Source: a virus. From it: a DNA stretch of 64,000 nt. Both the position numbers and the translations under genes were made by a program. Within the stretch, counting starts at the first letter, position 1, and each line of letters opens with the position of its first letter. Under the pieces are notes generated by a model. It was not told the origin of the DNA, did no database searches, and was given only the letters and a program-made list of their open reading frames with translations. The DNA is taken from IMG/VR virus record IMGVR_UViG_3300044701_003160, positions 1-64,000 of that record; one strand, 5' to 3'. Below are positions 1-64,000 of the stretch, in pieces.

Positions 1-214
1 TTTTGATTGATGAAATAAATCCTGATTTTGTGTATTTTTCTCTATAATTTGATGCGAATACCCGTGCTTCTTCTTTTGTATCAAAGGTTCCAAAGTATCT
101 GTGAAGTGCTTCAATACCTTCATATTTGTTATAAAGTCCCACTATCCACTTATGAGAATGTTCTGGGTAGGTGTCGTTTTCTGCAATCCAGTCGTAGTAT
201 GCATCCTTATTCAT
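1..214 (-). CDS. Hypothetical protein, 3' end outside window
   Basis: An open frame of 71 codons runs from an ATG at 214 off the left edge without a stop. The peptide begins MNKDAYYDWIAENDTYPE and is rich in Tyr, Trp and charged residues. I do not recognise it. Its ATG overlaps the TGA of the upstream gene as ATGA (211-214), the same four-base overlap that links the next four genes, so it is the last visible member of a translationally coupled chain. The overlap and the clean frame are the support; function is unknown. Confidence 0.7.
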   Translation of the reverse strand, partial: MNKDAYYDWIAENDTYPEHSHKWIVGLYNKYEGIEALHRYFGTFDTKEEARVFASNYREKYTKSGFISSIK

Positions 215-468
215 TTCAGTTCCTCTTCATCCCGTTCAATATCAAAGATTGCGTTTAGAAACTCCAAACCATACTTACCAACAACCCAAGCATCTTTATC
301 CGCAAAGAACCTACTACCAATAGTTCTCATATTATAACCCTCTTTGTCTTTATCAAAGAAGGCAATCACATAACAGTTTTCACCATTATTATCGTTTTTA
401 TACCACTTGACGAGTTCATACTTGTTGTTGCATTTACTCCAACGGAACTCAATATCACGAAATCTCAT
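211..468 (-). CDS. Hypothetical protein, 85 aa
   Basis: Small acidic protein rich in Trp, Tyr and Phe, with no signal peptide or membrane segment. It carries no motif I can name. It overlaps its upstream neighbour by ATGA at 465-468 and its downstream neighbour by ATGA at 211-214, so it sits inside a five-gene run that starts at 1365 and reads from the promoter at 1395-1423. The context suggests an early, host-interacting or regulatory gene, but this is inference from position only. Confidence 0.7.
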   Translation of the reverse strand: MRFRDIEFRWSKCNNKYELVKWYKNDNNGENCYVIAFFDKDKEGYNMRTIGSRFFADKDAWVVGKYGLEFLNAIFDIERDEEELK

Positions 469-731
469 TCTTCAGTCAATCCTACTTTATCCAAATAGTC
501 CCAAGACCAAGTTCTACTCAAAATACTCACATCAAATCCAAGTTTGTAAATCCAGAAAAGAATAGTGAAAAGACCATTACCACCTGATGTAATTTGAAGA
601 TAAGGCCATCCCGCATATTCATTAATGGAAAATGAAACCTGAAGTAAACTCCATCGTTTAATGTTTAAAATTTGCACATACCAATCAGTTCCAAAATCTT
701 CTCTAACATTAAATTGAATTAGTTTTTTCAT
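465..731 (-). CDS. Hypothetical protein, 88 aa
   Basis: Aromatic-rich small protein (several Trp) with a moderately hydrophobic stretch around residues 50-65, too weak to call a membrane helix firmly. No family was recognised. Four-base ATGA overlaps at 728-731 (upstream) and 465-468 (downstream) tie it into the same coupled run of small genes, which argues that it is really translated. Confidence 0.7.
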   Translation of the reverse strand: MKKLIQFNVREDFGTDWYVQILNIKRWSLLQVSFSINEYAGWPYLQITSGGNGLFTILFWIYKLGFDVSILSRTWSWDYLDKVGLTEE

Positions 732-925
732 TCTACTATTTCCTGTGCTAATTGAAGTAAATCTTGCTTATCCAAAACAACCATATCATTTTGAGCCGTA
801 TAAGACCTTACATATTCTGCTGCAAGTGTGAGAATAGCAGCAACTAACTTCTCTTCTGTATCGGCACCTTGATGGTTTCGTTGATCCCATACGAAACTCA
901 TAAACTCATTTGCTCTCTCAGTCAT
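728..925 (-). CDS. Hypothetical protein, 65 aa
   Basis: Short, probably all-helical protein with an acidic C-terminus (ends QEIVE). It has no recognised domain. ATGA overlaps at both ends (922-925 and 728-731) make it the second gene after the operon leader. It is probably co-translated with its neighbours. Confidence 0.7.
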   Translation of the reverse strand: MTERANEFMSFVWDQRNHQGADTEEKLVAAILTLAAEYVRSYTAQNDMVVLDKQDLLQLAQEIVE

Positions 926-1365
926 TTCTCATTCTCCGCAGTCATCGCATCCATCTCCTCATCAGTATAGTTTGGATTATCAGGATTTTCAAGGCGGGAG
1001 AGTTTTGCTTTTAGGTCACGAATTTCTTGTTCTTGAGCATAAATCTTATTCTCCAGAGTAATCACTTGCTTTCCGTGGTCTTCTGCAAGAATGAGATCAA
1101 ACTCATCAGCAATCTTTTTCATATCCTCATAACTACGTTCTTCATTAAAAGCAACTGATGCAGCACCTTTTGCAACACCCTGTTCATTATGGCCGATCAT
1201 CAACATAAACTTACTAAATGCACGGAACATTTGGTAAGAGTTTGCATCCTCCACAGGAAACTCATAAGTTACGTGCTCTTCTGGGAGAATATCATCACCA
1301 AGAGAACTTCCAATAGTATGTGTCCATGTGCTATCATACTTCAATGTAACTTTTGCGGAGTACAT
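922..1365 (-). CDS. Hypothetical protein with C-terminal coiled coil, 147 aa
   Basis: First gene of the coupled run. Residues 1-85 look globular. Residues about 95-130 form a heptad-like coiled coil rich in Glu, Lys and Leu, and the tail is acidic. No family was recognised. A sigma70-like promoter (TTGACT, 17 bp, TATAGT) lies just upstream at 1395-1423, giving a leader of roughly 25 bases. The gene overlaps the next by ATGA at 922-925. Likely an early protein that oligomerises through the coiled coil; this is inference. Confidence 0.75.
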   Translation of the reverse strand: MYSAKVTLKYDSTWTHTIGSSLGDDILPEEHVTYEFPVEDANSYQMFRAFSKFMLMIGHNEQGVAKGAASVAFNEERSYEDMKKIADEFDLILAEDHGKQVITLENKIYAQEQEIRDLKAKLSRLENPDNPNYTDEEMDAMTAENEK

Positions 1366-1394
1366 AATGTGGGTTTTGCAGAATCAATAAACAT

Positions 1395-1423
1395 ACTATA
1401 AACCCTCTCAACCCGAAAGTCAA
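1395..1423 (-). promoter_or_regulatory. Sigma70-like early promoter
   Basis: On the minus strand, -35 TTGACT (1418-1423) and -10 TATAGT (1395-1400) are separated by exactly 17 bp. It reads into the coupled genes from 1365 down to 1. An imperfect 10-bp inverted repeat (1403-1428) overlaps the promoter. Confidence 0.7.
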
Positions 1424-1451
1424 GAGGGAGTGGACGGATTTTAAATTGGAC

Positions 1452-1625
1452 TTATGAACTTAAGACTTCTCTACACACTCGTTTGCATTCTTGTTGGTTA
1501 TCATCACACTCAATTAAACACTGATAATAGTCATTAATCATTTCATTTTGTTCGGTAAATTCATTAATAGTTGTCTCCAGTTGTTTCCAGGAAGCCAGTT
1601 GATTGTAGGAAATTAAGTTATGCAT
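1452..1625 (-). CDS. Small protein with twin CX3C motifs, 57 aa
   Basis: The frame is open from 1649, but a GAGG Shine-Dalgarno sits five bases before the ATG at 1625, so I prefer that start (MHNLISYN). The C-terminal half carries CLIEC and CKRVC separated by six residues, a twin CX3C pattern suited to a disulfide-linked helical hairpin or a metal site. No homologue was recognised. A TATAAT-like sequence lies just upstream, without a good -35. Confidence 0.55.
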   Translation of the reverse strand: MHNLISYNQLASWKQLETTINEFTEQNEMINDYYQCLIECDDNQQECKRVCREVLSS

Positions 1626-1736
1626 CATAACCTCTATGCAAGAAAACATTATAATGAAGAAATTTTATGCTGTAGTACTCTCACTGATACTATATTAGCA
1701 TTTAATTTGATTTTTGTGTGAGTTTCTTAATATATC

Positions 1737-1943
1737 TCAATAGGAAAGAGATTTAAGTCCATCCAATACTTCTTGAAACTTCTCTGCACGACTACGATGT
1801 TCCTCCACATTCTGACTGAGAACATCTACAATATCGTCTAAAATCACATCTACAGAGACACTATCATCAAAATAAGTCTGAAGTGCTTCAGATAGATAGC
1901 GTTTTCTGCTCCACTCTGCAGAATATGGTTTGTAGTCAGTCAT
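1737..1943 (-). CDS. Conserved cyanophage-type hypothetical protein, 68 aa
   Basis: Small, mostly helical acidic protein beginning MTDYKPYSAEWSRKRYLSEA. The pattern of PYSxEWxRKRYLSEAL followed by an acidic helix resembles a short protein that I recall as common in marine cyanophages; its function is unknown. It lies directly behind a near-perfect sigma70 promoter (1966-1994), so it is probably expressed early. Confidence 0.75.
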   Translation of the reverse strand: MTDYKPYSAEWSRKRYLSEALQTYFDDSVSVDVILDDIVDVLSQNVEEHRSRAEKFQEVLDGLKSLSY

Positions 1944-1965
1944 AATCTAAAGGTATATGCTGGAT

Positions 1966-1994
1966 ATTATAAGGTATCTATGCGTTTTCGTCAA
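1966..1994 (-). promoter_or_regulatory. Sigma70-like early promoter
   Basis: Minus strand: -35 TTGACG (1989-1994), 17-bp spacer, -10 TATAAT (1966-1971). The -35 lies inside the last codons of the upstream gene (Leu-Asp-Glu, codons CTT GAC GAA). It drives the gene at 1737-1943. Confidence 0.8.
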
Positions 1995-2115
1995 GTTCTT
2001 TCAAGTAATTTTCCCACCACTCTGAATTTTTAGGAACATACCAAAGTGGTTCTTCCTTTCCATTCTCAAAATACCAATCACTAATTGCATTACGCACCTT
2101 TTCACCAATAACCAT
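1978..2115 (-). CDS. Hypothetical protein, 45 aa
   Basis: The frame is open from 2184, but upstream codons fall inside the preceding gene. ATG at 2115 (MVIGEKVRNAISDWYFENG) or at 2124 gives a more natural start; a GAGA lies nine bases before 2115. The protein is Trp-rich (WYFENG, WYVP, EWWENY). No family was recognised. Its last codons contain the -35 box of the promoter at 1966-1994. Confidence 0.55.
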   Translation of the reverse strand: MVIGEKVRNAISDWYFENGKEEPLWYVPKNSEWWENYLKELDENA

Positions 2116-2302
2116 CGTCTTCATTCTCTGGGTCAAAATCATCATAGACGTTGGGGAGAAATGGTCTGTGGGGTCGTTTTGCATCTTCCTTTACATACTT
2201 GATTTCAGCAGCACTTGAGGACATCCATAAAGAAATCTTTGTGACTATGAAAATAATTGCAAGAGGTAAAAAACATAGAGATACTAGAAGAGGATAGTTC
2301 AT
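2102..2302 (-). CDS. Small single-pass membrane protein, 66 aa
   Basis: I start it at the ATG at 2302, which overlaps the TGA of the upstream gene as TGATG. The N-terminus (MNYPLLVSLCFLPLAIIFIV) is a strong hydrophobic helix, followed by a charged, Pro-rich cytosolic or periplasmic tail with an acidic end. It is likely an inner-membrane protein of the infected cell. Function is unknown. Confidence 0.65.
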   Translation of the reverse strand: MNYPLLVSLCFLPLAIIFIVTKISLWMSSSAAEIKYVKEDAKRPHRPFLPNVYDDFDPENEDDGYW

Positions 2303-2631
2303 CAGTCTCTTCTTCTCCAATTGTTATCACCATCCTCATCTTCATCTCTACGAAACCAATCTACAATCTCATCAACACTATTAAAACCAGTTTTATGTCT
2401 TGTTGGGTCTGGATCTCCCAAATCTAACTGATTAAGAAAATCGTCTAGATCTCCCTCTTGCATCGTTGGTGTTGATGCAGTCCTTCTTGCTTGTCTTAAG
2501 ATTTTAGCAGCAGAAGCATTATGAGCTGCTAACTTTTCAGCCCAGATGATATCACTTAAACCAACTTCTTCTTGTTTTGCAATACGATTACAAATCTCTT
2601 CTAATCTGAGCCGATAAGCAGTTGATAACAT
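2302..2631 (-). CDS. Conserved cyanophage-type hypothetical protein, 109 aa
   Basis: Residues 1-50 are helical and basic-amphipathic (LSTAYRLRLEEICNRIA). The C-terminal half is strongly acidic (DLDDFLNQLDLGDPDP, DEDEDGD) and ends in an Arg cluster. It resembles a small protein I recall from other marine T4-like cyanophages, with no known role. It is coupled to the downstream membrane-protein gene through TGATG at 2300-2304. Confidence 0.7.
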   Translation of the reverse strand: MLSTAYRLRLEEICNRIAKQEEVGLSDIIWAEKLAAHNASAAKILRQARRTASTPTMQEGDLDDFLNQLDLGDPDPTRHKTGFNSVDEIVDWFRRDEDEDGDNNWRRRD

Positions 2632-2657
2632 AAGTTTATTATCCAGATATGGTGTAT

Positions 2658-2837
2658 TTATTGTTCCTTTAACATTCTAAAGTACATCTTATAATACTTC
2701 TGTTTCATTTTCTGTATATATTCACACTCTTCTGGTTGGTCTAAAGCATCAAGAAGATAGTCTACTCCTTCCAGTTCACTAATCAATCGTGCTATCGTCG
2801 TTGGACTTTTGGGATTGACGTTCCATTTCAATTTCAT
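2658..2837 (-). CDS. Hypothetical protein, 59 aa
   Basis: Start chosen at the ATG at 2837 (MKLKWNVNPKSP) because GAGG lies nine bases upstream; the longer frame would need a TTG start at 2855. It is helical and Lys-rich, with a Tyr-rich C-terminus (MKQKYYKMYFRML). It overlaps the 3' part of the upstream gene (ending 2779) by 59 bases in another frame. The stop codon lies inside CAATAAATA, a late-promoter-like sequence. Function is unknown. Confidence 0.55.
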   Translation of the reverse strand: MKLKWNVNPKSPTTIARLISELEGVDYLLDALDQPEECEYIQKMKQKYYKMYFRMLKEQ

Positions 2838-3051
2838 TTTGTAGTTCCTCTGCAAGTTTATATGCTCTTCGCCACATTAAGTATTTGTTAATTGGATTTC
2901 TTGGGTCGTGCAATATCATCCATTTTGTTTTCTCATATTGAAACTTTGCTAACTGTGAAAGTAAAACAACTGCTCTTGATACACTTTCATCCGTAACAAT
3001 CAAATATGCAATACAAGCAAATATAAGGAAATAGATGTATATTGAATTCAT
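2779..3051 (-). CDS. Membrane-anchored hypothetical protein, 90 aa
   Basis: The N-terminal 20 residues (MNSIYIYFLIFACIAYLIV) form a membrane anchor. The remainder is soluble and charged, with a DPRNPINKYLMWRRA segment that I recall from small cyanophage proteins. The ATG overlaps the stop of the upstream 57-aa gene as ATGA (3048-3051). Probably an inner-membrane protein of the infected cell; its role is unknown. Confidence 0.7.
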   Translation of the reverse strand: MNSIYIYFLIFACIAYLIVTDESVSRAVVLLSQLAKFQYEKTKWMILHDPRNPINKYLMWRRAYKLAEELQNEIEMERQSQKSNDDSTID

Positions 3052-3221
3052 TTTCTTAGAGTCTTAAGATACTCAAGAACGTGTTCCCGAATATACATTA
3101 ACTCGTGAAAACAGAGTTGATTATGAGCACAATTTCTCAACTCTGGATCTGGTTTCAATACACTCTCTTCAAATAAAGTTAATCCTCGGTTCCATTTATC
3201 TTCTGGAGTTTCATTTTGCAT
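3048..3221 (-). CDS. Short hypothetical protein, 57 aa
   Basis: Read directly from the minus strand: ATG at 3221, TGA at 3048-3050. The peptide starts MQNETPEDKWNRGLTLFEES and contains CAHNQLCFHE, a Cys/His cluster that could bind a metal. ATGA overlap with the downstream gene and an 11-base overlap with the upstream gene fit the local gene packing. No homologue was recognised. Confidence 0.6.
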   Translation of the reverse strand: MQNETPEDKWNRGLTLFEESVLKPDPELRNCAHNQLCFHELMYIREHVLEYLKTLRK

Positions 3222-3381
3222 CTTTTTTAATTGTAACAGGACAAAAGGGAATAGTCTTACGGATTTCTGTAAGTATCTCAGTTTTTTGAAATTCAGTCAA
3301 TCCAACTACTTTAGTAAGGCGATGAAGAAGGGTTAGTGCTTGACTGCAACTAATAATGGTCGTAGAAAGTAATACAACCAT
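3211..3381 (-). CDS. Short hypothetical protein with hydrophobic N-terminus, 56 aa
   Basis: ATG at 3381 is preceded by a strong Shine-Dalgarno (AGGAGA, about six bases before the ATG). The N-terminus (MVVLLSTTIISCSQALTLL) is hydrophobic and could be a signal peptide, with a Cys near residue 12 that could be a lipobox-like site. The rest is basic. It overlaps the next gene by 11 bases. Function is unknown. Confidence 0.6.
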   Translation of the reverse strand: MVVLLSTTIISCSQALTLLHRLTKVVGLTEFQKTEILTEIRKTIPFCPVTIKKDAK

Positions 3382-3417
3382 AGGTTTCTCCTATTCTATT
3401 ACTATTTAATAGAGTTT

Positions 3418-3606
3418 CTATTCCTCATATTGTTTCATAAACCGAAGACAGGTATTGAACTGTTCCCATTCCTTATCAGTAAAATTATCACTTGCATAAG
3501 GAATTTGAACAATCGCAGCACAAACCCGATTCACATTAATTGAATAGATTTCTTGTGCTGATGTTGGAGTTGGTAGAAGAAGAGCAAGAGCTAAAAGATG
3601 TTTCAT
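3418..3606 (-). CDS. Small exported protein with signal peptide, 62 aa
   Basis: The N-terminus MKHLLALALLLPTPTSAQ is a textbook Sec signal peptide with a likely cleavage after TSA. The mature part is about 44 residues with two Cys (RVCAAIV, NTCLRF) that could form a disulfide in the periplasm. It overlaps the upstream gene by ATGA at 3603-3606. A phage protein exported to the host periplasm suggests envelope manipulation or superinfection exclusion; this is inference only. Confidence 0.7.
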   Translation of the reverse strand: MKHLLALALLLPTPTSAQEIYSINVNRVCAAIVQIPYASDNFTDKEWEQFNTCLRFMKQYEE

Positions 3607-3827
3607 TTTACAATATTCCAGTGTGGGTCATTCAGTTTATTCAACCAGAAGCAGTATTTTTTATTGAGAGATACTACAAAAAATTGAGTATCTGTTTCTT
3701 GCTCTACTATCATCGCGTGGAAACTTTCCATTTGATTGATAAACCTGTTCTTTGCTTTGGAACTGATAGGAACCACGTTTACGAACTTGCGTTTGGTTTT
3801 CATAGAAAAAGTGTTGTATGCAGTCAT
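3603..3827 (-). CDS. Hypothetical protein, 74 aa
   Basis: Basic protein with a KRKFVNVVPISSKAKNRF segment and an aromatic C-terminus (KKYCFWLNKLNDPHWNIV). The first ATG lies inside a TATAATG sequence; Met9 (position 3803) is an alternative start. No named family. It follows the terminator of the ParB-like gene and overlaps the secreted-protein gene by four bases. Confidence 0.65.
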   Translation of the reverse strand: MTAYNTFSMKTKRKFVNVVPISSKAKNRFINQMESFHAMIVEQETDTQFFVVSLNKKYCFWLNKLNDPHWNIVK

Positions 3828-3836
3828 TATAGAATG

Positions 3837-3859
3837 AAAAAGGGGTCTTTGTAGACCCC
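3837..3859 (-). terminator. Rho-independent terminator
   Basis: Minus strand: six-base GC-rich stem GGGGTC/GACCCC with a six-base loop, followed at once by TTTTT. It lies 12 bases after the stop of the ParB-like gene at 3871. Confidence 0.8.
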
Positions 3860-3870
3860 GTGTGACAGTA

Positions 3871-4956
3871 TCAGATCTGGTTGAGAGGAATGATACGATT
3901 CAGAGAGCGAAGTTCTTTGTGCTTCTCATCATCAGAGAATTGGGGAATTGCTCCAACGATGGTAAAAGGACGATCTTCGGGAAGTGAAATCTGAATACCG
4001 TTGAGTTGACTATTAATCAGTTTAATAGTCTGGGCATAGAACATTTCAAGATCGTTCGCAAAACTCTTCAGTTCTTCGCGCAGTTTTTCTGCAACCTTTT
4101 CAGTGCTGTAGAGAACGATGTAAGTGTGATGTCCGTGAGTGGTATTTGAAAGAATTTGGTCTACCCAACACCGACGAGCATTAGTCTTACCAGTAGAATA
4201 CAGAACCAGTTGATTCTCATTCAAAGGAGTGGGGGAATCGGGAAGTGCAACGCCAAGTTCTTTGATTTCCTTACAGTCCTCTAGGTACTCAATCCATTCC
4301 GACCGATCTTTGATTACAACAATCGGATCTCCATTTGGCGTGGATCGCAGCAAAATTTGCTTTCCAATTTTCGTAATTGTACCTGCAATGTTGCTGTAGA
4401 AGCGATCAATCTCAACTTCGTTATAAAGCCAATCATCAATCGAAGCTTGATCTTGGTTGATGATGCCCTTACCAACCAAAAACACACCCGCATCAATAAA
4501 ATCGTTCATTGATGCCCTGCGAGAAATGAGATGGTCGTTTGCAACCAGACCATCAACAACATCCGAAAGATCTTCGTTTACACTTTGATCGTAGGTAAAA
4601 ATTGCAACAGGAATTCTTTTCCAACCTGCAACAAGTGCTGCGCGAATACGAGTGCGTCCATCTTTAATTTTTCCAGTCGTAGACACAATAGGTGGGAAAG
4701 AATTGTAGTCCCAACCAGCCTCTTCGTAACTGTATGCAATGCCATCAGTTGCATCATCAGTTTGCTCTGAACGAACAGCAGCGTTATTCAGATCATCGTC
4801 ATAGATTTTTTTAGTCGAAATATCAAGAAAAGAAAACTTGATAAATGTCCCATATTTTTGATGGGAATTTGCTTCTTCCTGAGTCCAGCGACCTTCATAG
4901 TTTTTAATGTTAAGGTCGGCACAAGTAACCTTAGGAAGAAATGGAATAGTAGTCAT
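3871..4956 (-). CDS. ParB/sulfiredoxin-fold domain protein, 361 aa
   Basis: Start chosen at the ATG at 4956 (MTTIPFLPKV), which has GGAG nine bases upstream; the frame also opens seven codons earlier. Around residues 84-110 it has PPIVSTTGKIKDGRTRIRAA followed by GWKRIPV, the Pro-x-Val/DGxxRhxA pattern of ParB-like nuclease (ParB/Srx) domains. The rest (about 250 residues) shows no recognised motif. There is no ParA partner nearby, so a plasmid-partition role is unlikely; a DNA-binding, nuclease or nucleotide-dependent enzyme role is possible. It has its own promoter (5036-5064), a 5' hairpin leader (4985-5029) and terminator (3837-3859), so it is a monocistronic unit. Confidence 0.7.
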   Translation of the reverse strand: MTTIPFLPKVTCADLNIKNYEGRWTQEEANSHQKYGTFIKFSFLDISTKKIYDDDLNNAAVRSEQTDDATDGIAYSYEEAGWDYNSFPPIVSTTGKIKDGRTRIRAALVAGWKRIPVAIFTYDQSVNEDLSDVVDGLVANDHLISRRASMNDFIDAGVFLVGKGIINQDQASIDDWLYNEVEIDRFYSNIAGTITKIGKQILLRSTPNGDPIVVIKDRSEWIEYLEDCKEIKELGVALPDSPTPLNENQLVLYSTGKTNARRCWVDQILSNTTHGHHTYIVLYSTEKVAEKLREELKSFANDLEMFYAQTIKLINSQLNGIQISLPEDRPFTIVGAIPQFSDDEKHKELRSLNRIIPLNQI

Positions 4957-4984
4957 AGTAAGTTGCTCCAATAGCATTGTGTTT

Positions 4985-5029
4985 GTAATGTAAGGAAGAA
5001 AACTGCCGAAGGCATCTTCCTTACATTAC
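4985..5029 (-). promoter_or_regulatory. Long hairpin at the predicted 5' end of the mRNA
   Basis: Perfect 15-bp inverted repeat (4985-4999 with 5015-5029) enclosing a second 4-bp stem TGCC/GGCA with a UUC loop and a four-base bulge. There is no T-run on either side, so it is not a standard terminator. The predicted transcription start from the promoter at 5036-5064 falls at about 5029, placing the hairpin at the extreme 5' end of the ParB-like mRNA. Confidence 0.65.
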
Positions 5030-5035
5030 TACTGC

Positions 5036-5064
5036 ACTTTAAGGGGCCCAGTTTCAAATGTCAA
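5036..5064 (-). promoter_or_regulatory. Sigma70-like promoter
   Basis: Minus strand: -35 TTGACA (5059-5064), 17-bp spacer, -10 TAAAGT (5036-5041, four of six matches). The TGA stop of the gene ending at 5061 lies inside the -35 hexamer. Confidence 0.55.
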
Positions 5065-5543
5065 GTCTTTTCGTCTTTCACATTCTCCTTTCCTAACACT
5101 CTTACAATTAAATCCAAAGATCTTTGATGAGGTCTCTGTCCCCAACCATACCATTTGCCTTTCTTTCCATTATGATATGGTGGAAGTTTTCCTACAGTAT
5201 AATATTGATCTGCAGTTACATCATAAACTCTCTCTCCATCTTGCAACCACCAGTGATAATCTCCTCGATAATCAATTCCACTCATTGGAATTAATTTATC
5301 AGTATCCATCAAATAGAACAGTGCTTGTGTAGAGTGATAGCAGTGTCCGTATGTTGGATTAGTAAGATTCTCTTCACGATACTTAGGTGTTAAAAGATCT
5401 GGTGTGAGTTGACGTTTAATCAATCCCATCACCAGACACATACTGTATTCACTATACACATAAGGATTAAAAGTTAATCTCCGTGTGTGAAAGATCTTTT
5501 TATCTTTGTATATCTTGTATGCAGGTCTCTCTACGATTTTCAT
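5061..5543 (-). CDS. Putative papain-like-fold (Cys/His/Asp) protein, 160 aa
   Basis: Compact protein with three spaced motifs: YGHCYHSTQALFYL (Cys about residue 67), DYHWWLQDGERVYDVTADQYY (His about 97, Asp about 109). The order Cys, His, Asp with this spacing fits transglutaminase, NlpC/P60 or arylamine N-acetyltransferase-like folds; the reaction cannot be told from sequence alone. No signal peptide is present. It lies behind a perfect sigma70 promoter (5596-5624). It may be an early enzyme acting on a host protein or peptide substrate; this is inference. Confidence 0.6.
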   Translation of the reverse strand: MKIVERPAYKIYKDKKIFHTRRLTFNPYVYSEYSMCLVMGLIKRQLTPDLLTPKYREENLTNPTYGHCYHSTQALFYLMDTDKLIPMSGIDYRGDYHWWLQDGERVYDVTADQYYTVGKLPPYHNGKKGKWYGWGQRPHQRSLDLIVRVLGKENVKDEKT

Positions 5544-5595
5544 AAGGCTCTTTAAAAATATTTAGCTAATAAATCTATGAACCTCCACAAAGGTA

Positions 5596-5624
5596 ATTAT
5601 ACAGAGATCTTAAGGTTGTGTCAA
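5596..5624 (-). promoter_or_regulatory. Perfect-consensus sigma70 promoter
   Basis: Minus strand: -35 TTGACA (5619-5624), 17-bp spacer, -10 TATAAT (5596-5601). All twelve positions match consensus. The -35 overlaps the last codons (CGC TTG ACA CAA CCT TAA) of the metallopeptidase gene. Confidence 0.85.
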
Positions 5625-6065
5625 GCGATTGGGAAAGTGATAAACAAAGTCATTCAATCCCAGGTACTGATTATAGAGTTCCTCTTCGATTCCTCTTGCT
5701 TCAATCTCCCAAGGTTGATCTTCATAGTCCGTCTCCGTGTAGTCTATGCCCTTCCAGAGGCGTTTACCGTGCTTATCCTTCAGATTACCCATAACGTGCT
5801 GATAAACGTGCCAGAGTTCGTGAAAGAGGGTCTGAAGGTATAGGTCAGAGTTCATTTGATTGTGAAGTTCAATCTCAAACTCACGAGGGCGGTGATTACA
5901 ATCCATCACACTACACCAACCATAAACACCTTCTCTAGCCAATCCACGATGATTGACTGTGATCTCAAGTTTGTGTTTAGGAAGATACTTTGAGATAAAC
6001 CATTCCACAGCATCACTACAACGTTTCTTACTGTAGTTGTATCCGCTGGTGTATACTGTGAGCAT
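5610..6065 (-). CDS. HExxH zinc metallopeptidase-like protein (SprT-like), 151 aa
   Basis: Contains HELWHVYQH at residues 82-90, the HExxH zinc-binding signature on a helix, and downstream EDQPWEIEARGIEEEL, where a Glu can be the third ligand. The size and layout match minimal SprT-like or WSS1-like metallopeptidase domains without accessory parts. No signal peptide, so it is cytoplasmic. It may process a phage or host protein. Its 3' end contains the promoter for the next gene. Confidence 0.75.
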   Translation of the reverse strand: MLTVYTSGYNYSKKRCSDAVEWFISKYLPKHKLEITVNHRGLAREGVYGWCSVMDCNHRPREFEIELHNQMNSDLYLQTLFHELWHVYQHVMGNLKDKHGKRLWKGIDYTETDYEDQPWEIEARGIEEELYNQYLGLNDFVYHFPNRLTQP

Positions 6066-6089
6066 CAGAATACAGAGTTCAGAGTAACG

Positions 6090-6194
6090 TTACAAAGTCT
6101 TACACCCCAGTTCATCAGGAGCATAAAAGAACCAACAAAAATCAATCGGTCTAGACTTGATAACCTCATAAACGGTCTGGGTAACTACAGACAT
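6090..6194 (-). CDS. Possible 34-aa peptide
   Basis: ATG at 6194 to TAA at 6090-6092. The peptide starts MSVVTQTVYEVIKSRPIDFC and is rich in aromatic residues (CWFFYAP). It fills the space between the terminator at 6197-6224 and the metallopeptidase gene. There is no clear Shine-Dalgarno and no promoter was seen, so this remains doubtful. Confidence 0.35.
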   Translation of the reverse strand: MSVVTQTVYEVIKSRPIDFCWFFYAPDELGCKTL

Positions 6195-6196
6195 TA

Positions 6197-6224
6197 TAAA
6201 ACCCCACAGGGCGTCCTGCAGGGT
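6197..6224 (-). terminator. Rho-independent terminator of the glycan operon
   Basis: Minus strand: 10-bp stem (eight Watson-Crick pairs and two G-T) with an ACGC loop at 6201-6224, followed by a T-run. It lies 26 bases after the stop at 6250 and closes the late operon. Confidence 0.8.
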
Positions 6225-6249
6225 CTTGTGGCCAGTTTAGAAAGTGTCT

Positions 6250-9096
6250 TTAGTACATATCCTCATCCCATCTTTCTCCGCTTAAGTATTGTGCATCATA
6301 GGGGTAAGTATGGAAATTTCTCTTGGGGCAAGAAAGATCAATACCTGTTCTTGGGAAGGATTTAAATGCTAAAGGTAAAACAGATTTACTAACTTCGTAG
6401 GTTTCATTCCATTTTTCTGCATTATCATATAAGTATTTTTCTGGTTCAATTAGCATTCTTTTAATTCTATTATCAAATCTGGTACAGTAATGAGCACCGA
6501 TATAAGTCTCTGGTCTGGTTAAGAAGTTTGCATATTCTGCAAGTTCATACTTTCCAACTCTAACTTTGTCAATCAAACTATTATATTCTAGAGGAATATC
6601 AAAGAGGTATACTAAGTCTTCAGTTTTACCCCAAAAAATGTGATCTCTGGGATGAAAGACAAAGTTTGGAAATATTCCACCAACAAAGAGTTTATGATCG
6701 GTATGATTTTTTTTGAAGAAATCATACATCTTTACCATACTTTCTGTGGTATATTTCTGATCGGATCTCATTTTAGCTGCAAATTCAGTCTTGCATTCTT
6801 TAATCCCACATAAAGATGTAACAATTTGCAAGTTTTTGTTGCAAGTACCTGGAGTTGAAGGATATTTACTTCTTACAAATATTACATTATCATTATAATA
6901 TTTTTGTTGCTTATCATCTTCCCAACAAGAAACAATAATATTATTCACAAAGGGAAGTTTTAAATAATCTGAAATTATTTCGTCAGTATAATCATCATAT
7001 TGCCCCTGAAGAACAATATCAATCTTATCATTTTGTACTATATCAAATATTTCTACTTTCTCTTCTACTTTTGGATTGTCGTATGAAAAATAGATAATAA
7101 ATTGACCGAGATAAGTATTCTTCCAGTATTCTCTAAAGTCATACAGATATTGATCGTTAAAGATATCTTGTGTTACATCTTTTCCATTTCTTTCATAGAC
7201 GTGAAGATCTGAGCAATCTATTAGATAAAGATTACGAAATTCTATGAATTTTTCTACGGCATTATGGTGATCATTAATATGCCATTCTCCTGCACAATTT
7301 CTAACATTATTGCGAATGTACTCATAATTTTGTTTTGTGAAAATTGAATACTCTCCACCCTCACAATCAAACTTTAAGAAGTCAATCTTATTAATATTAT
7401 ATTCACTTATAATATTTTCAAATGTTGTAGTGCAGTAGGTATTTCCATTATGTTGGTAAATATATTCTCCACTCTCACCAATTATTTTTGATGATTCCTC
7501 TTTGTCACCAATTCCCTTGTTAATAATAGTAACTGGTCCATGGCCAATATTCTTTTTTAAGTACTCAACAATTGTATTTGAAGGTTCTACACAATAAACG
7601 TGTTTTGGATTTTTGTTTAATATAGAATATGTAAATGACCCACAGTTTGCTCCTGCATCAAAAACAATATCGCCTTCACTTACTTGATGATGCTTTTCAT
7701 AAGTTCTTTCAATAAAGTTCTCATTACTGAACATTTGAGCATATTCTGGATCTGTGGGCCCCCAATCAAAATTTGTTGGAACTAAAAAATCACTAAAATA
7801 ATTCTTTAAGTTGTTGAGAACAATATTTCTATGATCTTCACTCATATTATAGTTGTCAAGTAAATCTTTAAATAAGAGACCAGATTCTTCATTTTTACCC
7901 CACCACCATCCTGAAATTGCTTTCAGTAGTATCAATCCATATTTTCCTGGATACTCAACGTCACTCTCAAGTGGTTTGACATTAAAATCTGCGAATGTTA
8001 ATGCAGTATTTGCATAGATGTAACAATCTTGCCACTGATCTTTCTTTTCAGAGAATTTACCCAATAAGTAATATGCTTCTGGTCTATTCGGAAGTAGGCA
8101 AAGTGCTTGCTGCAGAATACCTTTCGCAGTTAAATCTCTTGTTCCTTGCTTATCATAACAATTAGATGCGTGAATTAATGCCTCATATGCAAAAGTATCA
8201 TCATCTGCTCTCTCCGCACAACGGAGAAAATAAGATAAAGCAGGTGATGAATGTCCTTCTTTCTCATACCAAAGACCCAAGGCAAAGTTTTTTTCTGCAT
8301 TTTCTGGATCTAATGCATATTCAATTAAAACTTCTTCAATATCAGTTTTTGTATTGTTATCTGGAATTCCCATAATTTTTTTCAGCGAAACTTTATTCTT
8401 GTTTTCTTTCCACCAGTTAACTACAAAGTCATAACTTTCGTTGTGGTAACCTTTTTGGCCATCAAATTCTTTAAATGTTGTAGGTATGTCAATATTTTCA
8501 ACAAACAATTCAATACTATAAACCTTTCCGTGCCCGAAAAATAAAACATTTTCTGGCATAGGAACAAAATTGCCAGGTATCGTAACATCATAGACATCAC
8601 CAAAAATATGTCTATCAATTATCTTCTTGGCATATTCTCTAGTGATAATATAAGCAGTAGCCGACCAGTCATCGTGAGATTTTTCTCTTAGTTCTATGTT
8701 TTGATAGAAGGGTCTTACAGTTGCTAGATGAACGCATTCCGCATCATCTGGAAGATTACTAATAAATTCTTCCCAAGTAAAATTCCAATATTTTACAAGT
8801 TCAAAACTTACATCATCCTCACAAAAGAATGCATAATCATCATCACATTCTTCGTACCATTTTTTAATTGCTTTAAGGTGAGAAATTATAGTTCCTCTAG
8901 TACCAGAATCTAAAGTATCTAATAGTTCTCCTGTAATTTTGTCATCACATTCAGAGAATCTTTTGGATATAATTGGATAAACTGAACTAATATTATATTC
9001 AGAAAATTGTTGTTGCAATAAGTTTTGCCTATCTACACTTTCCTCAAGAGAAATATAATAAACTTTAGGAAAGTGTTTTAATTTATTTGAAATCAT
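6250..9096 (-). CDS. Multidomain GT25 / TPR / FkbM methyltransferase / WavE-like protein, 948 aa
   Basis: Four domains are visible in order. Residues about 8-240: GT25 (LPS-type) glycosyltransferase with VYYISLEESVDRQ near the start and FFCEDDVSFE near residue 95. About 265-430: TPR-like helical repeats (FALGLWYEKEG, AYYLLGKFSEKK). About 478-660: FkbM-type SAM methyltransferase with VFDAGANCGSF and LKFDCEGGE. About 697-945: WavE-like LPS synthesis domain (IVLQGQYDD, AKMRSDQKY). Start chosen at the first ATG (9096); the longer frame would need TTG. It overlaps the epimerase gene by 14 bases and is the last gene of the operon. It probably transfers and methylates a sugar; acceptor unknown. Cytoplasmic. 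Confidence 0.85.
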   Translation of the reverse strand: MISNKLKHFPKVYYISLEESVDRQNLLQQQFSEYNISSVYPIISKRFSECDDKITGELLDTLDSGTRGTIISHLKAIKKWYEECDDDYAFFCEDDVSFELVKYWNFTWEEFISNLPDDAECVHLATVRPFYQNIELREKSHDDWSATAYIITREYAKKIIDRHIFGDVYDVTIPGNFVPMPENVLFFGHGKVYSIELFVENIDIPTTFKEFDGQKGYHNESYDFVVNWWKENKNKVSLKKIMGIPDNNTKTDIEEVLIEYALDPENAEKNFALGLWYEKEGHSSPALSYFLRCAERADDDTFAYEALIHASNCYDKQGTRDLTAKGILQQALCLLPNRPEAYYLLGKFSEKKDQWQDCYIYANTALTFADFNVKPLESDVEYPGKYGLILLKAISGWWWGKNEESGLLFKDLLDNYNMSEDHRNIVLNNLKNYFSDFLVPTNFDWGPTDPEYAQMFSNENFIERTYEKHHQVSEGDIVFDAGANCGSFTYSILNKNPKHVYCVEPSNTIVEYLKKNIGHGPVTIINKGIGDKEESSKIIGESGEYIYQHNGNTYCTTTFENIISEYNINKIDFLKFDCEGGEYSIFTKQNYEYIRNNVRNCAGEWHINDHHNAVEKFIEFRNLYLIDCSDLHVYERNGKDVTQDIFNDQYLYDFREYWKNTYLGQFIIYFSYDNPKVEEKVEIFDIVQNDKIDIVLQGQYDDYTDEIISDYLKLPFVNNIIVSCWEDDKQQKYYNDNVIFVRSKYPSTPGTCNKNLQIVTSLCGIKECKTEFAAKMRSDQKYTTESMVKMYDFFKKNHTDHKLFVGGIFPNFVFHPRDHIFWGKTEDLVYLFDIPLEYNSLIDKVRVGKYELAEYANFLTRPETYIGAHYCTRFDNRIKRMLIEPEKYLYDNAEKWNETYEVSKSVLPLAFKSFPRTGIDLSCPKRNFHTYPYDAQYLSGERWDEDMY

Positions 9097-10078
9097 TTTT
9101 AATTTGCACGGCAACTTGTTTAATCAAATCTTCAATATTTAAATTAGGTTTCCACTCAAGGATTTTTTGTGCTTTTTCAAAAGAACCAATAGATTTTCTA
9201 ATAGTCTCTTGCCTCACAGTTTCTTTATTTAGAGCATATTTGCCATCGAACAATTTTGGATATCTACTCCAAAGTTCCTCTGCGGGTTTATATGAAAGAG
9301 GTATGTGATTGCAATTTAGTGCTTCAGAAACCCATTTTCCAATTTGATTTACACTATAATTTAAACCAGTACAAACATTAAAAGTATCATTCGGTTTCTT
9401 TTTTAAACAAATTTCTATCATAGAAATAATATCTTCAACCCAAATAAAATCTCTGGTTTGAGTTCCATCACCACTTAAACAAGGAGATACTCCAGAAAGG
9501 AACTCTCTTACCAGAAAATTTACCAAAGGTGGATGAGTTCTACGATAATCTCCATCTGGACCAAAAACATTAAAGAACCGAAGAGTGGTAATTTGCATAT
9601 TGTAGTTTTCCCTGTAAGATTCTACAATATCTTCGGCCATCTTTTTTGAAGATGAATAGTATAACTTTGGATTTAACTCTAAGTTTTCTGTAAAAATATC
9701 TACTTCACAATTTTCATATACTGCACTCGTGCTGGAAAAAATAATATGAGGGATTTCGTGATTCTTAGCAAATTCTAAAATATTTGCAACACCACCAACA
9801 TTTGTCCAAATTGTTTCTAGTGGATTTATTTCACAATCTGGAAGTGATGTTATTGCTGCCAAATGAATGATAGCATCAAACTTTGAATCTAATAAAGCAA
9901 AGGGTTTTGAAATATCAATATTAAAAAATGGAGCAATTAACTCTCCATTTACCTCAAGGTTTGATTTGTATCCATTTCTGAGGCTATCAACTAAAACCAA
10001 ATCGTGTCCGTTTTCAATTAATCTTTTAGAGATACCACAACCAATCTGGCCAGCAGCACCTGTAACAAGTATCTTCAT
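9083..10078 (-). CDS. NAD-dependent nucleotide-sugar epimerase/dehydratase (extended SDR), 331 aa
   Basis: Classic extended short-chain dehydrogenase/reductase. The Rossmann motif VTGAAGQIGCGIS is at residues 5-17, DIS and HLAAITS in the cofactor site, and the catalytic YSSSK is near residue 140 with the upstream Ser in FSSTSAVY. C-terminal residues RDFIWVEDII are typical of UDP-glucose 4-epimerase-like enzymes. It interconverts a nucleotide sugar, most likely UDP- or dTDP-linked. The ATG overlaps the stop of the nucleotidyltransferase gene as ATGA (10075-10078), and its 3' end overlaps the giant glycosyltransferase gene. Confidence 0.9.
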   Translation of the reverse strand: MKILVTGAAGQIGCGISKRLIENGHDLVLVDSLRNGYKSNLEVNGELIAPFFNIDISKPFALLDSKFDAIIHLAAITSLPDCEINPLETIWTNVGGVANILEFAKNHEIPHIIFSSTSAVYENCEVDIFTENLELNPKLYYSSSKKMAEDIVESYRENYNMQITTLRFFNVFGPDGDYRRTHPPLVNFLVREFLSGVSPCLSGDGTQTRDFIWVEDIISMIEICLKKKPNDTFNVCTGLNYSVNQIGKWVSEALNCNHIPLSYKPAEELWSRYPKLFDGKYALNKETVRQETIRKSIGSFEKAQKILEWKPNLNIEDLIKQVAVQIKNDFK

Positions 10079-11133
10079 TCAAAAAACTCCTTTAGATTAT
10101 TTGCATTTCGTGGAATGTTGATGCCCTTGGCAGAAGGATATGGATTGCTTCTTGCAAAATCATTAATCACTACTCTCTGTGCGTGAGGTAATCCCATAAT
10201 CAGTTGATCATAAGGAATACCCTTCTCCTCCATTTCAAACACAGTAGTTTCCCTATGTTCTTCTGGTCTACTCGTTGTAAGAATAATCTTAACTTTACCA
10301 GAAGAATAAAGTTCATTTAGGTAATCTATATTCTCTTGTATTGCAGTTCCTTCTCCAACATAAGGTGGAAAATGAGTAGAAGAATTAGTCACCAAAGTTC
10401 CATCAATATCCACAAACAAACATTTATATTGTTTCTTATATGTATTCCAAGCATCTAGAGTTCCCCAATCCTTAAAGTTGGTTGTGGGCAATCCACGGAA
10501 AAGAGAACCAGAAAGTATCATTTCAAATATGATATGACTGACATAACATTCACCATCAATATCTGACAGTTTCTTATAGATCTCGCAGAATTCTAGAGCA
10601 CTTGCAAATCCATATCCACCAACAGAGAAAGTGGAACTAATCACCCTCTTCTCTACAATATTTGTAATGATATGGTTGATATCAAACTGCAAATAACTCT
10701 TGGTTTTTGCATTAATATTTTCCATATCATTCAGGTCAAAGTATGCAACCTGATTGATTGGTTCTGCAATCTCACACTCATAATATCCATCAGAGTCCTT
10801 GATGAATATGAATCCATCAATATTGGATTTATGAATGAGTTCACATACAGTTTCAGACTGTGATTTAGTTTGCTCGTCAAGAAATACGATATGAGACTTC
10901 TCCAGAAGACCTAGTTCATCCAGTTCGTGTGAGAAACCCTTATGAAATTGATATTTCTCTTCGTGTTGCTTTAAGCAAGCAAAGTAAATATCATCAAAGA
11001 ATTCTAGATTTAGTCCAAGTATTGATTCTATAGCCATAAAACGACCAGTCATCGGATGAGTAAGCATCCATTTTGGCCTCATATTTGGAAATCTAGATGA
11101 TTTCCCTGCCATAGGAACTATTAAAGTTCTCAT
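10075..11133 (-). CDS. Nucleotidyltransferase fused to HAD phosphatase, 352 aa
   Basis: Residues about 1-230 are a sugar- or choline-phosphate nucleotidyltransferase-like domain, with the N-terminal PMAGKSSRFPNMRPK (a G-x-G-x-R-F...PK variant). From about 235 there is a HAD domain starting FVDIDGTLV, with LTTSRP as motif II. The start at 11133 (MRTLIVPMAGKS) lies inside the end of the kinase gene, a 41-base overlap. Fusion with HAD and pairing with an APH kinase suggest phosphorylation then nucleotide activation of a small sugar, polyol or alcohol; the substrate is not evident. Confidence 0.8.
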   Translation of the reverse strand: MRTLIVPMAGKSSRFPNMRPKWMLTHPMTGRFMAIESILGLNLEFFDDIYFACLKQHEEKYQFHKGFSHELDELGLLEKSHIVFLDEQTKSQSETVCELIHKSNIDGFIFIKDSDGYYECEIAEPINQVAYFDLNDMENINAKTKSYLQFDINHIITNIVEKRVISSTFSVGGYGFASALEFCEIYKKLSDIDGECYVSHIIFEMILSGSLFRGLPTTNFKDWGTLDAWNTYKKQYKCLFVDIDGTLVTNSSTHFPPYVGEGTAIQENIDYLNELYSSGKVKIILTTSRPEEHRETTVFEMEEKGIPYDQLIMGLPHAQRVVINDFARSNPYPSAKGINIPRNANNLKEFFE

Positions 11134-11946
11134 ACAATTTTGTTGAAGATAAAATATTATCAAGTATAATTCCTTGATGTGAATTTGTCAAATATGGTTC
11201 TATTCTTAATATGTTAATAGTGTCAAGAACATCAAAACTTGAACTATGAATAAAATACTCGTACCTACTTTCCAGTTTCTCCCAAATGTATCTGTAAGTT
11301 TGAATAATACGAACAGAAGAAAGATTCTGAACCTTCAAACTCCAAAGATAATGTAAATCTTGTTTGATTTTTACAAGATCACATAGAAAACTATCCACAT
11401 AACAATCAAGAAAATCAATAAAGAACAAACGATTTGGATGAAAAAGGATATTGCTAAATGTCAAATCACCGTGACAAAATGTATTTGGAACAATTACTCG
11501 ATTTTCTTGAATTGAATTTTCTAGATAATCAATATAGTTTTTATGCGAACTATTTTCTTTGAGTGTTTGGATCTTACTTAAAACTTGATTAGTTACATCA
11601 ACCATCCTAAATCTGGATGAAAGATAATCAAAGTAACCAAAGAGAGTTTCAATTACAAAATCAATATTTTCTTTACTTGCAGAAGAAAAGAAATCATAAA
11701 AGGATAATCCCGGAACATATTCCATATCAAAAAAATATAAGTTCTCCTTGTTTACACTTAGAACTTTAGGAGTATCTATATTTTTTAATATTAAATTATA
11801 AAAAAAAATTGTTTATCTACTTGCTTTGATAATCTGAAATTATATTCAGAGGAAGATGAGTACTTACGAAGAGTACTATTGTCTAGAAGTTCTAGTTTGC
11901 ACCCAGACAATCCAGTATCAAATTGGTTTTTAATAATGTGCGTCAT
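11093..11946 (-). pseudogene. APH/choline-kinase-family kinase split by a -1 shift in a T9 run
   Basis: The gene starts with ATG at 11946, overlapping the previous TGA as ATGA, and reads MTHIIKNQFDTGLSGCKLEL as far as a run of nine T (11800-11808). Frame 0 then stops after six codons. One extra base restores a frame that continues FYNLILKNIDTPK into MEYVPGLSFYDFF and ends at 11093. The joined protein is 284 aa with the APH catalytic motif HGDLTFSNILF (about residue 159) and FIDFLD (metal-binding Asp). With one added base the length is exactly 285 codons. It could be a true frameshift mutation, a homopolymer sequencing error, or programmed -1 slippage on U9. Its place between glycan genes suggests it phosphorylates a sugar or alcohol. 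Confidence 0.8.
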
Positions 11947-13286
11947 TCTTTCATAAATTCTTCAATTGTTTGAGTGGAACCAATATTTCTCCACCAATTT
12001 AAATTATTATTATAAGATTCATAATGTGCCTTGTGAATTGGTTGTTTCTTTCCCTCTTCCGTATTTGGATCTAAATATGAAGGTAAGAAACTCAAATCCT
12101 CAGTAAACAAAGGAGCACCATAAACTTTACCTAATGGTGAGAATATAATTGTTTCAATCACAGGAATTTTTGCCCATTCGTCCCTAAGATGAACGTCACC
12201 GCCTTGGAGATTTAGATGAAACTTGCCGTCGTAATAGTATGCATCAATTAGTTTCTTTGCAAATTCTCTTTTAATAATATATGCACACCCAGACCAATCA
12301 CACCAGCAACGGTTTCTGAATCCAATTTTGAATGTATAAAATTCATATCTTAACCAAGCAAGTTGAACCATTTCCCAATCATTAGGAAGACTGTTATAGA
12401 AATCATCCCAAGTAAAGTTCCAGTATTGGACTAGTTCCATACTTAAATCATCTTCACAGAAGAAAGCAACTTCCTCTTCTGTATTATCATACCATTCTTT
12501 AATTGCCTTTAAGTGTGAAGTAACAGGGCCTCTGCTACCAATACTTAAGCGGTCAATATAATCACTTATAATTTTGTGTTGGGAATCATCATACTTCTGA
12601 AAGATATGCCCTGTGATATTCTCAATACCAAACTGAGAGAACTTTTGATGTAGTTTTTCTCTTCTTTCGGTACAGTAATCTACACTAATATAATGAACAG
12701 GAGGTAGATTCTTCAGTTTAGATGTATCTGGTTTATAGTGAATCCAGCACTTTTCTTCGGCAATAAAATCAGTCAGCAATTCGTTGACTGCCCGTTTAAC
12801 ACCAGGAAACCAATCATATTCTTCGTGATAATAATCGTGCCCTGCGAGTATTCCACCAGGTTTTACTTTAGGATACCAGGCAAGTATATCATCTCTCACA
12901 TCTTCGTATTCGTGTGAAGCATCAATAAAGACAAAATCGAGAGAGTTATCTTTAAATTTCTTTGCTGCTTCAAGAGAAGTCATCTTGAGAGGAAAATAAT
13001 ATTCTCCAACGGGTCTTAGATTATCAATAAAAATATCATAGAGTTTAGGCAACTCTTTCATTCCCTCGTGCTCTACACTTCCTTCCCAAGTATCTACACA
13101 AAAGAACTCAATATCTTTATTGGAATTAGCAATTTCAACGCACATATAGGCTGCCGATTTACCTTTCCAGCAACCAACTTCCACAAAACGACTTCCCGAA
13201 GGAAAGCGTTTTGCGATTCTGGAGTAAAGGTTGGGATAAGAAAACCAACCTTCACCAAAATTATCACTTCCGCAAATGTGTTCCAT
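11943..13286 (-). CDS. SAM methyltransferase fused to GT25 glycosyltransferase, 447 aa
   Basis: Residues about 10-190 are a class I methyltransferase of the CmcI/Methyltransf_24 type: FVEVGCWKGKSA near residue 35, FCVDTWEG, and FVFIDASHEYEDVRDD with KPGGILAGHDYY. Residues about 200-445 are a GT25-type glycosyltransferase: VHYISVDYCTERREKL, SRGPVTSHLKAIKEWYD, and FFCEDDLSMEL near 275. The second half resembles the N-terminal domain of the 6250-9096 protein, so the two are paralogous. Its ATG overlaps the upstream stop as TAATG (13284-13288) and its TGA overlaps the kinase ATG. Confidence 0.85.
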   Translation of the reverse strand: MEHICGSDNFGEGWFSYPNLYSRIAKRFPSGSRFVEVGCWKGKSAAYMCVEIANSNKDIEFFCVDTWEGSVEHEGMKELPKLYDIFIDNLRPVGEYYFPLKMTSLEAAKKFKDNSLDFVFIDASHEYEDVRDDILAWYPKVKPGGILAGHDYYHEEYDWFPGVKRAVNELLTDFIAEEKCWIHYKPDTSKLKNLPPVHYISVDYCTERREKLHQKFSQFGIENITGHIFQKYDDSQHKIISDYIDRLSIGSRGPVTSHLKAIKEWYDNTEEEVAFFCEDDLSMELVQYWNFTWDDFYNSLPNDWEMVQLAWLRYEFYTFKIGFRNRCWCDWSGCAYIIKREFAKKLIDAYYYDGKFHLNLQGGDVHLRDEWAKIPVIETIIFSPLGKVYGAPLFTEDLSFLPSYLDPNTEEGKKQPIHKAHYESYNNNLNWWRNIGSTQTIEEFMKE

Positions 13287-14920
13287 TATTTTAATTCAAG
13301 TAATACTGACTCTGGGTTTCCGTATAGTCTTCCGTCTACAGCAATCTTATGAGATGGAATGTATTTCTCAACTAATTCCGTCCAAGTTGAGGCCATTTCG
13401 TTATGAAATTCTATCGCAATATATTTAAAGTCCGCAAAACAAGTTGCATTTTCTAATAGATTTCTTTCACCACCTTCAATATCAATCTTAATAAAATCAT
13501 ATTTTGGAAGATTTTCTAATGTTGTTGTGGGAAGTTCGTTAAACTGAACTGTATGACTATCAGAATGCATATTATAACCACCCACATTTCCATCAGATTG
13601 CCCTAATGAAATTGTTTCTGCACCATAATACACAGCTTTGTTTATGACTTTAACTCTCCAATCATCTTTAAATCTATTTTGTATGTAATTATAATTTACA
13701 GGAACAGGTTCCATAATAACTGCTTCAGTCATCGTTGGAATTTTATCGAAGAATATTTTTACAACTTCTCCAGTACATCCCCCAACATCAAGAAATGATT
13801 TAATTTTTTTGTCTTTTAAGAAATCAATCACCGTTGCATAGAAAGGCATATTGGACCATTCAAGATTTGTATAATCCAAATGTCCGTCTAAAGTATCAGT
13901 TCCCCAATTTATTTGAGGTTCTATATTTTCAATTTGATTTATTACTCCTATGAAATTCAAAATAAAGTCTTTAGAAACTCTTACAAGATACGATGCATTA
14001 TCTTGAAAACCAAAGGTTATTAGAAAATCATTATTATATTCACACATTCCTACAGCAAATTCAATCTCACCATTTAAAAGTGAAAATTGTTCTGATACTT
14101 TTACAATATTCCAATTCTTATCCCATACAACAAACCGATGACGATATATTCCGTCTTTTCTTCCTGCAGGACTTTTTGTTAGATAAGTTTCGTGAAGTAA
14201 TGCAAATCTATAATCTCCCAGGGGAAGAACTTGAGAACCTCCACGAAGGTCTACACATCCCAAGTCTTTCCAATCACTTACACATACTCTATAAGTTTTA
14301 TTTGTTTGAATATCATATCTTACAATTTCAGTTCCATTTGTCCATTTCACATAATGATATGGAAGATCTAGAATGGGCATCCAATTCTTATTACAATACT
14401 CTAAAGTATCATCATCTCCTGGAATTGGAATACGATGTTGATTGATTTCTACTACACCATCTTCAGTAATCTCAAGTTCAGAAAGCTCCATACGACCAGT
14501 TCCAATTGGATCAAGGTCTCTTCTGACTCCAGTAATATACAACTTATCATCCCAACGAACGATACGAGCATCCTCTAATCCAACAAATTCCCAGAGTTCC
14601 TTATCTGGAAATCTAGAGGTATCAATAAGATTATGTCTTTTAATTCTCATATTTTCATCCATTTCGCACATATAATTCCAAGTGCGAAGATGCATATCAT
14701 TTTCTGGATGAATATACACCAGAGGACCCCAAGGGTGCTCGAACTTTTTCTTTTCAGAATGATATAAGGTGTAGTTAATGTTCCTTAAATTTACAAGAAT
14801 TTTACCGTTATCGTTGTAAATTGAAGGATTTGTGAGTGCAGGCCCCTTTAAATCTGATGAAGGAATAGTAAGAGGGTGAATACTGCCACCATTCTCCAAA
14901 GCAAGTTTGACGAAATTCAT
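13286..14920 (-). CDS. GH130-like propeller domain fused to FkbM methyltransferase, 544 aa
   Basis: Residues about 15-330 look like a five-bladed glycosidase/phosphorylase-type propeller: FVGLEDARIVRWDDKLYITG near residue 113 matches the GxEDxR signature of GH130-like proteins. Residues about 350-544 are an FkbM-type methyltransferase with SFLDVGGCTGEV (about 378) and FIKIDIEGGERNLL (about 478). It likely binds or processes a mannoside-like glycan and methylates it, though the carbohydrate is not evident. It is the first gene of the operon, 24 bases behind the late motif AATAAATA (14945-14952). Confidence 0.8.
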   Translation of the reverse strand: MNFVKLALENGGSIHPLTIPSSDLKGPALTNPSIYNDNGKILVNLRNINYTLYHSEKKKFEHPWGPLVYIHPENDMHLRTWNYMCEMDENMRIKRHNLIDTSRFPDKELWEFVGLEDARIVRWDDKLYITGVRRDLDPIGTGRMELSELEITEDGVVEINQHRIPIPGDDDTLEYCNKNWMPILDLPYHYVKWTNGTEIVRYDIQTNKTYRVCVSDWKDLGCVDLRGGSQVLPLGDYRFALLHETYLTKSPAGRKDGIYRHRFVVWDKNWNIVKVSEQFSLLNGEIEFAVGMCEYNNDFLITFGFQDNASYLVRVSKDFILNFIGVINQIENIEPQINWGTDTLDGHLDYTNLEWSNMPFYATVIDFLKDKKIKSFLDVGGCTGEVVKIFFDKIPTMTEAVIMEPVPVNYNYIQNRFKDDWRVKVINKAVYYGAETISLGQSDGNVGGYNMHSDSHTVQFNELPTTTLENLPKYDFIKIDIEGGERNLLENATCFADFKYIAIEFHNEMASTWTELVEKYIPSHKIAVDGRLYGNPESVLLELK

Positions 14921-14944
14921 AAAAGCATTATGTGTTCTTGAGAG

Positions 14945-14952
14945 TATTTATT
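14945..14952 (-). promoter_or_regulatory. Late promoter motif AATAAATA
   Basis: T4-type late promoter core on the minus strand, 24 bases before the ATG at 14920. It overlaps the TAA stop of the preceding fibre gene. It would put the six-gene glycan operon under late control. Confidence 0.6.
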
Positions 14953-16576
14953 ATCCCAACTGAGTAACCAAAACGTTTAAACTGGTTACTGTTACTGGAT
15001 CAGTACTTTCAAGATTTGAAATGTGAACTTCTACGTAGTCATTTAAAATGTGTTTGTGAACATCAGTAATGTGGACAACAGTAGGAGTTCCTGCAAGTAC
15101 CTCAAAATCTAATGTAGATGCTTCTAAAATTGCATTACCATTTGAACTATCAAAAATTGCAATACTACAGGTAGTGCTTGTATCTGAAAGAACAGTTGCA
15201 GAAACTTGAGTAAGATATTCACGTTCGATGCCTGCATTACAAGTTAAACGGTTATCAGTATGTGTAAATTTAGAGTTCGTTGCTCCAGTAGTTGTAGTAA
15301 CACCCACAACTTTTACATAAGTATCAGTCGAATCAAAGGTTGTTTGAGTAGCATTATTCTTCATATAATACTGACCGATTACAAAACTATTATCAATACC
15401 ACGATTTCTCTCAAAGAAAGCATCTCTGTTGTCTATATCAGTATGAGTACTGATACCAAGTTTTGTTCCTGGACCAGAGAAATTGCAAGTCTGCAGAATA
15501 AAACTTTCAGGTTGAGCGAAATTTACACCATCTTGAACTGTAATTCCAGTATATCCAGAAGGAACAATAAAGGAACAAACGGTAACACGAATACGACGAG
15601 TAGATATAAAAGTACTTGGAAAATTCAGAATAGATTTTGTACCACCAAGTCCAAAGTTTCCACTAAACAAGCACTGGTTAAATCCTACTGTTCCTGTAGT
15701 ACCATCAAAAGTTAAGTCCTGTGAGTTTAGAAATGCACCATCAAGCAAAATAAAGTTATTATAACTTGAGATAATTCCTACCCTTACACAATTGGTAAAG
15801 TTTACTCCAAACCAATCAAGTGCGTGAACTGAAGGAATAGATGCTTGAAGATTAATTGCAAAAGGTGCTTCTAATGTAATGCTTCTCATCGGAAGAGAAT
15901 AAACACTACTCAAAAGAGCAACATCAGTCGCAATACCTGTGGATTTAATTCTGCAGTTCTCGGATGAACCACCAAGAATTGTGGTGTTATCTCCAGCAAC
16001 TAAACGATTTCCTTGTAAATCTACAGTCGTTGTGAAAAAGTAGGTATAATTGTCTTTGAGAGTGATTACTCCATCTACTGCACTTGGAAGGTCGTTTGTA
16101 CTTCCAACAAAAATAAAGTTTACAACATCATCAAGAAACTTAAATTGAGTTTCACCACCACCACCAATCGTAGCCATTTGTTGTTGGATACGATTAATGA
16201 AGAGTTGATAATGGTCGTTAAGTTGTTGAATAGTTACAAAGTTCTGGTCTAGTGGTGTAAGTGGATCGCCGTTCTTTATATTTGGTGGTTCATTTAACAG
16301 ACCTTCATTTAGTTGCTTTCTTTGTTGTGGAATTGGATTATTCTTAAGTTGCTGACGAAGCTCATACACTTCATCGTGCTGATTTACAACTAAATTCTGT
16401 AAAAAATCAATATTCTCTGTAAGTTGTTGAGTTTGTTCTTTTAATTTATCAACTTCTGTTTTTTTCTGCTCTGCCTCATACTCTTCAAAAGTTCTTTTCT
16501 TACCCGAAGAACTTTTAGGTGTTTCCGTCTTTGATGACGAACCAATATGATGTAGGATTTTAGAATATCTATTCAT
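14951..16576 (-). CDS. Fibre protein: coiled coil plus right-handed beta-helix, 541 aa
   Basis: Residues about 25-75 form a coiled coil rich in Glu, Lys and Gln. From about 150 to 430 the sequence is pectate-lyase-like beta-helix (AVDGVITLKDNYTYFFT, ILGGSSENCRIKSTG, VNFTNCVRVGIISS, LNSQDLTFDGTTG), typical of phage fibres and tailspikes. The last 100 residues form a beta-rich tip. No catalytic residues could be identified. It sits between the Tfa-like gene and the glycan operon, behind TATAAATA at 16593-16600. Probably a trimeric tail-fibre or spike protein that contacts host glycans. Confidence 0.75.
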   Translation of the reverse strand: MNRYSKILHHIGSSSKTETPKSSSGKKRTFEEYEAEQKKTEVDKLKEQTQQLTENIDFLQNLVVNQHDEVYELRQQLKNNPIPQQRKQLNEGLLNEPPNIKNGDPLTPLDQNFVTIQQLNDHYQLFINRIQQQMATIGGGGETQFKFLDDVVNFIFVGSTNDLPSAVDGVITLKDNYTYFFTTTVDLQGNRLVAGDNTTILGGSSENCRIKSTGIATDVALLSSVYSLPMRSITLEAPFAINLQASIPSVHALDWFGVNFTNCVRVGIISSYNNFILLDGAFLNSQDLTFDGTTGTVGFNQCLFSGNFGLGGTKSILNFPSTFISTRRIRVTVCSFIVPSGYTGITVQDGVNFAQPESFILQTCNFSGPGTKLGISTHTDIDNRDAFFERNRGIDNSFVIGQYYMKNNATQTTFDSTDTYVKVVGVTTTTGATNSKFTHTDNRLTCNAGIEREYLTQVSATVLSDTSTTCSIAIFDSSNGNAILEASTLDFEVLAGTPTVVHITDVHKHILNDYVEVHISNLESTDPVTVTSLNVLVTQLG

Positions 16577-16592
16577 TCTCGTGTTTTTTTAA

Positions 16593-16600
16593 TATTTATA
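16593..16600 (-). promoter_or_regulatory. Late promoter motif TATAAATA
   Basis: Exact T4 late consensus on the minus strand, 16 bases before the ATG at 16576. The TAA stop of the Tfa-like gene (16596-16598) lies inside the motif. Confidence 0.7.
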
Positions 16601-16967
16601 GTTCAGGGTGAGTAGGCCAAGTTATGCTTGTTGGAAACCCTGGTTGCTGTGGAACATCCAAAAGTGCCTGACGATAAGCAATCATATCATCTTTTTGTTG
16701 TTGAGTTAGACTTTCCCAGCGGACAGCATTCATAATATCAACGTGTACTAGAAGATACTTATCTCTTCTATCTCTTTCTTGTTTTTCAATATTTGGAAGA
16801 ACTTCTGGATTATACCATCCATTCACAGTCCAAGTCCACCCAATTTGCCCATCGTGTTGTGGAGCAACTTCAAGTCCAGGTTTATAAGGAATAAACTGTT
16901 CTGGATAATCAAGACTTACAATATTTTCTACAACTTTTGTTTGAGAGTTAAGAATACAGACTTTCAT
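16596..16967 (-). CDS. Tail-fibre assembly (Tfa)-like chaperone, 123 aa
   Basis: N-terminal half has the NGWYNPE pattern. The C-terminal half has RDKYLLVHVDIMNAVRWESL then YRQALLDVPQQPGFPTSITW, matching the RDxxL...YRQALxDxPxQxGFPxxxxWP ending of Tfa/gp38-type tail-fibre assembly proteins. It lies 12 bases downstream of the collagen/Gly-rich fibre gene, as tfa genes lie behind their fibre genes. A strong AGGAGG (16975-16980) precedes the ATG and follows the upstream TAA directly. It should help fold or cap the adjacent fibre. Confidence 0.75.
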   Translation of the reverse strand: MKVCILNSQTKVVENIVSLDYPEQFIPYKPGLEVAPQHDGQIGWTWTVNGWYNPEVLPNIEKQERDRRDKYLLVHVDIMNAVRWESLTQQQKDDMIAYRQALLDVPQQPGFPTSITWPTHPEL

Positions 16968-16979
16968 TTTTATACCTCC

Positions 16980-18170
16980 TTATGTTCCATATTCAATAAT
17001 AAAGATTAAACCATCACCACCAGCACCACCAACAGCACCACCAGCACCAGCATTACTTAAGTTTCTGGATGCACCACCACCACCACCTGCACCTGGAGTA
17101 GATGTTACGGATGCACCTGCTGAAGCAGTGTTTGTAACAGTATATCCACCACTACCACCACCAGCATAGAATGATGCTCCACCATTACCACCAGCAGCAA
17201 ATGCAGCAACAGAAGCAACAGCAAATCCAGATTGCCCTCTTGCATTAATATCTCCACCTGTTGCAGCACCACCAGTTCCACCGTCTGCATAAACTGCAGT
17301 CGCAGCAGTAGAGTTTCCTGTTCCTCCTAGTCCACCATTTGCGGTTAGATCTGCACCAGCACCGGCAGGATTAAATGTTGTTGTTCCTCCAGTTGCACCA
17401 GTTGCACCAGCGGTTGTTCCACCAGCACCACCAAGTCCAATCGCATATGTTGCATTTGCACCCAGTTCTGCAATTGTATAAAGTTTAATTGCAGTTCCTC
17501 CTGCACCTCCTCCTGCACCAACAGATGAATTAGAGGTATCAGTTCCTGATGCATTTCCACCTCCACCACCTGCACCAGTACAGTAAACCATAATATGAGT
17601 TGTTCCTGCTGTTGGAGTATATGTAGTGCCTGAAGTAAGTGCAATTTCTCTTACTGTTGCGATACCTGCAGAACCAGAAGTACCAAGAGGTCCTTGAAGT
17701 CCTTGAGTGCCTTGAGAACTTAATCCACCTTGAACTCCTTGATTTGCAAGGCCTTGAAGACCCTGAAGACCTTGAGTACCTTGATTACTTAAACCTTGAG
17801 TACCTTGATTACTTAAACCCTGAGCCCCTTGATTTGCAAGGCCTTGAAGACCCTGAAGACCTTGAGTACCCTGGTTTCCTGTTCCTTGAACACCTTGAAT
17901 TGAGATACCTTGAGTACCTTGTCTTCCTTGAAGTCCTTGAGTGCCCTGGTTTCCTGTTCCTTGAAGACCTTGAGTACCTTGATTACTTAGACCTTGAGTT
18001 CCTTGATTGCCTGTTCCTTGGAGACCTTGAGTACCTTGGTTTGAAAGACCTTGAGTTCCTTGGTTCCCTGTTCCTTGGAGACCCTGAAGACCTTGAGAAC
18101 CTTGGAGACCCTGAGCACCTTGAGTACCTTCAAATGTCGAACCTAAGAATGTAGAAAGATTTGTCGGCAT
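16980..18170 (-). CDS. Collagen-like tail fibre with Gly-rich C-terminal tip, 396 aa
   Basis: Residues 11-160 are Gly-X-Y repeats in which Y is nearly always Gln (GTQGLQG, GNQGTQG). After a short strand region, residues about 195-390 are exceptionally Gly/Ala-rich (GAGGGGG, GGAGGTTAG, GAGGGGGASR) and end FIIEYGT. This resembles Gly-rich adhesin tips of phage fibres such as polyglycine-helix gp38 types. A trimeric collagen shaft with an adhesin head is the likely structure. Its partner chaperone gene follows at once. Confidence 0.8.
   Translation of the reverse strand: MPTNLSTFLGSTFEGTQGAQGLQGSQGLQGLQGTGNQGTQGLSNQGTQGLQGTGNQGTQGLSNQGTQGLQGTGNQGTQGLQGRQGTQGISIQGVQGTGNQGTQGLQGLQGLANQGAQGLSNQGTQGLSNQGTQGLQGLQGLANQGVQGGLSSQGTQGLQGPLGTSGSAGIATVREIALTSGTTYTPTAGTTHIMVYCTGAGGGGGNASGTDTSNSSVGAGGGAGGTAIKLYTIAELGANATYAIGLGGAGGTTAGATGATGGTTTFNPAGAGADLTANGGLGGTGNSTAATAVYADGGTGGAATGGDINARGQSGFAVASVAAFAAGGNGGASFYAGGGSGGYTVTNTASAGASVTSTPGAGGGGGASRNLSNAGAGGAVGGAGGDGLIFIIEYGT
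17690..18135 (-). repeat. Collagen-like coding repeat array
   Basis: Tandem 9-bp units coding Gly-X-Gln (about 48 triplets). Near-identical units are shared with the arrays at 18915-19560, 24785-25385, 26150-26760 and 30270-31725. Confidence 0.85.
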
Positions 18171-18181
18171 ATTGATTACTT

Positions 18182-19795
18182 TTAATTAATTTTTTTTTCT
18201 AATTCAACTATTGCATCAATTAACATCGCAATTAGTGGTATGTAACGAACAGATTTAACTCCATTTGTTTCAGAAACAAGTTCTGGTAAAATCTTTTCAA
18301 CTTCTTGAGCGATTAAACCATAACTCTTTTCGCCTGTTGTTTTCCAATTAAATGAAACTGGTGAGAGTTTTTTGATAGTTTCTATGCTGTTATTTAGTTT
18401 TGTTACGTCTGTTTTAAGATTTTTATCTGATGCTGAATTAAAATCAATTGCAGTAATTTGACCTGTTGTTGCATTAAATGATAGGTAATTGGTAGTTGTT
18501 GTAACTTTAGGTGTAGTGTTTGTTCCTGCAGCAGAAACCATTACCGGATATAAAGTTGATGATGTGGTATCATTTGCAGCATTAATAACGTTGTTGGGCC
18601 CTGCTGGTCCCGTATATGCATATACTTCCCAAGTAGTTCCATCATATACAAATTCAACTTCAATTCCTTTAATATCTAATACAAAATCATCAGCAACTCC
18701 TTCAATTGTTGATCCATTTCTTGCAACTGTTAGATTATTTGTGAACCAATCAGCACCATCAGCGAATATTACATTATCTCCTGTTGTTGGAGTTGCTGGA
18801 AGTGTGATTGTAAATACTCCACCCGAAGTATCTGCAATAATTCTATCTCCAGTAACTGCAGTATATGTTGTTATCTTTCTTGTCCAAGGAGAAGTTCCTC
18901 CACCAGAACCAGAAGCTCCTTGAAGTCCCTGAATTGAGATACCTTGAGTTCCTTGAGTTCCTTGAGTTCCTTGAGTAGTACCAGATAAACCTTGAGTTCC
19001 TTGATTACCTGTTCCTTGGAGACCCTGAAGTCCTTGAGTTCCTTGAGTAGTACCAGCTAAACCTTGAGTTCCTTGATTGCCTGTTCCTTGAGTACCTTGT
19101 CTTCCTTGAAGTCCTTGAGTACCTTGGTTTGAAAGTCCCTGAAGACCTTGAGTACCCTGGTTTCCTGTTCCCTGAAGTCCTTGGAGACCTTGTGTTCCTT
19201 GAGTAGTACCAGCTAAACCTTGAGTACCCTGGTTTCCTGTTCCTTGGAGACCCTGAAGTCCTTGAGAACCTTGAGTAGTACCAGCTAAACCTTGAGTACC
19301 CTGGTTTCCTGTTCCCTGAAGTCCTTGGAGACCTTGTGTTCCTTGAGTACCTTGGTTTGAAAGTCCCTGAAGACCTTGAGTTCCTTGGTTTGAAAGTCCT
19401 TGAAGTCCTTGAGAACCTTGAGTAGTACCAGCCAGTCCTTGAGTTCCCTGATTACCCGTTCCTTGAACACCCTGAAGTCCTTGAGTTCCTTGAGTAGTAC
19501 CAGCTAAACCTTGAGTTCCTTGATTAGATGTTCCTTGAAGACCCTGAAGACCTTGAGCACCAGAACCTGCAGAACTAGTCCAAGCAATACCAACACCTGT
19601 TGATATTAAAACCGACCCACCAGCACCTACATTATTATTAGTATCATAAAGTCCACCACGAAGTCTTAAAGAACCATCTACATCTAATTTTTGTGTTGGA
19701 TTTGTGGTTCCTATTCCAATTCTATCTGTAGCAATATCAACATACAGATTAGAATCAGAAACTAAATTTGCGGTGTATCTTGTTCTATCTGCCAT
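18182..19795 (-). CDS. Collagen-like tail fibre with S74 intramolecular chaperone, 537 aa
   Basis: The N-terminus (MADRTRYTANLVSDSNLYVD) leads to the RIGIGTTNPTQKLDVDG fibre motif. Residues about 80-300 are Gly-X-Gln collagen repeats. Residues about 305-440 are a beta-rich head (TAVTGDRIIADTSGG). From about 453 there is a peptidase S74 / endosialidase-type chaperone: SDKNLKTDVTKL, SFNWKTTGEKSYGLIAQEVE, and a C-terminal coiled coil. S74 domains trimerise fibres and usually cut themselves off before the conserved Ser. This is a trimeric receptor-binding fibre. The late motif CTAAATA lies 13 bases upstream (19809-19815). Confidence 0.9.
   Translation of the reverse strand: MADRTRYTANLVSDSNLYVDIATDRIGIGTTNPTQKLDVDGSLRLRGGLYDTNNNVGAGGSVLISTGVGIAWTSSAGSGAQGLQGLQGTSNQGTQGLAGTTQGTQGLQGVQGTGNQGTQGLAGTTQGSQGLQGLSNQGTQGLQGLSNQGTQGTQGLQGLQGTGNQGTQGLAGTTQGSQGLQGLQGTGNQGTQGLAGTTQGTQGLQGLQGTGNQGTQGLQGLSNQGTQGLQGRQGTQGTGNQGTQGLAGTTQGTQGLQGLQGTGNQGTQGLSGTTQGTQGTQGTQGISIQGLQGASGSGGGTSPWTRKITTYTAVTGDRIIADTSGGVFTITLPATPTTGDNVIFADGADWFTNNLTVARNGSTIEGVADDFVLDIKGIEVEFVYDGTTWEVYAYTGPAGPNNVINAANDTTSSTLYPVMVSAAGTNTTPKVTTTTNYLSFNATTGQITAIDFNSASDKNLKTDVTKLNNSIETIKKLSPVSFNWKTTGEKSYGLIAQEVEKILPELVSETNGVKSVRYIPLIAMLIDAIVELEKKIN
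18905..19560 (-). repeat. Collagen-like coding repeat array
   Basis: About 70 Gly-X-Gln triplets interrupted regularly by Leu-Ala-Gly-Thr-Thr-Gln, with several near-identical 60-100 bp blocks (for example around 19200-19230 and 19265-19300). Confidence 0.8.
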
Positions 19796-19808
19796 TAGAC
19801 TTTCTAGT

Positions 19809-19815
19809 TATTTAG
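19809..19815 (-). promoter_or_regulatory. Late promoter motif CTAAATA
   Basis: Minus-strand cyanophage-type late motif just after the stop at 19817 and 13 bases before the ATG at 19795. The short distance makes it less certain than the others. Confidence 0.4.
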
Positions 19816-19816
19816 A

Positions 19817-22800
19817 TTAATTAAGTAAATCATACTGACGAAGGGCTCTTGTACCAGTACCAACAATATATAACTTATCTAAATTATTACTCAGTGCAAT
19901 ACCACTAGGAGTTGCTTCTTCTACTCCAACATATAAGGACTTAAAAGTAAAACTCAAATCCCAAGGAACCTCAAGGTCATAAGAAAAAACAGTATCACTA
20001 GTATCTCCAACAATAAAAACTCTAGTACCATCAGGACTGAAATAAAGACCTCGTGCTGTTGCTTCTTGTGCTCCAACAAAAAGAAATTTATTATCATAAG
20101 ATGCAGTAATAATATCCCAAGGAGTACTTAAATTATATTGAAAAATTCTATCATTATTGGTTCCTAAAATATAAACCTTAGTACCATCAGATTTAAAATA
20201 AAGTGCTGATATTGCTGTCTCTTGAGTGATTACAGAAAAACTCTTATTTGCATAAGAAGCAGTATTCACTTCCCAAGGAGTTGCTAAGGTGTACTGATAT
20301 ATTGCATCATTAGTTTCACCTAAAACATACATTGCAGTACCACCAGCACCAATGTAAAGTCCTGTTGGTGCTGTACTAGTTTGAGTTGTTACATAAAAAC
20401 TGGTTGAGTATCCTGCAGTACTTATGTTCCAAGCAGTACCTAAGTTAAATTGATGAACATATTCGCCATTTGCAGTTAATCCAGCACCAGCAGCAGTTTG
20501 ACCTAGAACATAAACTTTAGTACCATCATCACTAAAAGTTAAATCTTGTGGTACACTTTCTCTTGCTGATATATTAGAAGATATGCCATAATAAAATGCT
20601 GTAGAAACATCATATGCTGTTCCTAAGGTGTATTGGTATATTGTATCATTATTAGAACCTATGATATACATGGAAGTACCGGCAGCACCGATAGTAACTC
20701 CTTGTGGTGTTCCGTCTTGAACAGTTACAGAAAATCCCTTAATATTATAAGGGCTAATTGCAGTACTAATGTCCCAGGCAGTTCTTAATGAATAAACAAA
20801 AACTCTATCGCTAGTGCTTCCAACAATATAAACTTTAGTACCATTAGTATTAAAATAAAGGCCTGTTGGAGTTAATTCTTCTCCACCAATATTAAAAGAC
20901 TTAGAATCATAAGAAGCACTTGTTACATCCCAAGGTCTTGATAATGAATATTGGTAAATAACGTCACCAGTTTGTCCTACAATATAAAACTTAGTTCCGT
21001 CAGGTTTGAAGTAAAATGCAGTTGGAGTTGCATCTGTTAGATTAAAACTATTTACGGAACTTGTAATGTCCCAGGCAGTTATAAGAGGATACTCAAATAC
21101 TCTATCACTATTAGTTCCTACAACATAAACCTTAGTGCCAGTAGGATTAAAATAAAGTCCTGTTGGTAATGTTTCTTGTGTTCCAATGTGCAAGGTTCTT
21201 GTGTATTCTCCTAATTCCCAAGGAATTTCAAGATTGTATTGATAAACCCTATCATTAGTATCTCCGACAATGTAAACTTGAGTACCATCAGGACTGAAAT
21301 AAAGACCTCGTGCTGTTGCTTCTTGAGTTCCAACATAAAGTGTCTTACCATCATAAGAACCAGTACTTACATCCCAGGCAGTTCCTAATGAGTATTGGTA
21401 GATTGTATCATTATTAATACCTACAATATAAACCTTAGTACCATCTGATTTAAAATAAAGTGCTGATGCTGTGGCTTCTTGACCATTTACGGCAAGACTC
21501 TTATTCGTATAAGAAGCAGTATTCACTTCCCAAGGAGTTGCTAAGGTATATTGATAGATTGTACTGCTATTATTCACATACAATGCAGTTCCGGCAGCAC
21601 CAATAGTAAGTCCTGATGGTAATATACTAGTCTGTGGTGTTACATAAAAACTTGTAGAGTATCCTGCAGTACCTACATTCCATGCAGTACCTAAATTGAA
21701 CTGATGAACATATTCTGCCCCTGCAGTTACTCCAGCACCCGCTGCCTGCAATCCCACTACAAAAACCTTAGTACCATCATCACTAAAAGTTAAATCTTGT
21801 AGAGATGCTTCTCTTGCTGATATATTACTGGATATTCCTGAATAAGATGCTGTAGAAACATCATATGCTGTTCCTAAGGTGTATTGATAGATGGTATTAC
21901 TAGTAGCACCTGAAATATACATTACAGTTCCAGCAGCACCTATAAAAACTCCCGACGGTGTTGCATCTTGACTCACAGAAAAATTCTTACCACTATACGG
22001 TTGTACTACAGTGCTTATATCCCAGGCAGTACCTAAGGTATATTGGTAGATTGTATCATTAGTGGTTCCTAAAATATAAACCTTAGTACCATCGGATTTA
22101 AAATAAAGTGCTGATGCTGTGGCTTCTTGTTGACCATTTACGGCAAGACTCTTATTTGCATAAGAAGCAGTATTGACTTCCCAAGGAGTTTCTAAGGTGT
22201 ACTGATATATTGCATCATTTGTACTACTTACGACATACATTGCAGTTCCACCAGCACCAATAGTAAGTCCTGTTGGTGATATACCAGTTTGTGCTGTAAC
22301 ATTAAAACTTGTAAAGTATCCTGCAGTACCTACATTCCAAGCGGTGCCTAGATTGAATTGATGAACATATTCTAATCCTGCAGTTACTCCAGCACCAGCA
22401 GCAGTTTCCCCAATTACATAAACCTTAGTTCCATCATCACTAAAAGTTAAATCTGTCGGTACAGTTTCTCTTGCTGCTATACTAGAAGATATTCCTGAAT
22501 AAGATGCTGTAGAAACATCATATGCTGTTCCTAAGGTGTATTGGTATATTGTATCATTTGTGGAACCTACAATATACATAGCAGTTCCAGCAGCACCGAT
22601 AGTAACTCCTTGTGGTAGTGCATCTTGAGAACCAACAGGAAAAGAGTTTAATATTGGTGCAGTCTTAATGTCCCAAGGTGTTGTAAGTGGTAAAGTCCAT
22701 ACTCTATCACTTGTATCACCTAAAACATAAGCAGCAGTACCATCAGGTTTAATATAAAGTGATTGTGGTGAGGCCTCAAGATTTCCTACAAAAGCAGATG

Positions 22801-23863
22801 GAGTAAAATCTACGGTACTTATGTCCCATGGAGTTATTAATGAGTACTGATAAACGATGTTATTAGCACTTCCAACAATAAAAACTTTAGTACCATCAGG
22901 ACTGAAGTAAAGTCCTGTTGGAGTTAATTCTTGTGCTCCAATATAAAAGTATTTTGTATCATAAGAACCAGTACTAATGTCCCAAGGAGTATTTACTGAA
23001 TATTGAAAAATTGTATCATTACTATTACCTACAACATAAACTTTAGTGCCATCTGGTTTAAAATAAAGTGCATTTGTAGTACCTTCTTGAGTACTTACGG
23101 CAAGACTCTTATTTGCATAAGAAGCAGTATTGACTTCCCAAGGAGTTCCTAAGGTATATTGAAAGATTGCTGAATTAGTAGTAACATACATCGCGGTACC
23201 ACCAACACCAATATAAAGTCCGGTTGGATTTGTGCCAGTTTGTGCTGTAACATTAAAACTTGTGGAGTATCCTGCAGTACCTACATTCCAAGCGGTGCCT
23301 AGATTGAATTGATGGACATATTCTAATCCTGCAATTACTCCAGCACCAGCAGCAGTATTTCCTACCACATAAACTTTAGTACCATCATCACTAAAGATGA
23401 GGTCTCTTGGTTCAGTTTCTCTTGCTGCTATACTAGAAGATATTCCTGAATAAGATGCTGTAGAAACATCATAGGCAGTACTTAAGGTATATTGATATAT
23501 TGAATCATTTGTGGAACCTACAATATACATAGCAGTTCCAGCAGCACCGATAGTAACTCCTTGTGCTGTTCCATCTTGAGAACCAACATAAGCACTCTTG
23601 AGGTTAAAATCACAAGTAATCCCAAAACCACTCAAAGAAAACTGATGTATTCTATCAGTTGTACTATCACTTAAATAAAGTCTTGTTTCATCTGGAGAAA
23701 TATACAAATCACTAATTGCTGCAACTCCAGGTATATTCAAGTTAGATTGGGTATTATAAACATATCTACTCAAATCAGCAGTATTCTTGACTAATGATAC
23801 ATTATCATCAGATTCATATATTCCACTTACACCAACCCGATTACCTATAAGTTTTCTCACCAT
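19817..23863 (-). CDS. Giant beta-propeller repeat protein, 1348 aa
   Basis: Built from about 25 repeats of roughly 50 residues with the core GTKVYVVGxxNDTIYQYxLxTPWDISTxSY, alternating with PxGLYFxPDGT segments. This resembles YncE/NHL-type propeller repeats. A special unit with TAAGAG...EYVHQF recurs as units 3, 9, 13 and 21. With 24-25 units it could form several propellers in tandem. There is no signal peptide; its place among fibre genes indicates a virion protein, perhaps a carbohydrate-binding distal fibre. It directly follows the small beta-sandwich gene (its ATG touches that stop). Confidence 0.8.
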   Translation of the reverse strand: MVRKLIGNRVGVSGIYESDDNVSLVKNTADLSRYVYNTQSNLNIPGVAAISDLYISPDETRLYLSDSTTDRIHQFSLSGFGITCDFNLKSAYVGSQDGTAQGVTIGAAGTAMYIVGSTNDSIYQYTLSTAYDVSTASYSGISSSIAARETEPRDLIFSDDGTKVYVVGNTAAGAGVIAGLEYVHQFNLGTAWNVGTAGYSTSFNVTAQTGTNPTGLYIGVGGTAMYVTTNSAIFQYTLGTPWEVNTASYANKSLAVSTQEGTTNALYFKPDGTKVYVVGNSNDTIFQYSVNTPWDISTGSYDTKYFYIGAQELTPTGLYFSPDGTKVFIVGSANNIVYQYSLITPWDISTVDFTPSAFVGNLEASPQSLYIKPDGTAAYVLGDTSDRVWTLPLTTPWDIKTAPILNSFPVGSQDALPQGVTIGAAGTAMYIVGSTNDTIYQYTLGTAYDVSTASYSGISSSIAARETVPTDLTFSDDGTKVYVIGETAAGAGVTAGLEYVHQFNLGTAWNVGTAGYFTSFNVTAQTGISPTGLTIGAGGTAMYVVSSTNDAIYQYTLETPWEVNTASYANKSLAVNGQQEATASALYFKSDGTKVYILGTTNDTIYQYTLGTAWDISTVVQPYSGKNFSVSQDATPSGVFIGAAGTVMYISGATSNTIYQYTLGTAYDVSTASYSGISSNISAREASLQDLTFSDDGTKVFVVGLQAAGAGVTAGAEYVHQFNLGTAWNVGTAGYSTSFYVTPQTSILPSGLTIGAAGTALYVNNSSTIYQYTLATPWEVNTASYTNKSLAVNGQEATASALYFKSDGTKVYIVGINNDTIYQYSLGTAWDVSTGSYDGKTLYVGTQEATARGLYFSPDGTQVYIVGDTNDRVYQYNLEIPWELGEYTRTLHIGTQETLPTGLYFNPTGTKVYVVGTNSDRVFEYPLITAWDITSSVNSFNLTDATPTAFYFKPDGTKFYIVGQTGDVIYQYSLSRPWDVTSASYDSKSFNIGGEELTPTGLYFNTNGTKVYIVGSTSDRVFVYSLRTAWDISTAISPYNIKGFSVTVQDGTPQGVTIGAAGTSMYIIGSNNDTIYQYTLGTAYDVSTAFYYGISSNISARESVPQDLTFSDDGTKVYVLGQTAAGAGLTANGEYVHQFNLGTAWNISTAGYSTSFYVTTQTSTAPTGLYIGAGGTAMYVLGETNDAIYQYTLATPWEVNTASYANKSFSVITQETAISALYFKSDGTKVYILGTNNDRIFQYNLSTPWDIITASYDNKFLFVGAQEATARGLYFSPDGTRVFIVGDTSDTVFSYDLEVPWDLSFTFKSLYVGVEEATPSGIALSNNLDKLYIVGTGTRALRQYDLLN

Positions 23864-24225
23864 TAAGAAATCTCCTCATAAGAAATTGTTACATCAATAC
23901 CATTTGCAGCACTTGCCTGTGCTCTGATACCAACATTTTCTTCTAAGTAAAAGTATGTTTCTTTTGTTGAAATTACTTGAGTTGCATCAGCAGGAACTGA
24001 TACTGTTTTTGCAAGATAAGTATCAGTTCCACTTCTTAAAATGCTGATACTAATATCAACAGCAGTGGAACCATTTGTGTTTGCTGCAAAGATGCTGTTG
24101 ATTTTAAAGACTTTATTGCTTGCTGAGGTGTTTGTTAGAATACCTGTAATTGCTGTAGTTCCAACGCTCACACTTGAGGTAATGCCCGTAATTGTTGTTG
24201 GATTTTTAAGATTTGGTGCAGCCAT
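23863..24225 (-). CDS. Small beta-sandwich virion protein, 120 aa
   Basis: Begins MAAPNLKNPTTITGIT and has a beta-rich pattern with ILTNTSASNKVFKINSIFAAN, ISILRSGTDTYLAKTVSVPA and LEENVGIRAQAS. This is the build of small structural proteins found with cyanophage fibres. The same fold pattern recurs at 27019-27348 and twice in 46253-47185. It may be an adaptor or cap at a fibre. Its stop overlaps the propeller ATG. Confidence 0.7.
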   Translation of the reverse strand: MAAPNLKNPTTITGITSSVSVGTTAITGILTNTSASNKVFKINSIFAANTNGSTAVDISISILRSGTDTYLAKTVSVPADATQVISTKETYFYLEENVGIRAQASAANGIDVTISYEEIS

Positions 24226-24226
24226 T

Positions 24227-27007
24227 TTAGAATATCATCCCCATCATTACTGGACTTATATCTGGTGTGGAACTACCACTTCCGCCTGTTATATTTATTG
24301 TTCCAATACCTGAGGAAACTGTAACTGTAGATATTGCTGTACCTCTAAAATCCAATAAAGTTACTCCAATTCCTACCGTTCCTCCTGCTGTTGCAATTCC
24401 TACTCCAGGTCCAACAAGATTTAAGTTATTTAATCCAACAATTTCTATAATATCATCTAAAGAAGCGCCATCAACCAAAACAATAGATGTTCCGCTTGTT
24501 GCAGTATATTGTGATGCACTTAACTTAGAACCATTAAGATAAACATCAACATATGCATTTCCACCAGAAATAGTATAATTTGCGGAGAACGATGTTTGGC
24601 CTTCAGTTGCTATATGTACAGTTACATCTCTTGTAACTCCGGGAATTGTAATTGTTGCAATTCCAACAGATGCAGTAATTGTTGAGATACCAGAACCAGA
24701 AAAATCGAGGACTGTAATTGCGGTTCCAACCTGAACAGTATCTTTACGAACTGATATTTCCCCTACTCCTCCACCACTACCAGAGGCTCCTTGAACACCC
24801 TGATTTCCTGTTCCTTGTAAACCTTGTAATCCTTGAAGACCTTGAGTACCTTGATTACTCAAACCTTGAAGTCCTTGAGTGCCTTGATTACTCAAACCTT
24901 GAAGTCCTTGAGTTCCTTGAGTAGTACCAGCTAAACCTTGAGTTCCCTGATTACCCGTTCCTTGGAGACCCTGAAGTCCTTGAGTTCCTTGGTTTCCTGT
25001 TCCTTGAAGTCCTTGAACACCTTGATTAGAAATTCCTTGAGTACCCTGGTTACCCGTTCCTTGGAGACCCTGAAGACCTTGAGAACCTTGATTTGAAAGA
25101 CCTTGAGTTCCCTGGTTACCTGTTCCTTGAAGTCCTTGAGTACCTTGATTTTCAGCACCCTGAAGTCCTTGTGTTCCTTGATTTCCTGTTCCTTGTGTAC
25201 CTTGGATTCCTTGTGTACCTTGAGTACCCTGGTTTCCTGTTCCTTGAGTACCTTGAAGACCTTGAGAACCTTGACTTCCAGTGCCCTGAAGACCTTGAGA
25301 ACCTTGATTTCCCTGAACACCTTGATTAGAAAGACCTTGAAGTCCTTGAGTACCTTGTGTTCCTTGAGTACCTTGAGAACCTTGAAGTGATGCAATATCT
25401 AAAGTAATTGTTGCAGTGCTTGCAGTAACTGATGCAGTAATTCCAGCACCAACAAAATTTATTGTTGTTACTCCACCTTTTGGAATACCTTCATCTTGAA
25501 TTGCAATTGATGTTGCGGCACCTGCAGAAGATACTGGGCCCCAAGTCCATCCACCAAGTCCATCGGCAATAGGAATTTGACTTGCACTACCATAATTACT
25601 ACCATCTGGAGATATTTGATTTACATCAATTTTATTGATTGTTGCAACATCAGTAATATTCAGATTTGGAGAATTGATAGTTGCATCAGTAACTTGCATA
25701 CCACCAGCAGCAAGTCTTACTCCATTGGGTATTTGAGTGCTTCCAATACCAACTCCATAATTAAATATCCAAGCATCAGTATTCAGTCCAGTAAAAGAAC
25801 CAGACTTGAACCACATTATTTGCTTATATGTGTCTGGTGTAAGTTCTCCACCAGCATTCATACTGATGAGTGGTGTACCTACTGTAGAAGCAACTGCAAT
25901 ACCGCCACTACTTGCAGTAATATCTGTAGAAGCATCTTGATTTAAAGCATCAGTAGTATAACCAACTACAATATCTTTATCAGTAACTCTAAGTTCATTA
26001 ACAGCAAGAAATGCTGTGGTGCCACCAACAGTAATATTACCGCCAACATAAAGATTGGAACCATCAAAAGTTAGGTTATTAGAACCTGTTGCTATATTAG
26101 AACCATCTTTATAAACAACCTGATTGGCAGAACCTGCTACTGGGCCTGTTAAACCTTGAGTTCCTTGAAGACCTTGTATGCCTTGTGTTCCTTGAGTACC
26201 CTGGTTTCCTGTCCCTTGAGTACCTTGAGTTCCTTGATTTCCAGTACCCTGAAGACCTTGAGTACCTTGAGTACCTTGATTTCCTGTTCCTTGAGTTCCC
26301 TGAAGACCTTGTGTTCCTTGAGTACCCTGGTTTCCTGTCCCTTGAGTACCTTGAGTACCCTGGTTTCCTGTTCCTTGAGTACCTTGTGTTCCTTGAGTAC
26401 CCTGATTTCCTGTCCCTTGAGTACCTTGAGTTCCTTGGTTTCCTGTTCCTTGGAGACCCTGAAGTCCTTGAGTACCCTGGTTTCCTGTCCCTTGAGTTCC
26501 CTGAAGACCTTGCGTTCCTTGAGTTCCTTGGTTTCCTGTTCCTTGAGTACCTTGTGTTCCTTGAGTACCCTGATTTCCTGTCCCTTGAGTACCTTGAGTA
26601 CCTTGATTTCCTGTTCCTTGAGTACCCTGAAGACCTTGTGTTCCTTGAGTACCCTGGTTTCCTGTCCCTTGAGTTCCCTGAAGACCTTGTGTTCCTTGAG
26701 TACCCTGGTTTCCTGTCCCTTGAGTACCCTGAAGTCCCTGAGTACCTTGAAGACCTGCAGCAAATGGAGTAGTCCAACTTACTCCGGCACCAGTAGAGAT
26801 AAGAATTGACCCACCAGCACCTACTTGATTGGAACTGTCATATAAACCACCACGAAGTCTTATATCTCCAGCAACATCCAGTTCTTGTGTTGCATTCGTA
26901 GTTCCAATACCAACCTTTCCAGTAACCTCTAATACTGTATTATTTTCTGTATAAGAAGTAATACCAATTTTTAAGTTTTTTTGACGGTTACTGAGGTACT
27001 TTGCCAT
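24227..27007 (-). CDS. Collagen-like tail fibre with two collagen shafts, 926 aa
   Basis: N-terminus [20 protein letters not shown], then the [20 protein letters not shown] fibre motif that closely resembles the 18182-19795 protein. First Gly-X-Gln shaft residues about 83-285; a beta-rich middle ([23 protein letters not shown]-type region); second shaft about 540-740. The C-terminal head includes [18 protein letters not shown], a domain shared with 48563-49048. No S74 domain. Likely a long trimeric fibre. It ends two bases before the next ATG. Confidence 0.85.
24785..25385 (-). repeat. Collagen-like coding repeat array (second shaft)
   Basis: Tandem 9-bp Gly-X-Gln units with GTGNQG and GLSNQG inserts inside the 24227-27007 gene. 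Confidence 0.8.
26150..26760 (-). repeat. Collagen-like coding repeat array (first shaft)
   Basis: Highly regular array dominated by GTQ and GNQ triplets; several long near-identical blocks, for example around 26320-26410 and 26500-26590. Confidence 0.85.
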
Positions 27008-27018
27008 TACTCTCTATA

Positions 27019-27348
27019 TTAATTGAGTGTTTCTAGAATACTTGCAATAAATTTTAAATCAGTACCATTACTACCAGATAAAACAAGTCTATCGCCACTC
27101 TCAAGAACCAATTTTCCTGCAAGAAGATTTGCAGTATCACTTGAAGAAATTGGATAATTTTTTAACATTTCAGTATCAGTTGAACTTCTACGATGAATTA
27201 AAGTAACATCAGCAGAAGAAGCACCAACATTTGCAACTTGCGCTAAAAGAACAACACCAGTATATCCAACAGGTGCTGTATAAACCACAGTTGGAGATGC
27301 ACTCACTACAGCAGTAACTGTTTGAAATACATTAAGTGCTAAAGCCAT
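27019..27348 (-). CDS. Small beta-sandwich virion protein, 109 aa
   Basis: All-beta pattern: PTVVYTAPVGYTGVVLLAQV, ADVTLIHRRSSTDTEMLKNY, LLAGKLVLESGDRLVLSGSN. It matches the layout of the 23863-24225 protein and the two halves of 46253-47185, so these are one small structural family. It lies between a beta-helix fibre gene and a collagen fibre gene with only a few bases on each side. Probably a fibre attachment or cap protein. Confidence 0.7.
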   Translation of the reverse strand: MALALNVFQTVTAVVSASPTVVYTAPVGYTGVVLLAQVANVGASSADVTLIHRRSSTDTEMLKNYPISSSDTANLLAGKLVLESGDRLVLSGSNGTDLKFIASILETLN

Positions 27349-27352
27349 TTGA

Positions 27353-29215
27353 TTAATCTCCTCCTAGTGCTAGAATAAATGGTGTCATCGTTGAGAACAA
27401 ACTCTTAGAATAAAATGTTCCACTGATCGTTCCTGTTTGTTGATTAATTACAACACCATCACCAATTCTGAAGTTTCCTGAATGATCGGTTGTGGTAAAA
27501 ACAACCAATCCACCATTTTTAGAAAGAGTTTCATTTGCTTGAATAGGAACTCCACCATTTGCAGGTAATGCAGTTGCAATATTTGTTCCAGATCCAATAT
27601 ATTCAAGAGAATGTCCTGATGCAAGAACTCTACTTTGTTTGAAGAAAGGAACAGTAGTACCAACTCCAACAGCATAAGGAACATTATCAGTAATTGTAAT
27701 CGTACAAATTCCAGCAGAAACAGGTGTTGAATTTTGAATTACATAATAAGTTGGAATTAGATTTGCAGTACCTGTTGCAGTATTTATTCCAACATCAGGA
27801 GAACTAAAAGTTACTGTAGGAGTTGAAGTATATCCCCTTCCATTTGAAACCATTTCTACAGAAATTACAGACCCATCTTTTACTTCAGCAACAGCAGTCG
27901 CAGGAATACCCCAAGCAGTTGCAGGAGAACTAATTGTTAGATCTGCATTTCCAGTATATCCAGTTCCACCAGAACCTACTGTAATACTTTCTACACTAGA
28001 ATAAAGTGTATCAAAATAAATGACTTGTCCATCAAAAGGTCTGACTACATTTATTTTTGCAGTTCCACCAGATTGATATGTATGAGAGAGAGTAGAAACT
28101 CCAACATAAACTTCAAAAGAAGTTGGTGATGGAACACCAGCAACTTCAAAAATATAACCTTTATTTCCTGATGGATAAGTTACAATTCCTGGACCAGAAG
28201 AGCAAGTAAATGCAAGTCCAACAATTGAAATTCCCATTCCAACATTAAAGTTGTGATTTGAACCTACAGTAATTGTTGTAAGTCCAGTCGTATTATCATA
28301 AAGTGCATTTGTAACATTCAGAGTCGGTACATTTAAGTCAAGAACAAAAGTATCTGCATTTTCTGCTGCAGATGCTGTTACAATACCCGTATACTTTAAA
28401 GGTCCAACACTATCTGCTACTAGCCCATAATTTCCAAAAGAAGAATTGGAGTTAGTTAAATCGCAAGCAGATCCAGAACCACAATAGACTGCAATTTCAT
28501 CACAAATAGTAAAGAGAGAAACTAATTGTGCGTATCCTTCATTTGTAATAGAGCATCCAATACCACCTTGATTATATTGAGTGTAACTATCCAGAACCAT
28601 AGATTTGAGTGGTCCAATACATTTTGACCCATCAATTTTAAGTCCTATACTATTTGGAATAAAGTTAGTACAATTTTGAATATATGGTGATTGACTTGAA
28701 TATCCTACTTGATTTGGATTAAATGCAAAGATTGCTTTTCCTGCATTTAATGTTCCAGTAAAAGACATTTCTGCAACATAGTTACCTTCAAGTACATAAA
28801 ATAAATCTTCATTTGCGTTTTGTGGAGATACTGATACTTCTCTAAGACTATCTCCAACAACTGAAACTTGGGTGGGTAAAATTAAAGGATTATTTTCTAA
28901 ATAAGATCCAGCACTAACTTTAATAACTGTTCCTGTTGTTGCTGCTGTAAGTGCTGCTCCGATTGTTCGTTTTGCGTCTCCAAGTTTTTTTCCTGAGTTT
29001 GTATCTGTTCCATCTTGAGTAACATATAAGATATTGGTAACAGTTGCTCCAGCACCAAGTCTTACAATATCGGTGCCGATTCCTGTGCGTTCTCTACGGG
29101 CATATAACTCTGCATCGTAAGTATTAAGGCCAAGTTCCCCCAGAGGTAAATCATTTACCGTTGGTTTCTTTCCAGGAACTGCTGACCGCTTAATGCGGAT
29201 AATAGGGGCTGCCAT
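27353..29215 (-). CDS. Beta-helix-type virion structural protein, 620 aa
   Basis: Starts MAAPIIRIKRSAVPGKKPTV. Then LYVTQDGTDTNSGKKLGDAK and ALTAATTGTVIKVSAGSYLE, the typical entry to a right-handed beta-helix. Later repeats include GGTGYTGNADLTISSP and RGYTSTPTVTFSSPD, and the end has RVLASGHSLEYIGSG and GNFRIGDGVVIN. The same segments occur in the same order in the 1958-aa protein at 49563-55439, so it is a shortened paralogue. Likely a tail-fibre base or baseplate-linked protein. A late motif lies at 29271-29278. Confidence 0.75.
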   Translation of the reverse strand: MAAPIIRIKRSAVPGKKPTVNDLPLGELGLNTYDAELYARRERTGIGTDIVRLGAGATVTNILYVTQDGTDTNSGKKLGDAKRTIGAALTAATTGTVIKVSAGSYLENNPLILPTQVSVVGDSLREVSVSPQNANEDLFYVLEGNYVAEMSFTGTLNAGKAIFAFNPNQVGYSSQSPYIQNCTNFIPNSIGLKIDGSKCIGPLKSMVLDSYTQYNQGGIGCSITNEGYAQLVSLFTICDEIAVYCGSGSACDLTNSNSSFGNYGLVADSVGPLKYTGIVTASAAENADTFVLDLNVPTLNVTNALYDNTTGLTTITVGSNHNFNVGMGISIVGLAFTCSSGPGIVTYPSGNKGYIFEVAGVPSPTSFEVYVGVSTLSHTYQSGGTAKINVVRPFDGQVIYFDTLYSSVESITVGSGGTGYTGNADLTISSPATAWGIPATAVAEVKDGSVISVEMVSNGRGYTSTPTVTFSSPDVGINTATGTANLIPTYYVIQNSTPVSAGICTITITDNVPYAVGVGTTVPFFKQSRVLASGHSLEYIGSGTNIATALPANGGVPIQANETLSKNGGLVVFTTTDHSGNFRIGDGVVINQQTGTISGTFYSKSLFSTMTPFILALGGD

Positions 29216-29270
29216 TCAACTCCTCATTTTGGTATATACCACAGAGAGACTCTTATATAAGAGTTTTAGA

Positions 29271-29278
29271 TATTTATG
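29271..29278 (-). promoter_or_regulatory. Late promoter motif CATAAATA
   Basis: Minus strand, 55 bases before the ATG at 29215. The leader contains a perfect 16-base palindrome (29249-29264), which may form a small hairpin. Confidence 0.55.
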
Positions 29279-29288
29279 CTTCTTAAAA

Positions 29289-31811
29289 TTAATACTCCCC
29301 ACAATCAATAATAATATTTTGTAAGAATCTTTCTGTACCAATTGCAACAATAACTGTAGAAATTCCTGCTGTATCATTAAAAATTAAACTTCCACCAACT
29401 CCAACACTTCCTAATATTGTAAGTTGTTCTGTTGGATTCGTTGTACCAATACCAACATTTGATAGAGTATGAATTCCTACATCAGTTTTAATCCAGTAAC
29501 TATCACCAATTATACCTTGAACACCCTGAACACCCTGAACACCTTGTGGTCCTTGAAGACCCTGAATTCCTTGAAGACCTTGGGTTCCTTGAAGACCCTG
29601 TAATCCTTGAGGTCCACGAATATTTCCTACATTTGTCCAAGAAACACTATCATAAATCCATAAGTTTCCTGTATTCGTATCAATAACACCATCACCAGAT
29701 CCTGCCGATGGGAATGCTGTATTCAGATCAGATTGCTCGTTTCCTAGAGTAAGAGCAAGAGAACCAATAATATTCAGAGATGTTCCTGTTTTACCCTGAA
29801 GACCTTGAACACCCTGGTTAGAAAGACCCTGAAGACCTTGTAGACCCTGAACTCCCTGAGAACCTTGTGAACCAGTATCTCCCTTATCACCAGTTCTTGC
29901 AAATGTGATAATTACATCTTCATCATTACTGAATGATGATGTGCTTCCAGAAACATAAGCACAGAAGACTTGGAAATAACCACTCAGTTCTGTGATTGAA
30001 GATATTGTGAAGAGTGCAAAGTCAGAACTATCAAATTTATTAGATATTCTAAAATGTCCTTTGATTGTTGATGTACTATCATCAATTGTTCTTAGGAAAG
30101 ATTGAATATCAGTAGAACCATCGTTTTGGTCGTCAATATAAAGTTCAAGCGCAATAGAAAGATTTAAATTGTTGAACTTTAAGTAACCAATACCAGGATC
30201 AGAATTAGTGGTATCTGTACTAAAAGTATAATCAAAAGTAGCACCACCAAAGTTTCCATCTTTACCGGATATTCCTTGAGTGCCTTGTCTTCCTTGAGTA
30301 CCTTGAACTCCTTGATTGCTTAGACCTTGCAATCCTTGAAGTCCTTGGAGTCCTCTTTGTCCTTGAAGTCCTTGAAGTCCTTGGGATCCCTGAAGTCCTT
30401 GGGATCCTTGATTACTTAAACCTTGAGCTCCTTGATTACTGCGTCCTTGAACACCTTGAAGACCTTGAAGTCCTTGATGTCCCTGAATACCTTGATTTGA
30501 TAATCCTTGCAATCCCTGGAGGCCTTGTCTTCCTTGAGATCCTCTATCACCTTGAAGTCCTTGGGATCCTTGATTACTTAAACCCTGTAACCCCTGAAGA
30601 CCTTGATTTCCCTGAAGACCTTGATTTCCCTGAAGACCTCTTTGTCCTTGAAGTCCCTGCTGTCCCTGAAGTCCCTGGAAACCTCCAGTACCTTGCAATC
30701 CTTGAGATCCTTGATTACTTAGACCTTGAGCTCCTTGATTACTGCGTCCTTGAACACCTTGAAGACCTTGAAGTCCTTGATGTCCCTGAATACCTTGATT
30801 TGATAATCCTTGCAATCCCTGGAGGCCTTGTCTTCCTTGAGATCCTCTATCACCTTGAAGTCCTTGGGATCCTTGATTACTTAAACCTTGAAGACCTTGA
30901 TTTCCTTGTAGTCCTTGGGATCCTTGATTACCTTGAAGTCCTCTTTGTCCTTGAAGTCCCTGCTGTCCCTGAAGTCCTTGGGATCCTTGAAGTCCTTGAG
31001 ATCCTTGATTACTTAGACCTTGAAGACCTTGAAGTCCTTGGCGTCCAAAATCACCTTGAAGTCCTTGATGTCCCTGAAGACCTTGATGTCCCTGAAGTCC
31101 TTGATTTCCTTGAAGTCCTTGATGTCCCTGAAGACCTTGATGTCCCTGAAGTCCCTGAAGACCCTGACGACCTTGAAGACCTTGGGTTCCTTGATGACCC
31201 TGAAGTCCTTGGTGTCCCTGAAGACCTTGATTTCCTTGAAGTCCTTGAAGTCCTTGAAGTCCTTGATTTCCCTGAAGACCTTGACGACCTTGAAGTCCTT
31301 GATTTCCCTGAAGGCCTTGGTGACCCTGCAGGCCTTGAATACCTTGATCGCCCTGCAGTCCTTGAAGACCTTGAAGACCTTGAGTTCCTTGATTCCCTTG
31401 AGTACCTTGTCTTCCTTGAGTACCTTGTCTACCTTGAAGACCTTGTGTTCCTTGAGTTCCTTGGTTTCCTGTTCCTTGAAGACCTTGAAGACCTTGTAAT
31501 CCCTGAAGTCCCTGTGTTCCTTGAAGACCTTGAGTACCTTGGCGACCCTGAGTGCCTTGTATTCCTTGAAGACCTTGAGTTCCTTGAATACCAAATAATC
31601 CTTGAGTTCCTTGAACTCCTTGATTACTTAAACCTTGTAATCCTTGACGACCTTGAGTTCCTTGAGGCCCTTGTGTTCCTTGAAAATTACTTAAAGGTCC
31701 TTGAGTTCCTTGAAGACCTTGAGTACTTCCAGCCTCTCTTGTAAGTTTAATAGAGGGATTATACCCTACAGTAACATTATAGCTGGTGCTTCCAAGAGAA
31801 ACTGTAGGCAT
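29289..31811 (-). CDS. Long collagen-like tail fibre, 840 aa
   Basis: Residues about 30-515 are almost uninterrupted Gly-X-Gln repeats (GLQ most frequent, also GNQ, GHQ, GRQ, GVQ), the longest collagen array here. Then a beta head (FDYTFSTDTTNSDPGIGYLK), two shorter collagen segments at about 645-672 and 737-765, and a C-terminal VGIGTTNPTEQLTILG motif. Two long blocks inside the shaft are near-identical to each other. The ATG overlaps the upstream stop as TAATG (31809-31813). Probably the main long-fibre shaft. Confidence 0.85.
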   Translation of the reverse strand: MPTVSLGSTSYNVTVGYNPSIKLTREAGSTQGLQGTQGPLSNFQGTQGPQGTQGRQGLQGLSNQGVQGTQGLFGIQGTQGLQGIQGTQGRQGTQGLQGTQGLQGLQGLQGLQGTGNQGTQGTQGLQGRQGTQGRQGTQGNQGTQGLQGLQGLQGDQGIQGLQGHQGLQGNQGLQGRQGLQGNQGLQGLQGLQGNQGLQGHQGLQGHQGTQGLQGRQGLQGLQGHQGLQGHQGLQGNQGLQGHQGLQGHQGLQGDFGRQGLQGLQGLSNQGSQGLQGSQGLQGQQGLQGQRGLQGNQGSQGLQGNQGLQGLSNQGSQGLQGDRGSQGRQGLQGLQGLSNQGIQGHQGLQGLQGVQGRSNQGAQGLSNQGSQGLQGTGGFQGLQGQQGLQGQRGLQGNQGLQGNQGLQGLQGLSNQGSQGLQGDRGSQGRQGLQGLQGLSNQGIQGHQGLQGLQGVQGRSNQGAQGLSNQGSQGLQGSQGLQGLQGQRGLQGLQGLQGLSNQGVQGTQGRQGTQGISGKDGNFGGATFDYTFSTDTTNSDPGIGYLKFNNLNLSIALELYIDDQNDGSTDIQSFLRTIDDSTSTIKGHFRISNKFDSSDFALFTISSITELSGYFQVFCAYVSGSTSSFSNDEDVIITFARTGDKGDTGSQGSQGVQGLQGLQGLSNQGVQGLQGKTGTSLNIIGSLALTLGNEQSDLNTAFPSAGSGDGVIDTNTGNLWIYDSVSWTNVGNIRGPQGLQGLQGTQGLQGIQGLQGPQGVQGVQGVQGIIGDSYWIKTDVGIHTLSNVGIGTTNPTEQLTILGSVGVGGSLIFNDTAGISTVIVAIGTERFLQNIIIDCGEY
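30270..31725 (-). repeat. Longest collagen-like coding repeat array
   Basis: About 160 Gly-X-Gln triplets. A block around 30420-30560 is repeated almost exactly around 30720-30870, showing internal duplication. Confidence 0.85.
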
Positions 31812-32143
31812 TAGATTGACTCACTAGCATTTACAAGCACCATACCATCAACAACTTTAGTTTTCTTTTCTTGAGAAGAAATAATAATTACATCATAATA
31901 ATATCTACCTGCCTTCAAATCATCGGTAATTGTATTTGCAAGAGATACTACTACTTGTCCTGCAGTAGATACAATTCCAACATTAAAAGATGTAAAACTA
32001 GTGGACTCTGGAAACTTACGGATTTTCGCCACTCCAGTATGTCCTGTTAAATCTAAAGGACTTCCATCTGGATTATTTACGGTAAAAACTTCTTGATAGT
32101 CAGTACCTTGTTCAATAACAATATTAACTGCTGGAACTGCCAT
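31811..32143 (-). CDS. Small beta-rich virion protein (BppU-N-like), 110 aa
   Basis: Compact beta-sandwich pattern: VNIVIEQGTDYQEVFTVNNP, SPLDLTGHTGVAKIRKF, LKAGRYYYDVIII. This resembles N-terminal domains of baseplate upper proteins and small pre-fibre proteins. It directly precedes, and is coupled (TAATG) to, the long collagen fibre gene, so it probably anchors that fibre. The late motif GATAAATA is at 32167-32174. Confidence 0.65.
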   Translation of the reverse strand: MAVPAVNIVIEQGTDYQEVFTVNNPDGSPLDLTGHTGVAKIRKFPESTSFTSFNVGIVSTAGQVVVSLANTITDDLKAGRYYYDVIIISSQEKKTKVVDGMVLVNASESI

Positions 32144-32166
32144 TTCCGCAACATACTACTTTTAGT

Positions 32167-32174
32167 TATTTATC
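32167..32174 (-). promoter_or_regulatory. Late promoter motif GATAAATA
   Basis: Minus strand, 23 bases before the ATG at 32143, in the divergent gap before the plus-strand oxygenase gene. I see no convincing promoter on the plus side of this gap. Confidence 0.6.
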
Positions 32175-32232
32175 CGTATCTCAAGTTGCATTATTGATAT
32201 AGATATTATAGAATAGATTTATTTTATAACTT

Positions 32233-32811
32233 ATGAGTAAGTTTGTAAAAAGAGGATGGTATTATCTCCCCGATATTATTACACCAGAAGAAGCAATTAA
32301 TATTAAGTATCAAAACCTTTGTGGTGCTGTAAATGATTTGGGTTCTCTTAATGGACACTGGGATCCGGAGAGAGGTAGAGTATTGACTTGCTATGCACCA
32401 CCCTCTTGTACTTTCGTGATGAAAAGAATTCAACCAGTTCTTGAAAATCTTCTTGGAGAAGAACTTTTACCAACTTATTGGTTTTCTACAACTTATCATA
32501 AAGGTGGATGGATGAACTGCCATACTGACCGTCCATCTTGTGAGGTCTCTGTCACGATGAATATTTGCGGTGATGCTCCTTGGCCTATCAAATTAAAAGA
32601 TAAGACTGGAAAAAATCAAGCAGTAGTCACTCCAGTAGGACACGGAGTTGCATATTTGGGAACAGAAGTAGAGCACTGGAGAAGTCCTTTAAGAACTCAC
32701 AAGAATGATCGCTTTATGCAACTGTTTCTACACTTTGTAAGAAAAAACGGTCAATATGCAGACTATGCATTTGATCGTAGTGATAAGTGTTATCAGTTAT
32801 TACACAGATAA
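32233..32811 (+). CDS. 2-oxoglutarate/Fe(II)-dependent oxygenase, 192 aa
   Basis: Double-stranded beta-helix dioxygenase pattern: metal ligands His97 and Asp99 in NCHTDRPSCEVSVTMN, the distal His148 in EVEHWRSPL and a 2-oxoglutarate-binding Arg near 160 (NDRFMQLFLHF). Such enzymes hydroxylate protein side chains, nucleobases or small molecules. It is one of only two plus-strand genes in the window, divergent from the fibre operon, and converges on the Tfa-like gene. Prolyl hydroxylation of virion proteins is possible, but the collagen shafts lack Pro. The substrate is not evident. Confidence 0.8.
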   Translation: MSKFVKRGWYYLPDIITPEEAINIKYQNLCGAVNDLGSLNGHWDPERGRVLTCYAPPSCTFVMKRIQPVLENLLGEELLPTYWFSTTYHKGGWMNCHTDRPSCEVSVTMNICGDAPWPIKLKDKTGKNQAVVTPVGHGVAYLGTEVEHWRSPLRTHKNDRFMQLFLHFVRKNGQYADYAFDRSDKCYQLLHR

Positions 32812-33342
32812 TGGATCGTTAATCATCGGAACTTTTCTCAAATCTTCAATATATGAAGTGTAAATTGATTGATCTACTGATACACCTGCTGGAGGTGCGG
32901 GAAGTTCGGTTGGAAAAGTTGCTGCACTAGGAAGATCGCGAAGAGACTGTCTCCAATCTTTAAATTCTGTTGAAAGATTAGTATCAGTTTCTTTTGCTTT
33001 AATTACAATCCAATCAGTTTGATTTAAAAGTTGATCTCTGTATTTGCGAACAAGATTAAGACGCTTTGTTGATTGTCTTGCATCATATGCTGCAATTTCT
33101 GCATCCCATTCTGCTTGAGTAAGAACAGCAAGACCTTCTTTTTCTTCAATTACTGTTTCGTCTGGACAAGTTGAAAAGAAAAATTCAATTCCATTTTCAT
33201 CAAAAAGTGTATAAACTTTCTCAAGACCTTCGGCAGTAAAATTAATTACACCGAACATTGGTTGGGCCCATTGTTCTGGCGTTGTTGCAAAAACACTTGG
33301 ATTATCCCTATCTAACAAATAATGTTTTATAAGTTGGGTCAT
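32800..33342 (-). CDS. Tfa-like tail-fibre assembly protein with N-terminal extension, 180 aa
   Basis: The C-terminal 75 residues (KYRDQLLNQTDWIVIKAKET, then WRQSLRDLPSAATFPTELP) match the Tfa-type ending seen at 16596-16967. The N-terminal 100 residues have an alpha/beta pattern (FNFTAEG-type, YTLFDENGIEFFF, LTQAEWDAEIAAYDAR). Its end overlaps the plus-strand oxygenase gene by 12 bases in convergent orientation. Late motif CATAAATA at 33368-33375. A chaperone for kelch-type or collagen-type fibres is likely. Confidence 0.65.
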   Translation of the reverse strand: MTQLIKHYLLDRDNPSVFATTPEQWAQPMFGVINFTAEGLEKVYTLFDENGIEFFFSTCPDETVIEEKEGLAVLTQAEWDAEIAAYDARQSTKRLNLVRKYRDQLLNQTDWIVIKAKETDTNLSTEFKDWRQSLRDLPSAATFPTELPAPPAGVSVDQSIYTSYIEDLRKVPMINDPLSV

Positions 33343-33367
33343 TTCTTATTTCAAGATACTTTCTTGT

Positions 33368-33375
33368 TATTTATG
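33368..33375 (-). promoter_or_regulatory. Late promoter motif CATAAATA
   Basis: Minus strand, 25 bases before the ATG at 33342. The TAA stop of the oxygenase gene at 33371 is part of the motif. Confidence 0.6.
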
Positions 33376-34030
33376 GAACCTTAATTCCATACTTCTGTTC
33401 TATTTCTCTATCTTGTTCTTCTTTTGTTTTGAATCCTTGAACTCTCATCCAAGTTACAAGAGTGTATCTTTTACCAGAAAGTACAGGTTCAACACAGTGC
33501 TTAAAGTATCTTGAGGAAGGAAAACAAACAAGAAGGCCTGGTTCTGGTTTAATGGTGACTCTTAAATCTGGAAATGTAAAATATCCACCATCAAAATCAT
33601 TATTGAGAAAAAGAACCGTAGAAAGATCACGATCTACACTCTTCTTCCACATTTGAGTTCCATCGGGATTCGTCCAAAGTGCTTCTGCATCATAGTGAGG
33701 TTTATAGTGCCCTCCTTTTTCATAGTAAAGAAGTTGAGGCATTTCACTATCACGAATTTTAAAATTATAAAAAGGATTGATAACGTGGTCAATAATGTTT
33801 GTCATCAGGTCGTGAATTTGAGGAAGTATCGGTGTTACATCAGCACACTTTACATCTCTGGATGTTTTATCTACCTTATGTTCTTGTTGCTTTGTAAGAT
33901 TAGTTTTATCGGGGTCAAACACACCCATCTGTTCCATTTCTGCACTATTTGCATAATCAATCAGATATTTACAGTTTTCTTTCGTGACTACTTTTGGTTG
34001 AATTAAAATATTGGATAATAAATCATTCAT
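33371..34030 (-). CDS. Prolyl 4-hydroxylase-like 2OG/Fe(II) oxygenase, 219 aa
   Basis: Closely fits the P4H family: LLYYEKGGHYKPHYD with His112 and Asp114, STVLFLNNDFDGGYFTFPD, PEPGLLVCFPSS, distal His178 and Arg188 (the 2-oxoglutarate anchor) in KHCVEPVLSGKRY. P4H-type phage enzymes are common in cyanophages. It lies just downstream of an 18-blade kelch protein whose repeats are rich in Pro (STPTPKLSQ), a plausible substrate by position; this is inference. Late motif CTAAATA at 34053-34059. Confidence 0.9.
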   Translation of the reverse strand: MNDLLSNILIQPKVVTKENCKYLIDYANSAEMEQMGVFDPDKTNLTKQQEHKVDKTSRDVKCADVTPILPQIHDLMTNIIDHVINPFYNFKIRDSEMPQLLYYEKGGHYKPHYDAEALWTNPDGTQMWKKSVDRDLSTVLFLNNDFDGGYFTFPDLRVTIKPEPGLLVCFPSSRYFKHCVEPVLSGKRYTLVTWMRVQGFKTKEEQDREIEQKYGIKVP

Positions 34031-34052
34031 ATCAGTAATGATGTAGATGATT

Positions 34053-34059
34053 TATTTAG
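34053..34059 (-). promoter_or_regulatory. Late promoter motif CTAAATA
   Basis: Minus strand, 22 bases before the ATG at 34030, containing the TAA stop (34056-34058) of the upstream kelch gene. Confidence 0.6.
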
Positions 34060-36842
34060 TTTGCGTTTGAGACTGCTGCTAAACCACTTCTTGCTTGAGA
34101 TAACTTAGGTGTTGGAGTTGTTATGGTTTCTGTTGAAAAATCTAGACGGTCTATAGTACAAACAAGAGTAGGACCACCACCACCAAAGTAACCATAAGAA
34201 CTACTTGAGGTTGCTGCTAAATTTTGTCTTGCTTGAGATAATGTAGGTGTTGGAGTTGTTATGGTTTCTGTTGAGAAATCTAAACGGTCTATGGTGGAAA
34301 CAACAGTAGGAGTACCACCACCACCAAAGTAACCATAATTGGTACTTTGGACTGCTGCTAAATTTTGTCTTGCTTGAGATAATGTAGGTGTTGGTGTTGC
34401 TACGGTTTCTGTAGAGAAATCTAAACGGTCTATAGTACAAACAAGAGTAGGAGTACCACCACCACCAAAGTAACCATAAGAACTACTTGAGGCTGCTGCT
34501 AATCCACCTCTTGCTTGAGATAATTTAGGTGTTGGAGTACTTACGGTTTCTGTTGAGAAATCTAAGCGATTTATAATAGAAACACGAGTAGGAGTACTAC
34601 CACCACCAAAGTAACCATAAGAACTACTTGAGGTTGCTGTTAGGAAATTTCTTGCTTGAGATAACTTAGGTGTTGGTACTGATACTGTTTCTGTAGAGAA
34701 ATCTAGACGATCTATGGTACAAACAAAAAGGGGAGTACTAGTCAAACCACCACCAAAGTAACCATAAGAACTACTTGAGGTTGCTGCTAATAATTGTCTT
34801 CCTTGAGATAACTTAGGTGTTGGAGTTGTTATGGTTTCTATAGAGAAATCCAAGCGGTCTATTGTGGAACTATCTGTAGGAACGGCACCACCACCAAAGT
34901 ATCCATAAGTAGCAGAACCAACTCTACGAGTTCCTGTTGCTCCTGATGTTGCTGCTAAACTAGATTTTGCTTGAGATAACTTAGGTGTTGGTGTTGTTAC
35001 GGTTTCTGTAGAGAAATCTAGACGGTCTATGGTGGAAACACGAGTAGCAGGAGGAGTAAAATAACCACCACCAAAGTAACCATAAGAACTACTTGAGACT
35101 GCTGCTAAACCACTTCTCGCTGAAGATAACTTGGGTGTTGGGACTGTTACTGTTTCTGTAGAGAAATCTAAGCGATCTATGGTACAAACACGAGTAGCAG
35201 GAGGAACAAGACCACCACCGAAATAACCATAAGAACTATTTGAGACTGCTGCTAATTCTTGTCTTGCTTGAGATAACTTAGGTGTTGGTGTTGTTCTTGT
35301 TTCTGTGGAAAAATCTAAACGGTCTATGGTGCAAACACCAATACTAGCGTCGGGCCCTCCACCTGCAAAGTAACCATAAGAACTACTTGAGACTGCTGCT
35401 AAACCATCTCTTGCTTGAGATAATTGATAGGTTCCTGGTGTTGATCTAGTTTCTGTAGAGAAATCTAGACGGTCTATGGTACAAACACGAGTAGCAGGAG
35501 GAATAAGGCCACCACCAAAATAACCATAAGAACTACTTGAGACTGCTGCTAATTCTTCTCTGCCTTGAGATAACTTAGGTGTTGGTACTGATACAGTTTC
35601 TGTGGAGAAATCTAAGCGATCTATGGTACAAACACGAGTAGCAGGAGGAACAAGACCACCACCGAAATAACCATAAGAACTATTTGAGACTGCTGCTAAT
35701 TCTTGTCTTGCTTGAGATAACTTAGGTGCTGGAGTACTTATGGTTTCTGTGGAGAAATCTAAACGGTCTATGGTAGAAACAAAAGTAGGAGTAGCACCAC
35801 CAGCAAAGTAACCAGTAGTAGCACTCTCGGGCCAGTTGGTGAACTTAGGTGAACTTCTAAAGGTTTTAGGTTTATTAATTTGTGTTGCACCGGAACCTAT
35901 TCTTGCTACAGATAAATCGGGCCCTGGAGTTGTTACGGTTTCTGTAGAGAAATCTAAACGGTCTATGATAGAAATAATAGTAGGAGTAGAAGTTTCACCA
36001 CCAGCAAAGTAACCATAAGAGTTACTTGAAGTACCTGCTGCAGAAGATTTTGATGCAGATAACTTAGGTGTTGGTGTTGTTCTAGTTTCTGTAGTAAAAT
36101 CTAGGCGATCTATGGTAGAAACAACAGCAGGAGTAGGAATAATACCACCACCAAAGTAACCATAACTATCATTTTCTACAGATTCTAAAGTTGATTTTGC
36201 TTGAGATAACTGATAAGTTCCTGGTGTTGCTCTGGTTTCTGTAGATAAATCTAGACGGTCTATAGTGCAAACAAAAGTAGTTGGGGCACTAGCACCACCA
36301 GCAAAGTAACCATAAGAACTATTTGATACTGACGTTAAATTTCTTCTTGATGATGATAACTTGGCTGCTATGACTGGAGATTGTATGGTTTCTGTAGAAA
36401 AATCTAAACGATCAATTGTGGAATAAAAGGTGCTAACAGGAAGGACAGCATAACCACCACCAAAATATCCATATAAATTAGTTGCGACTGCTGATGTTCC
36501 TCTTTTTGCTGCAGAAAGATTAGAAACTGCAGCCGTTTCAGTTTCCGTAGAAAATTCTAAGCGATCAATAGTAGAAATATCTCCACCAGCAGTGATTCCC
36601 CCAGCAAAATAAGCATAAAAATTATTTGTTGCAACACCAAAGTTAGTTTTTAAAATTGGGGAAGTTGAGGCTGTTACGACTTCTGTAGTAAAATCTAAAC
36701 GGTCAATTACACAAGTAGTACCAGGTTCTGCACCTGCGACATAATATCCATAGAGAGCCGAAGGAGTGTTTACGTCAAAACTTTCATTAATATTTGCAAT
36801 TTGTTCTGTTCTAACTTCTCTAAGTGAAAATATTCCAGACAT
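34056..36842 (-). CDS. Kelch-like protein with 18 blades (3 x 6), 928 aa
   Basis: Eighteen repeats of about 48 residues: SSSYGYFGGGxxPTxVCTID, RLDFSTETVSTPTPKLSQAR, then xxLAAV. The GG pair, the [IV]DRLDF strand and the PxLSxAR segment fit kelch beta-propeller blades. A distinct linker (FTNWPESATTGYFAGG) begins blade 7 and another (SGATGTRRVGSATYG) begins blade 13, dividing the protein into three sets of six. The N-terminus MSGIFSLREVRTEQ is shared in pattern with the other two kelch genes. Probably a virion surface fibre. Its ATG overlaps the sulfotransferase stop as TAATG. Confidence 0.85.
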   Translation of the reverse strand: MSGIFSLREVRTEQIANINESFDVNTPSALYGYYVAGAEPGTTCVIDRLDFTTEVVTASTSPILKTNFGVATNNFYAYFAGGITAGGDISTIDRLEFSTETETAAVSNLSAAKRGTSAVATNLYGYFGGGYAVLPVSTFYSTIDRLDFSTETIQSPVIAAKLSSSRRNLTSVSNSSYGYFAGGASAPTTFVCTIDRLDLSTETRATPGTYQLSQAKSTLESVENDSYGYFGGGIIPTPAVVSTIDRLDFTTETRTTPTPKLSASKSSAAGTSSNSYGYFAGGETSTPTIISIIDRLDFSTETVTTPGPDLSVARIGSGATQINKPKTFRSSPKFTNWPESATTGYFAGGATPTFVSTIDRLDFSTETISTPAPKLSQARQELAAVSNSSYGYFGGGLVPPATRVCTIDRLDFSTETVSVPTPKLSQGREELAAVSSSSYGYFGGGLIPPATRVCTIDRLDFSTETRSTPGTYQLSQARDGLAAVSSSSYGYFAGGGPDASIGVCTIDRLDFSTETRTTPTPKLSQARQELAAVSNSSYGYFGGGLVPPATRVCTIDRLDFSTETVTVPTPKLSSARSGLAAVSSSSYGYFGGGYFTPPATRVSTIDRLDFSTETVTTPTPKLSQAKSSLAATSGATGTRRVGSATYGYFGGGAVPTDSSTIDRLDFSIETITTPTPKLSQGRQLLAATSSSSYGYFGGGLTSTPLFVCTIDRLDFSTETVSVPTPKLSQARNFLTATSSSSYGYFGGGSTPTRVSIINRLDFSTETVSTPTPKLSQARGGLAAASSSSYGYFGGGGTPTLVCTIDRLDFSTETVATPTPTLSQARQNLAAVQSTNYGYFGGGGTPTVVSTIDRLDFSTETITTPTPTLSQARQNLAATSSSSYGYFGGGGPTLVCTIDRLDFSTETITTPTPKLSQARSGLAAVSNAN
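35161..35284 (-). repeat. 124-bp perfect repeat, copy A
   Basis: Identical base for base to 35605-35728; covers the variable part of one kelch blade and the start of the next, so it is not just the conserved core. Confidence 0.85.
35605..35728 (-). repeat. 124-bp perfect repeat, copy B
   Basis: Identical to 35161-35284; blades 8 and 11 of the same gene carry the same variable loop (LVPPATRVC). Confidence 0.85.
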
Positions 36843-37669
36843 TAGATTCCAAATACAGAGTACTTCGGAGTTAGTTGTCGCCAGAACTCCATTTCTTTAT
36901 ATTTATCCATAATATACTTACTAAGATACTTTGAATTATCTCTGTGTATTTTTTCAACTTTATTTCTGACAGTATGCATATTCTCAAGGCCATAAACCAC
37001 ATCATTCTCATCAAACTTTGGTTTTACATTTGAAAAATCATAAGAATACTCAGGTATTCTTAGAAATGAATGAATACGATTAAGTTCTCTTTGAGGATTG
37101 GAAATTAAATCCTCATATTCTACAAATAACAAATATCTCTGATGACTCTTACGAAATGCTTCTGTAAGTGCGTGATAAGATTGACATATAATACCACTTG
37201 GAGACATTAGAAAATCACATCGATTATCATTTGTAAGTTCTAAGTTTCTTTCTACGAGAGCTTTATCAACAAAAGATGTTGTTTTACTGCGTTCAATTAA
37301 AGAAAGAAAAGAAACCATAATGTCCTGAATGTTTCTTACAGGACAAATGATCTTTGGTTCTGGAGTGATGTAATCTTTGATGTGTTGTATTTGATTCACC
37401 CAACCTCTTGACTTATCAATAATAATCGGTTCTGGTGTATCAAAGTAATAGTTATGAGGTATGGATGATAAAACTCTATGTGCTGCTTCTGGTTTTGGAT
37501 GTGCTTTATATTGCTCTGAGTTATATAACAAATACTCCTCAGTATAATGTATTGTATCTAAAAGAGGAGAGTTTGTAGATGCGTGTATCTGAGGATTTTG
37601 ATTCAGAAGTGCAGTCAGAAGTGTCGAACCAGATCTTGGAAGACCTGAAAGAAAGTGAAAGGTTTTCAT
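36842..37669 (-). CDS. PAPS-dependent sulfotransferase-like protein, 275 aa
   Basis: Start chosen at the ATG at 37669 because the family begins MKTFHFLSGLPRSGSTLLTA; the frame opens 18 codons earlier inside the previous gene. LPRSGSTLL is the 5'-phosphosulfate-binding loop, and PVRNIQDIMVSFLSL (about residue 108) fits the 3'-phosphate site. The remainder matches small bacterial sulfotransferases in length. It would transfer sulfate from PAPS to a hydroxyl on a sugar, Tyr or other acceptor. It lies between two kelch genes, so these Tyr/Ser-rich proteins or attached glycans are candidate targets (inference). Confidence 0.85.
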   Translation of the reverse strand: MKTFHFLSGLPRSGSTLLTALLNQNPQIHASTNSPLLDTIHYTEEYLLYNSEQYKAHPKPEAAHRVLSSIPHNYYFDTPEPIIIDKSRGWVNQIQHIKDYITPEPKIICPVRNIQDIMVSFLSLIERSKTTSFVDKALVERNLELTNDNRCDFLMSPSGIICQSYHALTEAFRKSHQRYLLFVEYEDLISNPQRELNRIHSFLRIPEYSYDFSNVKPKFDENDVVYGLENMHTVRNKVEKIHRDNSKYLSKYIMDKYKEMEFWRQLTPKYSVFGI

Positions 37670-37686
37670 AATATAGGTTTTTGGGA

Positions 37687-37693
37687 TATTTAG
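37687..37693 (-). promoter_or_regulatory. Late promoter motif CTAAATA
   Basis: Minus strand, 17 bases before the ATG at 37669; the TAA stop of the kelch gene (37690-37692) is inside it. Confidence 0.55.
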
Positions 37694-40506
37694 TTTGAGT
37701 TTGAGACTGCTACTGGTCCCCATCTTTCTGCAACAAGTTTTTGTGCCGGTACTGATGTGGTTTCTGTAGAGAAATCTATACGATCTATAGTAGAAACAGT
37801 AACAGGACCAGAAATAAGACCACCACCAAAGTAACCATAAGAACTACTTGAGGTTGCTGCTAAATCACTTCTTGATGAAGATAACTTAGGTGTTGGTGTT
37901 GTTACGGTTTCTGTAGAGAAATCTAGACGGTCTATGGTAGACACAGTAGCACCACCAGCAAAGTAACCATAAGAACTACTTGAGGTTGCTTGTAAAGCAG
38001 ATTTTGCTTGTGATAACTGATAGGTTCCTGGCGATGTTATAGTTTCAGTAGTGAAGTCTAAGCGATCTATGGTGCAAACAGAAGGAGGAAGATTACCGCC
38101 ACCAAAGTAACCATAAGAACTACTTGAGGTTGCCGTTAAATTTTCTCTTGCCTGAGATAATTTAGGTGTTGGTGTACTTACAGTTTCTGTAGAGAAATCT
38201 AGACGATCTACAGTGCTAATAATACCAGGAGCAGGAGCACCAGGAGCATAACCACTACCAAAGTAACCATAAGAACTACTTGAGGTTGCTGATAATTTCC
38301 ATTTTTCTAGAGATAACTTAGGTGTTGGTGTACTTACAGTTTCTGTAGAGAAATCTAGACGATCTATGGTAGAATAAAATCCAGAAGAGAATCCCCCACC
38401 ACCAAAGTAACCATAAGAACTACTTGAAGTTGCTGATAATTTCCATTTTACTGCAGACAACTTAGGTGATGGTGTTGTAATAGTTTCTGTAGAGAAATCT
38501 AGACGGTTTATTGTACTAGTTCCAGCAGCTGCAAATCCACCTACAAAATATCCAGCAGTTGCAGAACCAACTCTACGAGTTCCTGTTGCTCCTGATGTTG
38601 CTGCTAAGTTATCTCTTATTTGAGATAACTTAGGTGCTGGAGTACTTACGGTCTCTGTGGAGAAATCTAAACGGTCTATAGTGCAAACACGAACAGTAGG
38701 AGTATAACCACCACCAAAGTAACCATAAGAACTACTTGAAGCTGCTGCTAAACTAGATCTTGCTTGAGATAACTTAGGTGTTGGAGTACTTCTGGTTTCT
38801 GTAGAAAAATCTAGGCGATCTATGATGCAATAATTACCACGAGGAGGTGTCTGGCCACCACCAAAGTAACCATAAGAACTACTTGAGACTGCTGCTAAAC
38901 TCTCTCTTGCTGTAGATAACTTAGGTGTTGGTACTGATACGGTTTCTGTGGAGAAGTCTAGACGGTCTATAGTACAAAAAACATCAGTAGAAGCAAAACC
39001 ACCACCAAAGTAACCATAAGAACTACTTGAGACTGCTGCTAAACCACTTCTTGCTTGAGATAACTTAGGTGTTGGAGTACTTATGGTTTCTGTTGAAAAA
39101 TCTAAACGATCTATGGTACAAACACGAGTAGGAACAGTAACAGAACCACCACCAAAGTAACCATAAGAACTACTTGAGGTTGCTGATAATTCACCTCTTG
39201 CTACAGGTAAGTTAGGTGTTGGTGCTATTACTGTTTCTGTTGAGAAATCTAGACGATCTATAGTGGAATAAAAAGTAGAAGGAGGATTAAGACCACCAAC
39301 AAAATAACCATAAGAACTACTTGAGACTGCTGCCAAACTTTGTCTTGATTGAGATAACTTAGGTGCTGGAGTACTTATGGTTTCTGTGGAGAAATCTAAA
39401 CGGTCTATGGTAGAAACAAAAGTAGGAGCAGCACCGCCACCACCAAAGTAACCAGCAGTAGAACTCTCAGGCCAATTGGTAAACTTAGGAGAAAGTTGAA
39501 AAATTGGATTGCGATTGATTTGAGTTGCTGCTAATCCACCTCTTGCTTGAGATAATTTAGGTGTTGGAGTACTTACGGTTTCTGTGGAAAAATCTAGACG
39601 ATCTATGGTGGTAATATAAGTACTAGCAGCAGAAGAACCACCACCAAAGTAACCATAAGAGCTACTTGAGACTGCTGCTAAATTATCTCTTGCTTGAGAT
39701 AACTTAGGTGTTGGAGTACTTACGGTTTCTGTAGAAAAATCTAGGCGATCTATGGTAGTAACAAAAGCAGGAGTAGAAGTTTCACCACCAGCAAAGTAAC
39801 CATAAGAACTACTTGAGGTTGCTGATATATCTTCTCTTGCTTGAGATAACTGATAAGTTCCTGGAGTTGTTCTGGTCTCTGTGGAGAAATCTAAACGGTC
39901 TATGGTACAAACAATAGCGGGAGTAGGAATAAGTCCCCCACCAAAATAACCATAAGAACTATTCGAAACTGCTGCTAATCCAACTTTTGCTTGAGATAAC
40001 TGATAGGTTCCTGGTGTTGATCTAGTTTCTGTAGAGAAATCTAAACGGTCAATGGTACAAACACGGGCAGGAGTAGGAGTAAGACCACCCGCAAAATAAC
40101 CATAAGAACTACTTGAGACTGCTGCCAAACTTTGTTTTGCTTCAGATAACTGATATGTTCCTGGAGTTGCTACGGTTTCTGATGAGAAATCTAAACGGTC
40201 TATGGTGCAAAATCTAATCGTGATTGGAGAAAAAAGTCCACCAGCAAAGTAACCATAATTGGTACTTTGGACTGCTGCTAAATTACTTCTTGCTAGAGAT
40301 AACTGATAGGTTGCTGGAGTTGTTCTGGTTTCTGTAGTGAAATCTAAACGGTCAATAGTCGTATAAAATGCAAGTGGTACTGGACCAATACCACCACCAC
40401 CAAAGTAACCATAAAGACGACCAGAAATATTCAGGTTTAGACCCGATGTTGTATTACTAACTTGTAGATCATAAACACGATCTAAACCGAATACGTCTCC
40501 TTGCAT
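37690..40506 (-). CDS. Kelch-like protein with 18 blades (3 x 6), 938 aa
   Basis: Eighteen kelch-type blades as in the 34056-36842 gene. Blade 7 starts after a linker with SPKFTNWPESSTAGYFGGGG; blade 13 after SGATGTRRVGSATAGYF. The N-terminus is MQGDVFGLDRVYDLQ. Variable loops after the GGG (for example GPVPLAFYT, SAASTYITT) differ between blades while the framework is nearly constant, as expected for a surface scaffold with variable loops. It shares a 119-bp perfect stretch with the third kelch gene. Confidence 0.85.
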   Translation of the reverse strand: MQGDVFGLDRVYDLQVSNTTSGLNLNISGRLYGYFGGGGIGPVPLAFYTTIDRLDFTTETRTTPATYQLSLARSNLAAVQSTNYGYFAGGLFSPITIRFCTIDRLDFSSETVATPGTYQLSEAKQSLAAVSSSSYGYFAGGLTPTPARVCTIDRLDFSTETRSTPGTYQLSQAKVGLAAVSNSSYGYFGGGLIPTPAIVCTIDRLDFSTETRTTPGTYQLSQAREDISATSSSSYGYFAGGETSTPAFVTTIDRLDFSTETVSTPTPKLSQARDNLAAVSSSSYGYFGGGSSAASTYITTIDRLDFSTETVSTPTPKLSQARGGLAATQINRNPIFQLSPKFTNWPESSTAGYFGGGGAAPTFVSTIDRLDFSTETISTPAPKLSQSRQSLAAVSSSSYGYFVGGLNPPSTFYSTIDRLDFSTETVIAPTPNLPVARGELSATSSSSYGYFGGGSVTVPTRVCTIDRLDFSTETISTPTPKLSQARSGLAAVSSSSYGYFGGGFASTDVFCTIDRLDFSTETVSVPTPKLSTARESLAAVSSSSYGYFGGGQTPPRGNYCIIDRLDFSTETRSTPTPKLSQARSSLAAASSSSYGYFGGGYTPTVRVCTIDRLDFSTETVSTPAPKLSQIRDNLAATSGATGTRRVGSATAGYFVGGFAAAGTSTINRLDFSTETITTPSPKLSAVKWKLSATSSSSYGYFGGGGFSSGFYSTIDRLDFSTETVSTPTPKLSLEKWKLSATSSSSYGYFGSGYAPGAPAPGIISTVDRLDFSTETVSTPTPKLSQARENLTATSSSSYGYFGGGNLPPSVCTIDRLDFTTETITSPGTYQLSQAKSALQATSSSSYGYFAGGATVSTIDRLDFSTETVTTPTPKLSSSRSDLAATSSSSYGYFGGGLISGPVTVSTIDRIDFSTETTSVPAQKLVAERWGPVAVSNSN
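38957..39075 (-). repeat. 119-bp perfect inter-gene repeat, copy A
   Basis: Identical to 43489-43607, 4.5 kb away in another kelch gene. It includes the variable loop FASTDVFC, so shared ancestry by copying rather than framework conservation is likely. Confidence 0.85.
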
Positions 40507-40512
40507 TTGTTT

Positions 40513-41379
40513 TTATGCCTGTTCTGGTTGCTTGAGTTGTTCGTTGAATAATGAAACTCCTTCAGTTCCTGTAGCAGGATCTAAAAACTTTGGTTCTTCT
40601 TGTTGTCTTCCTTCAAGAACATTATACATTCCACTAATCTCTTCAATACCTTTTGATACGTGATCTTGAAGTGAAGTGAGGAAAGACATTGGATTATTTG
40701 GATCCCCAAAAGTTCCCTTCGTTCTATTCACATCATCAGGAAGAACTGTTGGAGCACTTGCACGTCTCATAGAACGAATATTACCAGCATTTACTCCAGT
40801 TTTTGCTTGTAACAAGTCATCAAGAGACTGGTTAGCAAGACGGCGTTCCCAATAAACAGGTTGATCTTCATCATACTGTTCTTTAGTAATCAGTTTTCCA
40901 CCATTCAATTCAATCAATCTTTCAATCAATTTATCAAAAAACTCAAGCTCATCAACTTGAGATTGGAAACCTTGATTTAGTCCACGAATCAAACGATGAA
41001 AATTAAATTCATCAATATCATACCAGCAGAGTTCTTTTCCACCTCTTCCATTTTCCCACCAGACTGGTTGAGTTTTATCTTTTCCATCCCACTTATAATG
41101 AAACTCTCTAGCAATTCTTTTTGCTTCTTGAATACCTTGAAGTAAACCTTCAGCAACACTCTTTCGGTTAATAATTGCTGCTTTAAATGCTGATGGAATT
41201 GTAAAGTTATCGTGTACTACAAATTTTTCAATCTGAAAGTTGGAACGACCCTGAGCAAGTTCTGTTTCACTTTCTTCCCACTTTGTACATTCATTATAAA
41301 CCTTAAACATAAACTCATTTTTATCATCTAAAACATCGTCTGCTTTAGCAAGTGCAATATCCTTATAAATTTCAGACAT
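40513..41379 (-). CDS. Hypothetical protein, 288 aa
   Basis: Mixed alpha/charged protein with DIDEFNFHRLIRGLNQGFQS, a helical central part, and a loose C-terminus rich in Gln, Glu and Pro. I recognise no domain. It follows the GT4/FkbM gene and precedes a kelch gene by six bases. A late motif (41421-41428) makes it a late gene. It could be a tail or fibre chaperone, or an enzyme subunit; nothing in the sequence decides. Confidence 0.75.
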   Translation of the reverse strand: MSEIYKDIALAKADDVLDDKNEFMFKVYNECTKWEESETELAQGRSNFQIEKFVVHDNFTIPSAFKAAIINRKSVAEGLLQGIQEAKRIAREFHYKWDGKDKTQPVWWENGRGGKELCWYDIDEFNFHRLIRGLNQGFQSQVDELEFFDKLIERLIELNGGKLITKEQYDEDQPVYWERRLANQSLDDLLQAKTGVNAGNIRSMRRASAPTVLPDDVNRTKGTFGDPNNPMSFLTSLQDHVSKGIEEISGMYNVLEGRQQEEPKFLDPATGTEGVSLFNEQLKQPEQA

Positions 41380-41420
41380 AATACCCCGTAGAATTAAAAG
41401 AACTTCAGTTCATTATAATT

Positions 41421-41428
41421 TATTTATG
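41421..41428 (-). promoter_or_regulatory. Late promoter motif CATAAATA
   Basis: Minus strand, 41 bases before the ATG at 41379. Confidence 0.55.
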
Positions 41429-41435
41429 TAAAAAT

Positions 41436-43094
41436 TTAATACCTTACAAAATGATAATCTCCATCAGCATCTGATGAATTTTGTGTGAAATGAGAAACTA
41501 ATTCATATCCAATAAATTTCATATAATCGATTACATCATCTCTCATCGGAGCACCTTTCATATACTCTTGATTCTGAAGTTCAAGAATAATATGAGGACA
41601 ATAACGAATCGTATTCACAGCACCTTTAATAATATCAAGTTCACAACCTTGCACATCCATCTTAATTAGGTCTGGAGTTGGCCATCCTTTTTCACGAACT
41701 AGAGTATCTAAGGTCTTTGTTTTTCGAATAACTTCTCTATAGTGTTCATTCTTAAATGCAGCAACATTATATGGAAAGTCCTGATAGTTAAGTTCATAAT
41801 AAGAACATCCGCCAGGATTCATAAAATTTTCAAAGAAGGTCACTTCTTTATAATCATTATCACTCAGAACTTCAATTGCATAGTCAACTCCTTTAGTTTT
41901 GTAAAGATTTTCAAGAGGTACAAATCCATCAATATGGTAAATTTTTGAATTCTCCCAAATCATTTGAGCAACTTTAGACCAGTGCAAACAGTTTGAACCA
42001 ATATCATAGATCACTTTTGGTTCTATTGATTGTTCATATTTCATTTGATGTAAGTAATTAATATGCTCATATGGAGGTATTAATTGTTCAGAATAATTTA
42101 AATAATAGTCATCAAGATTTGAATTAGAACCTCCAATAATTTTATTGATAAGTTCTTTCCACATTAAGGAAATTTTTTTCCAGTTATAATTTTCAATCGC
42201 AAACTTTGAAATTACTTGTGATGCTTGTTCATATTCATCTCTTGCAATATCAAAGAAATGTAGAGCCCTTATCACTTCTTCTGTAAAGTTTTTATGGAAT
42301 GTATTATCAGGTATCCAACCTCTTGGAGTAGTCTTTCCACTCATCGGAATATACTTGCCCATTCTATTTGATGTTTCTGGAAGTGCTCCCATATCTGTAG
42401 TGATAGGAAAGCATCCACAACTCATCGCTTCTGCTAATGAGACACAGAAGGTTTCTTCCCATACATTTGGATGAATATAAAAAGCAGCATCTTGAATATG
42501 AGGTAGTAAATCTTCACGGTCAATACAAGGAGAATACTCTACACCTGGAAGTGCTTGAAGTTCCTTGTAGATAGGAATGAATGGTGAAGGCTCTAGTCCC
42601 TTATCAGTTGTGATGGTCTCATTCTCACCTTCTCCTGGTTGAATATCTCCATAAAGAGACATCGAAGAAAACACTTTGAGTTTTGCATCTGGATGATGTT
42701 TGATGACTTCTTTCCAGATAGGAACTAATGGTGCAATACCCTTATGTGGTGCAGAGAAAAAGATACAGGTCTTTGACTTTGGTTTTCCCGATGGGCGGAA
42801 CATATCATCCACACCATTTGGAATCACTACAAGTTTTTCTGCAGGAGCACGATTGTACTTGATATATTGTTCTCTCTCCCAATTAGACACACAGACAATC
42901 TTATCAATCTTGTCGATGTGTTGTGGAAGATCTCTGTGTCCTGCTTGGTCGCAATTATCGTGTGCCCAAATGACCTTATATTGCTTATCTGATTTTATGA
43001 TTTCGTGTGTGGTTCTTTTTACATCTACATTTTCGGGAAATGTATAATATTGCGAAAGATAATAAAAAGAACTTTCAGTTGCTCCAGATTTCAT
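41436..43094 (-). CDS. GT4 glycosyltransferase fused to FkbM methyltransferase, 552 aa
   Basis: Residues about 50-320 are a GT4 (glycosyl transferases group 1) domain: VCVSNWEREQYIKY, VVIPNGVDD, HPNVWEETFCVSLAEAMSCG near residue 211 (the E...E donor-binding motif). Residues about 360-550 are an FkbM-type methyltransferase: IYDIGSNCLHWSK and IKMDVQGCELDIIKG near 481. It would add and methylate a sugar. No N-terminal Rossmann half is complete, so the acceptor-binding part may be shortened. A late motif CTAAATA lies at 43116-43122. Confidence 0.85.
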   Translation of the reverse strand: MKSGATESSFYYLSQYYTFPENVDVKRTTHEIIKSDKQYKVIWAHDNCDQAGHRDLPQHIDKIDKIVCVSNWEREQYIKYNRAPAEKLVVIPNGVDDMFRPSGKPKSKTCIFFSAPHKGIAPLVPIWKEVIKHHPDAKLKVFSSMSLYGDIQPGEGENETITTDKGLEPSPFIPIYKELQALPGVEYSPCIDREDLLPHIQDAAFYIHPNVWEETFCVSLAEAMSCGCFPITTDMGALPETSNRMGKYIPMSGKTTPRGWIPDNTFHKNFTEEVIRALHFFDIARDEYEQASQVISKFAIENYNWKKISLMWKELINKIIGGSNSNLDDYYLNYSEQLIPPYEHINYLHQMKYEQSIEPKVIYDIGSNCLHWSKVAQMIWENSKIYHIDGFVPLENLYKTKGVDYAIEVLSDNDYKEVTFFENFMNPGGCSYYELNYQDFPYNVAAFKNEHYREVIRKTKTLDTLVREKGWPTPDLIKMDVQGCELDIIKGAVNTIRYCPHIILELQNQEYMKGAPMRDDVIDYMKFIGYELVSHFTQNSSDADGDYHFVRY

Positions 43095-43115
43095 TTCAGA
43101 ATGATATAGTTACCT

Positions 43116-43122
43116 TATTTAG
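43116..43122 (-). promoter_or_regulatory. Late promoter motif CTAAATA
   Basis: Minus strand, 21 bases before the ATG at 43094, containing the TAA stop of the kelch gene (43119-43121). Confidence 0.6.
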
Positions 43123-44981
43123 TTTGAGTTTGAGACTGCTGCTAAATTAAATCTTACTGAAGTGAGTTTTTGTGATGGTACTGATACTGTTTCTGATGAA
43201 AAATCTAGACGATCTATAGTGGAAACAATAGTAGGAGTAGTACCACCACCAAAGTAACCATAAGAACTACTTGAGGTTGCTGCTAAATCTCTTTTTGCTT
43301 GAGATAACTTAGGTGTTGGTGTTGATACTGTTTCTGTTGAAAAATCTAGACGGTCTATAGTGCAAACAGTAGTAGGAAAACCCCCACCACCAAAGTAACC
43401 ATAAGAACTACTTGAGGTTGCTGCTAATAATTGTCTTGCTTGAGATAACTGATAGGTTCCTGGTGTTGATACTGTTTCTGTTGAAAAATCTAGACGGTCT
43501 ATAGTACAAAAAACATCAGTAGAAGCAAAACCACCACCAAAGTAACCATAAGAACTACTTGAGACTGCTGCTAAACCACTTCTTGCTTGAGATAACTTAG
43601 GTGTTGGTGTTGTTACGGTTTCTGTAGAGAAATCTAAACGGTCAATGGTGCAAAAAACAGCAGGAGTAGGAGAATTTCCACCACCAAAATAACCATAAGA
43701 ACTGCTTGAGGTTGCTGCTAAATCTCTTCTTGCTTGAGACAACTTAGGTGTTGGTACTGATACAGTTTCTGTGGAGAAATCTAAACGGTCTATAGTGCAA
43801 ACAACAGCAGTAGTGGGAATCAAACCACCACCAAAATAACCATAAGAACTACTTGAGGCTGCTGCTAAACTAGATCTTGCTTGAGATAACTTAGGTGTTG
43901 GTACTGATACGGTTTCTGTAGAGAAATCTAAACGGTCTATAGTAGAAACACTATCACCACCCCAATAACCATAAGTTGCAGAACCAACTCTACGGGTTCC
44001 TGTTGCTCCTGATGTTGCTGCTAAATCACGTCTTGCTTGAGATAACTTAGGTGTTGGTACTGTTACTGTTTCTGTGGAGAAATCTAGACGGTCAATCGTG
44101 CAAACAACAGATGGAGCTCCGGGAAGGCCACCACCAAAGTAACCATAAGAACTACTTGAGGTTGCTGCTAATTGAGATCTTGTTTGAGATAATGAAGGTG
44201 TTGGAGTACTTACGGTTTCTGTAGAGAAATCTAAACGGTCTATGGTACAAACATAAGTACCGGGAATATTGCCGCCACCAAAGTAACCATAAGAACTACT
44301 TGAGACTGCTGCTAAACCATCTCTTGTTTGAGATAACTTAGGTGTTGGAGTACTTATGGTTTCTGTGGTGAAGTCTAGACGGTCTATGGTGAAAACACGA
44401 GTAGTAGGAGGAACAAAACCACCACCAAAGTAACCATAAGAACTACTTGAGACTGCTGCTAAATTGTATTTTGTTTGAGATAACTTAGGTGTTGGGACTG
44501 TTACGGTTTCTGTAGAGAAATCTAAACGGTTTATGGTGCTAACAGCAGCACCAATAGGAGGAATACTACCACCACCAAAGTAACCATAAGAACTACTTGA
44601 GACTGCTGCTAAACTCTCTCTTGCTGTAGATAACTTAGGTGTTGGAGTACTTATGGTTTCTGTGGTGAAGTCTAGACGATCTATGGTACTGTAGTAGATA
44701 GGATTTGGACCGGGAGCGACATCAAACCCACCACCAAAGTAACCATAAGAACTGCTTGAGACTGCTGCTAAGAAACTTTTTGCTTGAGATAACTTAGGTG
44801 TTGGTACTGATGTGGTTTCTGTGGAGAAATCTAAGCGATCTATGGTAGAAAAACGAGAACTATTATATCCACCACCAAAGTAACCAGTAGTAGCACTTTC
44901 AGGCCAAGATTCAAAATTTCTATTACTTACATTTAGAACTTGTTTTTTATAGACCTTTTTGAGACCAAATACTCCAGACAT
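43119..44981 (-). CDS. Kelch-like protein with 12 blades (2 x 6), 620 aa
   Basis: Twelve kelch-type blades. The protein begins MSGVFGLKKVYKKQVLNVSN directly followed by the WPESATTGYFGGG linker that opens the second propeller of the larger paralogues. Blade 7 begins after SGATGTRRVGSATYGYW. It thus corresponds to propellers two and three of the 18-blade proteins, with the first absent. Blade 10 is identical at DNA level to a blade of the 37690-40506 gene. Confidence 0.85.
   Translation of the reverse strand: MSGVFGLKKVYKKQVLNVSNRNFESWPESATTGYFGGGYNSSRFSTIDRLDFSTETTSVPTPKLSQAKSFLAAVSSSSYGYFGGGFDVAPGPNPIYYSTIDRLDFTTETISTPTPKLSTARESLAAVSSSSYGYFGGGSIPPIGAAVSTINRLDFSTETVTVPTPKLSQTKYNLAAVSSSSYGYFGGGFVPPTTRVFTIDRLDFTTETISTPTPKLSQTRDGLAAVSSSSYGYFGGGNIPGTYVCTIDRLDFSTETVSTPTPSLSQTRSQLAATSSSSYGYFGGGLPGAPSVVCTIDRLDFSTETVTVPTPKLSQARRDLAATSGATGTRRVGSATYGYWGGDSVSTIDRLDFSTETVSVPTPKLSQARSSLAAASSSSYGYFGGGLIPTTAVVCTIDRLDFSTETVSVPTPKLSQARRDLAATSSSSYGYFGGGNSPTPAVFCTIDRLDFSTETVTTPTPKLSQARSGLAAVSSSSYGYFGGGFASTDVFCTIDRLDFSTETVSTPGTYQLSQARQLLAATSSSSYGYFGGGGFPTTVCTIDRLDFSTETVSTPTPKLSQAKRDLAATSSSSYGYFGGGTTPTIVSTIDRLDFSSETVSVPSQKLTSVRFNLAAVSNSN
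43489..43607 (-). repeat. 119-bp perfect inter-gene repeat, copy B
   Basis: Identical to 38957-39075 in the 18-blade kelch gene. Confidence 0.85.
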
Positions 44982-44987
44982 TTGTTC

Positions 44988-45650
44988 TTACTCTTCTTGA
45001 TATACGTGAGAACCAACATGAGACAGACGAATACTTGTATCTAACCAAGATTTGTATCCTACACTTGATGCTCTTTCAAAAAATGAAAAATCTTCTGGTA
45101 GGAAAGACATATCTTTTCTCATTTCAAGAAAATAATGATATGAATTGTGATATTCTTGTTCTGTTGGAGGATAACTAGAATTATTTAGTGCTGGATAGTA
45201 CTTCAATTCATCTCCATAACGATTTTGAATGTTCTGAAATACTTGACGTTTGATACAACAAAAACCAAATCCAATGTTTTCAATCTGCACCAACCCTTCT
45301 TCTGCGACTGGTGGTGAAGAAATATTGTAATTGTAACGAAGTGGAATACCTTTCATCGGATATGCACCACATACAATATCTCTGTCTGCTAAGATAACCT
45401 TAAGTGCATCTTCGTTTGTAAATCCCACATCAGCATCAATAAACAGAATTTTCTCATACTCAGTATTATTCATATAGAAATTAGCAATTCTTGATCTCGC
45501 TTTGGTTACAAGACTTTCATTCGCTATTGTTAGAAGACCGTGATCGATTCCATTTTTATTCAATCCCTTTCCAAGATTAAAAAGACCTTTTGCAGTCTTA
45601 TCACTTACCATTCCACCATAGCAAGGCATCGCAATCAATACAGAACTCAT
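44988..45650 (-). CDS. GT-A-type glycosyltransferase, 220 aa
   Basis: Begins SVLIAMPCYGGMVSDKTA and has the donor-binding DxD motif in KILFIDADVGFTNEDAL near residue 73, then GAYPMKG and SIGFGFCCIKR-like segments. This matches short GT-A (Anp1/GT2-like) glycosyltransferases seen in cyanophages. Cytoplasmic. Coupled to the upstream oxygenase gene by ATGA (45647-45650) and followed by a kelch gene, which suggests that it glycosylates a virion protein or a carrier-linked glycan (inference). Confidence 0.8.
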   Translation of the reverse strand: MSSVLIAMPCYGGMVSDKTAKGLFNLGKGLNKNGIDHGLLTIANESLVTKARSRIANFYMNNTEYEKILFIDADVGFTNEDALKVILADRDIVCGAYPMKGIPLRYNYNISSPPVAEEGLVQIENIGFGFCCIKRQVFQNIQNRYGDELKYYPALNNSSYPPTEQEYHNSYHYFLEMRKDMSFLPEDFSFFERASSVGYKSWLDTSIRLSHVGSHVYQEE

Positions 45651-46225
45651 ACCATTAACTCCACATTAAAAGAAATAGAAATACGATTTTCATCTGTTGG
45701 GTTTGGATTTACAAAATGAGGTAACCAAGAAGGAAATAAAACTAACTCACCAACCTTTGGAGTATGAGTAAAATGATTTGTATCCACCAAACAACTCTGT
45801 TGAAAATCCATCAATTTTGCAGGCCTTGGATCTTCAAAAGTAATACCTGGAGAACCTTGAGGAAGTGCAACATAATAAACAGCACTCATCCAACCAGTCG
45901 GATGAACGTGTGTAAAATTATATCCACCTTTTGGATTTACATTTCCCCACATCGAACGAATCACAAACTCAGGCCGATTTTGTGAAAGGTCTGAAATAAT
46001 TGACTGAACAATATTAGAAGATTTTTCTAGAAGTGGTTTAAAGGTCTCATTATTCCAGAGAGTTATATCACTCTGCCAACCATTACGATTACTTCTAACT
46101 TCTCCTGGACTCTCTTTTGAAAGTCTTAGAAGTTCTTGTTTATAACTCTCATTCTCTGCTTGATCGTAAATATCGACAAAGTACAAGTCAGTCGGAAAAA
46201 GACTCCGACATTTAATATTAAACAT
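45647..46225 (-). CDS. 2OG/Fe(II) oxygenase-like protein (TIGR02466 type), 192 aa
   Basis: Pattern of the putative 2OG-Fe(II) oxygenase family TIGR02466: YNFTHVHPTGWMSAVYYVA with the His-x-His site (106, 108), GITFEDPRP, GELVLFPSWLPHFVNPN with His170 and Arg181 in ENRISISFN. The metal site has His where typical members have Asp, as in this family. Substrate unknown. It is translationally coupled to the downstream glycosyltransferase gene, so the two may act on the same target. Confidence 0.75.
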   Translation of the reverse strand: MFNIKCRSLFPTDLYFVDIYDQAENESYKQELLRLSKESPGEVRSNRNGWQSDITLWNNETFKPLLEKSSNIVQSIISDLSQNRPEFVIRSMWGNVNPKGGYNFTHVHPTGWMSAVYYVALPQGSPGITFEDPRPAKLMDFQQSCLVDTNHFTHTPKVGELVLFPSWLPHFVNPNPTDENRISISFNVELMV

Positions 46226-46252
46226 AAGATTTTTTCAAATAAATTAATTCTA

Positions 46253-47185
46253 TCAGACTATGTATTTACCTGCAAGAACAATACCTACAGAGTTTGCTGG
46301 AGTTGTTGTAACAAGAATTGAATCTCCTGCTAAAAGTTGTTTTGGTTTTTGGCAGATTTCAACCACACTATTTTTAGGAACAGTTAAGTTATATGCTAAG
46401 TAACCAAGTCTTACACCAGTAGTGCTAATACCACCTACAGTTCCTCCACGAAACACAGAAACTGTAATATCAGCATCAATACTCATATTATAATTTGCAA
46501 GACTGATTGATTGAATTACTGATGGATATGTAACAGAAGTAAAAATTTCTTGGTCAGTTGATATAATTGTTTCTCCAATACCAATATAATTAATATCTGC
46601 TTTTGATGAGATTGTAATAAAGGCATCCAATCCACCATCGTGACCTAATGAATCTGTTGCAATACCAGTTAATGCTTGCAATCTAAGAATATCTGATGGG
46701 TTTGCAACTCTTGGTTGTTCTAAGAGTTCTAGTGAACCTTGATAGGGAATGATAATTCTATTTGCAATAGGAACATTCTGACCACCATTAAAATCTTGTC
46801 TTCCCGAAATATATAAGTTATTTTCAGACTTATTTGTAATATGGATTGATTCGATTATATATTCTCTTCCTGCAGTTGATGGAAAAGAGTATGCAATTCC
46901 TGGTCCAATAAAGATATCACCATTTCTGAATATTTGTGATGATATTATTTGGGATGCTGTTGTACCAATACCCGTAGCAATACCAGACGTAACTGAAACA
47001 TATACTGATGTAGTAATTCCAGTATCGAATGTTCCAGATCCTCCGCCTGATCCCCAAGTAACTCCAGTTCCTGTTGACTGTAATACCTGTCCTGATGATC
47101 CTGTGGTTGAACCTGCAGAAATAGTTGCTGGAATAAACTGTCTACTATCGTCAATAACGGTAGTATTATTAATCTTAATCGCCAT
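46253..47185 (-). CDS. Fibre protein with two beta-sandwich domains, 310 aa
   Basis: N-terminus MAIKINNTTVIDDSRQFIPA is typical of cyanophage fibre proteins. SGQVLQSTGTGVTWGSGGGS is a linker also seen in the collagen fibres. Residues about 85-190 and 200-310 are two beta domains (IHITNKSENNLYISGRQDF; ISVFRGG-like with LTVPKNSVVEICQKPKQLLA) of the small beta-sandwich type at 23863 and 27019. Late motif at 47210-47216. Structural, probably a tail-fibre component. Confidence 0.7.
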   Translation of the reverse strand: MAIKINNTTVIDDSRQFIPATISAGSTTGSSGQVLQSTGTGVTWGSGGGSGTFDTGITTSVYVSVTSGIATGIGTTASQIISSQIFRNGDIFIGPGIAYSFPSTAGREYIIESIHITNKSENNLYISGRQDFNGGQNVPIANRIIIPYQGSLELLEQPRVANPSDILRLQALTGIATDSLGHDGGLDAFITISSKADINYIGIGETIISTDQEIFTSVTYPSVIQSISLANYNMSIDADITVSVFRGGTVGGISTTGVRLGYLAYNLTVPKNSVVEICQKPKQLLAGDSILVTTTPANSVGIVLAGKYIV

Positions 47186-47204
47186 CTTCGTTTACACTCG
47201 GCTT

Positions 47205-48548
47205 TTAGTTATTTAGTTGTGCCTTAAGGTTCTCTACTTCTGCAGATAATTCCTTAACTGCCTCGATTAAAATTCCAATCAGACCATTATAATTCACAGT
47301 CTTTGGATCGCCGTCAGTTACCAATTCTGGAAGAACTTTCTCAAGTTCTTGTGCAATTACACCAATTGACGGTTTTTGATTTGATTTCCAATCAAATGTA
47401 ACACCACGAAGAGACTTAATTGTTTCTAATCCATTCTCAACTGTTACAATATTAGTCTTTAGATTTTCATCTGAAGTTGAATTGAAGTCTTGTGCCTGAA
47501 CTGTTTGAGATGCTGTTAGGTTTGTTACTGAAATTGTTCCTGCAGTAAAGTCTCCAGAAGAATTACGAGCGACAACAGTATTTCCTGTATTTGCTGTGGT
47601 TGCTGCTACTGAAACAGTAATTGCAGTAGATCCATTATAAGTTGTTCCTGAATCATAATTAATAAAGGAACCTGCGGTTAGATTATTTAAATTACTACCT
47701 AAAGGTATTCCAGAAATTTTATTTGCAGAAAGTTTTCCTGTATCAATTCCTGCATTTGCTGCAATATCAGTATTTATAATTGAACTTGTAAGATTTAGTT
47801 TACTATAAACAATTGCAGCAGTTGCAGATACGTCAGAATTTGTAATATTCAAATCTGCAATCATATTAGAAGTTACAGTTCCAGTATCTCCAGTAGAGAC
47901 TAAAGTTCCTGTTGTTGTTGGAAGAGTAATAGTATTATTTCCTGCAATTGCTGATGCTCTTACAGTTGTTGTTTGACTTGTTGAACCATTAAATGCAACT
48001 CCTGTCCCACCAAATGTTGGTAAGGTAAGAGTCTTATTTGTTAATGTCTGTGTCCCACCATTCGTTACTACATCAAAAGAGTTAATGTTCGAACCTGGAA
48101 TACCACCTCTTAAAAGTGATGCATTTAAATTTGTGACTTCTGTTGTCGAAGTAACTGTAAGTGGTGCGGTTCCTGTTGCTACTGTAGAAATTAATCTTGA
48201 TGATGTAGTTGTTCCAGATGCCTTTATATTACCAATAATATCAAGTTTTTCTGTTGGTGCGGTACTTGCAATACCAACATTTCCATTTGCTCTATAAATA
48301 TCAGAACCAGAAAAATCCCAAGTCTGAAGAGCAGCACTTACTAATTGACTTCCGTTTAGATAATATCCAGTTGCAGAAACAACTCCAGATATATTTGTAT
48401 CTCCAATAACTGTAAGTTTTGCAAATGGATTTGTAGTTCCTATACCAACATAAGGTGTTGCTTCTGTGGTAATTCCAATATTTTTATTTGTATTATCAAT
48501 CTCTAGGAAAGAACCAAATTGTGAAAGTTCTCTGTTTCTTGCAGGCAT
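47205..48548 (-). CDS. Tail fibre with S74 intramolecular chaperone, 447 aa
   Basis: Starts MPARNRELSQFGSFLEIDNT, then YVGIGTTNPFAKLTVIGD and a beta-rich region with repeated 20-residue turns (VTSTTEVTNLNASLLRGGIP, NLNNLTAGSF-type). At about 353 the S74 chaperone starts: SDENLKTNIVTVENGLETI, TFDWKSNQKPSIGVIAQELE, ending in a coiled coil (EVENLKAQLNN). It trimerises the fibre and probably self-cleaves before the Ser. No collagen shaft, unlike the 18182-19795 fibre. The end overlaps a late motif. Confidence 0.85.
   Translation of the reverse strand: MPARNRELSQFGSFLEIDNTNKNIGITTEATPYVGIGTTNPFAKLTVIGDTNISGVVSATGYYLNGSQLVSAALQTWDFSGSDIYRANGNVGIASTAPTEKLDIIGNIKASGTTTSSRLISTVATGTAPLTVTSTTEVTNLNASLLRGGIPGSNINSFDVVTNGGTQTLTNKTLTLPTFGGTGVAFNGSTSQTTTVRASAIAGNNTITLPTTTGTLVSTGDTGTVTSNMIADLNITNSDVSATAAIVYSKLNLTSSIINTDIAANAGIDTGKLSANKISGIPLGSNLNNLTAGSFINYDSGTTYNGSTAITVSVAATTANTGNTVVARNSSGDFTAGTISVTNLTASQTVQAQDFNSTSDENLKTNIVTVENGLETIKSLRGVTFDWKSNQKPSIGVIAQELEKVLPELVTDGDPKTVNYNGLIGILIEAVKELSAEVENLKAQLNN
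47210..47216 (-). promoter_or_regulatory. Late promoter motif CTAAATA
   Basis: Minus strand, 24 bases before the ATG at 47185; lies in the final sense codons of the S74 fibre gene. Confidence 0.55.
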
Positions 48549-48562
48549 TTAATGGTTCCTCC

Positions 48563-49048
48563 TTAAAGTGAGTTATAGACTACTAATTCTACCGTCTCAC
48601 CACCAAAACAGGAATCGGCAACACCTACTGAAACTCCATCAGTTGCTGTAAATTCTGTAGGAGCTAATCTGATACCATTAATGTAAACATCAACGAGACC
48701 AACAGTATATGAAACGGAAAATGAAGTACTTCCTATTCCTGCAGTATAAACAGTAGAAGTTCTTGGAGCAACTACCGATTTCCAAGTTACTCCTGCTCCT
48801 GTTGATGCAAGATATTGGCCATTAGATCCAATAGTATTTGCAGCACTTACTGGACCTGAAATAACTAAATTTGAAACTGTTGTAATTCCAAGATTTGCAG
48901 TTGTTGCACCAATACCACCATTAACGTGTAGAGTGTATAATGGTATAGTTGTTCCTATACCTACTTTATTTGTTTGTGGATCTGCAACGATTAGATTAGT
49001 ATCTACCTCTAATCCGTTTTTTATGACGAAATTCTTTTGTACTGCCAT
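48563..49048 (-). CDS. Short tail-fibre protein, 161 aa
   Basis: Starts MAVQKNFVIKNGLEVDTNLI and has VGIGTTIPLYTLHVNGGIG and GQYLASTGAGVTWK linkers shared with larger fibres. The last 65 residues (VYINGIRLAPTEFTATDGVS) are a small beta domain also found at the end of the 24227-27007 fibre. Late motif TATAAATA 27 bases upstream, part of a 14-bp palindrome at 49075-49088. Probably an accessory fibre or fibre adaptor. Confidence 0.75.
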   Translation of the reverse strand: MAVQKNFVIKNGLEVDTNLIVADPQTNKVGIGTTIPLYTLHVNGGIGATTANLGITTVSNLVISGPVSAANTIGSNGQYLASTGAGVTWKSVVAPRTSTVYTAGIGSTSFSVSYTVGLVDVYINGIRLAPTEFTATDGVSVGVADSCFGGETVELVVYNSL

Positions 49049-49074
49049 AGGTGGAGAGCGCCTACCTGTTTTAG

Positions 49075-49088
49075 TTATTTATAAATAA
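49075..49088. promoter_or_regulatory. Palindromic bidirectional late promoter
   Basis: TTATTTATAAATAA is a perfect 14-bp palindrome giving TATAAATA on both strands (minus 49076-49083, plus 49080-49087). It sits 27 bases before the ATG at 49048 on the minus strand and 25 bases before the ATG at 49113 on the plus strand. Confidence 0.75.
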
Positions 49089-49112
49089 TGGAAAGTCTTT
49101 TAAGTAATTTAT

Positions 49113-49562
49113 ATGGCATCTCAAGTTTTTAGTGGGACTAATAATTTTTCTTATACTAATAATACCGGGCAAAATGCAAGAGTCATAATTAATTATATGA
49201 CGGCACGGCTTTCAACTAATAATGTACCACTTATTAGTTTTAGTTGGGGAGGAGTTAGTGGAAGTATGAGTATCGCGTTCCCATCCACCTTGAACGCCGA
49301 CCTTCGTAAATTTTTCACTTTTACTATTGGGAAAAATCTTGCTTTTAGAAATGTTTTAAATCCAGGATCTCTTAATATTTCAACAAAACAGAATAATTTA
49401 TACTCCAATATTGACGATCTGGTGTTCTCTGATGGTTCGGTTGGTCAGATTCTATATCCTATTAGTGGATCACTTCCAACAGAAATATTATTATCATCAA
49501 ATCAAACATTCAGTGCTGTCTGTGGCAGTTATAATATTTTGGTAATTCCTGAAGCAGGTTAA
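49113..49562 (+). CDS. Putative virion protein, 149 aa
   Basis: Starts MASQVFSGTNNFSYTNNTGQ; beta-rich with VRLISFSWGGVSGS-like strands and no signal peptide or membrane helix. Looks like a small structural or cap protein. One of only two plus-strand genes, expressed from the plus side of the palindromic late promoter. Its TAA at 49560-49562 directly abuts the TAA of the convergent giant gene, leaving no intergenic base. No family recognised. Confidence 0.65.
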   Translation: MASQVFSGTNNFSYTNNTGQNARVIINYMTARLSTNNVPLISFSWGGVSGSMSIAFPSTLNADLRKFFTFTIGKNLAFRNVLNPGSLNISTKQNNLYSNIDDLVFSDGSVGQILYPISGSLPTEILLSSNQTFSAVCGSYNILVIPEAG

Positions 49563-52500
49563 TTAAAGTATGTAACTAAATCCACGAGTTGTGAATGGAT
49601 AGATATTTGCTGTTCCTACTCCTGTAGCACTTGCATTAATTGTAACTTCTCCAGTTCCACTTGTAGGACTGATAGTAACACCAGTTCCTGCAATAATTCT
49701 TCTTACACCACTATTTGAAAGTGTTGCATTTTGACCAGAATAAGTAATTGTAATTCCAGCACCAGCACTTACAATATTTCCACCAGTAAAAGTACTCCAA
49801 GAAAGTATTCCAGATCCATCAGTTACGAGAACTTGACCATTAGTACCATAAGATACTGGAAGTTTAAAGTTAAGATCGGAACTTAAAGTCGTAACTCCAA
49901 GTCCAACATAATTACTTCTATCAGTTTCATAAATTCTAACTTCTCCAGTTATTGCAGCATTTCCAACAACATCAAGAGCAGCAAGAGTTGTAGCAACATT
50001 AATACCAACATTACCAGAACCATCAATAATAAATGGTGTAGTATCATTTGAAGTATTATCAACTCTTACGATATTGCCACCAGAAGTTGATTTGATGTAC
50101 AATGAAGGTTCATTATCTGAAACAATTTCAATTTTTGCTGATGGATTTGAAGTTGAGAATCCAAGATAACCAACATTAGTAAAGAATGTCGAAGTTAGTT
50201 CACTTGTTCCTGGAGCACTTCCAAATCTAATTTGATTAAGATTTGGATCGTAATATCCAATACTCTGTCCAGCAAAACTATCATTGTTATTATACTGAAG
50301 AGAATTTAAAGGAAGTCCTGGAGTTGTTCCACCAGCACCAGCCGTTGAGGAAATATAAATTGTTGCAATGCCTACATCAGATCCACCAGAAACTGTAACC
50401 GCACCACCAACAAAATTGAGATTCTTAACTCTACCTACGAAGTTTGTTGCATTTGCTCCAGTATAAATTCCAATTCTTGGATCGGCATCCCAAGTAATAG
50501 TGCTGACTCCTGAGTTTGCATCATAAGTAACGCCAAACGTAAATCCTGTTGCAACAAGATTCAAAAGAGTAGAAAATCCAACATAAGTTCCTGCGGAAGC
50601 GATACCAACACCAGGGCCACCAATCCATCCAAATGGTTCCCACTTATTTTCAGTTACATAAGTCCAACCAATAAAGTTATATTTTTCTGGTTGTGAATTG
50701 AAAGAAATGTCTCCATAATTTCCAGATTCAGTTGGTTTTGAATTTGAAATAGTATACTTTCTTGATACTTCTTCTTCGCCTTGAATGAATAATGAATTTG
50801 CTTCAATATCTGAATTAGTAGTGACTTTACTATTGAAGACTACAGGACCATCAAATTCGGATACGATCTTTTTATCCTTTCCACCTTGAACTCTTATAGA
50901 AGACTCTACAAATAACTTTTGAGTTTCAGTAATATTAACTAAATCATCTGTATTTTTTTCTCCAGTAATTGTTGGAATTGGAGTATCAAAACTTTCTTCC
51001 TTTCCTGTTGCAGAATTGATTTTCTTATTTCCTGCATAGAAACCACCTTCACTATCCATTCCAGTATAAACAACAATACCACCATCAGTTTTTGTTGCTT
51101 GTGCTAAGAACTTTTCTGAAGATGATAATACTCTGTCTTGCTTTTCTGGAAGTGAAGTTGAGTAATTACCAGGTCCATATCCAAGATATTCAAAAGTATG
51201 TCCAGATGCACGAATGATTGAGTTGCGACGAAGTTCAACTGGTCGAACGTGAATTCTACGAACAACTGAACCTGTAACGTGAGTTTGTCTTGGAGAACCA
51301 AGAACGGCTCTCAGAACTGAAACATCACTCGAAGTAACTGCAGTATCAATTCTAAAGATTTCATTATTAATCAATAGATAATCACCAAGATTCAGACCAA
51401 GAGCAACAGCATTTGGAATATTTAAATTGCCAGTATCTGTGGTGGTGTATTGAGTATTAAGAACAGTTGTAATTCCTGCATACTCATAATTCAAACGGCC
51501 AGAAGAACTCTCAGTATCTTTGACTAAATCTCCTGCATAAGATGTTAGAACTGGACGATATGCATATAATGTTCCCGATGCACTAGTAGATGTTGTTACA
51601 GAAGTGCCTACATTAATTACAATCGAAGAGATTCCTACAGAACTATTAACTCTCTTAACAATAAAATCACCATTAAATGCAGACTCGTTTGCGCCACTAA
51701 TATAAATCTTATTATCAACCTGGAATCCGTGACTTGTAGTGAATCCAACGGTTGCAGTACCGGAGGAAGGTGTGTAGGTGAGTGTTGAGATTTCAAGAAC
51801 CTTGCCTGTTGGAATATATCCAGAGTTTGTAGTGACTGTTACTCCTAGACCTGTTGTTGTAAATCCAGAGATTGTTTCTGAAGATATAACATTAATTTCT
51901 TTTGATTTGCCTGTTGATATGCCAGAAATTCTATAAAGAGTGTTATATTCTGCGTTTGTTGCAGAAGAAACTCCAACAATCTTAAAAGTATCTGCAATAT
52001 TATTGGAAATTGACTCAACTATAACTACAGCTTCAGTAAATCCTGTTGTAGAAGAAACTCCAACAACTCTTAATGTATTACCAATACCATATGCAGAACC
52101 ACCATCAATAATCTTAACTGCAGTAATTGCTCCAGAGGAAACTGTAATCTTTGCAGTCGCATTTGAACCTGTGGTTGATCCTGCAAATCCAACTAGCGTT
52201 GCATTATAAAGATCTCCACTAAAACCAGCAGTAGATCCATATTCCGCACCACCACTTATAATACTAACTGTGGTAATTCCAGAGAATCCGTGATCAAGTG
52301 CAGTGTAAATTGTGTGAGAAGTTCCACTTGAAGAAAGAATATCTGTTATTCCAAATCCAACAACAAAAGATTCTAATGTTTCTTTAGTGATACTCTTTTG
52401 AGAATCATCAACTACAACTTCACCAATTGTTGCTGGAAGCGCGTGAGATACTGATGCATCTGGGTCTGAATTTGGATTGTCATTATTTGTTTGTGGATAT

Positions 52501-55439
52501 AGATTTTCAACTGGTTGTGCGAATGACTGCTCTCTAAAAGGAGTAACTGTTGGTGAATTTGAATGATTCAGTAAAGTGAGGTAATAGACACCATCTTGAA
52601 TATTTCTGAGATATGGTTGAATCTCTTGTGTTCTATAAACCTGGTAGGTCTTTCCATATTTCTTTCTTCTAAAATATGGGAGACTTGAAGTTCTTGAAGA
52701 TGTATCGTTCGTAAACGTTCCAGGATTAGTTGCAAGAGCATAAGTAAATTCTTTTGTACTTACTAAAGATGCAACAGCATAAGTTCCATTATATCCAATT
52801 GGTGTTACATTTACAATCTCTACTTCATCTCCTACTTTGAGATTATGAGGAAGTTCGCATCTAACTGTGGCAACATTTGAAGACCAAGATGCAGATGCTA
52901 TAAAGTTTGTATTTCTTAACTGAGAAACGTTTGAAATTGAACCAGAATTATTGTAGAGTTGCGAAATCTCTGCGGTTCCGTCTCCTATAATATCGTTAGA
53001 CTCCTGAAGAATAAATCCATCAATTGGAGGTCTACCAGCAGACTCTTTCGGTAAGACATAACGAACACGGTAGAGAGTATCAATTAAACTTCTAGAATCT
53101 GGTTTTCTTGTAACATAAGATCTTGTTGTTGCATTTCCAAGACCAGCAACTCCTAATGAATTAATAGTATCATAGATTTGATTATTTGTAGTTGCAACAT
53201 TAATGTACCAATATCCACCAGTATCCCACTGGACAGGATGTCCAATATCTCCTGGATTTTTATCAGAAACTCTACTTACAATACTTAATACTCCACCTTT
53301 GTTATTAAGATCAATTGCAGATGCAGAAACTGCACCATTAATAGCATCACTTAAAGTTTTAGCAATACGAATTTGATTTGTAGTAATTCCAACTGAAGAT
53401 TCTTTTGTAATTGCATAATAAACTTGATCTGGCTCAATACCATCAGGTAAGTGACCATTATCAGCAATTATGCGAATTGATTCTCCATTAATAAATGAGT
53501 GATTTTGAGTTAATGTTAAAGTATTTGAAGTAATACTATTAATTCCTACGTTATCTCTTCCAACTGTAAAGACTTTTTCTGATGAAGATTGAGTTGTATT
53601 ATAAGGCCCAGCAGGCATTACAACTCTTGATACATAAGAAGTGATTATACCACTCTGAAATACTTGAACGTTTAATTCTTCGTTTTCTTTTGCACCAATA
53701 TGATATCCATCAATAATAACTTTTGGTGCGACATTTTCATCTGTTTGGTTATAAAGATATAAACGACTTGTTGTTGCAGCACCTACAGACTTTTGTGTGG
53801 TAATGCCAACGTCCAATGATGCAAACTCAACACTAATTTCTTCTTCTTCAATTTCTTTTGGTGGAATAATATGTGTAATATATCCTTGGTCATCCTGTTC
53901 AAATGCAGTTCTCTTAAATCCTGATGATACTAATGACTTTGCGCCAAAGTTAGAATTGGAGTTATTGAGTGCAATATCTCCACCATTTTCAGTTACAAAG
54001 TGTTGAGCATAACCAATAGCAAAGACAGAAACTAATTGTAGGAAGGAATCATTTGTTGCTTTAATATGGAAATTCTCATACTCAGGTTTGAATCTTGATC
54101 TTGAATTTGTATGAAGATTGGTTATAGTTGTAGAATCCTTATACTCACCAGAACTAGTATCATATCTTACAAAGGCATTATCATCTTTTTGGAGACCAAT
54201 ACCAGTATATTGAGCAACAACCATAGATTTAAATCCGGTTGCTTTATCCCCATCAGCAAGTAATCCGCACATTCCATAGACAGAGCGCAGAGAAATATTG
54301 AAGATGTATGGAGATGCTGAAGTAACAGTATCTACAACAAGACTCATCGTAGATCCAGTTGTATTTGGTAGTGGATTTAGAGGAGTATTTTGAACTTTAT
54401 ATGTAAATTGAGTATCGCTTAAAACTGTAGAAACTACAAATTGGCCATCATAAGAAGCAGAATTAACTCCACTAATTTGAATTGGACTGTCAACACTTAA
54501 ACCTTCAATTGATTCTACAAGATCTACTGTAATTGTTGTAGTTGGAGTAACTCCATTACCTGCCTTAATACTTGTAATACCTACTGATGCACCTGTAGAT
54601 CCTACAATGCGGTATTCGTCAATAACTGGTTGAATATCTATAGTCCCATCACCATAATCTGGTTGTATTTCTCTTCCAGATGAAGTACCATAAACGCGAG
54701 CAACTTTCTCATAATACATATCCAGATCAGTTCTGGTTGTAGAGTATGTGAGAAAATCATCACTAATTACTACAGGATTTACCCCATCCGCATACTCAAA
54801 TCCTGAGAGTTTGTGATGAGAAAAATTAGGAACAAAGGTATTAGAGGTATAATCTTTATAACAAGTTCCGTTTGGGTCTGCATCTAAAATTGTAAATTGC
54901 CAGATATAACAAGCACCAGTTACACGAAAAACACAAGATCTTTCAATATTATCATTTACTGGGTTTGGAACATATGTTGGGCGAATTCTTGTTTTACGAA
55001 GATCCATACCAACGATTGATGTTCCTCTTGGAACAATCACCCCACCGTGAATTGAGTTTAATTTATAAAGAGTATTATCTGGAGTCGCTAAATCATAAAC
55101 TGTATCCAAATCCCATTGATTTAGATCGGTTAATCCTGTCTGCCCACTTCTTGCTGAAAAAGTACCAGACCCTGTTGGAATATATCCAGGACGGTTATCT
55201 ACTAAATGATCACCTGGATATAATACAATTGTAGTTTTATTAAATCTATCATTATTAAGACCACGTTGATATGAGAATCTTGCAGCCTCAACTAATGCTC
55301 TTTGAATAGTCTTGAACGGTCTTGTTAAACTATTTCCTGAATTTTCAATACTATCAGTAGAATCAAGACTGCTTGGATCCACATATAAAATTGTGCCGCG
55401 TCCTGATTTTAAGAAATTCTCTAGGCGTGAAAGACCCAT
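49563..55439 (-). CDS. Giant beta-helix-type virion structural protein, 1958 aa
   Basis: N-terminal ILYVDPSSLDSTDSIENSG and FKTIQRALVEAARFSYQRG with TTIVLYPGDHLVDNRPG open a right-handed beta-helix domain. A middle region has repeated GGSAYGIGNTLRVVGVSS-like strands. Near residue 1400 RASGHTFEYLGYGPGNYST, then GGIVVYTGMDSEGGFYAGNK match the end of the 27353-29215 paralogue. The C-terminus has FSTSNPSAKIEIVSD (a fibre motif) and further head domains. It is the largest protein in the window and probably spans from the baseplate as a long tail-fibre base. Late motif GATAAATA 31 bases upstream. Confidence 0.8.
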   Translation of the reverse strand: MGLSRLENFLKSGRGTILYVDPSSLDSTDSIENSGNSLTRPFKTIQRALVEAARFSYQRGLNNDRFNKTTIVLYPGDHLVDNRPGYIPTGSGTFSARSGQTGLTDLNQWDLDTVYDLATPDNTLYKLNSIHGGVIVPRGTSIVGMDLRKTRIRPTYVPNPVNDNIERSCVFRVTGACYIWQFTILDADPNGTCYKDYTSNTFVPNFSHHKLSGFEYADGVNPVVISDDFLTYSTTRTDLDMYYEKVARVYGTSSGREIQPDYGDGTIDIQPVIDEYRIVGSTGASVGITSIKAGNGVTPTTTITVDLVESIEGLSVDSPIQISGVNSASYDGQFVVSTVLSDTQFTYKVQNTPLNPLPNTTGSTMSLVVDTVTSASPYIFNISLRSVYGMCGLLADGDKATGFKSMVVAQYTGIGLQKDDNAFVRYDTSSGEYKDSTTITNLHTNSRSRFKPEYENFHIKATNDSFLQLVSVFAIGYAQHFVTENGGDIALNNSNSNFGAKSLVSSGFKRTAFEQDDQGYITHIIPPKEIEEEEISVEFASLDVGITTQKSVGAATTSRLYLYNQTDENVAPKVIIDGYHIGAKENEELNVQVFQSGIITSYVSRVVMPAGPYNTTQSSSEKVFTVGRDNVGINSITSNTLTLTQNHSFINGESIRIIADNGHLPDGIEPDQVYYAITKESSVGITTNQIRIAKTLSDAINGAVSASAIDLNNKGGVLSIVSRVSDKNPGDIGHPVQWDTGGYWYINVATTNNQIYDTINSLGVAGLGNATTRSYVTRKPDSRSLIDTLYRVRYVLPKESAGRPPIDGFILQESNDIIGDGTAEISQLYNNSGSISNVSQLRNTNFIASASWSSNVATVRCELPHNLKVGDEVEIVNVTPIGYNGTYAVASLVSTKEFTYALATNPGTFTNDTSSRTSSLPYFRRKKYGKTYQVYRTQEIQPYLRNIQDGVYYLTLLNHSNSPTVTPFREQSFAQPVENLYPQTNNDNPNSDPDASVSHALPATIGEVVVDDSQKSITKETLESFVVGFGITDILSSSGTSHTIYTALDHGFSGITTVSIISGGAEYGSTAGFSGDLYNATLVGFAGSTTGSNATAKITVSSGAITAVKIIDGGSAYGIGNTLRVVGVSSTTGFTEAVVIVESISNNIADTFKIVGVSSATNAEYNTLYRISGISTGKSKEINVISSETISGFTTTGLGVTVTTNSGYIPTGKVLEISTLTYTPSSGTATVGFTTSHGFQVDNKIYISGANESAFNGDFIVKRVNSSVGISSIVINVGTSVTTSTSASGTLYAYRPVLTSYAGDLVKDTESSSGRLNYEYAGITTVLNTQYTTTDTGNLNIPNAVALGLNLGDYLLINNEIFRIDTAVTSSDVSVLRAVLGSPRQTHVTGSVVRRIHVRPVELRRNSIIRASGHTFEYLGYGPGNYSTSLPEKQDRVLSSSEKFLAQATKTDGGIVVYTGMDSEGGFYAGNKKINSATGKEESFDTPIPTITGEKNTDDLVNITETQKLFVESSIRVQGGKDKKIVSEFDGPVVFNSKVTTNSDIEANSLFIQGEEEVSRKYTISNSKPTESGNYGDISFNSQPEKYNFIGWTYVTENKWEPFGWIGGPGVGIASAGTYVGFSTLLNLVATGFTFGVTYDANSGVSTITWDADPRIGIYTGANATNFVGRVKNLNFVGGAVTVSGGSDVGIATIYISSTAGAGGTTPGLPLNSLQYNNNDSFAGQSIGYYDPNLNQIRFGSAPGTSELTSTFFTNVGYLGFSTSNPSAKIEIVSDNEPSLYIKSTSGGNIVRVDNTSNDTTPFIIDGSGNVGINVATTLAALDVVGNAAITGEVRIYETDRSNYVGLGVTTLSSDLNFKLPVSYGTNGQVLVTDGSGILSWSTFTGGNIVSAGAGITITYSGQNATLSNSGVRRIIAGTGVTISPTSGTGEVTINASATGVGTANIYPFTTRGFSYIL

Positions 55440-55470
55440 CTTATTAATACTTATAGTTTCCGTTATGAGT

Positions 55471-55478
55471 TATTTATC
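55471..55478 (-). promoter_or_regulatory. Late promoter motif GATAAATA
   Basis: Minus strand, 31 bases before the ATG at 55439, just after the terminator of the preceding gene. Confidence 0.6.
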
Positions 55479-55485
55479 ATACAAC

Positions 55486-55507
55486 AAAACCTCCCGAAGG
55501 AGGTTTT
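55486..55507 (-). terminator. Rho-independent terminator with UUCG loop
   Basis: Minus strand: stem AAAACCTCC / GGAGGTTTT with a UUCG tetraloop closed by C-G and flanking A and T runs, so it can act in both directions. It separates the Mom-like gene from the late promoter of the giant fibre gene. Confidence 0.85.
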
Positions 55508-55530
55508 GAAGTCACACGGAAGGGGTTTGG

Positions 55531-56163
55531 TTAAGTATCACCAGAGTTATTATACCACTTCTCTTCTTTCCACGTCAACTTTTTTTTAAGTTCATTATCA
55601 AATACCATCAAGTATCTATGCTTTCTGCTACGGTCTCTCCATTCACCTTCAACACCCCTTACAGAACCTCTTGAGTGCTTTGTACCATCAGCATAATAGA
55701 AGTCTTTTTTGGAGTCTGTTAAACCGTAGTAACTAAAATTACAAGCTCTGTATATAATTCCAGAGTGGTGATTAGAGTCAGCATAACTAAGAATACAACG
55801 AACGCGGGCATCTTTTCTAAACCTCTTTATACAACGACTAACGAACCAAGATGTAATGTTATATTCCTCTTTTTGGATATCAGGGTGAATACAGAGTCTT
55901 GAGAGTTCATAGAGACCCTCCTGCTCGTGTCTCTGAAGTCCAAATGCACCTACTGCTATTTCGGGGACTGGAAGACCAGTAAAGATACAAACACCGAGAC
56001 AACCACCAATATGGAGAACATCTGTAACACTATTTCGGTAGAGACCATAGGAGTAAGGACTTACTTTGAAATCTTTGGATTCGTCTTTAAGATAATGAAA
56101 AGTATTGAGAAGATCTCTTACTTCACATTTCTTTACTGTATCTATAAAAAAATCAGATTTCAC
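55531..56163 (-). CDS. mom: Mom-like DNA modification protein (GNAT fold), 210 aa
   Basis: Shows the Mom family pattern: GGCLGVCIFTGLPVPEIAVG, then YELSRLCIHPDIQ, NITSWFVSRCIKRFRKD, ILSYADSNHHSGIIYRACNF and YGL. Phage Mu Mom converts adenine to N6-carbamoylmethyladenine and shields DNA from host restriction; the family has an acetyltransferase-like fold. Length is close to the usual 200-240. It stands alone with a terminator at 55486-55507. Modification specificity cannot be inferred. Confidence 0.8.
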   Translation of the reverse strand: MKSDFFIDTVKKCEVRDLLNTFHYLKDESKDFKVSPYSYGLYRNSVTDVLHIGGCLGVCIFTGLPVPEIAVGAFGLQRHEQEGLYELSRLCIHPDIQKEEYNITSWFVSRCIKRFRKDARVRCILSYADSNHHSGIIYRACNFSYYGLTDSKKDFYYADGTKHSRGSVRGVEGEWRDRSRKHRYLMVFDNELKKKLTWKEEKWYNNSGDT

Positions 56164-56174
56164 TATGGGTATTT

Positions 56175-56348
56175 TTACTCACTTTGTTGGGATTCTAACA
56201 TATATTCTACAGTATTTGCAACATCATTCATCGCATCACGCAGAAATGGTCTTTGTCCTGATTCTTGCTTAACAACAGGACGATGATCATCTGTTAAAAT
56301 CCAACGCCACTGCTTCATACCCTCACAATACCAGAGATTTATTTTAAT
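56175..56348 (-). CDS. Short hypothetical protein with probable AUU start, 57 aa
   Basis: Read from the minus strand. A strong GGAGG (56356-56360 region) lies seven bases before ATT at 56346-56348, giving (M)KINLWYCEGMKQWRWILTD, a plausible natural N-terminus. The first ATG is 30 bases later (56318), leaving only 47 codons with poor ribosome-site spacing. It ends VANTVEYMLESQQSE. I recall similar INLWYC...QWRW small proteins from cyanophages, but cannot verify. It sits 11 bases before the Mom-like gene and may be co-transcribed with it. Confidence 0.55.
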   Translation of the reverse strand: MKINLWYCEGMKQWRWILTDDHRPVVKQESGQRPFLRDAMNDVANTVEYMLESQQSE

Positions 56349-56363
56349 TGTTCTACCTCCTTT

Positions 56364-56894
56364 CTAAACATAATACCAAGTTTTTTCTTTTACAATATAA
56401 GAGATTGTAGTTCTACTAACTCCATATAGACCACATACTTTTGTGGAAAATTTATTAATAGTTTCTCCACTAGTATTATTCCACATTATTTTAATTTCGT
56501 CAATTTCTTTAGCAGTTAAATGTGATTTACCTCCGTATCTACCTCTATTTTTTATATTTTTATCTATAATATTATCTTTTTGTGTTCCAACATAAAGATT
56601 ATCTAAAAAATTTATATTAGGATAATTTAGATTTTCATTTTTGTGAAGAATTTGCATTCCATTTTTATAGTCATTCAGAAAATTTCTTCCAACTAATTGA
56701 TATACTAATTTATTTCCACCAATCATAACTCCCCAATAATATTTTCCTTGTTTATACTGACTTAACCACCTACCTTTTCCCTTTATACTACTCCACACTC
56801 TTCCTTTTGTAGTAATAAAATATCCAGGATATTCCTTTAATTCTTTACATTCTTCATCATCTTCAAGTTGTTGAAGAAAATTATATTTTGACAT
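56364..56894 (-). CDS. HNH homing endonuclease with NUMOD4 and HTH, 176 aa
   Basis: Start chosen at ATG 56894 (MSKYNFLQQL); a GTG start at 56909 is possible. Residues about 12-30: ELKEYPGYFITTKGRVWS, a NUMOD4 motif. Centre: YQLVGRNFLNDYKNGMQILH and NINFLDNLYVGTQKDN, an HNH_3-like core. C-terminus: LTAKEIDEIKIMWNNTSGE with VSRTTISYIVKEKTWYYV, the DNA-binding helix-turn-helix tail of these enzymes. It lies next to tRNA-Thr. A free-standing homing endonuclease that spreads by cutting homologous loci lacking it. Confidence 0.85.
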   Translation of the reverse strand: MSKYNFLQQLEDDEECKELKEYPGYFITTKGRVWSSIKGKGRWLSQYKQGKYYWGVMIGGNKLVYQLVGRNFLNDYKNGMQILHKNENLNYPNINFLDNLYVGTQKDNIIDKNIKNRGRYGGKSHLTAKEIDEIKIMWNNTSGETINKFSTKVCGLYGVSRTTISYIVKEKTWYYV

Positions 56895-56914
56895 AGTTTT
56901 GTTCTGCACTATTA

Positions 56915-57073
56915 TTAATTTTCATTTTTATAGTGCTCCAGTTCTATCCATTTTAGAAGAGTGTTAAAAGCAGTTATAGATGCGTCAGTACAGTTATCTT
57001 CCTTGAGTTTATGAATGTAATACTCAAGTGATTCGATAACCATTTCGCGGTCTTTTTGTGATATTAGAGACAT
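56915..57073 (-). CDS. Short hypothetical protein, 52 aa
   Basis: ATG at 57073 to TAA at 56915-56917. The peptide begins MSLISQKDREMVIESLEYYI and is helical with an acidic end. A GGAG precedes the ATG in the minus strand near 57076-57080. It fills the gap between tRNA-Thr and the homing endonuclease gene and is likely co-transcribed from the promoter at 57175-57203. Function unknown. Confidence 0.6.
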   Translation of the reverse strand: MSLISQKDREMVIESLEYYIHKLKEDNCTDASITAFNTLLKWIELEHYKNEN

Positions 57074-57094
57074 ATTGGAGTTATAGTGAACTCA

Positions 57095-57165
57095 AGCCTC
57101 TAGACAGAATTGAACTGTCGTCTCCGCTTTACAAGAGCGGTGCATCACCACAATGCTTTAGAGGC
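57095..57165 (-). tRNA. tRNA-Thr (UGU)
   Basis: Reads GCCTCTA at the 5' end pairing with TAGAGGC at the 3' end (seven bp). D-arm with GTGG, anticodon stem CCGCT/AGCGG with loop CTTGTAA (anticodon TGT), T-arm GACAG TTCAATT CTGTC. 71 nt with the discriminator, no encoded CCA. Promoter at 57175-57203. Confidence 0.9.
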
Positions 57166-57174
57166 AATAAAAAT

Positions 57175-57203
57175 AGTATAAGATACCTAAAGGATTTCGT
57201 CAA
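57175..57203 (-). promoter_or_regulatory. Sigma70-like early promoter
   Basis: Minus strand: -35 TTGACG (57198-57203), 17-bp spacer, -10 TATACT (57175-57180). The -35 lies in the last codons (Leu-Asp-Glu) of the gene ending at 57187. It drives tRNA-Thr and the short gene behind it. Confidence 0.75.
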
Positions 57204-57465
57204 GCACTTCTGGATTTTCAAGGTCCATTTCAAATAAACAAGGATGTGCTTCTTCGTCTATAAGATAGAATGATTTTTGATAGAAAATTTCTGGAGTCAT
57301 CGTAAGTTGTTGTTCTGCTCTTTCAATAATTTCTGGATTGTCCTGCATAATTGATGGAACATCATCAAATGTGAATGGAATTCCGTTTATATAATAAGTT
57401 TTGATTATAAACCTATCTTCATCAGTTTCGTACCAATTATAAGAACAAGTAATCTTATATTTCAT
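57187..57465 (-). CDS. Hypothetical protein, 92 aa
   Basis: Starts MKYKITCSYNWYETDEDRFI and is acidic with a mixed alpha/beta pattern (GIPFTFDDVPSIMQDNPEII). No motif recognised. The end codes Leu-Asp-Glu-Ile-Leu and holds the -35 of the next promoter. It lies between the two tRNA genes. ATTAAATAA just upstream could be a weak late motif. Confidence 0.65.
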   Translation of the reverse strand: MKYKITCSYNWYETDEDRFIIKTYYINGIPFTFDDVPSIMQDNPEIIERAEQQLTMTPEIFYQKSFYLIDEEAHPCLFEMDLENPEVLDEIL

Positions 57466-57490
57466 TGGCGTTTTTTGATTATTTATTTAA

Positions 57491-57563
57491 TACCCGTGGT
57501 CGGATTCGAACCGACCCTGGAGGCGTTTTAAGCGCCCTGTCTCTGCCGCTGGACTACACGGGC
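57491..57563 (-). tRNA. tRNA with UAA anticodon (Leu), short variable arm
   Basis: Acceptor GCCCGTG pairs with CACGGGT (one G-T). Anticodon stem GGGCG/CGCCT encloses the loop CTTAAAA, giving anticodon TAA (Leu, codon UUA). T-arm GTCGG TTCGAAT CCGAC. 73 nt including discriminator A. The variable loop is only five bases (CCAGG), unlike bacterial Leu tRNAs, which carry a long variable arm. Confidence 0.8.
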
Positions 57564-57570
57564 ATAAAAA

Positions 57571-57786
57571 TCACTCAGAATAAGTAATTGGATGATACTT
57601 CAAATACTCAAAGAAAGTCAGTTTCATCTCTTTTTGACTCATACCGCAGTGTTTTGCTGCTGCAGGAAGAGTCATTTTAGCACGAAATAAGGCTTCATTT
57701 GCCTCTTTTACATTTTCTGGAGTTGTTTTTACTTGTTCTTCCTTTAGAGTCTTATAGTTGATTTTGTAAGGATTCATACTTTCCAA
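57571..57786 (-). CDS. Hypothetical protein, 71 aa
   Basis: Starts MESMNPYKINYKTLKEEQVK; Met4 (MNPYKI) is an alternative start. Basic, helical protein with AAAKHCGMSQKEMKLTFFEY, which hints at a small helix-turn-helix (a TLPAAAKHCGMSQKEMK segment reads like a resolvase-type HTH). A regulatory DNA-binding role is possible but unproven. Between the tRNA and the promoter island. Confidence 0.6.
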   Translation of the reverse strand: MESMNPYKINYKTLKEEQVKTTPENVKEANEALFRAKMTLPAAAKHCGMSQKEMKLTFFEYLKYHPITYSE

Positions 57787-57839
57787 AAAAGTAATAAGGG
57801 AAAAAATTTGCCGGGATTTTTATCGACCTAAAATGGATT

Positions 57840-58022
57840 TTAAAGTGGATTTGCGTATGAGAGAGTTTTCTCATCCACAGTAGCACGAACAAAGTCTAGC
57901 ACATTCATAAACTGTTCAACGGTCTCACAGGACACTTGCTTTTCTGACCCTTCACTAGAATAAAGATATACAGTACGCTTAAGAGGGTCTACCACGCATC
58001 GTGAGAGGTATTCGTCTTGCAT
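57840..58022 (-). CDS. Hypothetical protein, 60 aa
   Basis: Starts MQDEYLSRCVVDPLKRTVYL and has a beta-alpha pattern with SSEGSEKQVSCETVEQFMNV. No recognised family, though it resembles short conserved cyanophage proteins. It is the first gene behind a perfect-consensus sigma70 promoter (58048-58076), so probably expressed immediately after infection. Confidence 0.7.
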   Translation of the reverse strand: MQDEYLSRCVVDPLKRTVYLYSSEGSEKQVSCETVEQFMNVLDFVRATVDEKTLSYANPL

Positions 58023-58047
58023 TTGGTCGTTTCGTGATTACCTATGT

Positions 58048-58076
58048 ATTATAGCAAGGTCTTTGAAGGTTGTCAA
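58048..58076 (-). promoter_or_regulatory. Perfect-consensus sigma70 early promoter
   Basis: Minus strand: -35 TTGACA (58071-58076), 17-bp spacer, -10 TATAAT (58048-58053); all twelve positions match consensus. It lies directly after the stop of the late structural gene at 58083 and opens the early island 57571-58022. Confidence 0.9.
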
Positions 58077-58082
58077 GGTTCA

Positions 58083-60365
58083 TCAGTAAGATGCAATGAT
58101 GGTGCCACCCATATTAAAGATACTTATCAATAGACCAGAAGTGGCGTTAATACTTATAGTTCCAGTTGTAATCGTTCCAGCAGCGTGAACAATTTGTGGA
58201 ATAGCAGTATGCCCAGTTGTATTTGTACTAGATCTTATAATAATATTTCTACTACCAACAGAACTATTTCTTGCAATTATTTCAAACTTTTTACCAGAAG
58301 TAAAATTTGAAATATTAACAGCACTATTAGTAGTATCAAAAGTAACATAATGGAATGAAGTTGTATTAGAATCTACTGTAGATGTATTAATTCCAACATA
58401 AACTGCGGTTGTTCCTGAAGATACAAAAGAAGAAGCAGTTACGATTCCTGCAATATTAGCATTACCATTAACAGTTAATGTATTAGAAACATACAAATCA
58501 GTAAAACTAGAAGTTCCTGCAGTATCAATACCAGCAATTACTTGAGCTCCGCCACCAATATTGTATAACCCAGAACCATCTCCATAAAAAATTGCTCCAG
58601 TTACAATTCCACTAATATTAGCATTTCCATTAATTGTAGTATTACCATCAATTCTAGTATTACCACTTACATGAAGTCTCGTTGATGGTTGTGAAGTTCC
58701 AACACCAACATTTCCACTTGCATCTGTGTATACAAAGGTCTCTAAAGACTGGTCATCACAATAAACTTTGCCAATTTTACCAGATCCAACAACTTCAGCA
58801 CTATTTCCACGATAAATCACTTTTGTATTTGTACTCATATCAAATGAGTTTATAGTGGCTGACTCAGTTGCATTCAAATAAAAAGTATCACCCTCTCTAT
58901 TATAGACATAATACGCATTAGTATTTGCTGTTGTTATAACTTTTCCATCAGGAGAACAAGAAATTCCAACTTCTCCACCAGTAAGAGTTCCAACTAAAGT
59001 AAATGTGCTTCCAGATCTATCATAAACCGTTGAATTTGTTCCATTAGAAACAATCACAGTTGCTCCATCATCACTTACACATACTTGAGTGCCTCCTAAT
59101 ATCAAATCTCCTATTTTACGGAAAAGTCCATATGTATTTTCATTCCGCTCATAAACATAAGATTTATTCTGTGCAATATTACCAACAACAATAATATTTC
59201 CAACTCCATCTACAGAGACACTGCTACCAAAAGTTCCTGAAGAAGGACTGGTTAAAATACCAACTTTATCATAAGTATTATCATTTCTATCATATACATA
59301 GACACCACCTGAATTATAAGGTGGTGTAGTACATCCAGCTCCCGGAGCACCAACTACTAAAACTTTTGCATCTGCACTAATTGCAAGTGACTGACCAAAT
59401 AAATCTCCTTCAGATTCTCCTCTCAATACGATAAGTTTATCTACATTTTTTGCAGACTCGCATATATTTGTACTCCCAATTCCACAGGCAAATAATGAAT
59501 CTGTTCCTAGAGATTCTGAATCTAAGAGTTCACAAAATGTTGAGTTTGCAATACCACAATATTCTGGATCTACTGGCGGTTTATAATCATAAACCCAAAC
59601 TACTCCGGTTCTTAATGCAGTAGAGAATCCAACACTTGTCGATGATACACCAACAATTCGTGTTTCCTCAATAACATTTGGTCCACCAACAGCAAAAGTT
59701 TTTCCATCAAGAGACATTGCAACAGAGTAACCATAATCATCAATACTTGTGGTTCCAATTCCAACTCCGTGCGTTGCTCCAAGGCCTGCCTTGGAATATT
59801 CTCCAACAATACAATCTCTTTTTATAAAATTATTTGAAATTCTCTCATACAAATAGGCACTTCCATAATAAGTTGCAATACCAACCGTAGTTCCTATTCC
59901 TACAAAATATCCATCAATAATTGACGTTCTGTTTCCAATAATAATTAAACTTCCATTTGCATTTGTTGCAATGGAATTTCCAAAACCACCATAAGTACCA
60001 AATCCAATATGAGTAGGTTCTGATGGATTATAAACACTTGTAGTAAAAGAACCAACGTTTGTATAGTCCTCTATTCCACCTAAAGAATCTGAGATTGCAC
60101 TTCTTTCTCCAGTAAATGAATGTGCTGAAATTCCAAGAAAATTCTTTGGTAATGTTCTAGATCCAGATGAAAGATTCCCCACTACATTTGCAGCAGAATC
60201 AACTCTTAAATTTCCAGCATCAAGGTTTATGATTTCTGCAGGTTCGTCTAATGCAGTATAAAGAATTGGTCTGGTAAAATCATGTATACCAGTATCGGGA
60301 ATCTCTATAAATTCTTCTGCATCCAAAAAATCACTATCACTTACAAATATATCATCCATAATCAA
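58083..60365 (-). CDS. FG-GAP-like propeller virion protein, 760 aa
   Basis: Residues about 100-520 are FG-GAP-like repeats (YGYSVAMSLDGKTFAVGGP; FGQSLAISADAKVLVVGAPG; GVYVYDRNDNTYDKVG), the build of integrin-alpha-type propellers. From about 545 there is the VGVGTSQPSTRLHVSGNTRI fibre motif and NGNANISG repeats, ending in a beta head. It is coupled to the upstream structural gene by ATGA (60362-60365). Probably a tail-fibre or baseplate-attached protein. Confidence 0.75.
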   Translation of the reverse strand: MIMDDIFVSDSDFLDAEEFIEIPDTGIHDFTRPILYTALDEPAEIINLDAGNLRVDSAANVVGNLSSGSRTLPKNFLGISAHSFTGERSAISDSLGGIEDYTNVGSFTTSVYNPSEPTHIGFGTYGGFGNSIATNANGSLIIIGNRTSIIDGYFVGIGTTVGIATYYGSAYLYERISNNFIKRDCIVGEYSKAGLGATHGVGIGTTSIDDYGYSVAMSLDGKTFAVGGPNVIEETRIVGVSSTSVGFSTALRTGVVWVYDYKPPVDPEYCGIANSTFCELLDSESLGTDSLFACGIGSTNICESAKNVDKLIVLRGESEGDLFGQSLAISADAKVLVVGAPGAGCTTPPYNSGGVYVYDRNDNTYDKVGILTSPSSGTFGSSVSVDGVGNIIVVGNIAQNKSYVYERNENTYGLFRKIGDLILGGTQVCVSDDGATVIVSNGTNSTVYDRSGSTFTLVGTLTGGEVGISCSPDGKVITTANTNAYYVYNREGDTFYLNATESATINSFDMSTNTKVIYRGNSAEVVGSGKIGKVYCDDQSLETFVYTDASGNVGVGTSQPSTRLHVSGNTRIDGNTTINGNANISGIVTGAIFYGDGSGLYNIGGGAQVIAGIDTAGTSSFTDLYVSNTLTVNGNANIAGIVTASSFVSSGTTAVYVGINTSTVDSNTTSFHYVTFDTTNSAVNISNFTSGKKFEIIARNSSVGSRNIIIRSSTNTTGHTAIPQIVHAAGTITTGTISINATSGLLISIFNMGGTIIASY

Positions 60366-61156
60366 ACCTCTTCTTTAGTATCATAATGGTATCCAGAAAC
60401 TGAATATTCTGAATTATCTCCAGGATAATCTGCTGGAGATGATCCTTTATATTCAACAATTAATTTTTCACCATCAATTCTTTCTGCAATGATGTGATAA
60501 AAACAATCAATAGGCATTCCGCCTTTTGATTGAAGATATACTTTGCTCTCATCCCATCTCTTAATAATAACATCTTGATGAGCACCAATTGGTTGAAGTG
60601 TAATTACAATCGACCGAATATCTACAAAGTCTTTCCAGTAACTTGGAAGACTTATTTCTGTAGAATTTTTAACTCTTCCTTTAATATAAACATCATTTGA
60701 GGGACCTTCTATACAAGTATGTCTGAGTCTCCATCCTTCTTTTGATGGGTGAGGAATATCAAAGTTCTTTTTTCTAGAAAGAACATGCTTACCACACTGA
60801 GATTTTACATTAGACTGTGAGGTGATATTTCTTCTCGCAAGAATATTGGAACTTACAAAAAAACTTCCTTTAACCGCAGAGTTTCCTATAGTATATAATG
60901 ATAATTTATTTGGAGAGGTTCCACATACAGATCCAAAAACATTAGGAGTTGGAGAATCATTATTTTTTAATGGTGCAACCATTAATGTTGCAGTAATTTG
61001 ATTATGAGATTTATCGTTTCCGACTACTGTAGGTCCTTGCATGTAAGCAGCACCACGAATTGTTGCTGGACCTCTACCAAGATTTTCTGGTTTAGTTTCG
61101 TCTTTTGTTACATGAAGTTGACCATGGATCAACTCAAAATCACTTGAACTTGACAT
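60362..61156 (-). CDS. Virion structural protein with conserved FDIPHPSKEGWR domain, 264 aa
   Basis: The C-terminal half begins NFDIPHPSKEGWRLRHTCIE and continues VYIKGRVKNSTEISLPSYWK and VITLQPIGAHQDVII. I recall this domain as frequent at the ends of cyanophage fibre and structural proteins. The N-terminal half is beta-rich (QGPTVVGNDKSHNQITATLM). No enzyme motif. It lies between a needle-like gene and the propeller gene, so a baseplate or fibre role is likely. Confidence 0.75.
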   Translation of the reverse strand: MSSSSDFELIHGQLHVTKDETKPENLGRGPATIRGAAYMQGPTVVGNDKSHNQITATLMVAPLKNNDSPTPNVFGSVCGTSPNKLSLYTIGNSAVKGSFFVSSNILARRNITSQSNVKSQCGKHVLSRKKNFDIPHPSKEGWRLRHTCIEGPSNDVYIKGRVKNSTEISLPSYWKDFVDIRSIVITLQPIGAHQDVIIKRWDESKVYLQSKGGMPIDCFYHIIAERIDGEKLIVEYKGSSPADYPGDNSEYSVSGYHYDTKEEV

Positions 61157-61168
61157 AAGTTGTAATGC

Positions 61169-61747
61169 TTATAATGGAAAAGGTTTTGCGATCTGAACTA
61201 TATCATTAAGAATTGGTAGTGATGGTGGTTTAATTGAACTCATCGAAGTCATTTTCTGAACACTACCAGCAACAATTTTCATAATATTTATTGCAGTCTG
61301 CTGCATCTCACCATCAGTAAATAAACTGATTGATTCATTTGCATTTGCGGTAAATCTTTTGGTCTTAATATTTACACTCTCATTGGAGTGAATGTTAATT
61401 ACACCGCTCGAATTTGTTTTACCCCGAGCAATTAAATCAATATTCTCAGCCTCCATACGAATTCTTCCGCCAGTACGAATAACAATATCACTATTGGAAG
61501 CATCAAAGTACATTCCAACTGCATCTTTTGGAATATCATCACCAGACTTAACTTGATATCTTCCCCTACACCGAGAGGTAATCCATCGTTTTCTTGGCTC
61601 AGTTTGATCAAGTACAATATATTCTAACGATTCTTGACCTTGAATAAGAGCAGATGATTTTACTTGATCTTCATGGATATGTCCAAATTTTATAGAACCA
61701 TCTTTAGTTCCTTGCGATCTTGTCTCGTAATTTCTTGATTTTGTCAT
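61169..61747 (-). CDS. Probable baseplate needle-type protein (gp5-C-like beta-helix), 192 aa
   Basis: Residues about 85-160 show the short-strand rhythm of triple-stranded beta-helices: SDIVIRTGGRIRMEAENIDL, GVINIHSNESVNIKTKRFTA, ANESISLFTDGEMQQ. Similar patterns occur at the C-terminus of T4 gp5 and in VgrG. The N-terminal part is charged. Coupled by ATGA (61744-61747) to the preceding gene, two genes downstream of the gp5-like OB-fold gene. Probably the puncturing-needle partner of the hub; inference from pattern and position. Confidence 0.65.
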   Translation of the reverse strand: MTKSRNYETRSQGTKDGSIKFGHIHEDQVKSSALIQGQESLEYIVLDQTEPRKRWITSRCRGRYQVKSGDDIPKDAVGMYFDASNSDIVIRTGGRIRMEAENIDLIARGKTNSSGVINIHSNESVNIKTKRFTANANESISLFTDGEMQQTAINIMKIVAGSVQKMTSMSSIKPPSLPILNDIVQIAKPFPL

Positions 61748-62817
61748 CTTGGAACCCTATCAAATTCTTTTTTTGGCGGTACTATTCCTACACAATCTAC
61801 AACTGAAATAATTGTTGCTCCTGGAGGTGGAATAAAACTTTGCTCTTCATCCAATCTTCTTACTCTAAAAATAGGTCTTGCTGATAAATTATATCCTGTG
61901 GGAGAATTTGTGGTAATTTCCGGGAAATCATCAAAACCTGATCCTGGACTTATTACATTTATTCTAATGATTCTACCATTATCTATAACAGGTTCTAAGA
62001 CTGCTCCACGATCAGGTGTTACTATTATTTGATCACCTGGTTGATATCCAAATCCAGGATTATCAATATCTATATCTTCTATCTCAAGAATTACTGGATA
62101 TATTGATGGTTGTATGGGTGGGATACTTGGTGGAATAAGTATGTCTTCTGGTTCTAATTCTGGAGTTACATTTGGTGGTACAACAACATAAGTTCCATCA
62201 GGTTTTTGAATTAGACCCTGCTCTGGTCTTTTAATTACCCTACCACCACCACTATAACTGCCATCTGGAGCAGCAAGATATCCATCACCAGGTGCTTTAA
62301 TTTTTATTCGAGTAACACTTCCATTACTTATTTCTGTTTGCAATTTACTTCCAGATCCCTTTCCAGACTGATCAACAAGTTGTGCGAAGGGTGGTGAGGT
62401 ATAATTTTTTCCACCATTAACAATATCAAATCCAATAACTCCAGAAGAAACTGGACTTATAATTGTATTTGCCTGTACACCTAAACCTTCCCCACCAAAA
62501 ATATTTAAAATTGGAGGTCCAGAGGGTTTTGCTCCTGTATCGCAAGGAGATGATGTTGCCAAATCGTTAGATGGAACTAAAGCATTAACTTGACTTATTG
62601 TTAATTCTTGTTGAATCCTATTCTTATCTTGAAAATAAAAAAGTTGTGATGGATTTGCGGCCGCGATTTTATTTGCTTCACTTCTTGTCACATCATTTAC
62701 TCTCATTTCATCAATATCATAAAAAGAAACTCTTATAGGATCATTTTTAAATCCATTAAATTCTTTTCTTTTTTTATCTTGACGATCTACAAATTCCTCT
62801 CTAAGTAATTCTGTCAT
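61744..62817 (-). CDS. Virion structural protein with Gly/Pro beta repeats, 357 aa
   Basis: Contains repeats such as FDIVNGGKNYTSPPFAQLVD with GSVTRIKIKAPGDGYLAAPD, and IDNPGFGYQPGDQIIVTPD with IIRINVISPGSGFDDFPEIT. The same GxGYxxxPxI/GxVxxIxVxxxGxGY pattern occurs in the two beta-helix fibre proteins. Pro-rich linker at about 205-235. Coupled by ATGA at both ends (62814-62817 and 61744-61747). A baseplate structural protein. Confidence 0.75.
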   Translation of the reverse strand: MTELLREEFVDRQDKKRKEFNGFKNDPIRVSFYDIDEMRVNDVTRSEANKIAAANPSQLFYFQDKNRIQQELTISQVNALVPSNDLATSSPCDTGAKPSGPPILNIFGGEGLGVQANTIISPVSSGVIGFDIVNGGKNYTSPPFAQLVDQSGKGSGSKLQTEISNGSVTRIKIKAPGDGYLAAPDGSYSGGGRVIKRPEQGLIQKPDGTYVVVPPNVTPELEPEDILIPPSIPPIQPSIYPVILEIEDIDIDNPGFGYQPGDQIIVTPDRGAVLEPVIDNGRIIRINVISPGSGFDDFPEITTNSPTGYNLSARPIFRVRRLDEEQSFIPPPGATIISVVDCVGIVPPKKEFDRVPR

Positions 62818-64000
62818 TTGAAAGCAGTACTATAGTCTGGTTGATTTGAAGAACTTCCATTTCCAGATCCATAAGAGAATACTGGATTTGGTCCAATTAA
62901 CTTATCAAAAGAAACCTGAGGATCTCCACCCTGAGAGAATGCTCCCGCCAAATTAATTTCTTGTTGTTGAGGACATGCTGCATCATCATCACATTTGAAA
63001 AAGTTAAGAATACCATTTGCAAAATCTAATGCATTAAATATAGAATCTATGGCACCAGTTACAAGACCAACACCCTGAGAAAATAATGCAATTGCAGTTT
63101 GTACTGCATTTGTAATTTGATCTAAAATACCAAAGTTATTTAATAAGTCAGATACAAAACTTTCAACAAAACAAAATGCAGTATCAATAAGTTTATCAAG
63201 TAAACCTGATAATATATTTCCAATTAAACCTGGAAGTTGTCTTACTAATTTATTAAACAAACAAGAAAGAAGATTGGTTCCTTCATTTATTTTCTTCATA
63301 AATTTTGGCATCTCACTTGGAAATAGAAAAGGCAATACCTTTTTTGCAGAATCGGAAACTACATTATAAGCATAACCACGAATACTATCAAATAAACTTT
63401 TTACATATCCTGTAATATCGCCAGTTGCAATATCTAAAACTTTCTGAATAAATTTTTCTCTATCAGGATCTCCACCACCAAAAAGTTCTGCAATCGTATC
63501 ATAATCTTTAATATCATTCAGTAGATTTTGAATTGTTGTTTGAATTCCCTTGAAAGGACTATTATCAGTTTTACAGGGACTTGCGAGTGGTGTTGGTTTT
63601 TTCCTATCAAGATCTTGTTCTGTCCAAGCTTGAACTGCACTGTCACTTAAATGAATTTTATCACCAATTGATTGAATTACTTTCCAATATTCTTGAGTTC
63701 CTATTAAATTGGTTGGGACAAATGCACCTCTTTCTGGTGTTCCTTCTTTATAAGTTTGATTAAAGAGTTGACCACCACCTATTTCACCTTTTGGTTGTTC
63801 TTTTGGAACATCATTATTGGAGTTAATTAATACTCCATCAATATAAGGCTCTTGTCCTGCCATTCCATCTAAGAACCATCCAGTTACAATCGTACCAGAA
63901 GAAAGTGCAGGAGTGTCATGAAATCCACCAAGACCAGAACCTGCAGTAACTGGCATAACCACATTTGCCATAGGCAACTGTTCGTCAGGAAGATCCTGAG
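62814..64000 (-). CDS. 5: gp5-like baseplate hub subunit, 5' end outside window
   Basis: The frame is open to the window edge; visible residues begin QDLPDEQLPMANVVMPVTAG and continue TGWFLDGMAGQEPYIDG. This is the OB-fold of T4 gp5 and VgrG (PWA.V..P......G......G..V...F.dG....P.i.G). The TTG at 63977 is therefore not the true start. No lysozyme motif is seen in the visible part. The C-terminal 250 residues are helical and hydrophobic (LPGLIGNILSGLLDKLIDTA, LVTGAIDSIFNALDFANGIL), unusual for gp5. It is the hub that pierces the envelope. Confidence 0.75.
   Translation of the reverse strand, partial: QDLPDEQLPMANVVMPVTAGSGLGGFHDTPALSSGTIVTGWFLDGMAGQEPYIDGVLINSNNDVPKEQPKGEIGGGQLFNQTYKEGTPERGAFVPTNLIGTQEYWKVIQSIGDKIHLSDSAVQAWTEQDLDRKKPTPLASPCKTDNSPFKGIQTTIQNLLNDIKDYDTIAELFGGGDPDREKFIQKVLDIATGDITGYVKSLFDSIRGYAYNVVSDSAKKVLPFLFPSEMPKFMKKINEGTNLLSCLFNKLVRQLPGLIGNILSGLLDKLIDTAFCFVESFVSDLLNNFGILDQITNAVQTAIALFSQGVGLVTGAIDSIFNALDFANGILNFFKCDDDAACPQQQEINLAGAFSQGGDPQVSFDKLIGPNPVFSYGSGNGSSSNQPDYSTAFK

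Follow-up and report, generated by a model that had tools for sequence, protein, structure and literature searches.

A glycan-gene cassette with constant ends and an exchangeable middle beside a cyanophage fibre gene, probably for a variable sugar coat on virus fibres or the host surface

The window analysed here is a stretch of 64,000 nucleotides (positions 1 to 64,000 of IMG/VR virus record IMGVR_UViG_3300044701_003160). The genome contains psbA/psbD-like genes, and the phage is therefore considered a cyanophage. On its minus strand, the window carries an operon of five intact genes and one broken kinase frame, with one late-type promoter and one terminator (Table 1). The order, strand and overlaps of the genes proposed in a sequence-only reading were borne out (TAATG at 13286, ATGA at 11943-11946, 41 bases at 11133/11093, ATGA at 10075-10078 and 14 bases at 9096/9083). 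That reading counted six open genes, but the third is not an open reading frame, and the shift in it had gone unnoticed.

Table 1. Features of the operon and its borders.
Feature	Position	Strand	Evidence or remark
Preceding fibre gene; stop overlaps the promoter motif	14951..16576	-	phrog_28263 tail fibre, 7.5e-5
Late-type promoter motif AATAAATA	14945..14952	-	25 nt 5' of the first ATG (14920)
Gene 1, GH130/GT108-like β-propeller domain (residues 1-329)	13934..14920	-	AF2 model, pLDDT 82.6; Foldseek; PF04041 weak
Gene 1, FkbM methyltransferase domain	13286..13933	-	PF05050, E 4e-5
Gene 2, Methyltransf_24 + GT25, 447 aa	11943..13286	-	PF13578, 3.9e-22; phrog_2835, 3.3e-36; EDD motif at residue 278
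Three-gene module, kinase-NTase/HAD-SDR	9083..11946	-	Absent at the cassette site in L090, L099 and L101
Gene 3, APH-type kinase, frameshifted, 854 nt	11093..11946	-	HGDLTFSN and DFLD motifs in the downstream frame
Nine-T run, site of the one-base frameshift	11800..11808	-	Frame-0 stop TAA at 11793-11791
Gene 4, nucleotidyltransferase (NTase) + HAD phosphatase fusion, 352 aa	10075..11133	-	4evw: profile 1.1e-7, Foldseek 9.2e-15
Gene 5, SDR nucleotide-sugar epimerase/dehydratase, 331 aa	9083..10078	-	PF01370, 3.4e-48; GAAGQIG and YSSSK motifs
Gene 6, GT25 + TPR + FkbM + WavE fusion, 948 aa from the ATG at 9096	6250..9096	-	Pfam, PHROGs
Intrinsic terminator-like hairpin	about 6198..6227	-	13-pair stem, then TTTT; z = -2.42

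The late motif NATAAATA, as defined for T4-type late-transcribed genes (PMC2984593), is located shortly 5' of the first gene, and GGATAATAAATACTCTCAAGAAC is also found 5' of the homologous first gene in two relatives (L010 and L131). The total number of NATAAATA copies is not in excess (15 on the minus strand and 2 on the plus strand, with about 12 expected on each). Nine of the 15 minus-strand copies are placed 17-60 nt 5' of gene starts, where a rough calculation from site density predicts about 0.4, and this placement supports the late type. Late expression, as proposed from the sequence, is thus plausible for this phage. However, among 76 relatives the head of the cassette has a late-type promoter in 19 and a sigma-70-like promoter in 24 (4.7 expected), and late timing is therefore not general across the relatives. 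In their cassettes, the late motif was found before none of 63 last genes, nor before the NTase or kinase genes. A consensus scan for sigma-70 sites within the operon yielded 61 sites versus 54 in shuffles; since this is not above the shuffles, no internal promoters are claimed. These results support a single transcription unit read from the head promoter. The proposed terminator was recovered as a hairpin followed by a T run, which 3 of 200 shuffles fold equally well, but it was not among the sites listed by a consensus terminator scan.

The first gene (14920-13286) encodes a protein of 544 amino acids. Its propeller domain misses the Pfam cut-off for GH130 (PF04041; 12 bits versus 26), and this family was matched by the first genes of 7 out of 20 relatives, with a best E-value of 1.4e-4. 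A phmmer search of the gene against PDB gave no match, and a profile of the domain gave only a chance match to an antibody. The assignment to GH130 made in the sequence-only reading instead finds its support in the predicted fold and in invariant residues. All of the 28 best Foldseek matches of the model are either putative glycosidases or entries of the GH130/GT108 group, with TM scores of about 0.5-0.66 and E-values between 1e-8 and 3e-6, and the top PDB matches, Leishmania MPT-4 and GH130 enzymes, suggest that the domain belongs to the GH130/GT108 fold group. The residues N31, E116, D117 and D307 are invariant in 20 first-gene sequences. In the GH130 enzyme Teth514_1788, the mannose -1 subsite consists of Asn28, Asp92 and Asp281 (PMC4264767); as compared along the sequence, N31, D117 and D307 occur in the same order and with similar spacing. 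The phage domain thus resembles the GH130 β-mannoside phosphorylases and the GT108 mannosyltransferase/phosphorylases in its predicted five-bladed propeller and in invariant residues that are putative counterparts of the Asn/Asp/Asp subsite. It differs from them in being only 11-15% identical to most of the best PDB matches, in its fusion to an FkbM domain and in its biosynthetic genomic context.

The other domain calls of the sequence-only reading also stood. The FkbM domains in the first and last genes and the Methyltransf_24, APH, SDR and WavE domains pass their Pfam cut-offs, while GT25 scores just below its cut-off (23.9 versus 24), although PHROGs gives clear matches for it (phrog_2835, 3e-36 and 5e-44). 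The NTase, which has 44 relatives in IMG/VR, gave no match in a phmmer search against PDB and was identified by profile and fold. The best-matching structure for gene 5 is the UDP-glucose 4-epimerase 4zrm (2e-32). The large enzyme fusions are kept in relatives. To call the operon a nearly complete glycan pathway was too strong, as none of its genes makes the donor sugars of the glycosyltransferases; a second, LPS-like sugar cluster is located at about 99.8-112.6 kb in the same genome. No flippase, polymerase, ligase or membrane protein is encoded in the operon. None of the five intact proteins has a hydrophobic segment above 1.2 (Kyte-Doolittle, 19 residues), which indicates that the operon has no membrane export step of its own.

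No DNA match to the whole six-gene operon was found in phage records, and all six genes occur together only in the close relatives L009 and L010/L011. The six genes are thus not one co-inherited system, as had been proposed, and in most related cassettes the middle genes are different. At least 593 stretches of virus contigs contain the GH130-like head gene. In 82 of the 99 loci examined, a TPR gene is located 3' of it on the same strand with zero to six genes in between; this last gene is constant in its TPR part, with GT25 usually fused ahead of the TPR. The first genes of 65 distinct cassettes form a single cluster at 50% identity, whereas 67 middle genes fall into 33 clusters. The middle genes belong to GT2, GT7C, GT11, GT17, GT47, FkbM, aminotransferase and other families. 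Even among locus pairs with first genes that are at least 75% identical, 280 out of 332 have no middle gene in common. Bacterial O-antigen loci are likewise composed of constant flanking genes and exchanged middle sugar genes. The cyanophage cassette, with its homologous end genes and non-homologous middle genes, has the same layout, but it is phage-borne, and the operon studied here has neither flippase nor polymerase.

The three-gene module is absent as a whole from some cassettes. L090, L099 and L101 contain genes 1, 2 and 6 without the trio and have a short gap at its site, and in one of these genomes the trio is present at another site. In contig G007, the positions of the NTase and the GH130-like gene are 26 kb and 228 kb, and in G024-G027 the two are tens of kilobases apart. 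This distribution shows that the trio is a separate mobile module. That relatives lack the same genes had been named beforehand as an outcome that would speak against a six-gene system, and this is largely what was found, with the trio gone as a whole. Heptose, choline and polyol activation pathways were considered for its role, and none was adopted. The architecture is accordingly one of constant ends, a swappable middle, mobile modules and a single head promoter. We found no description of a design with constant ends and a variable middle, while glycan genes beside fibres are already known.

The sequence-only reading is supported in that a late-type, single-promoter glycan operon adjoins fibre genes. 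The upstream neighbours in several relatives match tail-fibre or collagen-like PHROGs, and in phage DSL-LC02 the GH130-like/TPR pair is located between collagen-like and tail-fibre genes. We propose, at a probability of roughly 0.5, that the locus represents one allele of a glycan cassette that is hypervariable and widespread in cyanophages and related large phages, with an O-antigen-like layout, and that the fibres are what is most likely decorated. Transcription from the late promoter would begin at the same time as that of the fibre genes. The GH130/GT108-like propeller would probably add or trim a β-mannosyl-type residue, and interchangeable transferase, methyltransferase and sugar-activation genes are placed between the constant ends. 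In this allele, the trio may add a phosphate to a small sugar or polyol, turn the product into an activated NDP-derivative and finally oxidize or epimerize it. A methylated glycan could next be assembled by the soluble enzymes on an acceptor in the cytoplasm. The best candidates for this acceptor are the proteins of the adjacent fibre genes, perhaps held by the TPR domain. A more specific version, which we put forward tentatively and at less than even odds, is that of a cyanophage serotype locus, fibre-linked and with GH130/GT108-like and TPR-transferase ends, in which the exchangeable middle would give the fibres a lineage-specific glycan coat, and the sugar-activation modules would shuttle to and from the second sugar cluster.

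A less likely but substantial alternative is that the cassette modifies the LPS or capsule of the host during infection, either to exclude competing phages or to prevent progeny from binding to debris. GT25, WavE, GT11 and GT2 are best known from LPS synthesis according to their Pfam descriptions, the same phage carries the second LPS-like cluster, and the sigma-70-like head promoters of relatives point in the same direction, as does the opinion of the authors of a pelagimyophage survey, who see such genes in the host-recognition cluster as more likely to modify the host O-chain (PMC7029224). In this phage, the late promoter and the neighbouring fibre genes argue against modification of the envelope, as does the lack of a flippase, polymerase, ligase or membrane protein, and late expression would presumably leave little time for rebuilding it. 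In both cases, the product is probably a variable sugar coat, on virus fibres or on the host surface. Also counted against decoration of the fibres were the sigma-70-like head promoters in many relatives, which fit earlier expression, the presence of non-fibre upstream neighbours in some (a UDP-glucose dehydrogenase in L120 and a gene without match in L064), and the broken kinase in this assembly.

Frame 0 of the kinase closes after 51 codons and the remainder is in another frame, whereas the kinase frame is uninterrupted in the other loci read. This could mean that part of the operon is decaying, and that in this phage the kinase has become a pseudogene and the module has lost its function. 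We consider this unlikely, as the part 3' of the shift has a dN of 0.07 and a dS of 0.60 in comparison with L009, with conserved catalytic motifs, and is thus under purifying selection. Furthermore, the shift is at a homopolymer in a single-contig assembly, and slippage on nine U could restore the sequence of the relatives' kinases. No strains of the same species, in which the shift could be checked, were found in IMG/VR. Programmed recoding at the T9 run is possible but not favoured, since no relative has the frameshift. An idea raised in the literature for the LPS clusters of cyanophages (PMC3037559) would make the glycan genes passengers or stuffer DNA for headful packaging, with no set function. 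It is very improbable given the low dN/dS of the kinase and of the NTase (dN 0.021, dS 0.373) and the conservation of head promoters and overlaps, including the 41-base overlap, which is kept in L008 too.

Several known systems share features with the cassette. The host recognition cluster of pelagimyophages and cyanomyophages is a hypervariable fibre-gene region with interspersed glycosyltransferases, but the part of its description consulted does not mention a cassette with constant ends that has a GH130-like gene first and a TPR gene last (PMC7029224). The LPS gene clusters of cyanophages P-SSM2, S-SSM7 and S-SM2 are likewise phage-borne and contain sugar-nucleotide and glycosyltransferase genes. 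They are located near hli03 or phoH and tRNAs, however, and are not stated to be late operons behind a fibre gene (PMC3037559); the cluster at about 99.8-112.6 kb in this genome is of their type. In Caulobacter, FlmG is a TPR-glycosyltransferase protein that modifies a cytoplasmic filament protein (PMC7591256). As a soluble protein with both domains, it may by analogy serve as a model for acceptor binding, although its TPR is N-terminal and its glycosyltransferase C-terminal, while GT25 comes first in gene 6. Mycobacteriophages Che8 and Rita have glycan-bearing virions and encode glycosyltransferases, with the capsid as the target and few genes involved (cited in PMC11256854), whereas the cyanophage has a multi-gene cassette beside fibres, its putative target.

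Glycosyltransferases beside the fibre genes of cyanophages and their relatives have so far been read as modifiers of host LPS or as filler. The cassette described here, in which the ends are invariant and the middle is allelic, offers a concrete and testable alternative, namely variable decoration of the virion. The cultured Synechococcus phages DSL-LC02 and S-SCSM2R both carry the invariant GH130-like/TPR pair, so that the question can now be put to purified virions.

The six genes form a real operon, and their overlaps, re-read on the minus strand, match those of the sequence-only reading exactly. The motif AATAAATA is located 25 nt upstream of the ATG of gene 1, and NATAAATA is already known as the cyanomyovirus late promoter (PMC2984593). 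The total number of NATAAATA copies in the window is not above chance, but their placement is, with nine of the 15 minus-strand copies located 17-60 nt upstream of gene starts. Across the whole window the motif is strongly strand-biased (15 minus vs 2 plus, about 12 expected per strand). The terminator hairpin of the operon (z -2.4) is credible but not strong.

Gene 3 had been taken for an ordinary gene of the operon, and a frameshift had been missed. Its length is not divisible by three, the first frame stops after 51 codons just beyond a nine-T run, and the rest of the kinase, with the HGDLTFSN and DFLD motifs, lies in a different frame. The kinases in two related virus loci, L009 and L010, have one base more at the T-run site and are open, and the frame is likewise open in the other loci read. 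Downstream of the shift, the protein is under constraint (dN 0.07 and dS 0.60 versus L009). Since the relatives' kinases are open and the downstream part is constrained, the shift probably reflects either a mutation that arose very recently, a mistake in the assembly or slippage at this site.

Features of the operon and of other parts of the phage genome (window positions unless G000, the phage genome, or L165, a stretch of it, is named)
Feature	Position	Strand	Length	Content
Gene 1	14920-13286	minus	544 aa	GH130/GT108-like propeller + FkbM
Gene 2	13286-11943	minus	447 aa	Methyltransf_24 + GT25
Gene 3	11946-11093	minus	854 nt	frame-shifted kinase
Nine-T run	11808-11800
First-frame stop	11793-11791
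Gene 4	11133-10075	minus	352 aa	nucleotidyltransferase + HAD
Gene 5	10078-9083	minus	331 aa	SDR
Gene 6	9096-6250	minus	948 aa	GT25 + TPR + FkbM + WavE
Oxygenase	33371-34030			2OG-Fe(II)
Sulfotransferase	36842-37723
Fusion	41436-43094			GT4-FkbM
Weak GT8-like gene	44988-45650
Oxygenase	45647-46225			2OG-Fe(II)
Mom-family protein	55531-56163			Pfam 5.5e-20
Porin	G000 98229-99710 (L165 230-1711)	minus		SLH + OprB
Second sugar cluster	G000 ~99799-112590 (L165 1800-14591)			dTDP-sugar epimerase, several SDRs, GT25, GT11, Methyltransf_24, cytidylyltransferase-like

The GH130-like domain of gene 1 did not reach the Pfam cut-off, and its model (pLDDT 82.6) best matches Leishmania MPT-4 (GT108) and GH130 phosphorylases. 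N31, E116, D117 and D307, invariant in 20 sequences, appear to fit in order and spacing Asn28, Glu91, Asp92 and Asp281 reported for Teth514_1788 (PMC4264767). Proteins from Pithovirus, Solivirus and Indivirus have related folds, and some of them are annotated as sugar transferases. The nucleotidyltransferase of gene 4 matches 4evw first and then inositol-phosphate and sugar-phosphate nucleotidyltransferases, a spread that does not fix its nucleotide and substrate.

The GH130-like gene is present in at least 593 stretches, mostly heading a cassette whose final gene encodes a TPR protein. This head and end are combined in 82 of 99 loci. The first genes of 65 distinct cassettes form one cluster at 50% identity; their 67 middle genes form 33 clusters, including GT2, GT7C, GT11, GT17, GT47, FkbM, aminotransferase and hexapeptide transferase. 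Bacterial O-antigen loci follow the same pattern. Because the contigs overlap in origin and duplicates were dropped only by identical first genes, pairs of cassettes compared in this way do not count as independent events.

Upstream of the GH130-like gene, NATAAATA occurs in 19 of 76 distinct regions (5.1 expected) and a sigma-70-like pair in 24 (4.7 expected), while no late motif precedes the last gene, the nucleotidyltransferase or the kinase in the upstream regions scanned in relatives. Thus, the cassette looks like one unit under a single head promoter, the class of which varies from phage to phage. The proposed late timing is plausible only for this phage and part of its relatives, given the sigma-70-like heads elsewhere. 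L009 and another locus, L090, carry both promoter types at the cassette head.

The six genes are not inherited as one set: in the domain map of relatives, all six, in the same order and with the same fusions, occur only in L009 and L010/L011. Some forty virus loci contain the kinase-nucleotidyltransferase/HAD unit, often together with the SDR and mostly close to further SDR genes. The 41-base overlap of the unit is retained even in AG-345-E15. Loci L090, L099 and L101 contain genes 1, 2 and 6 with a short spacer instead of the trio (genes 3-5), which lies at another site in the L101 genome (G007, 234 kb), and in four contigs (G024-G027) the nucleotidyltransferase and the GH130-like gene are tens of kilobases apart. 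The trio is thus a module that entered the operon in one lineage, or left it in others. The kinase-nucleotidyltransferase/HAD pair is also present in bacterial loci (Bacteroidota, Paenibacillus, Azospirillum and others), several of which adjoin glycosyltransferase-like genes, as read by eye from protein starts.

Fibre genes lie upstream of the cassette in the window and several relatives, a cultured phage has the GH130-like/TPR pair between collagen-like and tail-fibre genes, and the operon enzymes are soluble and without export parts. Together with the late promoter, this suggests, with a probability of about 0.5, that the cassette acts on virion fibres. In FlmG there is a precedent for a TPR domain guiding the glycosylation of a filament protein in the cytoplasm (PMC7591256). 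The enzyme families, the sigma-70-like head promoters and the published interpretation of such genes (PMC7029224) point instead to alteration of the host envelope, a less likely but serious alternative.

Glycan genes beside fibres (PMC7029224) and LPS clusters (PMC3037559) are already known in these phages, and mycobacteriophages are known to have glycosylated virions (cited in PMC11256854). No description of a cassette with constant ends and a variable middle, or of the mobile activation module, was found in the openly searchable literature.

The genes of the two 2OG-Fe(II) oxygenases lie interspersed with collagen-like (GxQ) fibre genes, and the enzymes might hydroxylate the fibres ahead of their glycosylation. 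The sulfotransferase, the GT4-FkbM fusion and the GT8-like gene lie between long fibre-like repeat proteins. The second sugar cluster adjoins a cyanobacterial-type outer-membrane porin, and the Mom-family protein is a possible DNA-modification enzyme.

Follow-up and report, generated by a model that had tools for sequence, protein, structure and literature searches.

Is a kinase gene that changes its reading frame at a run of nine T a regulatory device of its phage, the result of a mutation, or a flaw in the consensus sequence? The question arises from the window, by which we mean the whole stretch of 64,000 nucleotides analysed here, i.e., the initial 64 kb of a virus record that totals 219,018 bases. 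Judged by its tail-fibre and baseplate protein families, the record is that of a tailed phage, and its one named relative points to a marine phage. With about even confidence we favour a real and recent one-base indel, private to this phage, at a slippery run where leaky rescue is likely.

The kinase gene and its change of frame

The gene lies on the minus strand and starts with an ATG at 11946, which is overlapped by the stop of the upstream gene (ATGA). Its frame-0 ORF (11791..11946) comprises 51 codons for the N-terminal part of the kinase, with the GLSGC loop, the conserved Lys28 and helix C, and is closed by a TAA at 11791-11793, after the T run. The catalytic part, characterised by HGDLTFSNILF and IDFLD, is in the -1 frame relative to the N-terminal part. 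This frame is open over 11093..11812 (minus strand); its first ATG is found at 11725, and the ORF 11093-11725 encodes the catalytic part of an APH-fold kinase. The reading frame switches at nine T located exactly at 11800-11808, and a -1-frame TAA at 11815, together with the TAA of frame 0, confines the shift to about 20 bases that contain the run. Read-through would yield a joined product of 284 amino acids plus stop. This product aligns with that of the nearest relative, L005, over the full length at 85%, with no gap where the two halves meet, and matches Pfam APH slightly better (34.1 bits) than does the C-terminal part alone (32.0 bits). The preliminary description of this DNA had given the ATGA overlap, the two frames, the coordinates of the run, the position of the catalytic half and a joined gene of 285 codons, and all of this proved accurate.

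The junction also has the make-up of a slippery site. The codons CAA TTT TTT TTT ATA hold U_UUU_UUU in zero-frame phase, which is the pattern of X_XXY_YYZ heptamers, and nine uninterrupted T form a run of the type at which transcriptional slippage occurs. Such runs are scarce in this phage. The entire record has four T9/A9 runs, the remaining three being placed in intact ORFs (two) or after a terminator-like hairpin (one). In the window T9 is rarer than expected by chance (2 observed versus 7.0 in shuffles), and TTT-TTT codon pairs are avoided between 3871 and 63977 (4 observed versus 12.6 expected, p 2e-4); both observations fit the assumption that T runs are harmful or costly. AAA-AAA codon pairs in the same range are not significantly avoided (14 versus 17.6 expected). 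The analyses made revealed no sign of the run being maintained for a regulatory role.

Fold of the kinase and its genomic neighbours

The gene product is a small-molecule kinase of the APH fold. All 38 of 38 family members match Pfam APH, and H159, G160, D161, N166 and D178, i.e., the catalytic HGD...N and I-D motifs, are invariant. The bilobal fold was judged on a structure model of the L005 protein (pLDDT 90.4), whose top Foldseek matches are APH(2'') enzymes. In this model the T run maps to the end of helix C, and the 51-residue product therefore comprises no more than the beginning of the N-lobe. Despite the common Pfam family and the Foldseek matches, APH(2'')-Ia and APH(2'')-IVa differ from the phage kinases by an identity of 11-20% and a TM of about 0.5-0.6; bacterial relatives of the kinase are ~30% identical.

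The surroundings point to a function other than that of the APH(2'') resistance enzymes. Upstream is a methyltransferase-domain gene (11943..13286, minus strand), the stop of which overlaps the kinase ATG. Downstream follows a nucleotidyltransferase-like protein whose C-terminal part is HAD-like (10075..11133, minus strand), its probable start giving a 41-nt overlap with the 3' end of the kinase gene, then, in the same gene run, an NAD-dependent sugar epimerase/dehydratase (9083..10078, minus strand) and a glycosyltransferase-methyltransferase protein. We infer that the kinase belongs to a cassette of surface-glycan type, made of kinase, nucleotidyltransferase-HAD, epimerase, glycosyl- and methyltransferases, in a large tailed phage. 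Because nucleotidyltransferase and epimerase genes adjoin, a glycan-precursor kinase is likelier than drug resistance, and from the same neighbours the substrate is probably a sugar or polyol.

An intact kinase ORF sits directly upstream of, and overlaps, the nucleotidyltransferase-HAD gene in 43 of the 43 loci with upstream DNA present. In the relatives the two genes form a conserved unit and overlap by close to 40 nt. A second kinase of the same family was not found in the whole 219 kb record, and a compensating paralogue was accordingly dismissed. Elsewhere the window contains a pair of minus-strand tRNA genes for Thr(tgt) and Leu(taa) (57095-57564) and a protein with long collagen-like repeats of the GxQG type (16980-18170), as seen in phage tail fibres.

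The site in related phages

A first scan found 21 loci, a profile scan 80 related phage loci, which correspond to 60 distinct genes. In 79 of the 80 the kinase is encoded in one frame, and in none does a run of nine T occur anywhere in the kinase gene; the search of homologues for the same run, which the preliminary description had proposed, thus yielded none. At the site L005 reads AAACAAAATTTTTTTTAT, while the window reads AAACAATTTTTTTTTAT and is one base shorter. L027 and L028 (76%) read AAGCAGAATTTTTTCTAT, and since they share the longer form with L005, this form, which codes for Q-N-F-F-Y, is taken as ancestral and that of the window as derived. Window and L005 are at least two changes apart at this site. 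L030 and L034 have A4T8 at the same codons, which implies that the stretch is prone to building runs. When the region of 9.05-13.3 kb is compared with L005 and L027, the T9 base is the only difference that breaks a frame; every other gap has a length divisible by three. As the sequences stand, the break is private to this phage, derived and unaccompanied by other lesions.

The only other broken copy of the kinase is that of L022 (IMG/VR contig 3300046171_000255). In comparison with L006, each of three consecutive genes over L022:4142-6685 is divided between two frames. As the genes before and after its kinase are broken too, L022 looks like an error-rich contig or assembly, and a loss of the kinase throughout the family was discarded. 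Length variants of the T run with the flanks of the window, as a phase-variable (contingency) tract should display among isolates, were not found in viral_contigs, a collection that may lack near-identical records; a looser run pattern met 19 loci there, none of them with a kinase. Among phage records there is one relative at 49% and no near DNA match.

The same alignments revealed a change in relatedness downstream of the kinase. In the window at 9000-10100, identity to L005 drops from ~0.95 to 0.60-0.75 near 10,040, that to L027 stays near 0.88. The pattern points to a recombination breakpoint where the epimerase gene begins.

Mutation, error or programmed slippage

If nothing slips, the gene yields 51 residues without catalytic residues, and one could regard it as a pseudogene decaying in a phage for which the kinase is dispensable. 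We consider this quite unlikely. The gene has a single lesion, and dN/dS against L005 is 0.125 for the N-terminal and 0.144 for the C-terminal part, within the range of the neighbours (0.06-0.17); the partner nucleotidyltransferase-HAD gene is strongly conserved (0.061). Polarised with L027, a distant outgroup that makes such counts rough, the C-terminal part displays 15 nonsynonymous and 15 synonymous changes on the window branch and 17 and 28 on that of L005. The nonsynonymous share of the window branch is slightly higher, not significantly so (Fisher p 0.35). The counts reject neutral evolution along the full branch (p 0.001-0.006) but are compatible with it over as much as about half of the branch. 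Judged from these rates, the kinase gene is, or was until recently, under selection, which in the C-terminal part is purifying, and is not a decayed pseudogene. Alternatively the break might be a built-in device that sets the dose of the kinase through slippage on U9, either of ribosomes (-1 on U_UUU_UUU) or of RNA polymerase. The correctly phased heptamer within T9, the nearby frame-0 stop, the overlap of the two frames at nothing but the run, and known systems that employ T9/A9 likewise (PMC1088944, PMC4256274) speak for it. Against it, run and split are absent from all relatives outside the error-rich contig, neither half is a complete kinase, and in the relatives a single frame encodes the kinase, with the same gene order. 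Nor did we find a significant stimulatory structure downstream of the run (fold z-scores -1.58, 0.05, -0.89), and no Shine-Dalgarno-like stimulator upstream of it was seen by eye. We therefore rate programmed slippage as very improbable. The preliminary description had listed slippage, mutation and error, with a preference for a -1 ribosomal shift that would set the amount of kinase. Slippage as such is possible because of the in-phase U_UUU_UUU; the programmed, dosage-setting role is not supported, given the lack of a conserved site or split and of a significant structure. Re-initiation at the ATG at 11725 as a functional second gene was also rejected: an AAGGAG lies ~18 nt upstream and is missing in L005, and the product would be devoid of the glycine-rich loop and Lys28.

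More serious is the possibility that the missing base is an error of sequencing or assembly at a homopolymer and that the kinase of the real phage is intact. The site is a long homopolymer, the kinase protein is otherwise perfect and selected, and L022, likewise from IMG/VR, appears to hold such errors in three consecutive genes. In the GeneTack survey, BLAST-supported singleton frameshifts are expected to be mostly sequencing errors (PMC3711429), and the present case is a singleton with protein support. These arguments have to be weighed against the state of the remaining sequence. A dicodon scan of 124 kb, i.e., the window plus three further 20-kb stretches, detected no further clear break of a frame on the strand that bears the genes and left some short flags, each 12-20 codons long; the many flags on the plus strand were taken for shadow ORFs of genes on the minus strand and disregarded. 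With no other clear break and two further nine-base runs in intact ORFs, the assembly is not generally error-rich. A single local error keeps a substantial probability, if one short of even, and the available comparisons do not separate it from mutation.

The real, private indel, which we prefer, suggests the following course of events. Within the conserved K-Q-x-F-F stretch, and in this lineage only, an A/T run would have become T9 and, relative to the relatives, lost one base, whereby the catalytic part fell into the -1 frame; the indel would be recent. Most translation should then end after 51 residues. If T9 is real, some full-length kinase is likely still made, U9 being long enough for slippage of RNA polymerase or ribosome. 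The next gene, with its start within the kinase 3' end, would lose part of its translational coupling. One may go further and speculate that the frameshifted allele is fixed in the population of this phage and that the kinase is made only via slippage on U9, so that slippage in the transcript would set its dose and, by coupling, that of the nucleotidyltransferase-HAD protein; this we regard as improbable. Should the indel be real, it would be a clear phage example of a homopolymer indel in a conserved gene, in a run as long as those at which slippage is known to permit rescue. In any event, comparison with relatives has to precede the labelling of a slippery run as a programmed frameshift.

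Slippage at 9A or 9T is documented (PMC1088944). In mxiE of Shigella flexneri and tssM1 of Citrobacter rodentium, two ORFs are connected by transcriptional slippage on a run of T or A (PMC1088944, PMC4256274). The phage kinase resembles these genes in having two overlapping ORFs with a long run at the junction, and in that a full protein requires a base gained in the transcript. It differs in that slippage there is reported or demonstrated, whereas at the phage break, a singleton absent from all relatives, it is putative. Another parallel is provided by Blochmannia and Buchnera, where frameshifted genes in poly(A) or poly(T) tracts are possibly corrected by slippage (PMC3017870). Common to these cases and ours are an A/T-rich genome, a single homopolymer indel and a gene that is otherwise intact and selected. 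Here, however, the gene is that of a phage and one such case was found, whereas the indels of the endosymbionts include ones conserved between species.

Follow-up and report, generated by a model that had tools for sequence, protein, structure and literature searches.

Six-bladed kelch propellers are described from the BTB-kelch proteins Keap1, KLHL12 and KLHL20 and, as designed scaffolds, from the SAKe6 proteins. All are built, as the phage proteins presented here are predicted to be, of six four-stranded blades in which a GG doublet closes strand B, with the last strand A closing blade 1 and the BC and DA loops placed on one face. In Keap1, this closing strand A completes blade 1 (PMC4668279), and in kelch complexes the substrate surface is formed by the BC and DA loops (PMC4668279, PMC6720452). 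Structural alignments give 14-20% identity between the phage proteins and the BTB-kelch or SAKe6 proteins. Unlike BTB-kelch proteins, the phage proteins carry neither a BTB domain nor the canonical Tyr and Trp, are phage-encoded, and would consist of tandem propellers with near-identical blades.

Kelch proteins are already known in phages, where they are mostly unexplained. Those of jumbo phages (CBB_550, CBB_552 and CBB_554, and proteins of PhiPA3, Noxifer, Phabio and BcepSaruman) resemble ours in their kelch-type fold, their occurrence in large myoviruses and their Foldseek matches, with low sequence identity. We know of no comparable six-blade sets or cassette among them, the comparison being by sequence and fold matches only. 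CBB_552 is present in the virion of phage CBB, which has tail whiskers, and the CBB authors were unable to assign the whiskers to the CBB kelch proteins (PMC5259590). Propellers also occur in the phage receptor-binding proteins phi11 Gp45, PRD1 P2 and PhiKZ gp131C (PMC4901313), likewise on or near a host-recognition device; these differ in that, in the cases described, each chain bears a single propeller of five or seven blades, and no kelch relationship has been reported for them. True homologues are found in Synechococcus phage S-SKS1 (Llyrvirus) and in phrog_19111 and share the cassette (kelch, sulfotransferase, hyp288, 2OG oxygenase); in S-SKS1 they are annotated as hypothetical, and the reference record seems to show them with broken reading frames. 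Finally, diversity-generating retroelements are similar in that they combine a phage scaffold that stays constant with a surface that varies. The open-licence literature searched described neither propeller swapping in phages nor strict six-blade tandem sets or the three-gene cassette. The main new result is the exchange of propeller cassettes.

The window analysed here is a stretch of 64,000 nucleotides from a viral record that holds two photosystem reaction-centre genes and is therefore assigned to a cyanophage. Three of its minus-strand ORFs (A, B and C) contain exactly 18, 18 and 12 kelch-type units. We consider it probable that their products are virion-borne recognition proteins, that is, anchored strings of propellers with a variable binding face, diversified by cassette exchange. 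The repeat counts, the predicted fold of C, the place of the variability, the cassette exchange and the synteny are shown directly; virion location, ligand binding and enzyme roles are inferred. The three proteins and their predicted parts are as follows.

34056..36842, minus strand: kelch protein A, 928 aa, 18 blades, predicted three propellers; N-terminal type FSLREVRTEQ
35820..36752, minus strand: predicted propeller 1 of A, blades 1-6; linker ...SPKFTNWPESA at 35820-35879
34908..35819, minus strand: predicted propeller 2 of A, blades 7-12; terminal linker SGATGTRRVGSAT at 34908-34946
34059..34907, minus strand: predicted propeller 3 of A, blades 13-18, from repeat reading and identity comparison
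37690..40506, minus strand: kelch protein B, 938 aa, 18 blades, predicted three propellers; N-terminal type GDVFGLDRVYDLQ
39460..40413, minus strand: predicted propeller 1 of B, blades 1-6; linker ...SPKFTNWPESS at 39460-39519
38560..39459, minus strand: predicted propeller 2 of B, blades 7-12; terminal linker SGATGTRRVGSA at 38560-38595
37693..38559, minus strand: predicted propeller 3 of B, blades 13-18, from repeat reading and identity comparison
43119..44981, minus strand: kelch protein C, 620 aa, 12 blades, predicted two propellers; N-terminal type GVFGLKKVYKKQ
44892..44981, minus strand: putative anchor at the N-terminus of C (residues 1-30), with a helix predicted at 6-19, then NFESWPESA
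43974..44891, minus strand: predicted propeller 1 of C, blades 1-6, residues 31-336 with linker; Keap1 kelch match, Z 42.5
43974..44012, minus strand: inter-propeller linker SGATGTRRVGSAT of C, residues 324-336; homologue breakpoints lie at the corresponding linker
43122..43973, minus strand: predicted propeller 2 of C, blades 7-12, residues 337-620, 68% identical to propeller 1 of C

Units are 43-53 residues long (56-66 where a linker is attached) and share the layout YGYFGGG, variable loop, TIDRLDFSTET, TPTPKLSQAR, LAAVSSSS. In A and B, unit 6 terminates with a longer linker (...KFTNWPES-); the linker SGATGTRRVGSA(T) closes unit 12 in A and B and unit 6 in C. The N-terminus of C, whose anchor motif is kept among homologues, bears a WPES-type variant of the first linker (NFESWPESATTGYF) ahead of unit 1, and the first six-blade set is therefore absent from C. 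An earlier sequence-only reading had proposed the same 18, 18 and 12 units, the two linkers at these blade borders and a short protein lacking the first set. The repeat reading of the three ORFs agrees on all of these, the linkers lying exactly at the proposed borders and C opening with the first-linker variant.

The Pfam kelch model PF24681 matched the three proteins with 83.8, 87.4 and 78.7 bits (curated cut-off 50; E=5e-22 to 1e-24), and PF13415 and PF13418 also exceeded their curated cut-offs. The sole PHROGs family matched was phrog_19111, to which no function is assigned. The GG doublet at the end of strand B is nearly invariant, with glycine at columns 6 and 7 in 1346 of 1420 and 1394 of 1421 repeats, respectively. 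The canonical kelch Tyr (strand C) and Trp (strand D) are absent from the repeats, which have Leu/Ile and Val/Thr instead; this therefore is a divergent kelch-type group, not the canonical kelch repeat. No BTB domain was matched by Pfam in the three proteins, in which about 30 residues precede blade 1.

AlphaFold2 modelled C with a mean pLDDT of 88 (alignment of 59 sequences) and with a similar strand pattern in both halves; an N-terminal helix was placed at residues 6-19 with a modest pLDDT of 57-66. Residues 28-329 matched the six-bladed kelch domain of Keap1 with a Z of 42.5 and an rmsd of 1.9 Å over 291 residues (Foldseek, VIA-align). The designed six-fold SAKe6 propellers fit the model as well as Keap1 does, and SAKe6FR was the top PDB sequence match. 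Moreover, the first strand of every six-blade set bears the GG doublet and the last is LAAVS, an order that reproduces the Keap1 closure pattern and supports closed six-bladed rings. The model thus supports a closed six-bladed kelch-type propeller in the first half of C; for the C-terminal half, a propeller is supported by the matching strand pattern only. The open solenoid is rejected for C on this confident model, which supports the six-bladed propellers foreseen from the repeats. For B, the 18-blade model (11-row alignment) reached a pLDDT of 39, with long strands, and was counted neither for nor against a solenoid. Because of this low confidence, the propellers of A and B, presumed to be three in each, are assigned by homology: they show 49-76% identity to each other and to those of C. 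Propeller 1 of A is the most divergent (49-53% identity to the others), and propeller 1 of B shows 57-65% identity to the other propellers, save propeller 1 of A (53%). Each protein would begin with a short anchor helix, after which come closed six-bladed propellers on conserved linkers, two in C and three in each of A and B.

IMG/VR was scanned with protein C (153 related stretches) and with its alignment (251), the best 80 of each being used; scans with divergent queries gave fewer related stretches. Complete homologous ORFs were grouped at 95% identity into 111 clusters, of which 84 contain 12 repeats, 12 contain 18, three contain 24, one contains 6 and 11 contain other numbers. By automatic count 100 of the 111 are multiples of six, rising to 104 once four divergent proteins with degenerate blades were read by hand (L147, 21 to 24 and 17 to 18; L149, 10 to 12; L157, 11 to 12). 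Of the 117 set boundaries tested, 106 have, after the multiple of six, a gap longer than every non-boundary gap of the same protein. The six-fold pattern is far beyond chance. As regards the exceptions, L049 is due to a frameshift and the S-SKS1 gene to an apparently broken frame, which leaves five with intact frames: L010 (17), L011 (16), L023 (10), L032 (10) and L161 (11). The strict rule of sixes put forward in the sequence-only reading thus fits 104 of the 111 clusters and fails in five intact genes. The repeats of L010, L011, L023 and L032 are very similar, and assembly collapse is therefore a likely, if unproven, cause in these four. The single 6-blade gene, L133, stops at a linker, and the next gene starts shortly after.

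In a tree built from the adjacent 2OG oxygenase, at least three shifts of size class are seen, L147 (24 and 18) lying outside this tree; independent support for steps of six therefore amounts to a handful of events, together with the retention of 12 in most lineages. S-SKS1 was the only close relative among 50,697 phage records, and weak matches were obtained in single-cell marine virus records. A search of 84,980 genomes of bacteria and archaea gave no homologue at the sensitivity used, and a cellular origin was set aside on this ground.

Blades of one phage, with a framework identity of 0.70-0.72 within and between its three genes, are closer to each other than to their counterparts in another phage. 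Between phages, the blade at the same position of the orthologue shows an identity of 0.614, no better than the 0.612 for any other position. In the window, recent exchange among blades and among genes is supported by exact DNA matches, 124 bases long inside A and 119 bases long across B and C. The fixed order that the sequence-only reading had assigned to the propellers therefore stands for the linkers and not for the blades and propellers between them, which recombine.

Whole propellers behave in the same way. In 13 of the 14 listed close pairs (one propeller above 80%), one propeller shows 89-99% and the other 37-77% protein identity; in the remaining pair both exceed 90%. In DNA windows along close pairs, the flanks are mostly 93-98% identical, one propeller is about 99-100% identical and the other mostly 45-60%, with one pair departing from this (second propeller 69-94%). 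The edges are sharp. They lie in the N-terminal anchor, in the linker or within the final few codons, and breakpoints were placed at the anchor, at LSGGQ|S.FRGSKTYGY and at GLAAV|SNSN. Comparison of propeller haplotypes by k-mers showed that, in type A genes, h132 is joined to h131 (one contig), h141 (three contigs) or h178 (two contigs), and that h141 and h178 are found behind additional first propellers. In type B genes, h171 is joined to h170 (two contigs) or h191 (11 contigs). Three haplotypes (h124, h203 and h208) are shared between genes of type A and type B without ever changing slot; across the two types their DNA is 94-95% identical, versus 50-70% for the other propeller. As read from these sequences, propellers are swapped whole between phages and between paralogous genes, with their slot (penultimate or last) kept.

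The homologues are mostly from metagenome assemblies, in which repeats may give rise to chimeras, and both the sixfold counts and the swaps might then reflect misassembly of near-identical repeats. Repeats do cause assembly errors, S-SKS1 has apparently broken kelch genes, and what seems to be one gene is counted at 16 blades in L011 and at 18 in L012. Collapse, however, would yield odd counts, not multiples of six, and the swapped propellers are in most cases so different in DNA that they are easily told apart. Haplotype pairs recurring in separate assemblies, on up to 11 contigs, make chimeras less likely. We regard misassembly as a very improbable source of the pattern.

A diversity-generating retroelement was also considered and rejected: no reverse transcriptase (PF00078) was detected in the 219-kb record, which is possibly incomplete, and controls were positive. 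The kelch system differs from such elements in this respect and in that it would vary by cassette exchange, not by point mutation.

Under cassette exchange, the unit of evolution would be the whole propeller, six-blade cassettes being gained, lost and swapped between phages and the three paralogues by recombination at the anchor, linkers and C-terminus, with the slot preserved. Counts would be held in sixes because recombination between linkers replaces faces and leaves the folding units intact. The sequence record would thereby reveal the unit of selection, an intact six-bladed ring whose number and slot are kept and whose identity is replaced. It looks like a means for the virus to change its binding target while the protein itself need not be rebuilt. 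A stronger version, to which we give an even chance, is a combinatorial system in which three anchored scaffold genes with 2-4 slots each draw six-blade cassettes from a common pool by linker recombination within and between phages. If true, it would give phages a counterpart of modular binding repertoires with no need of a dedicated diversification enzyme.

In order to locate the variability, column entropies were computed over 1,426 repeats. Maxima were found at columns 8-12 and the length-variable loop after GGG (BC loop), and at columns 37-38, directly past the conserved Arg of QAR, which occupies the kelch DA position in an alignment to KLHL20. Lesser peaks occur at columns 27 and 30-31, and the remaining framework is conserved, as anticipated from the constant framework and variable post-GGG loops of the window proteins. 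The most variable residues therefore line one propeller face. That this corresponds to the kelch ligand face is suggestive only, by analogy, of a candidate binding surface. The rigid framework would remain constant, and the binding surface would be formed by the BC loops together with the residue pair that follows the DA Arg.

Between near-identical propellers (13 pairs, 312 loop codons), nonsynonymous differences per codon were 0.032 in the BC loop versus 0.037 in the framework, and the residue pair next to the Arg showed a higher value (0.10, on 70 codons). There was no sign of ongoing loop-specific positive selection between these close alleles, and hypermutation or selection confined to the loops was rejected. 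The similar rates of loop and framework would suit structural decoration, in which the proteins form whisker- or fibre-like appendages, the variable face is used for subunit assembly or is simply relaxed, and no receptor role exists. Tandem propellers with N-terminal anchors would also suit an appendage, and the whiskered phage CBB has kelch proteins, one of them in the virion, although its whiskers could not be assigned to them (PMC5259590). Decoration accounts less well for variability concentrated on the known kelch ligand face, and the wholesale replacement of one propeller beside a neighbour of about 100% identity looks like selection for diversity. We hold decoration to be unlikely and retain recognition proteins as the preferred reading.

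The kelch genes lie in a cassette with the following neighbours.

45647..46225, minus strand: 2OG-Fe(II) oxygenase at the cassette start (PF13759, E=3.1e-26)
44988..45650, minus strand: glycosyltransferase-like protein (phrog_1574) upstream of the type C kelch gene; weak match under the Pfam cut-off, and synteny
41436..43094, minus strand: glycosyltransferase group 1 and FkbM methyltransferase fusion (PF00534, PF05050), cassette member
40513..41379, minus strand: 288-aa protein (phrog_1409), from PHROGs and synteny
36842..37723, minus strand: sulfotransferase (PF13469, E=4.9e-18; synteny)
33371..34030, minus strand: 2OG-Fe(II) oxygenase at the cassette end (PF13640, E=8.1e-16)
32800..33342, minus strand: phage tail assembly chaperone (PF16778, E=3.2e-12)

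The order 2OG oxygenase and glycosyltransferase, kelch, GT/FkbM, 288-aa protein, kelch, sulfotransferase, kelch, 2OG oxygenase, tail chaperone was found in most of 95 loci, some of which overlap on one contig, so that not all are independent phages; complete loci carry three kelch genes. The closing 2OG oxygenase homologue is near the kelch genes in 83 of the 95 loci and the tail assembly chaperone adjoins the cassette in 69. The N-terminal type of a kelch protein moves with its upstream gene, even where the gene order is permuted. A sulfotransferase homologue lies directly upstream of type A genes in 38 of 45 cases, the 288-aa homologue upstream of type B genes in all 48 cases with a recognised upstream gene, and a glycosyltransferase or 2OG oxygenase upstream of most type C genes. 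The 288-aa protein (40513-41379, minus strand) may be a dedicated chaperone or modifying partner of the type B kelch protein.

The surrounding genes are tail-fibre-like. Instead of acting on the virion, the kelch proteins could bind host or rival-phage proteins inside the cell, in takeover, as decoys or in anti-defence. The best-known six-bladed kelch domains (Keap1, KLHL12 and KLHL20) are intracellular peptide binders, and the cassette enzymes could work inside the cell. Against this, the kelch genes sit in the middle of a block of tail-fibre and tail-chaperone genes, the differing conserved N-terminal motifs of the three paralogues suit attachment sites, and, among the kelch-fold matches to jumbo phages in the viral structure library, some bear the name virion structural protein. 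An intracellular role appears distinctly improbable to us. As recognition proteins, the three would most likely be mounted on the virion, probably the tail, via their distinct N-termini and would bind host surface ligands; the cassette enzymes would probably modify the kelch proteins or a partner glycan. If they are virion-borne binders, they would offer a concrete, testable account of how large cyanophages alter host contact at sea, and would parallel in nature the six-fold kelch scaffolds made by design.

Several minor observations concern homologues and the rest of the window. Some type C homologues (L151:2817-5345, L152:6001-8571 and L146:7969-10581) have a C-terminal extension of about 230 aa past blade 12, joined via a glycine-rich stretch, and one breakpoint lies at its start. 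In S-SKS1, the kelch genes (L070, S-SKS1 175000-208007, and L069) are broken up into pieces of 9, 3 and 5 blades that lie at or close to record ends, which suggests a sequencing or assembly error in the repeats. In the window, a 192-aa ORF at 32233-32811 (plus strand) opposes all its neighbours, has no Pfam match and stands beside the cassette in 73 of the 95 loci. Glycosyltransferase-methyltransferase fusions occur at least twice (6250-9114 and 41436-43094, minus strand). Large repetitive proteins adjoin the tail genes at 24227-27007 and 29289-31811 (minus strand), the latter with a long collagen-like (G-L-Q-G-x-Q)n repeat that has few prolines and lies near 2OG-Fe(II) oxygenase genes.
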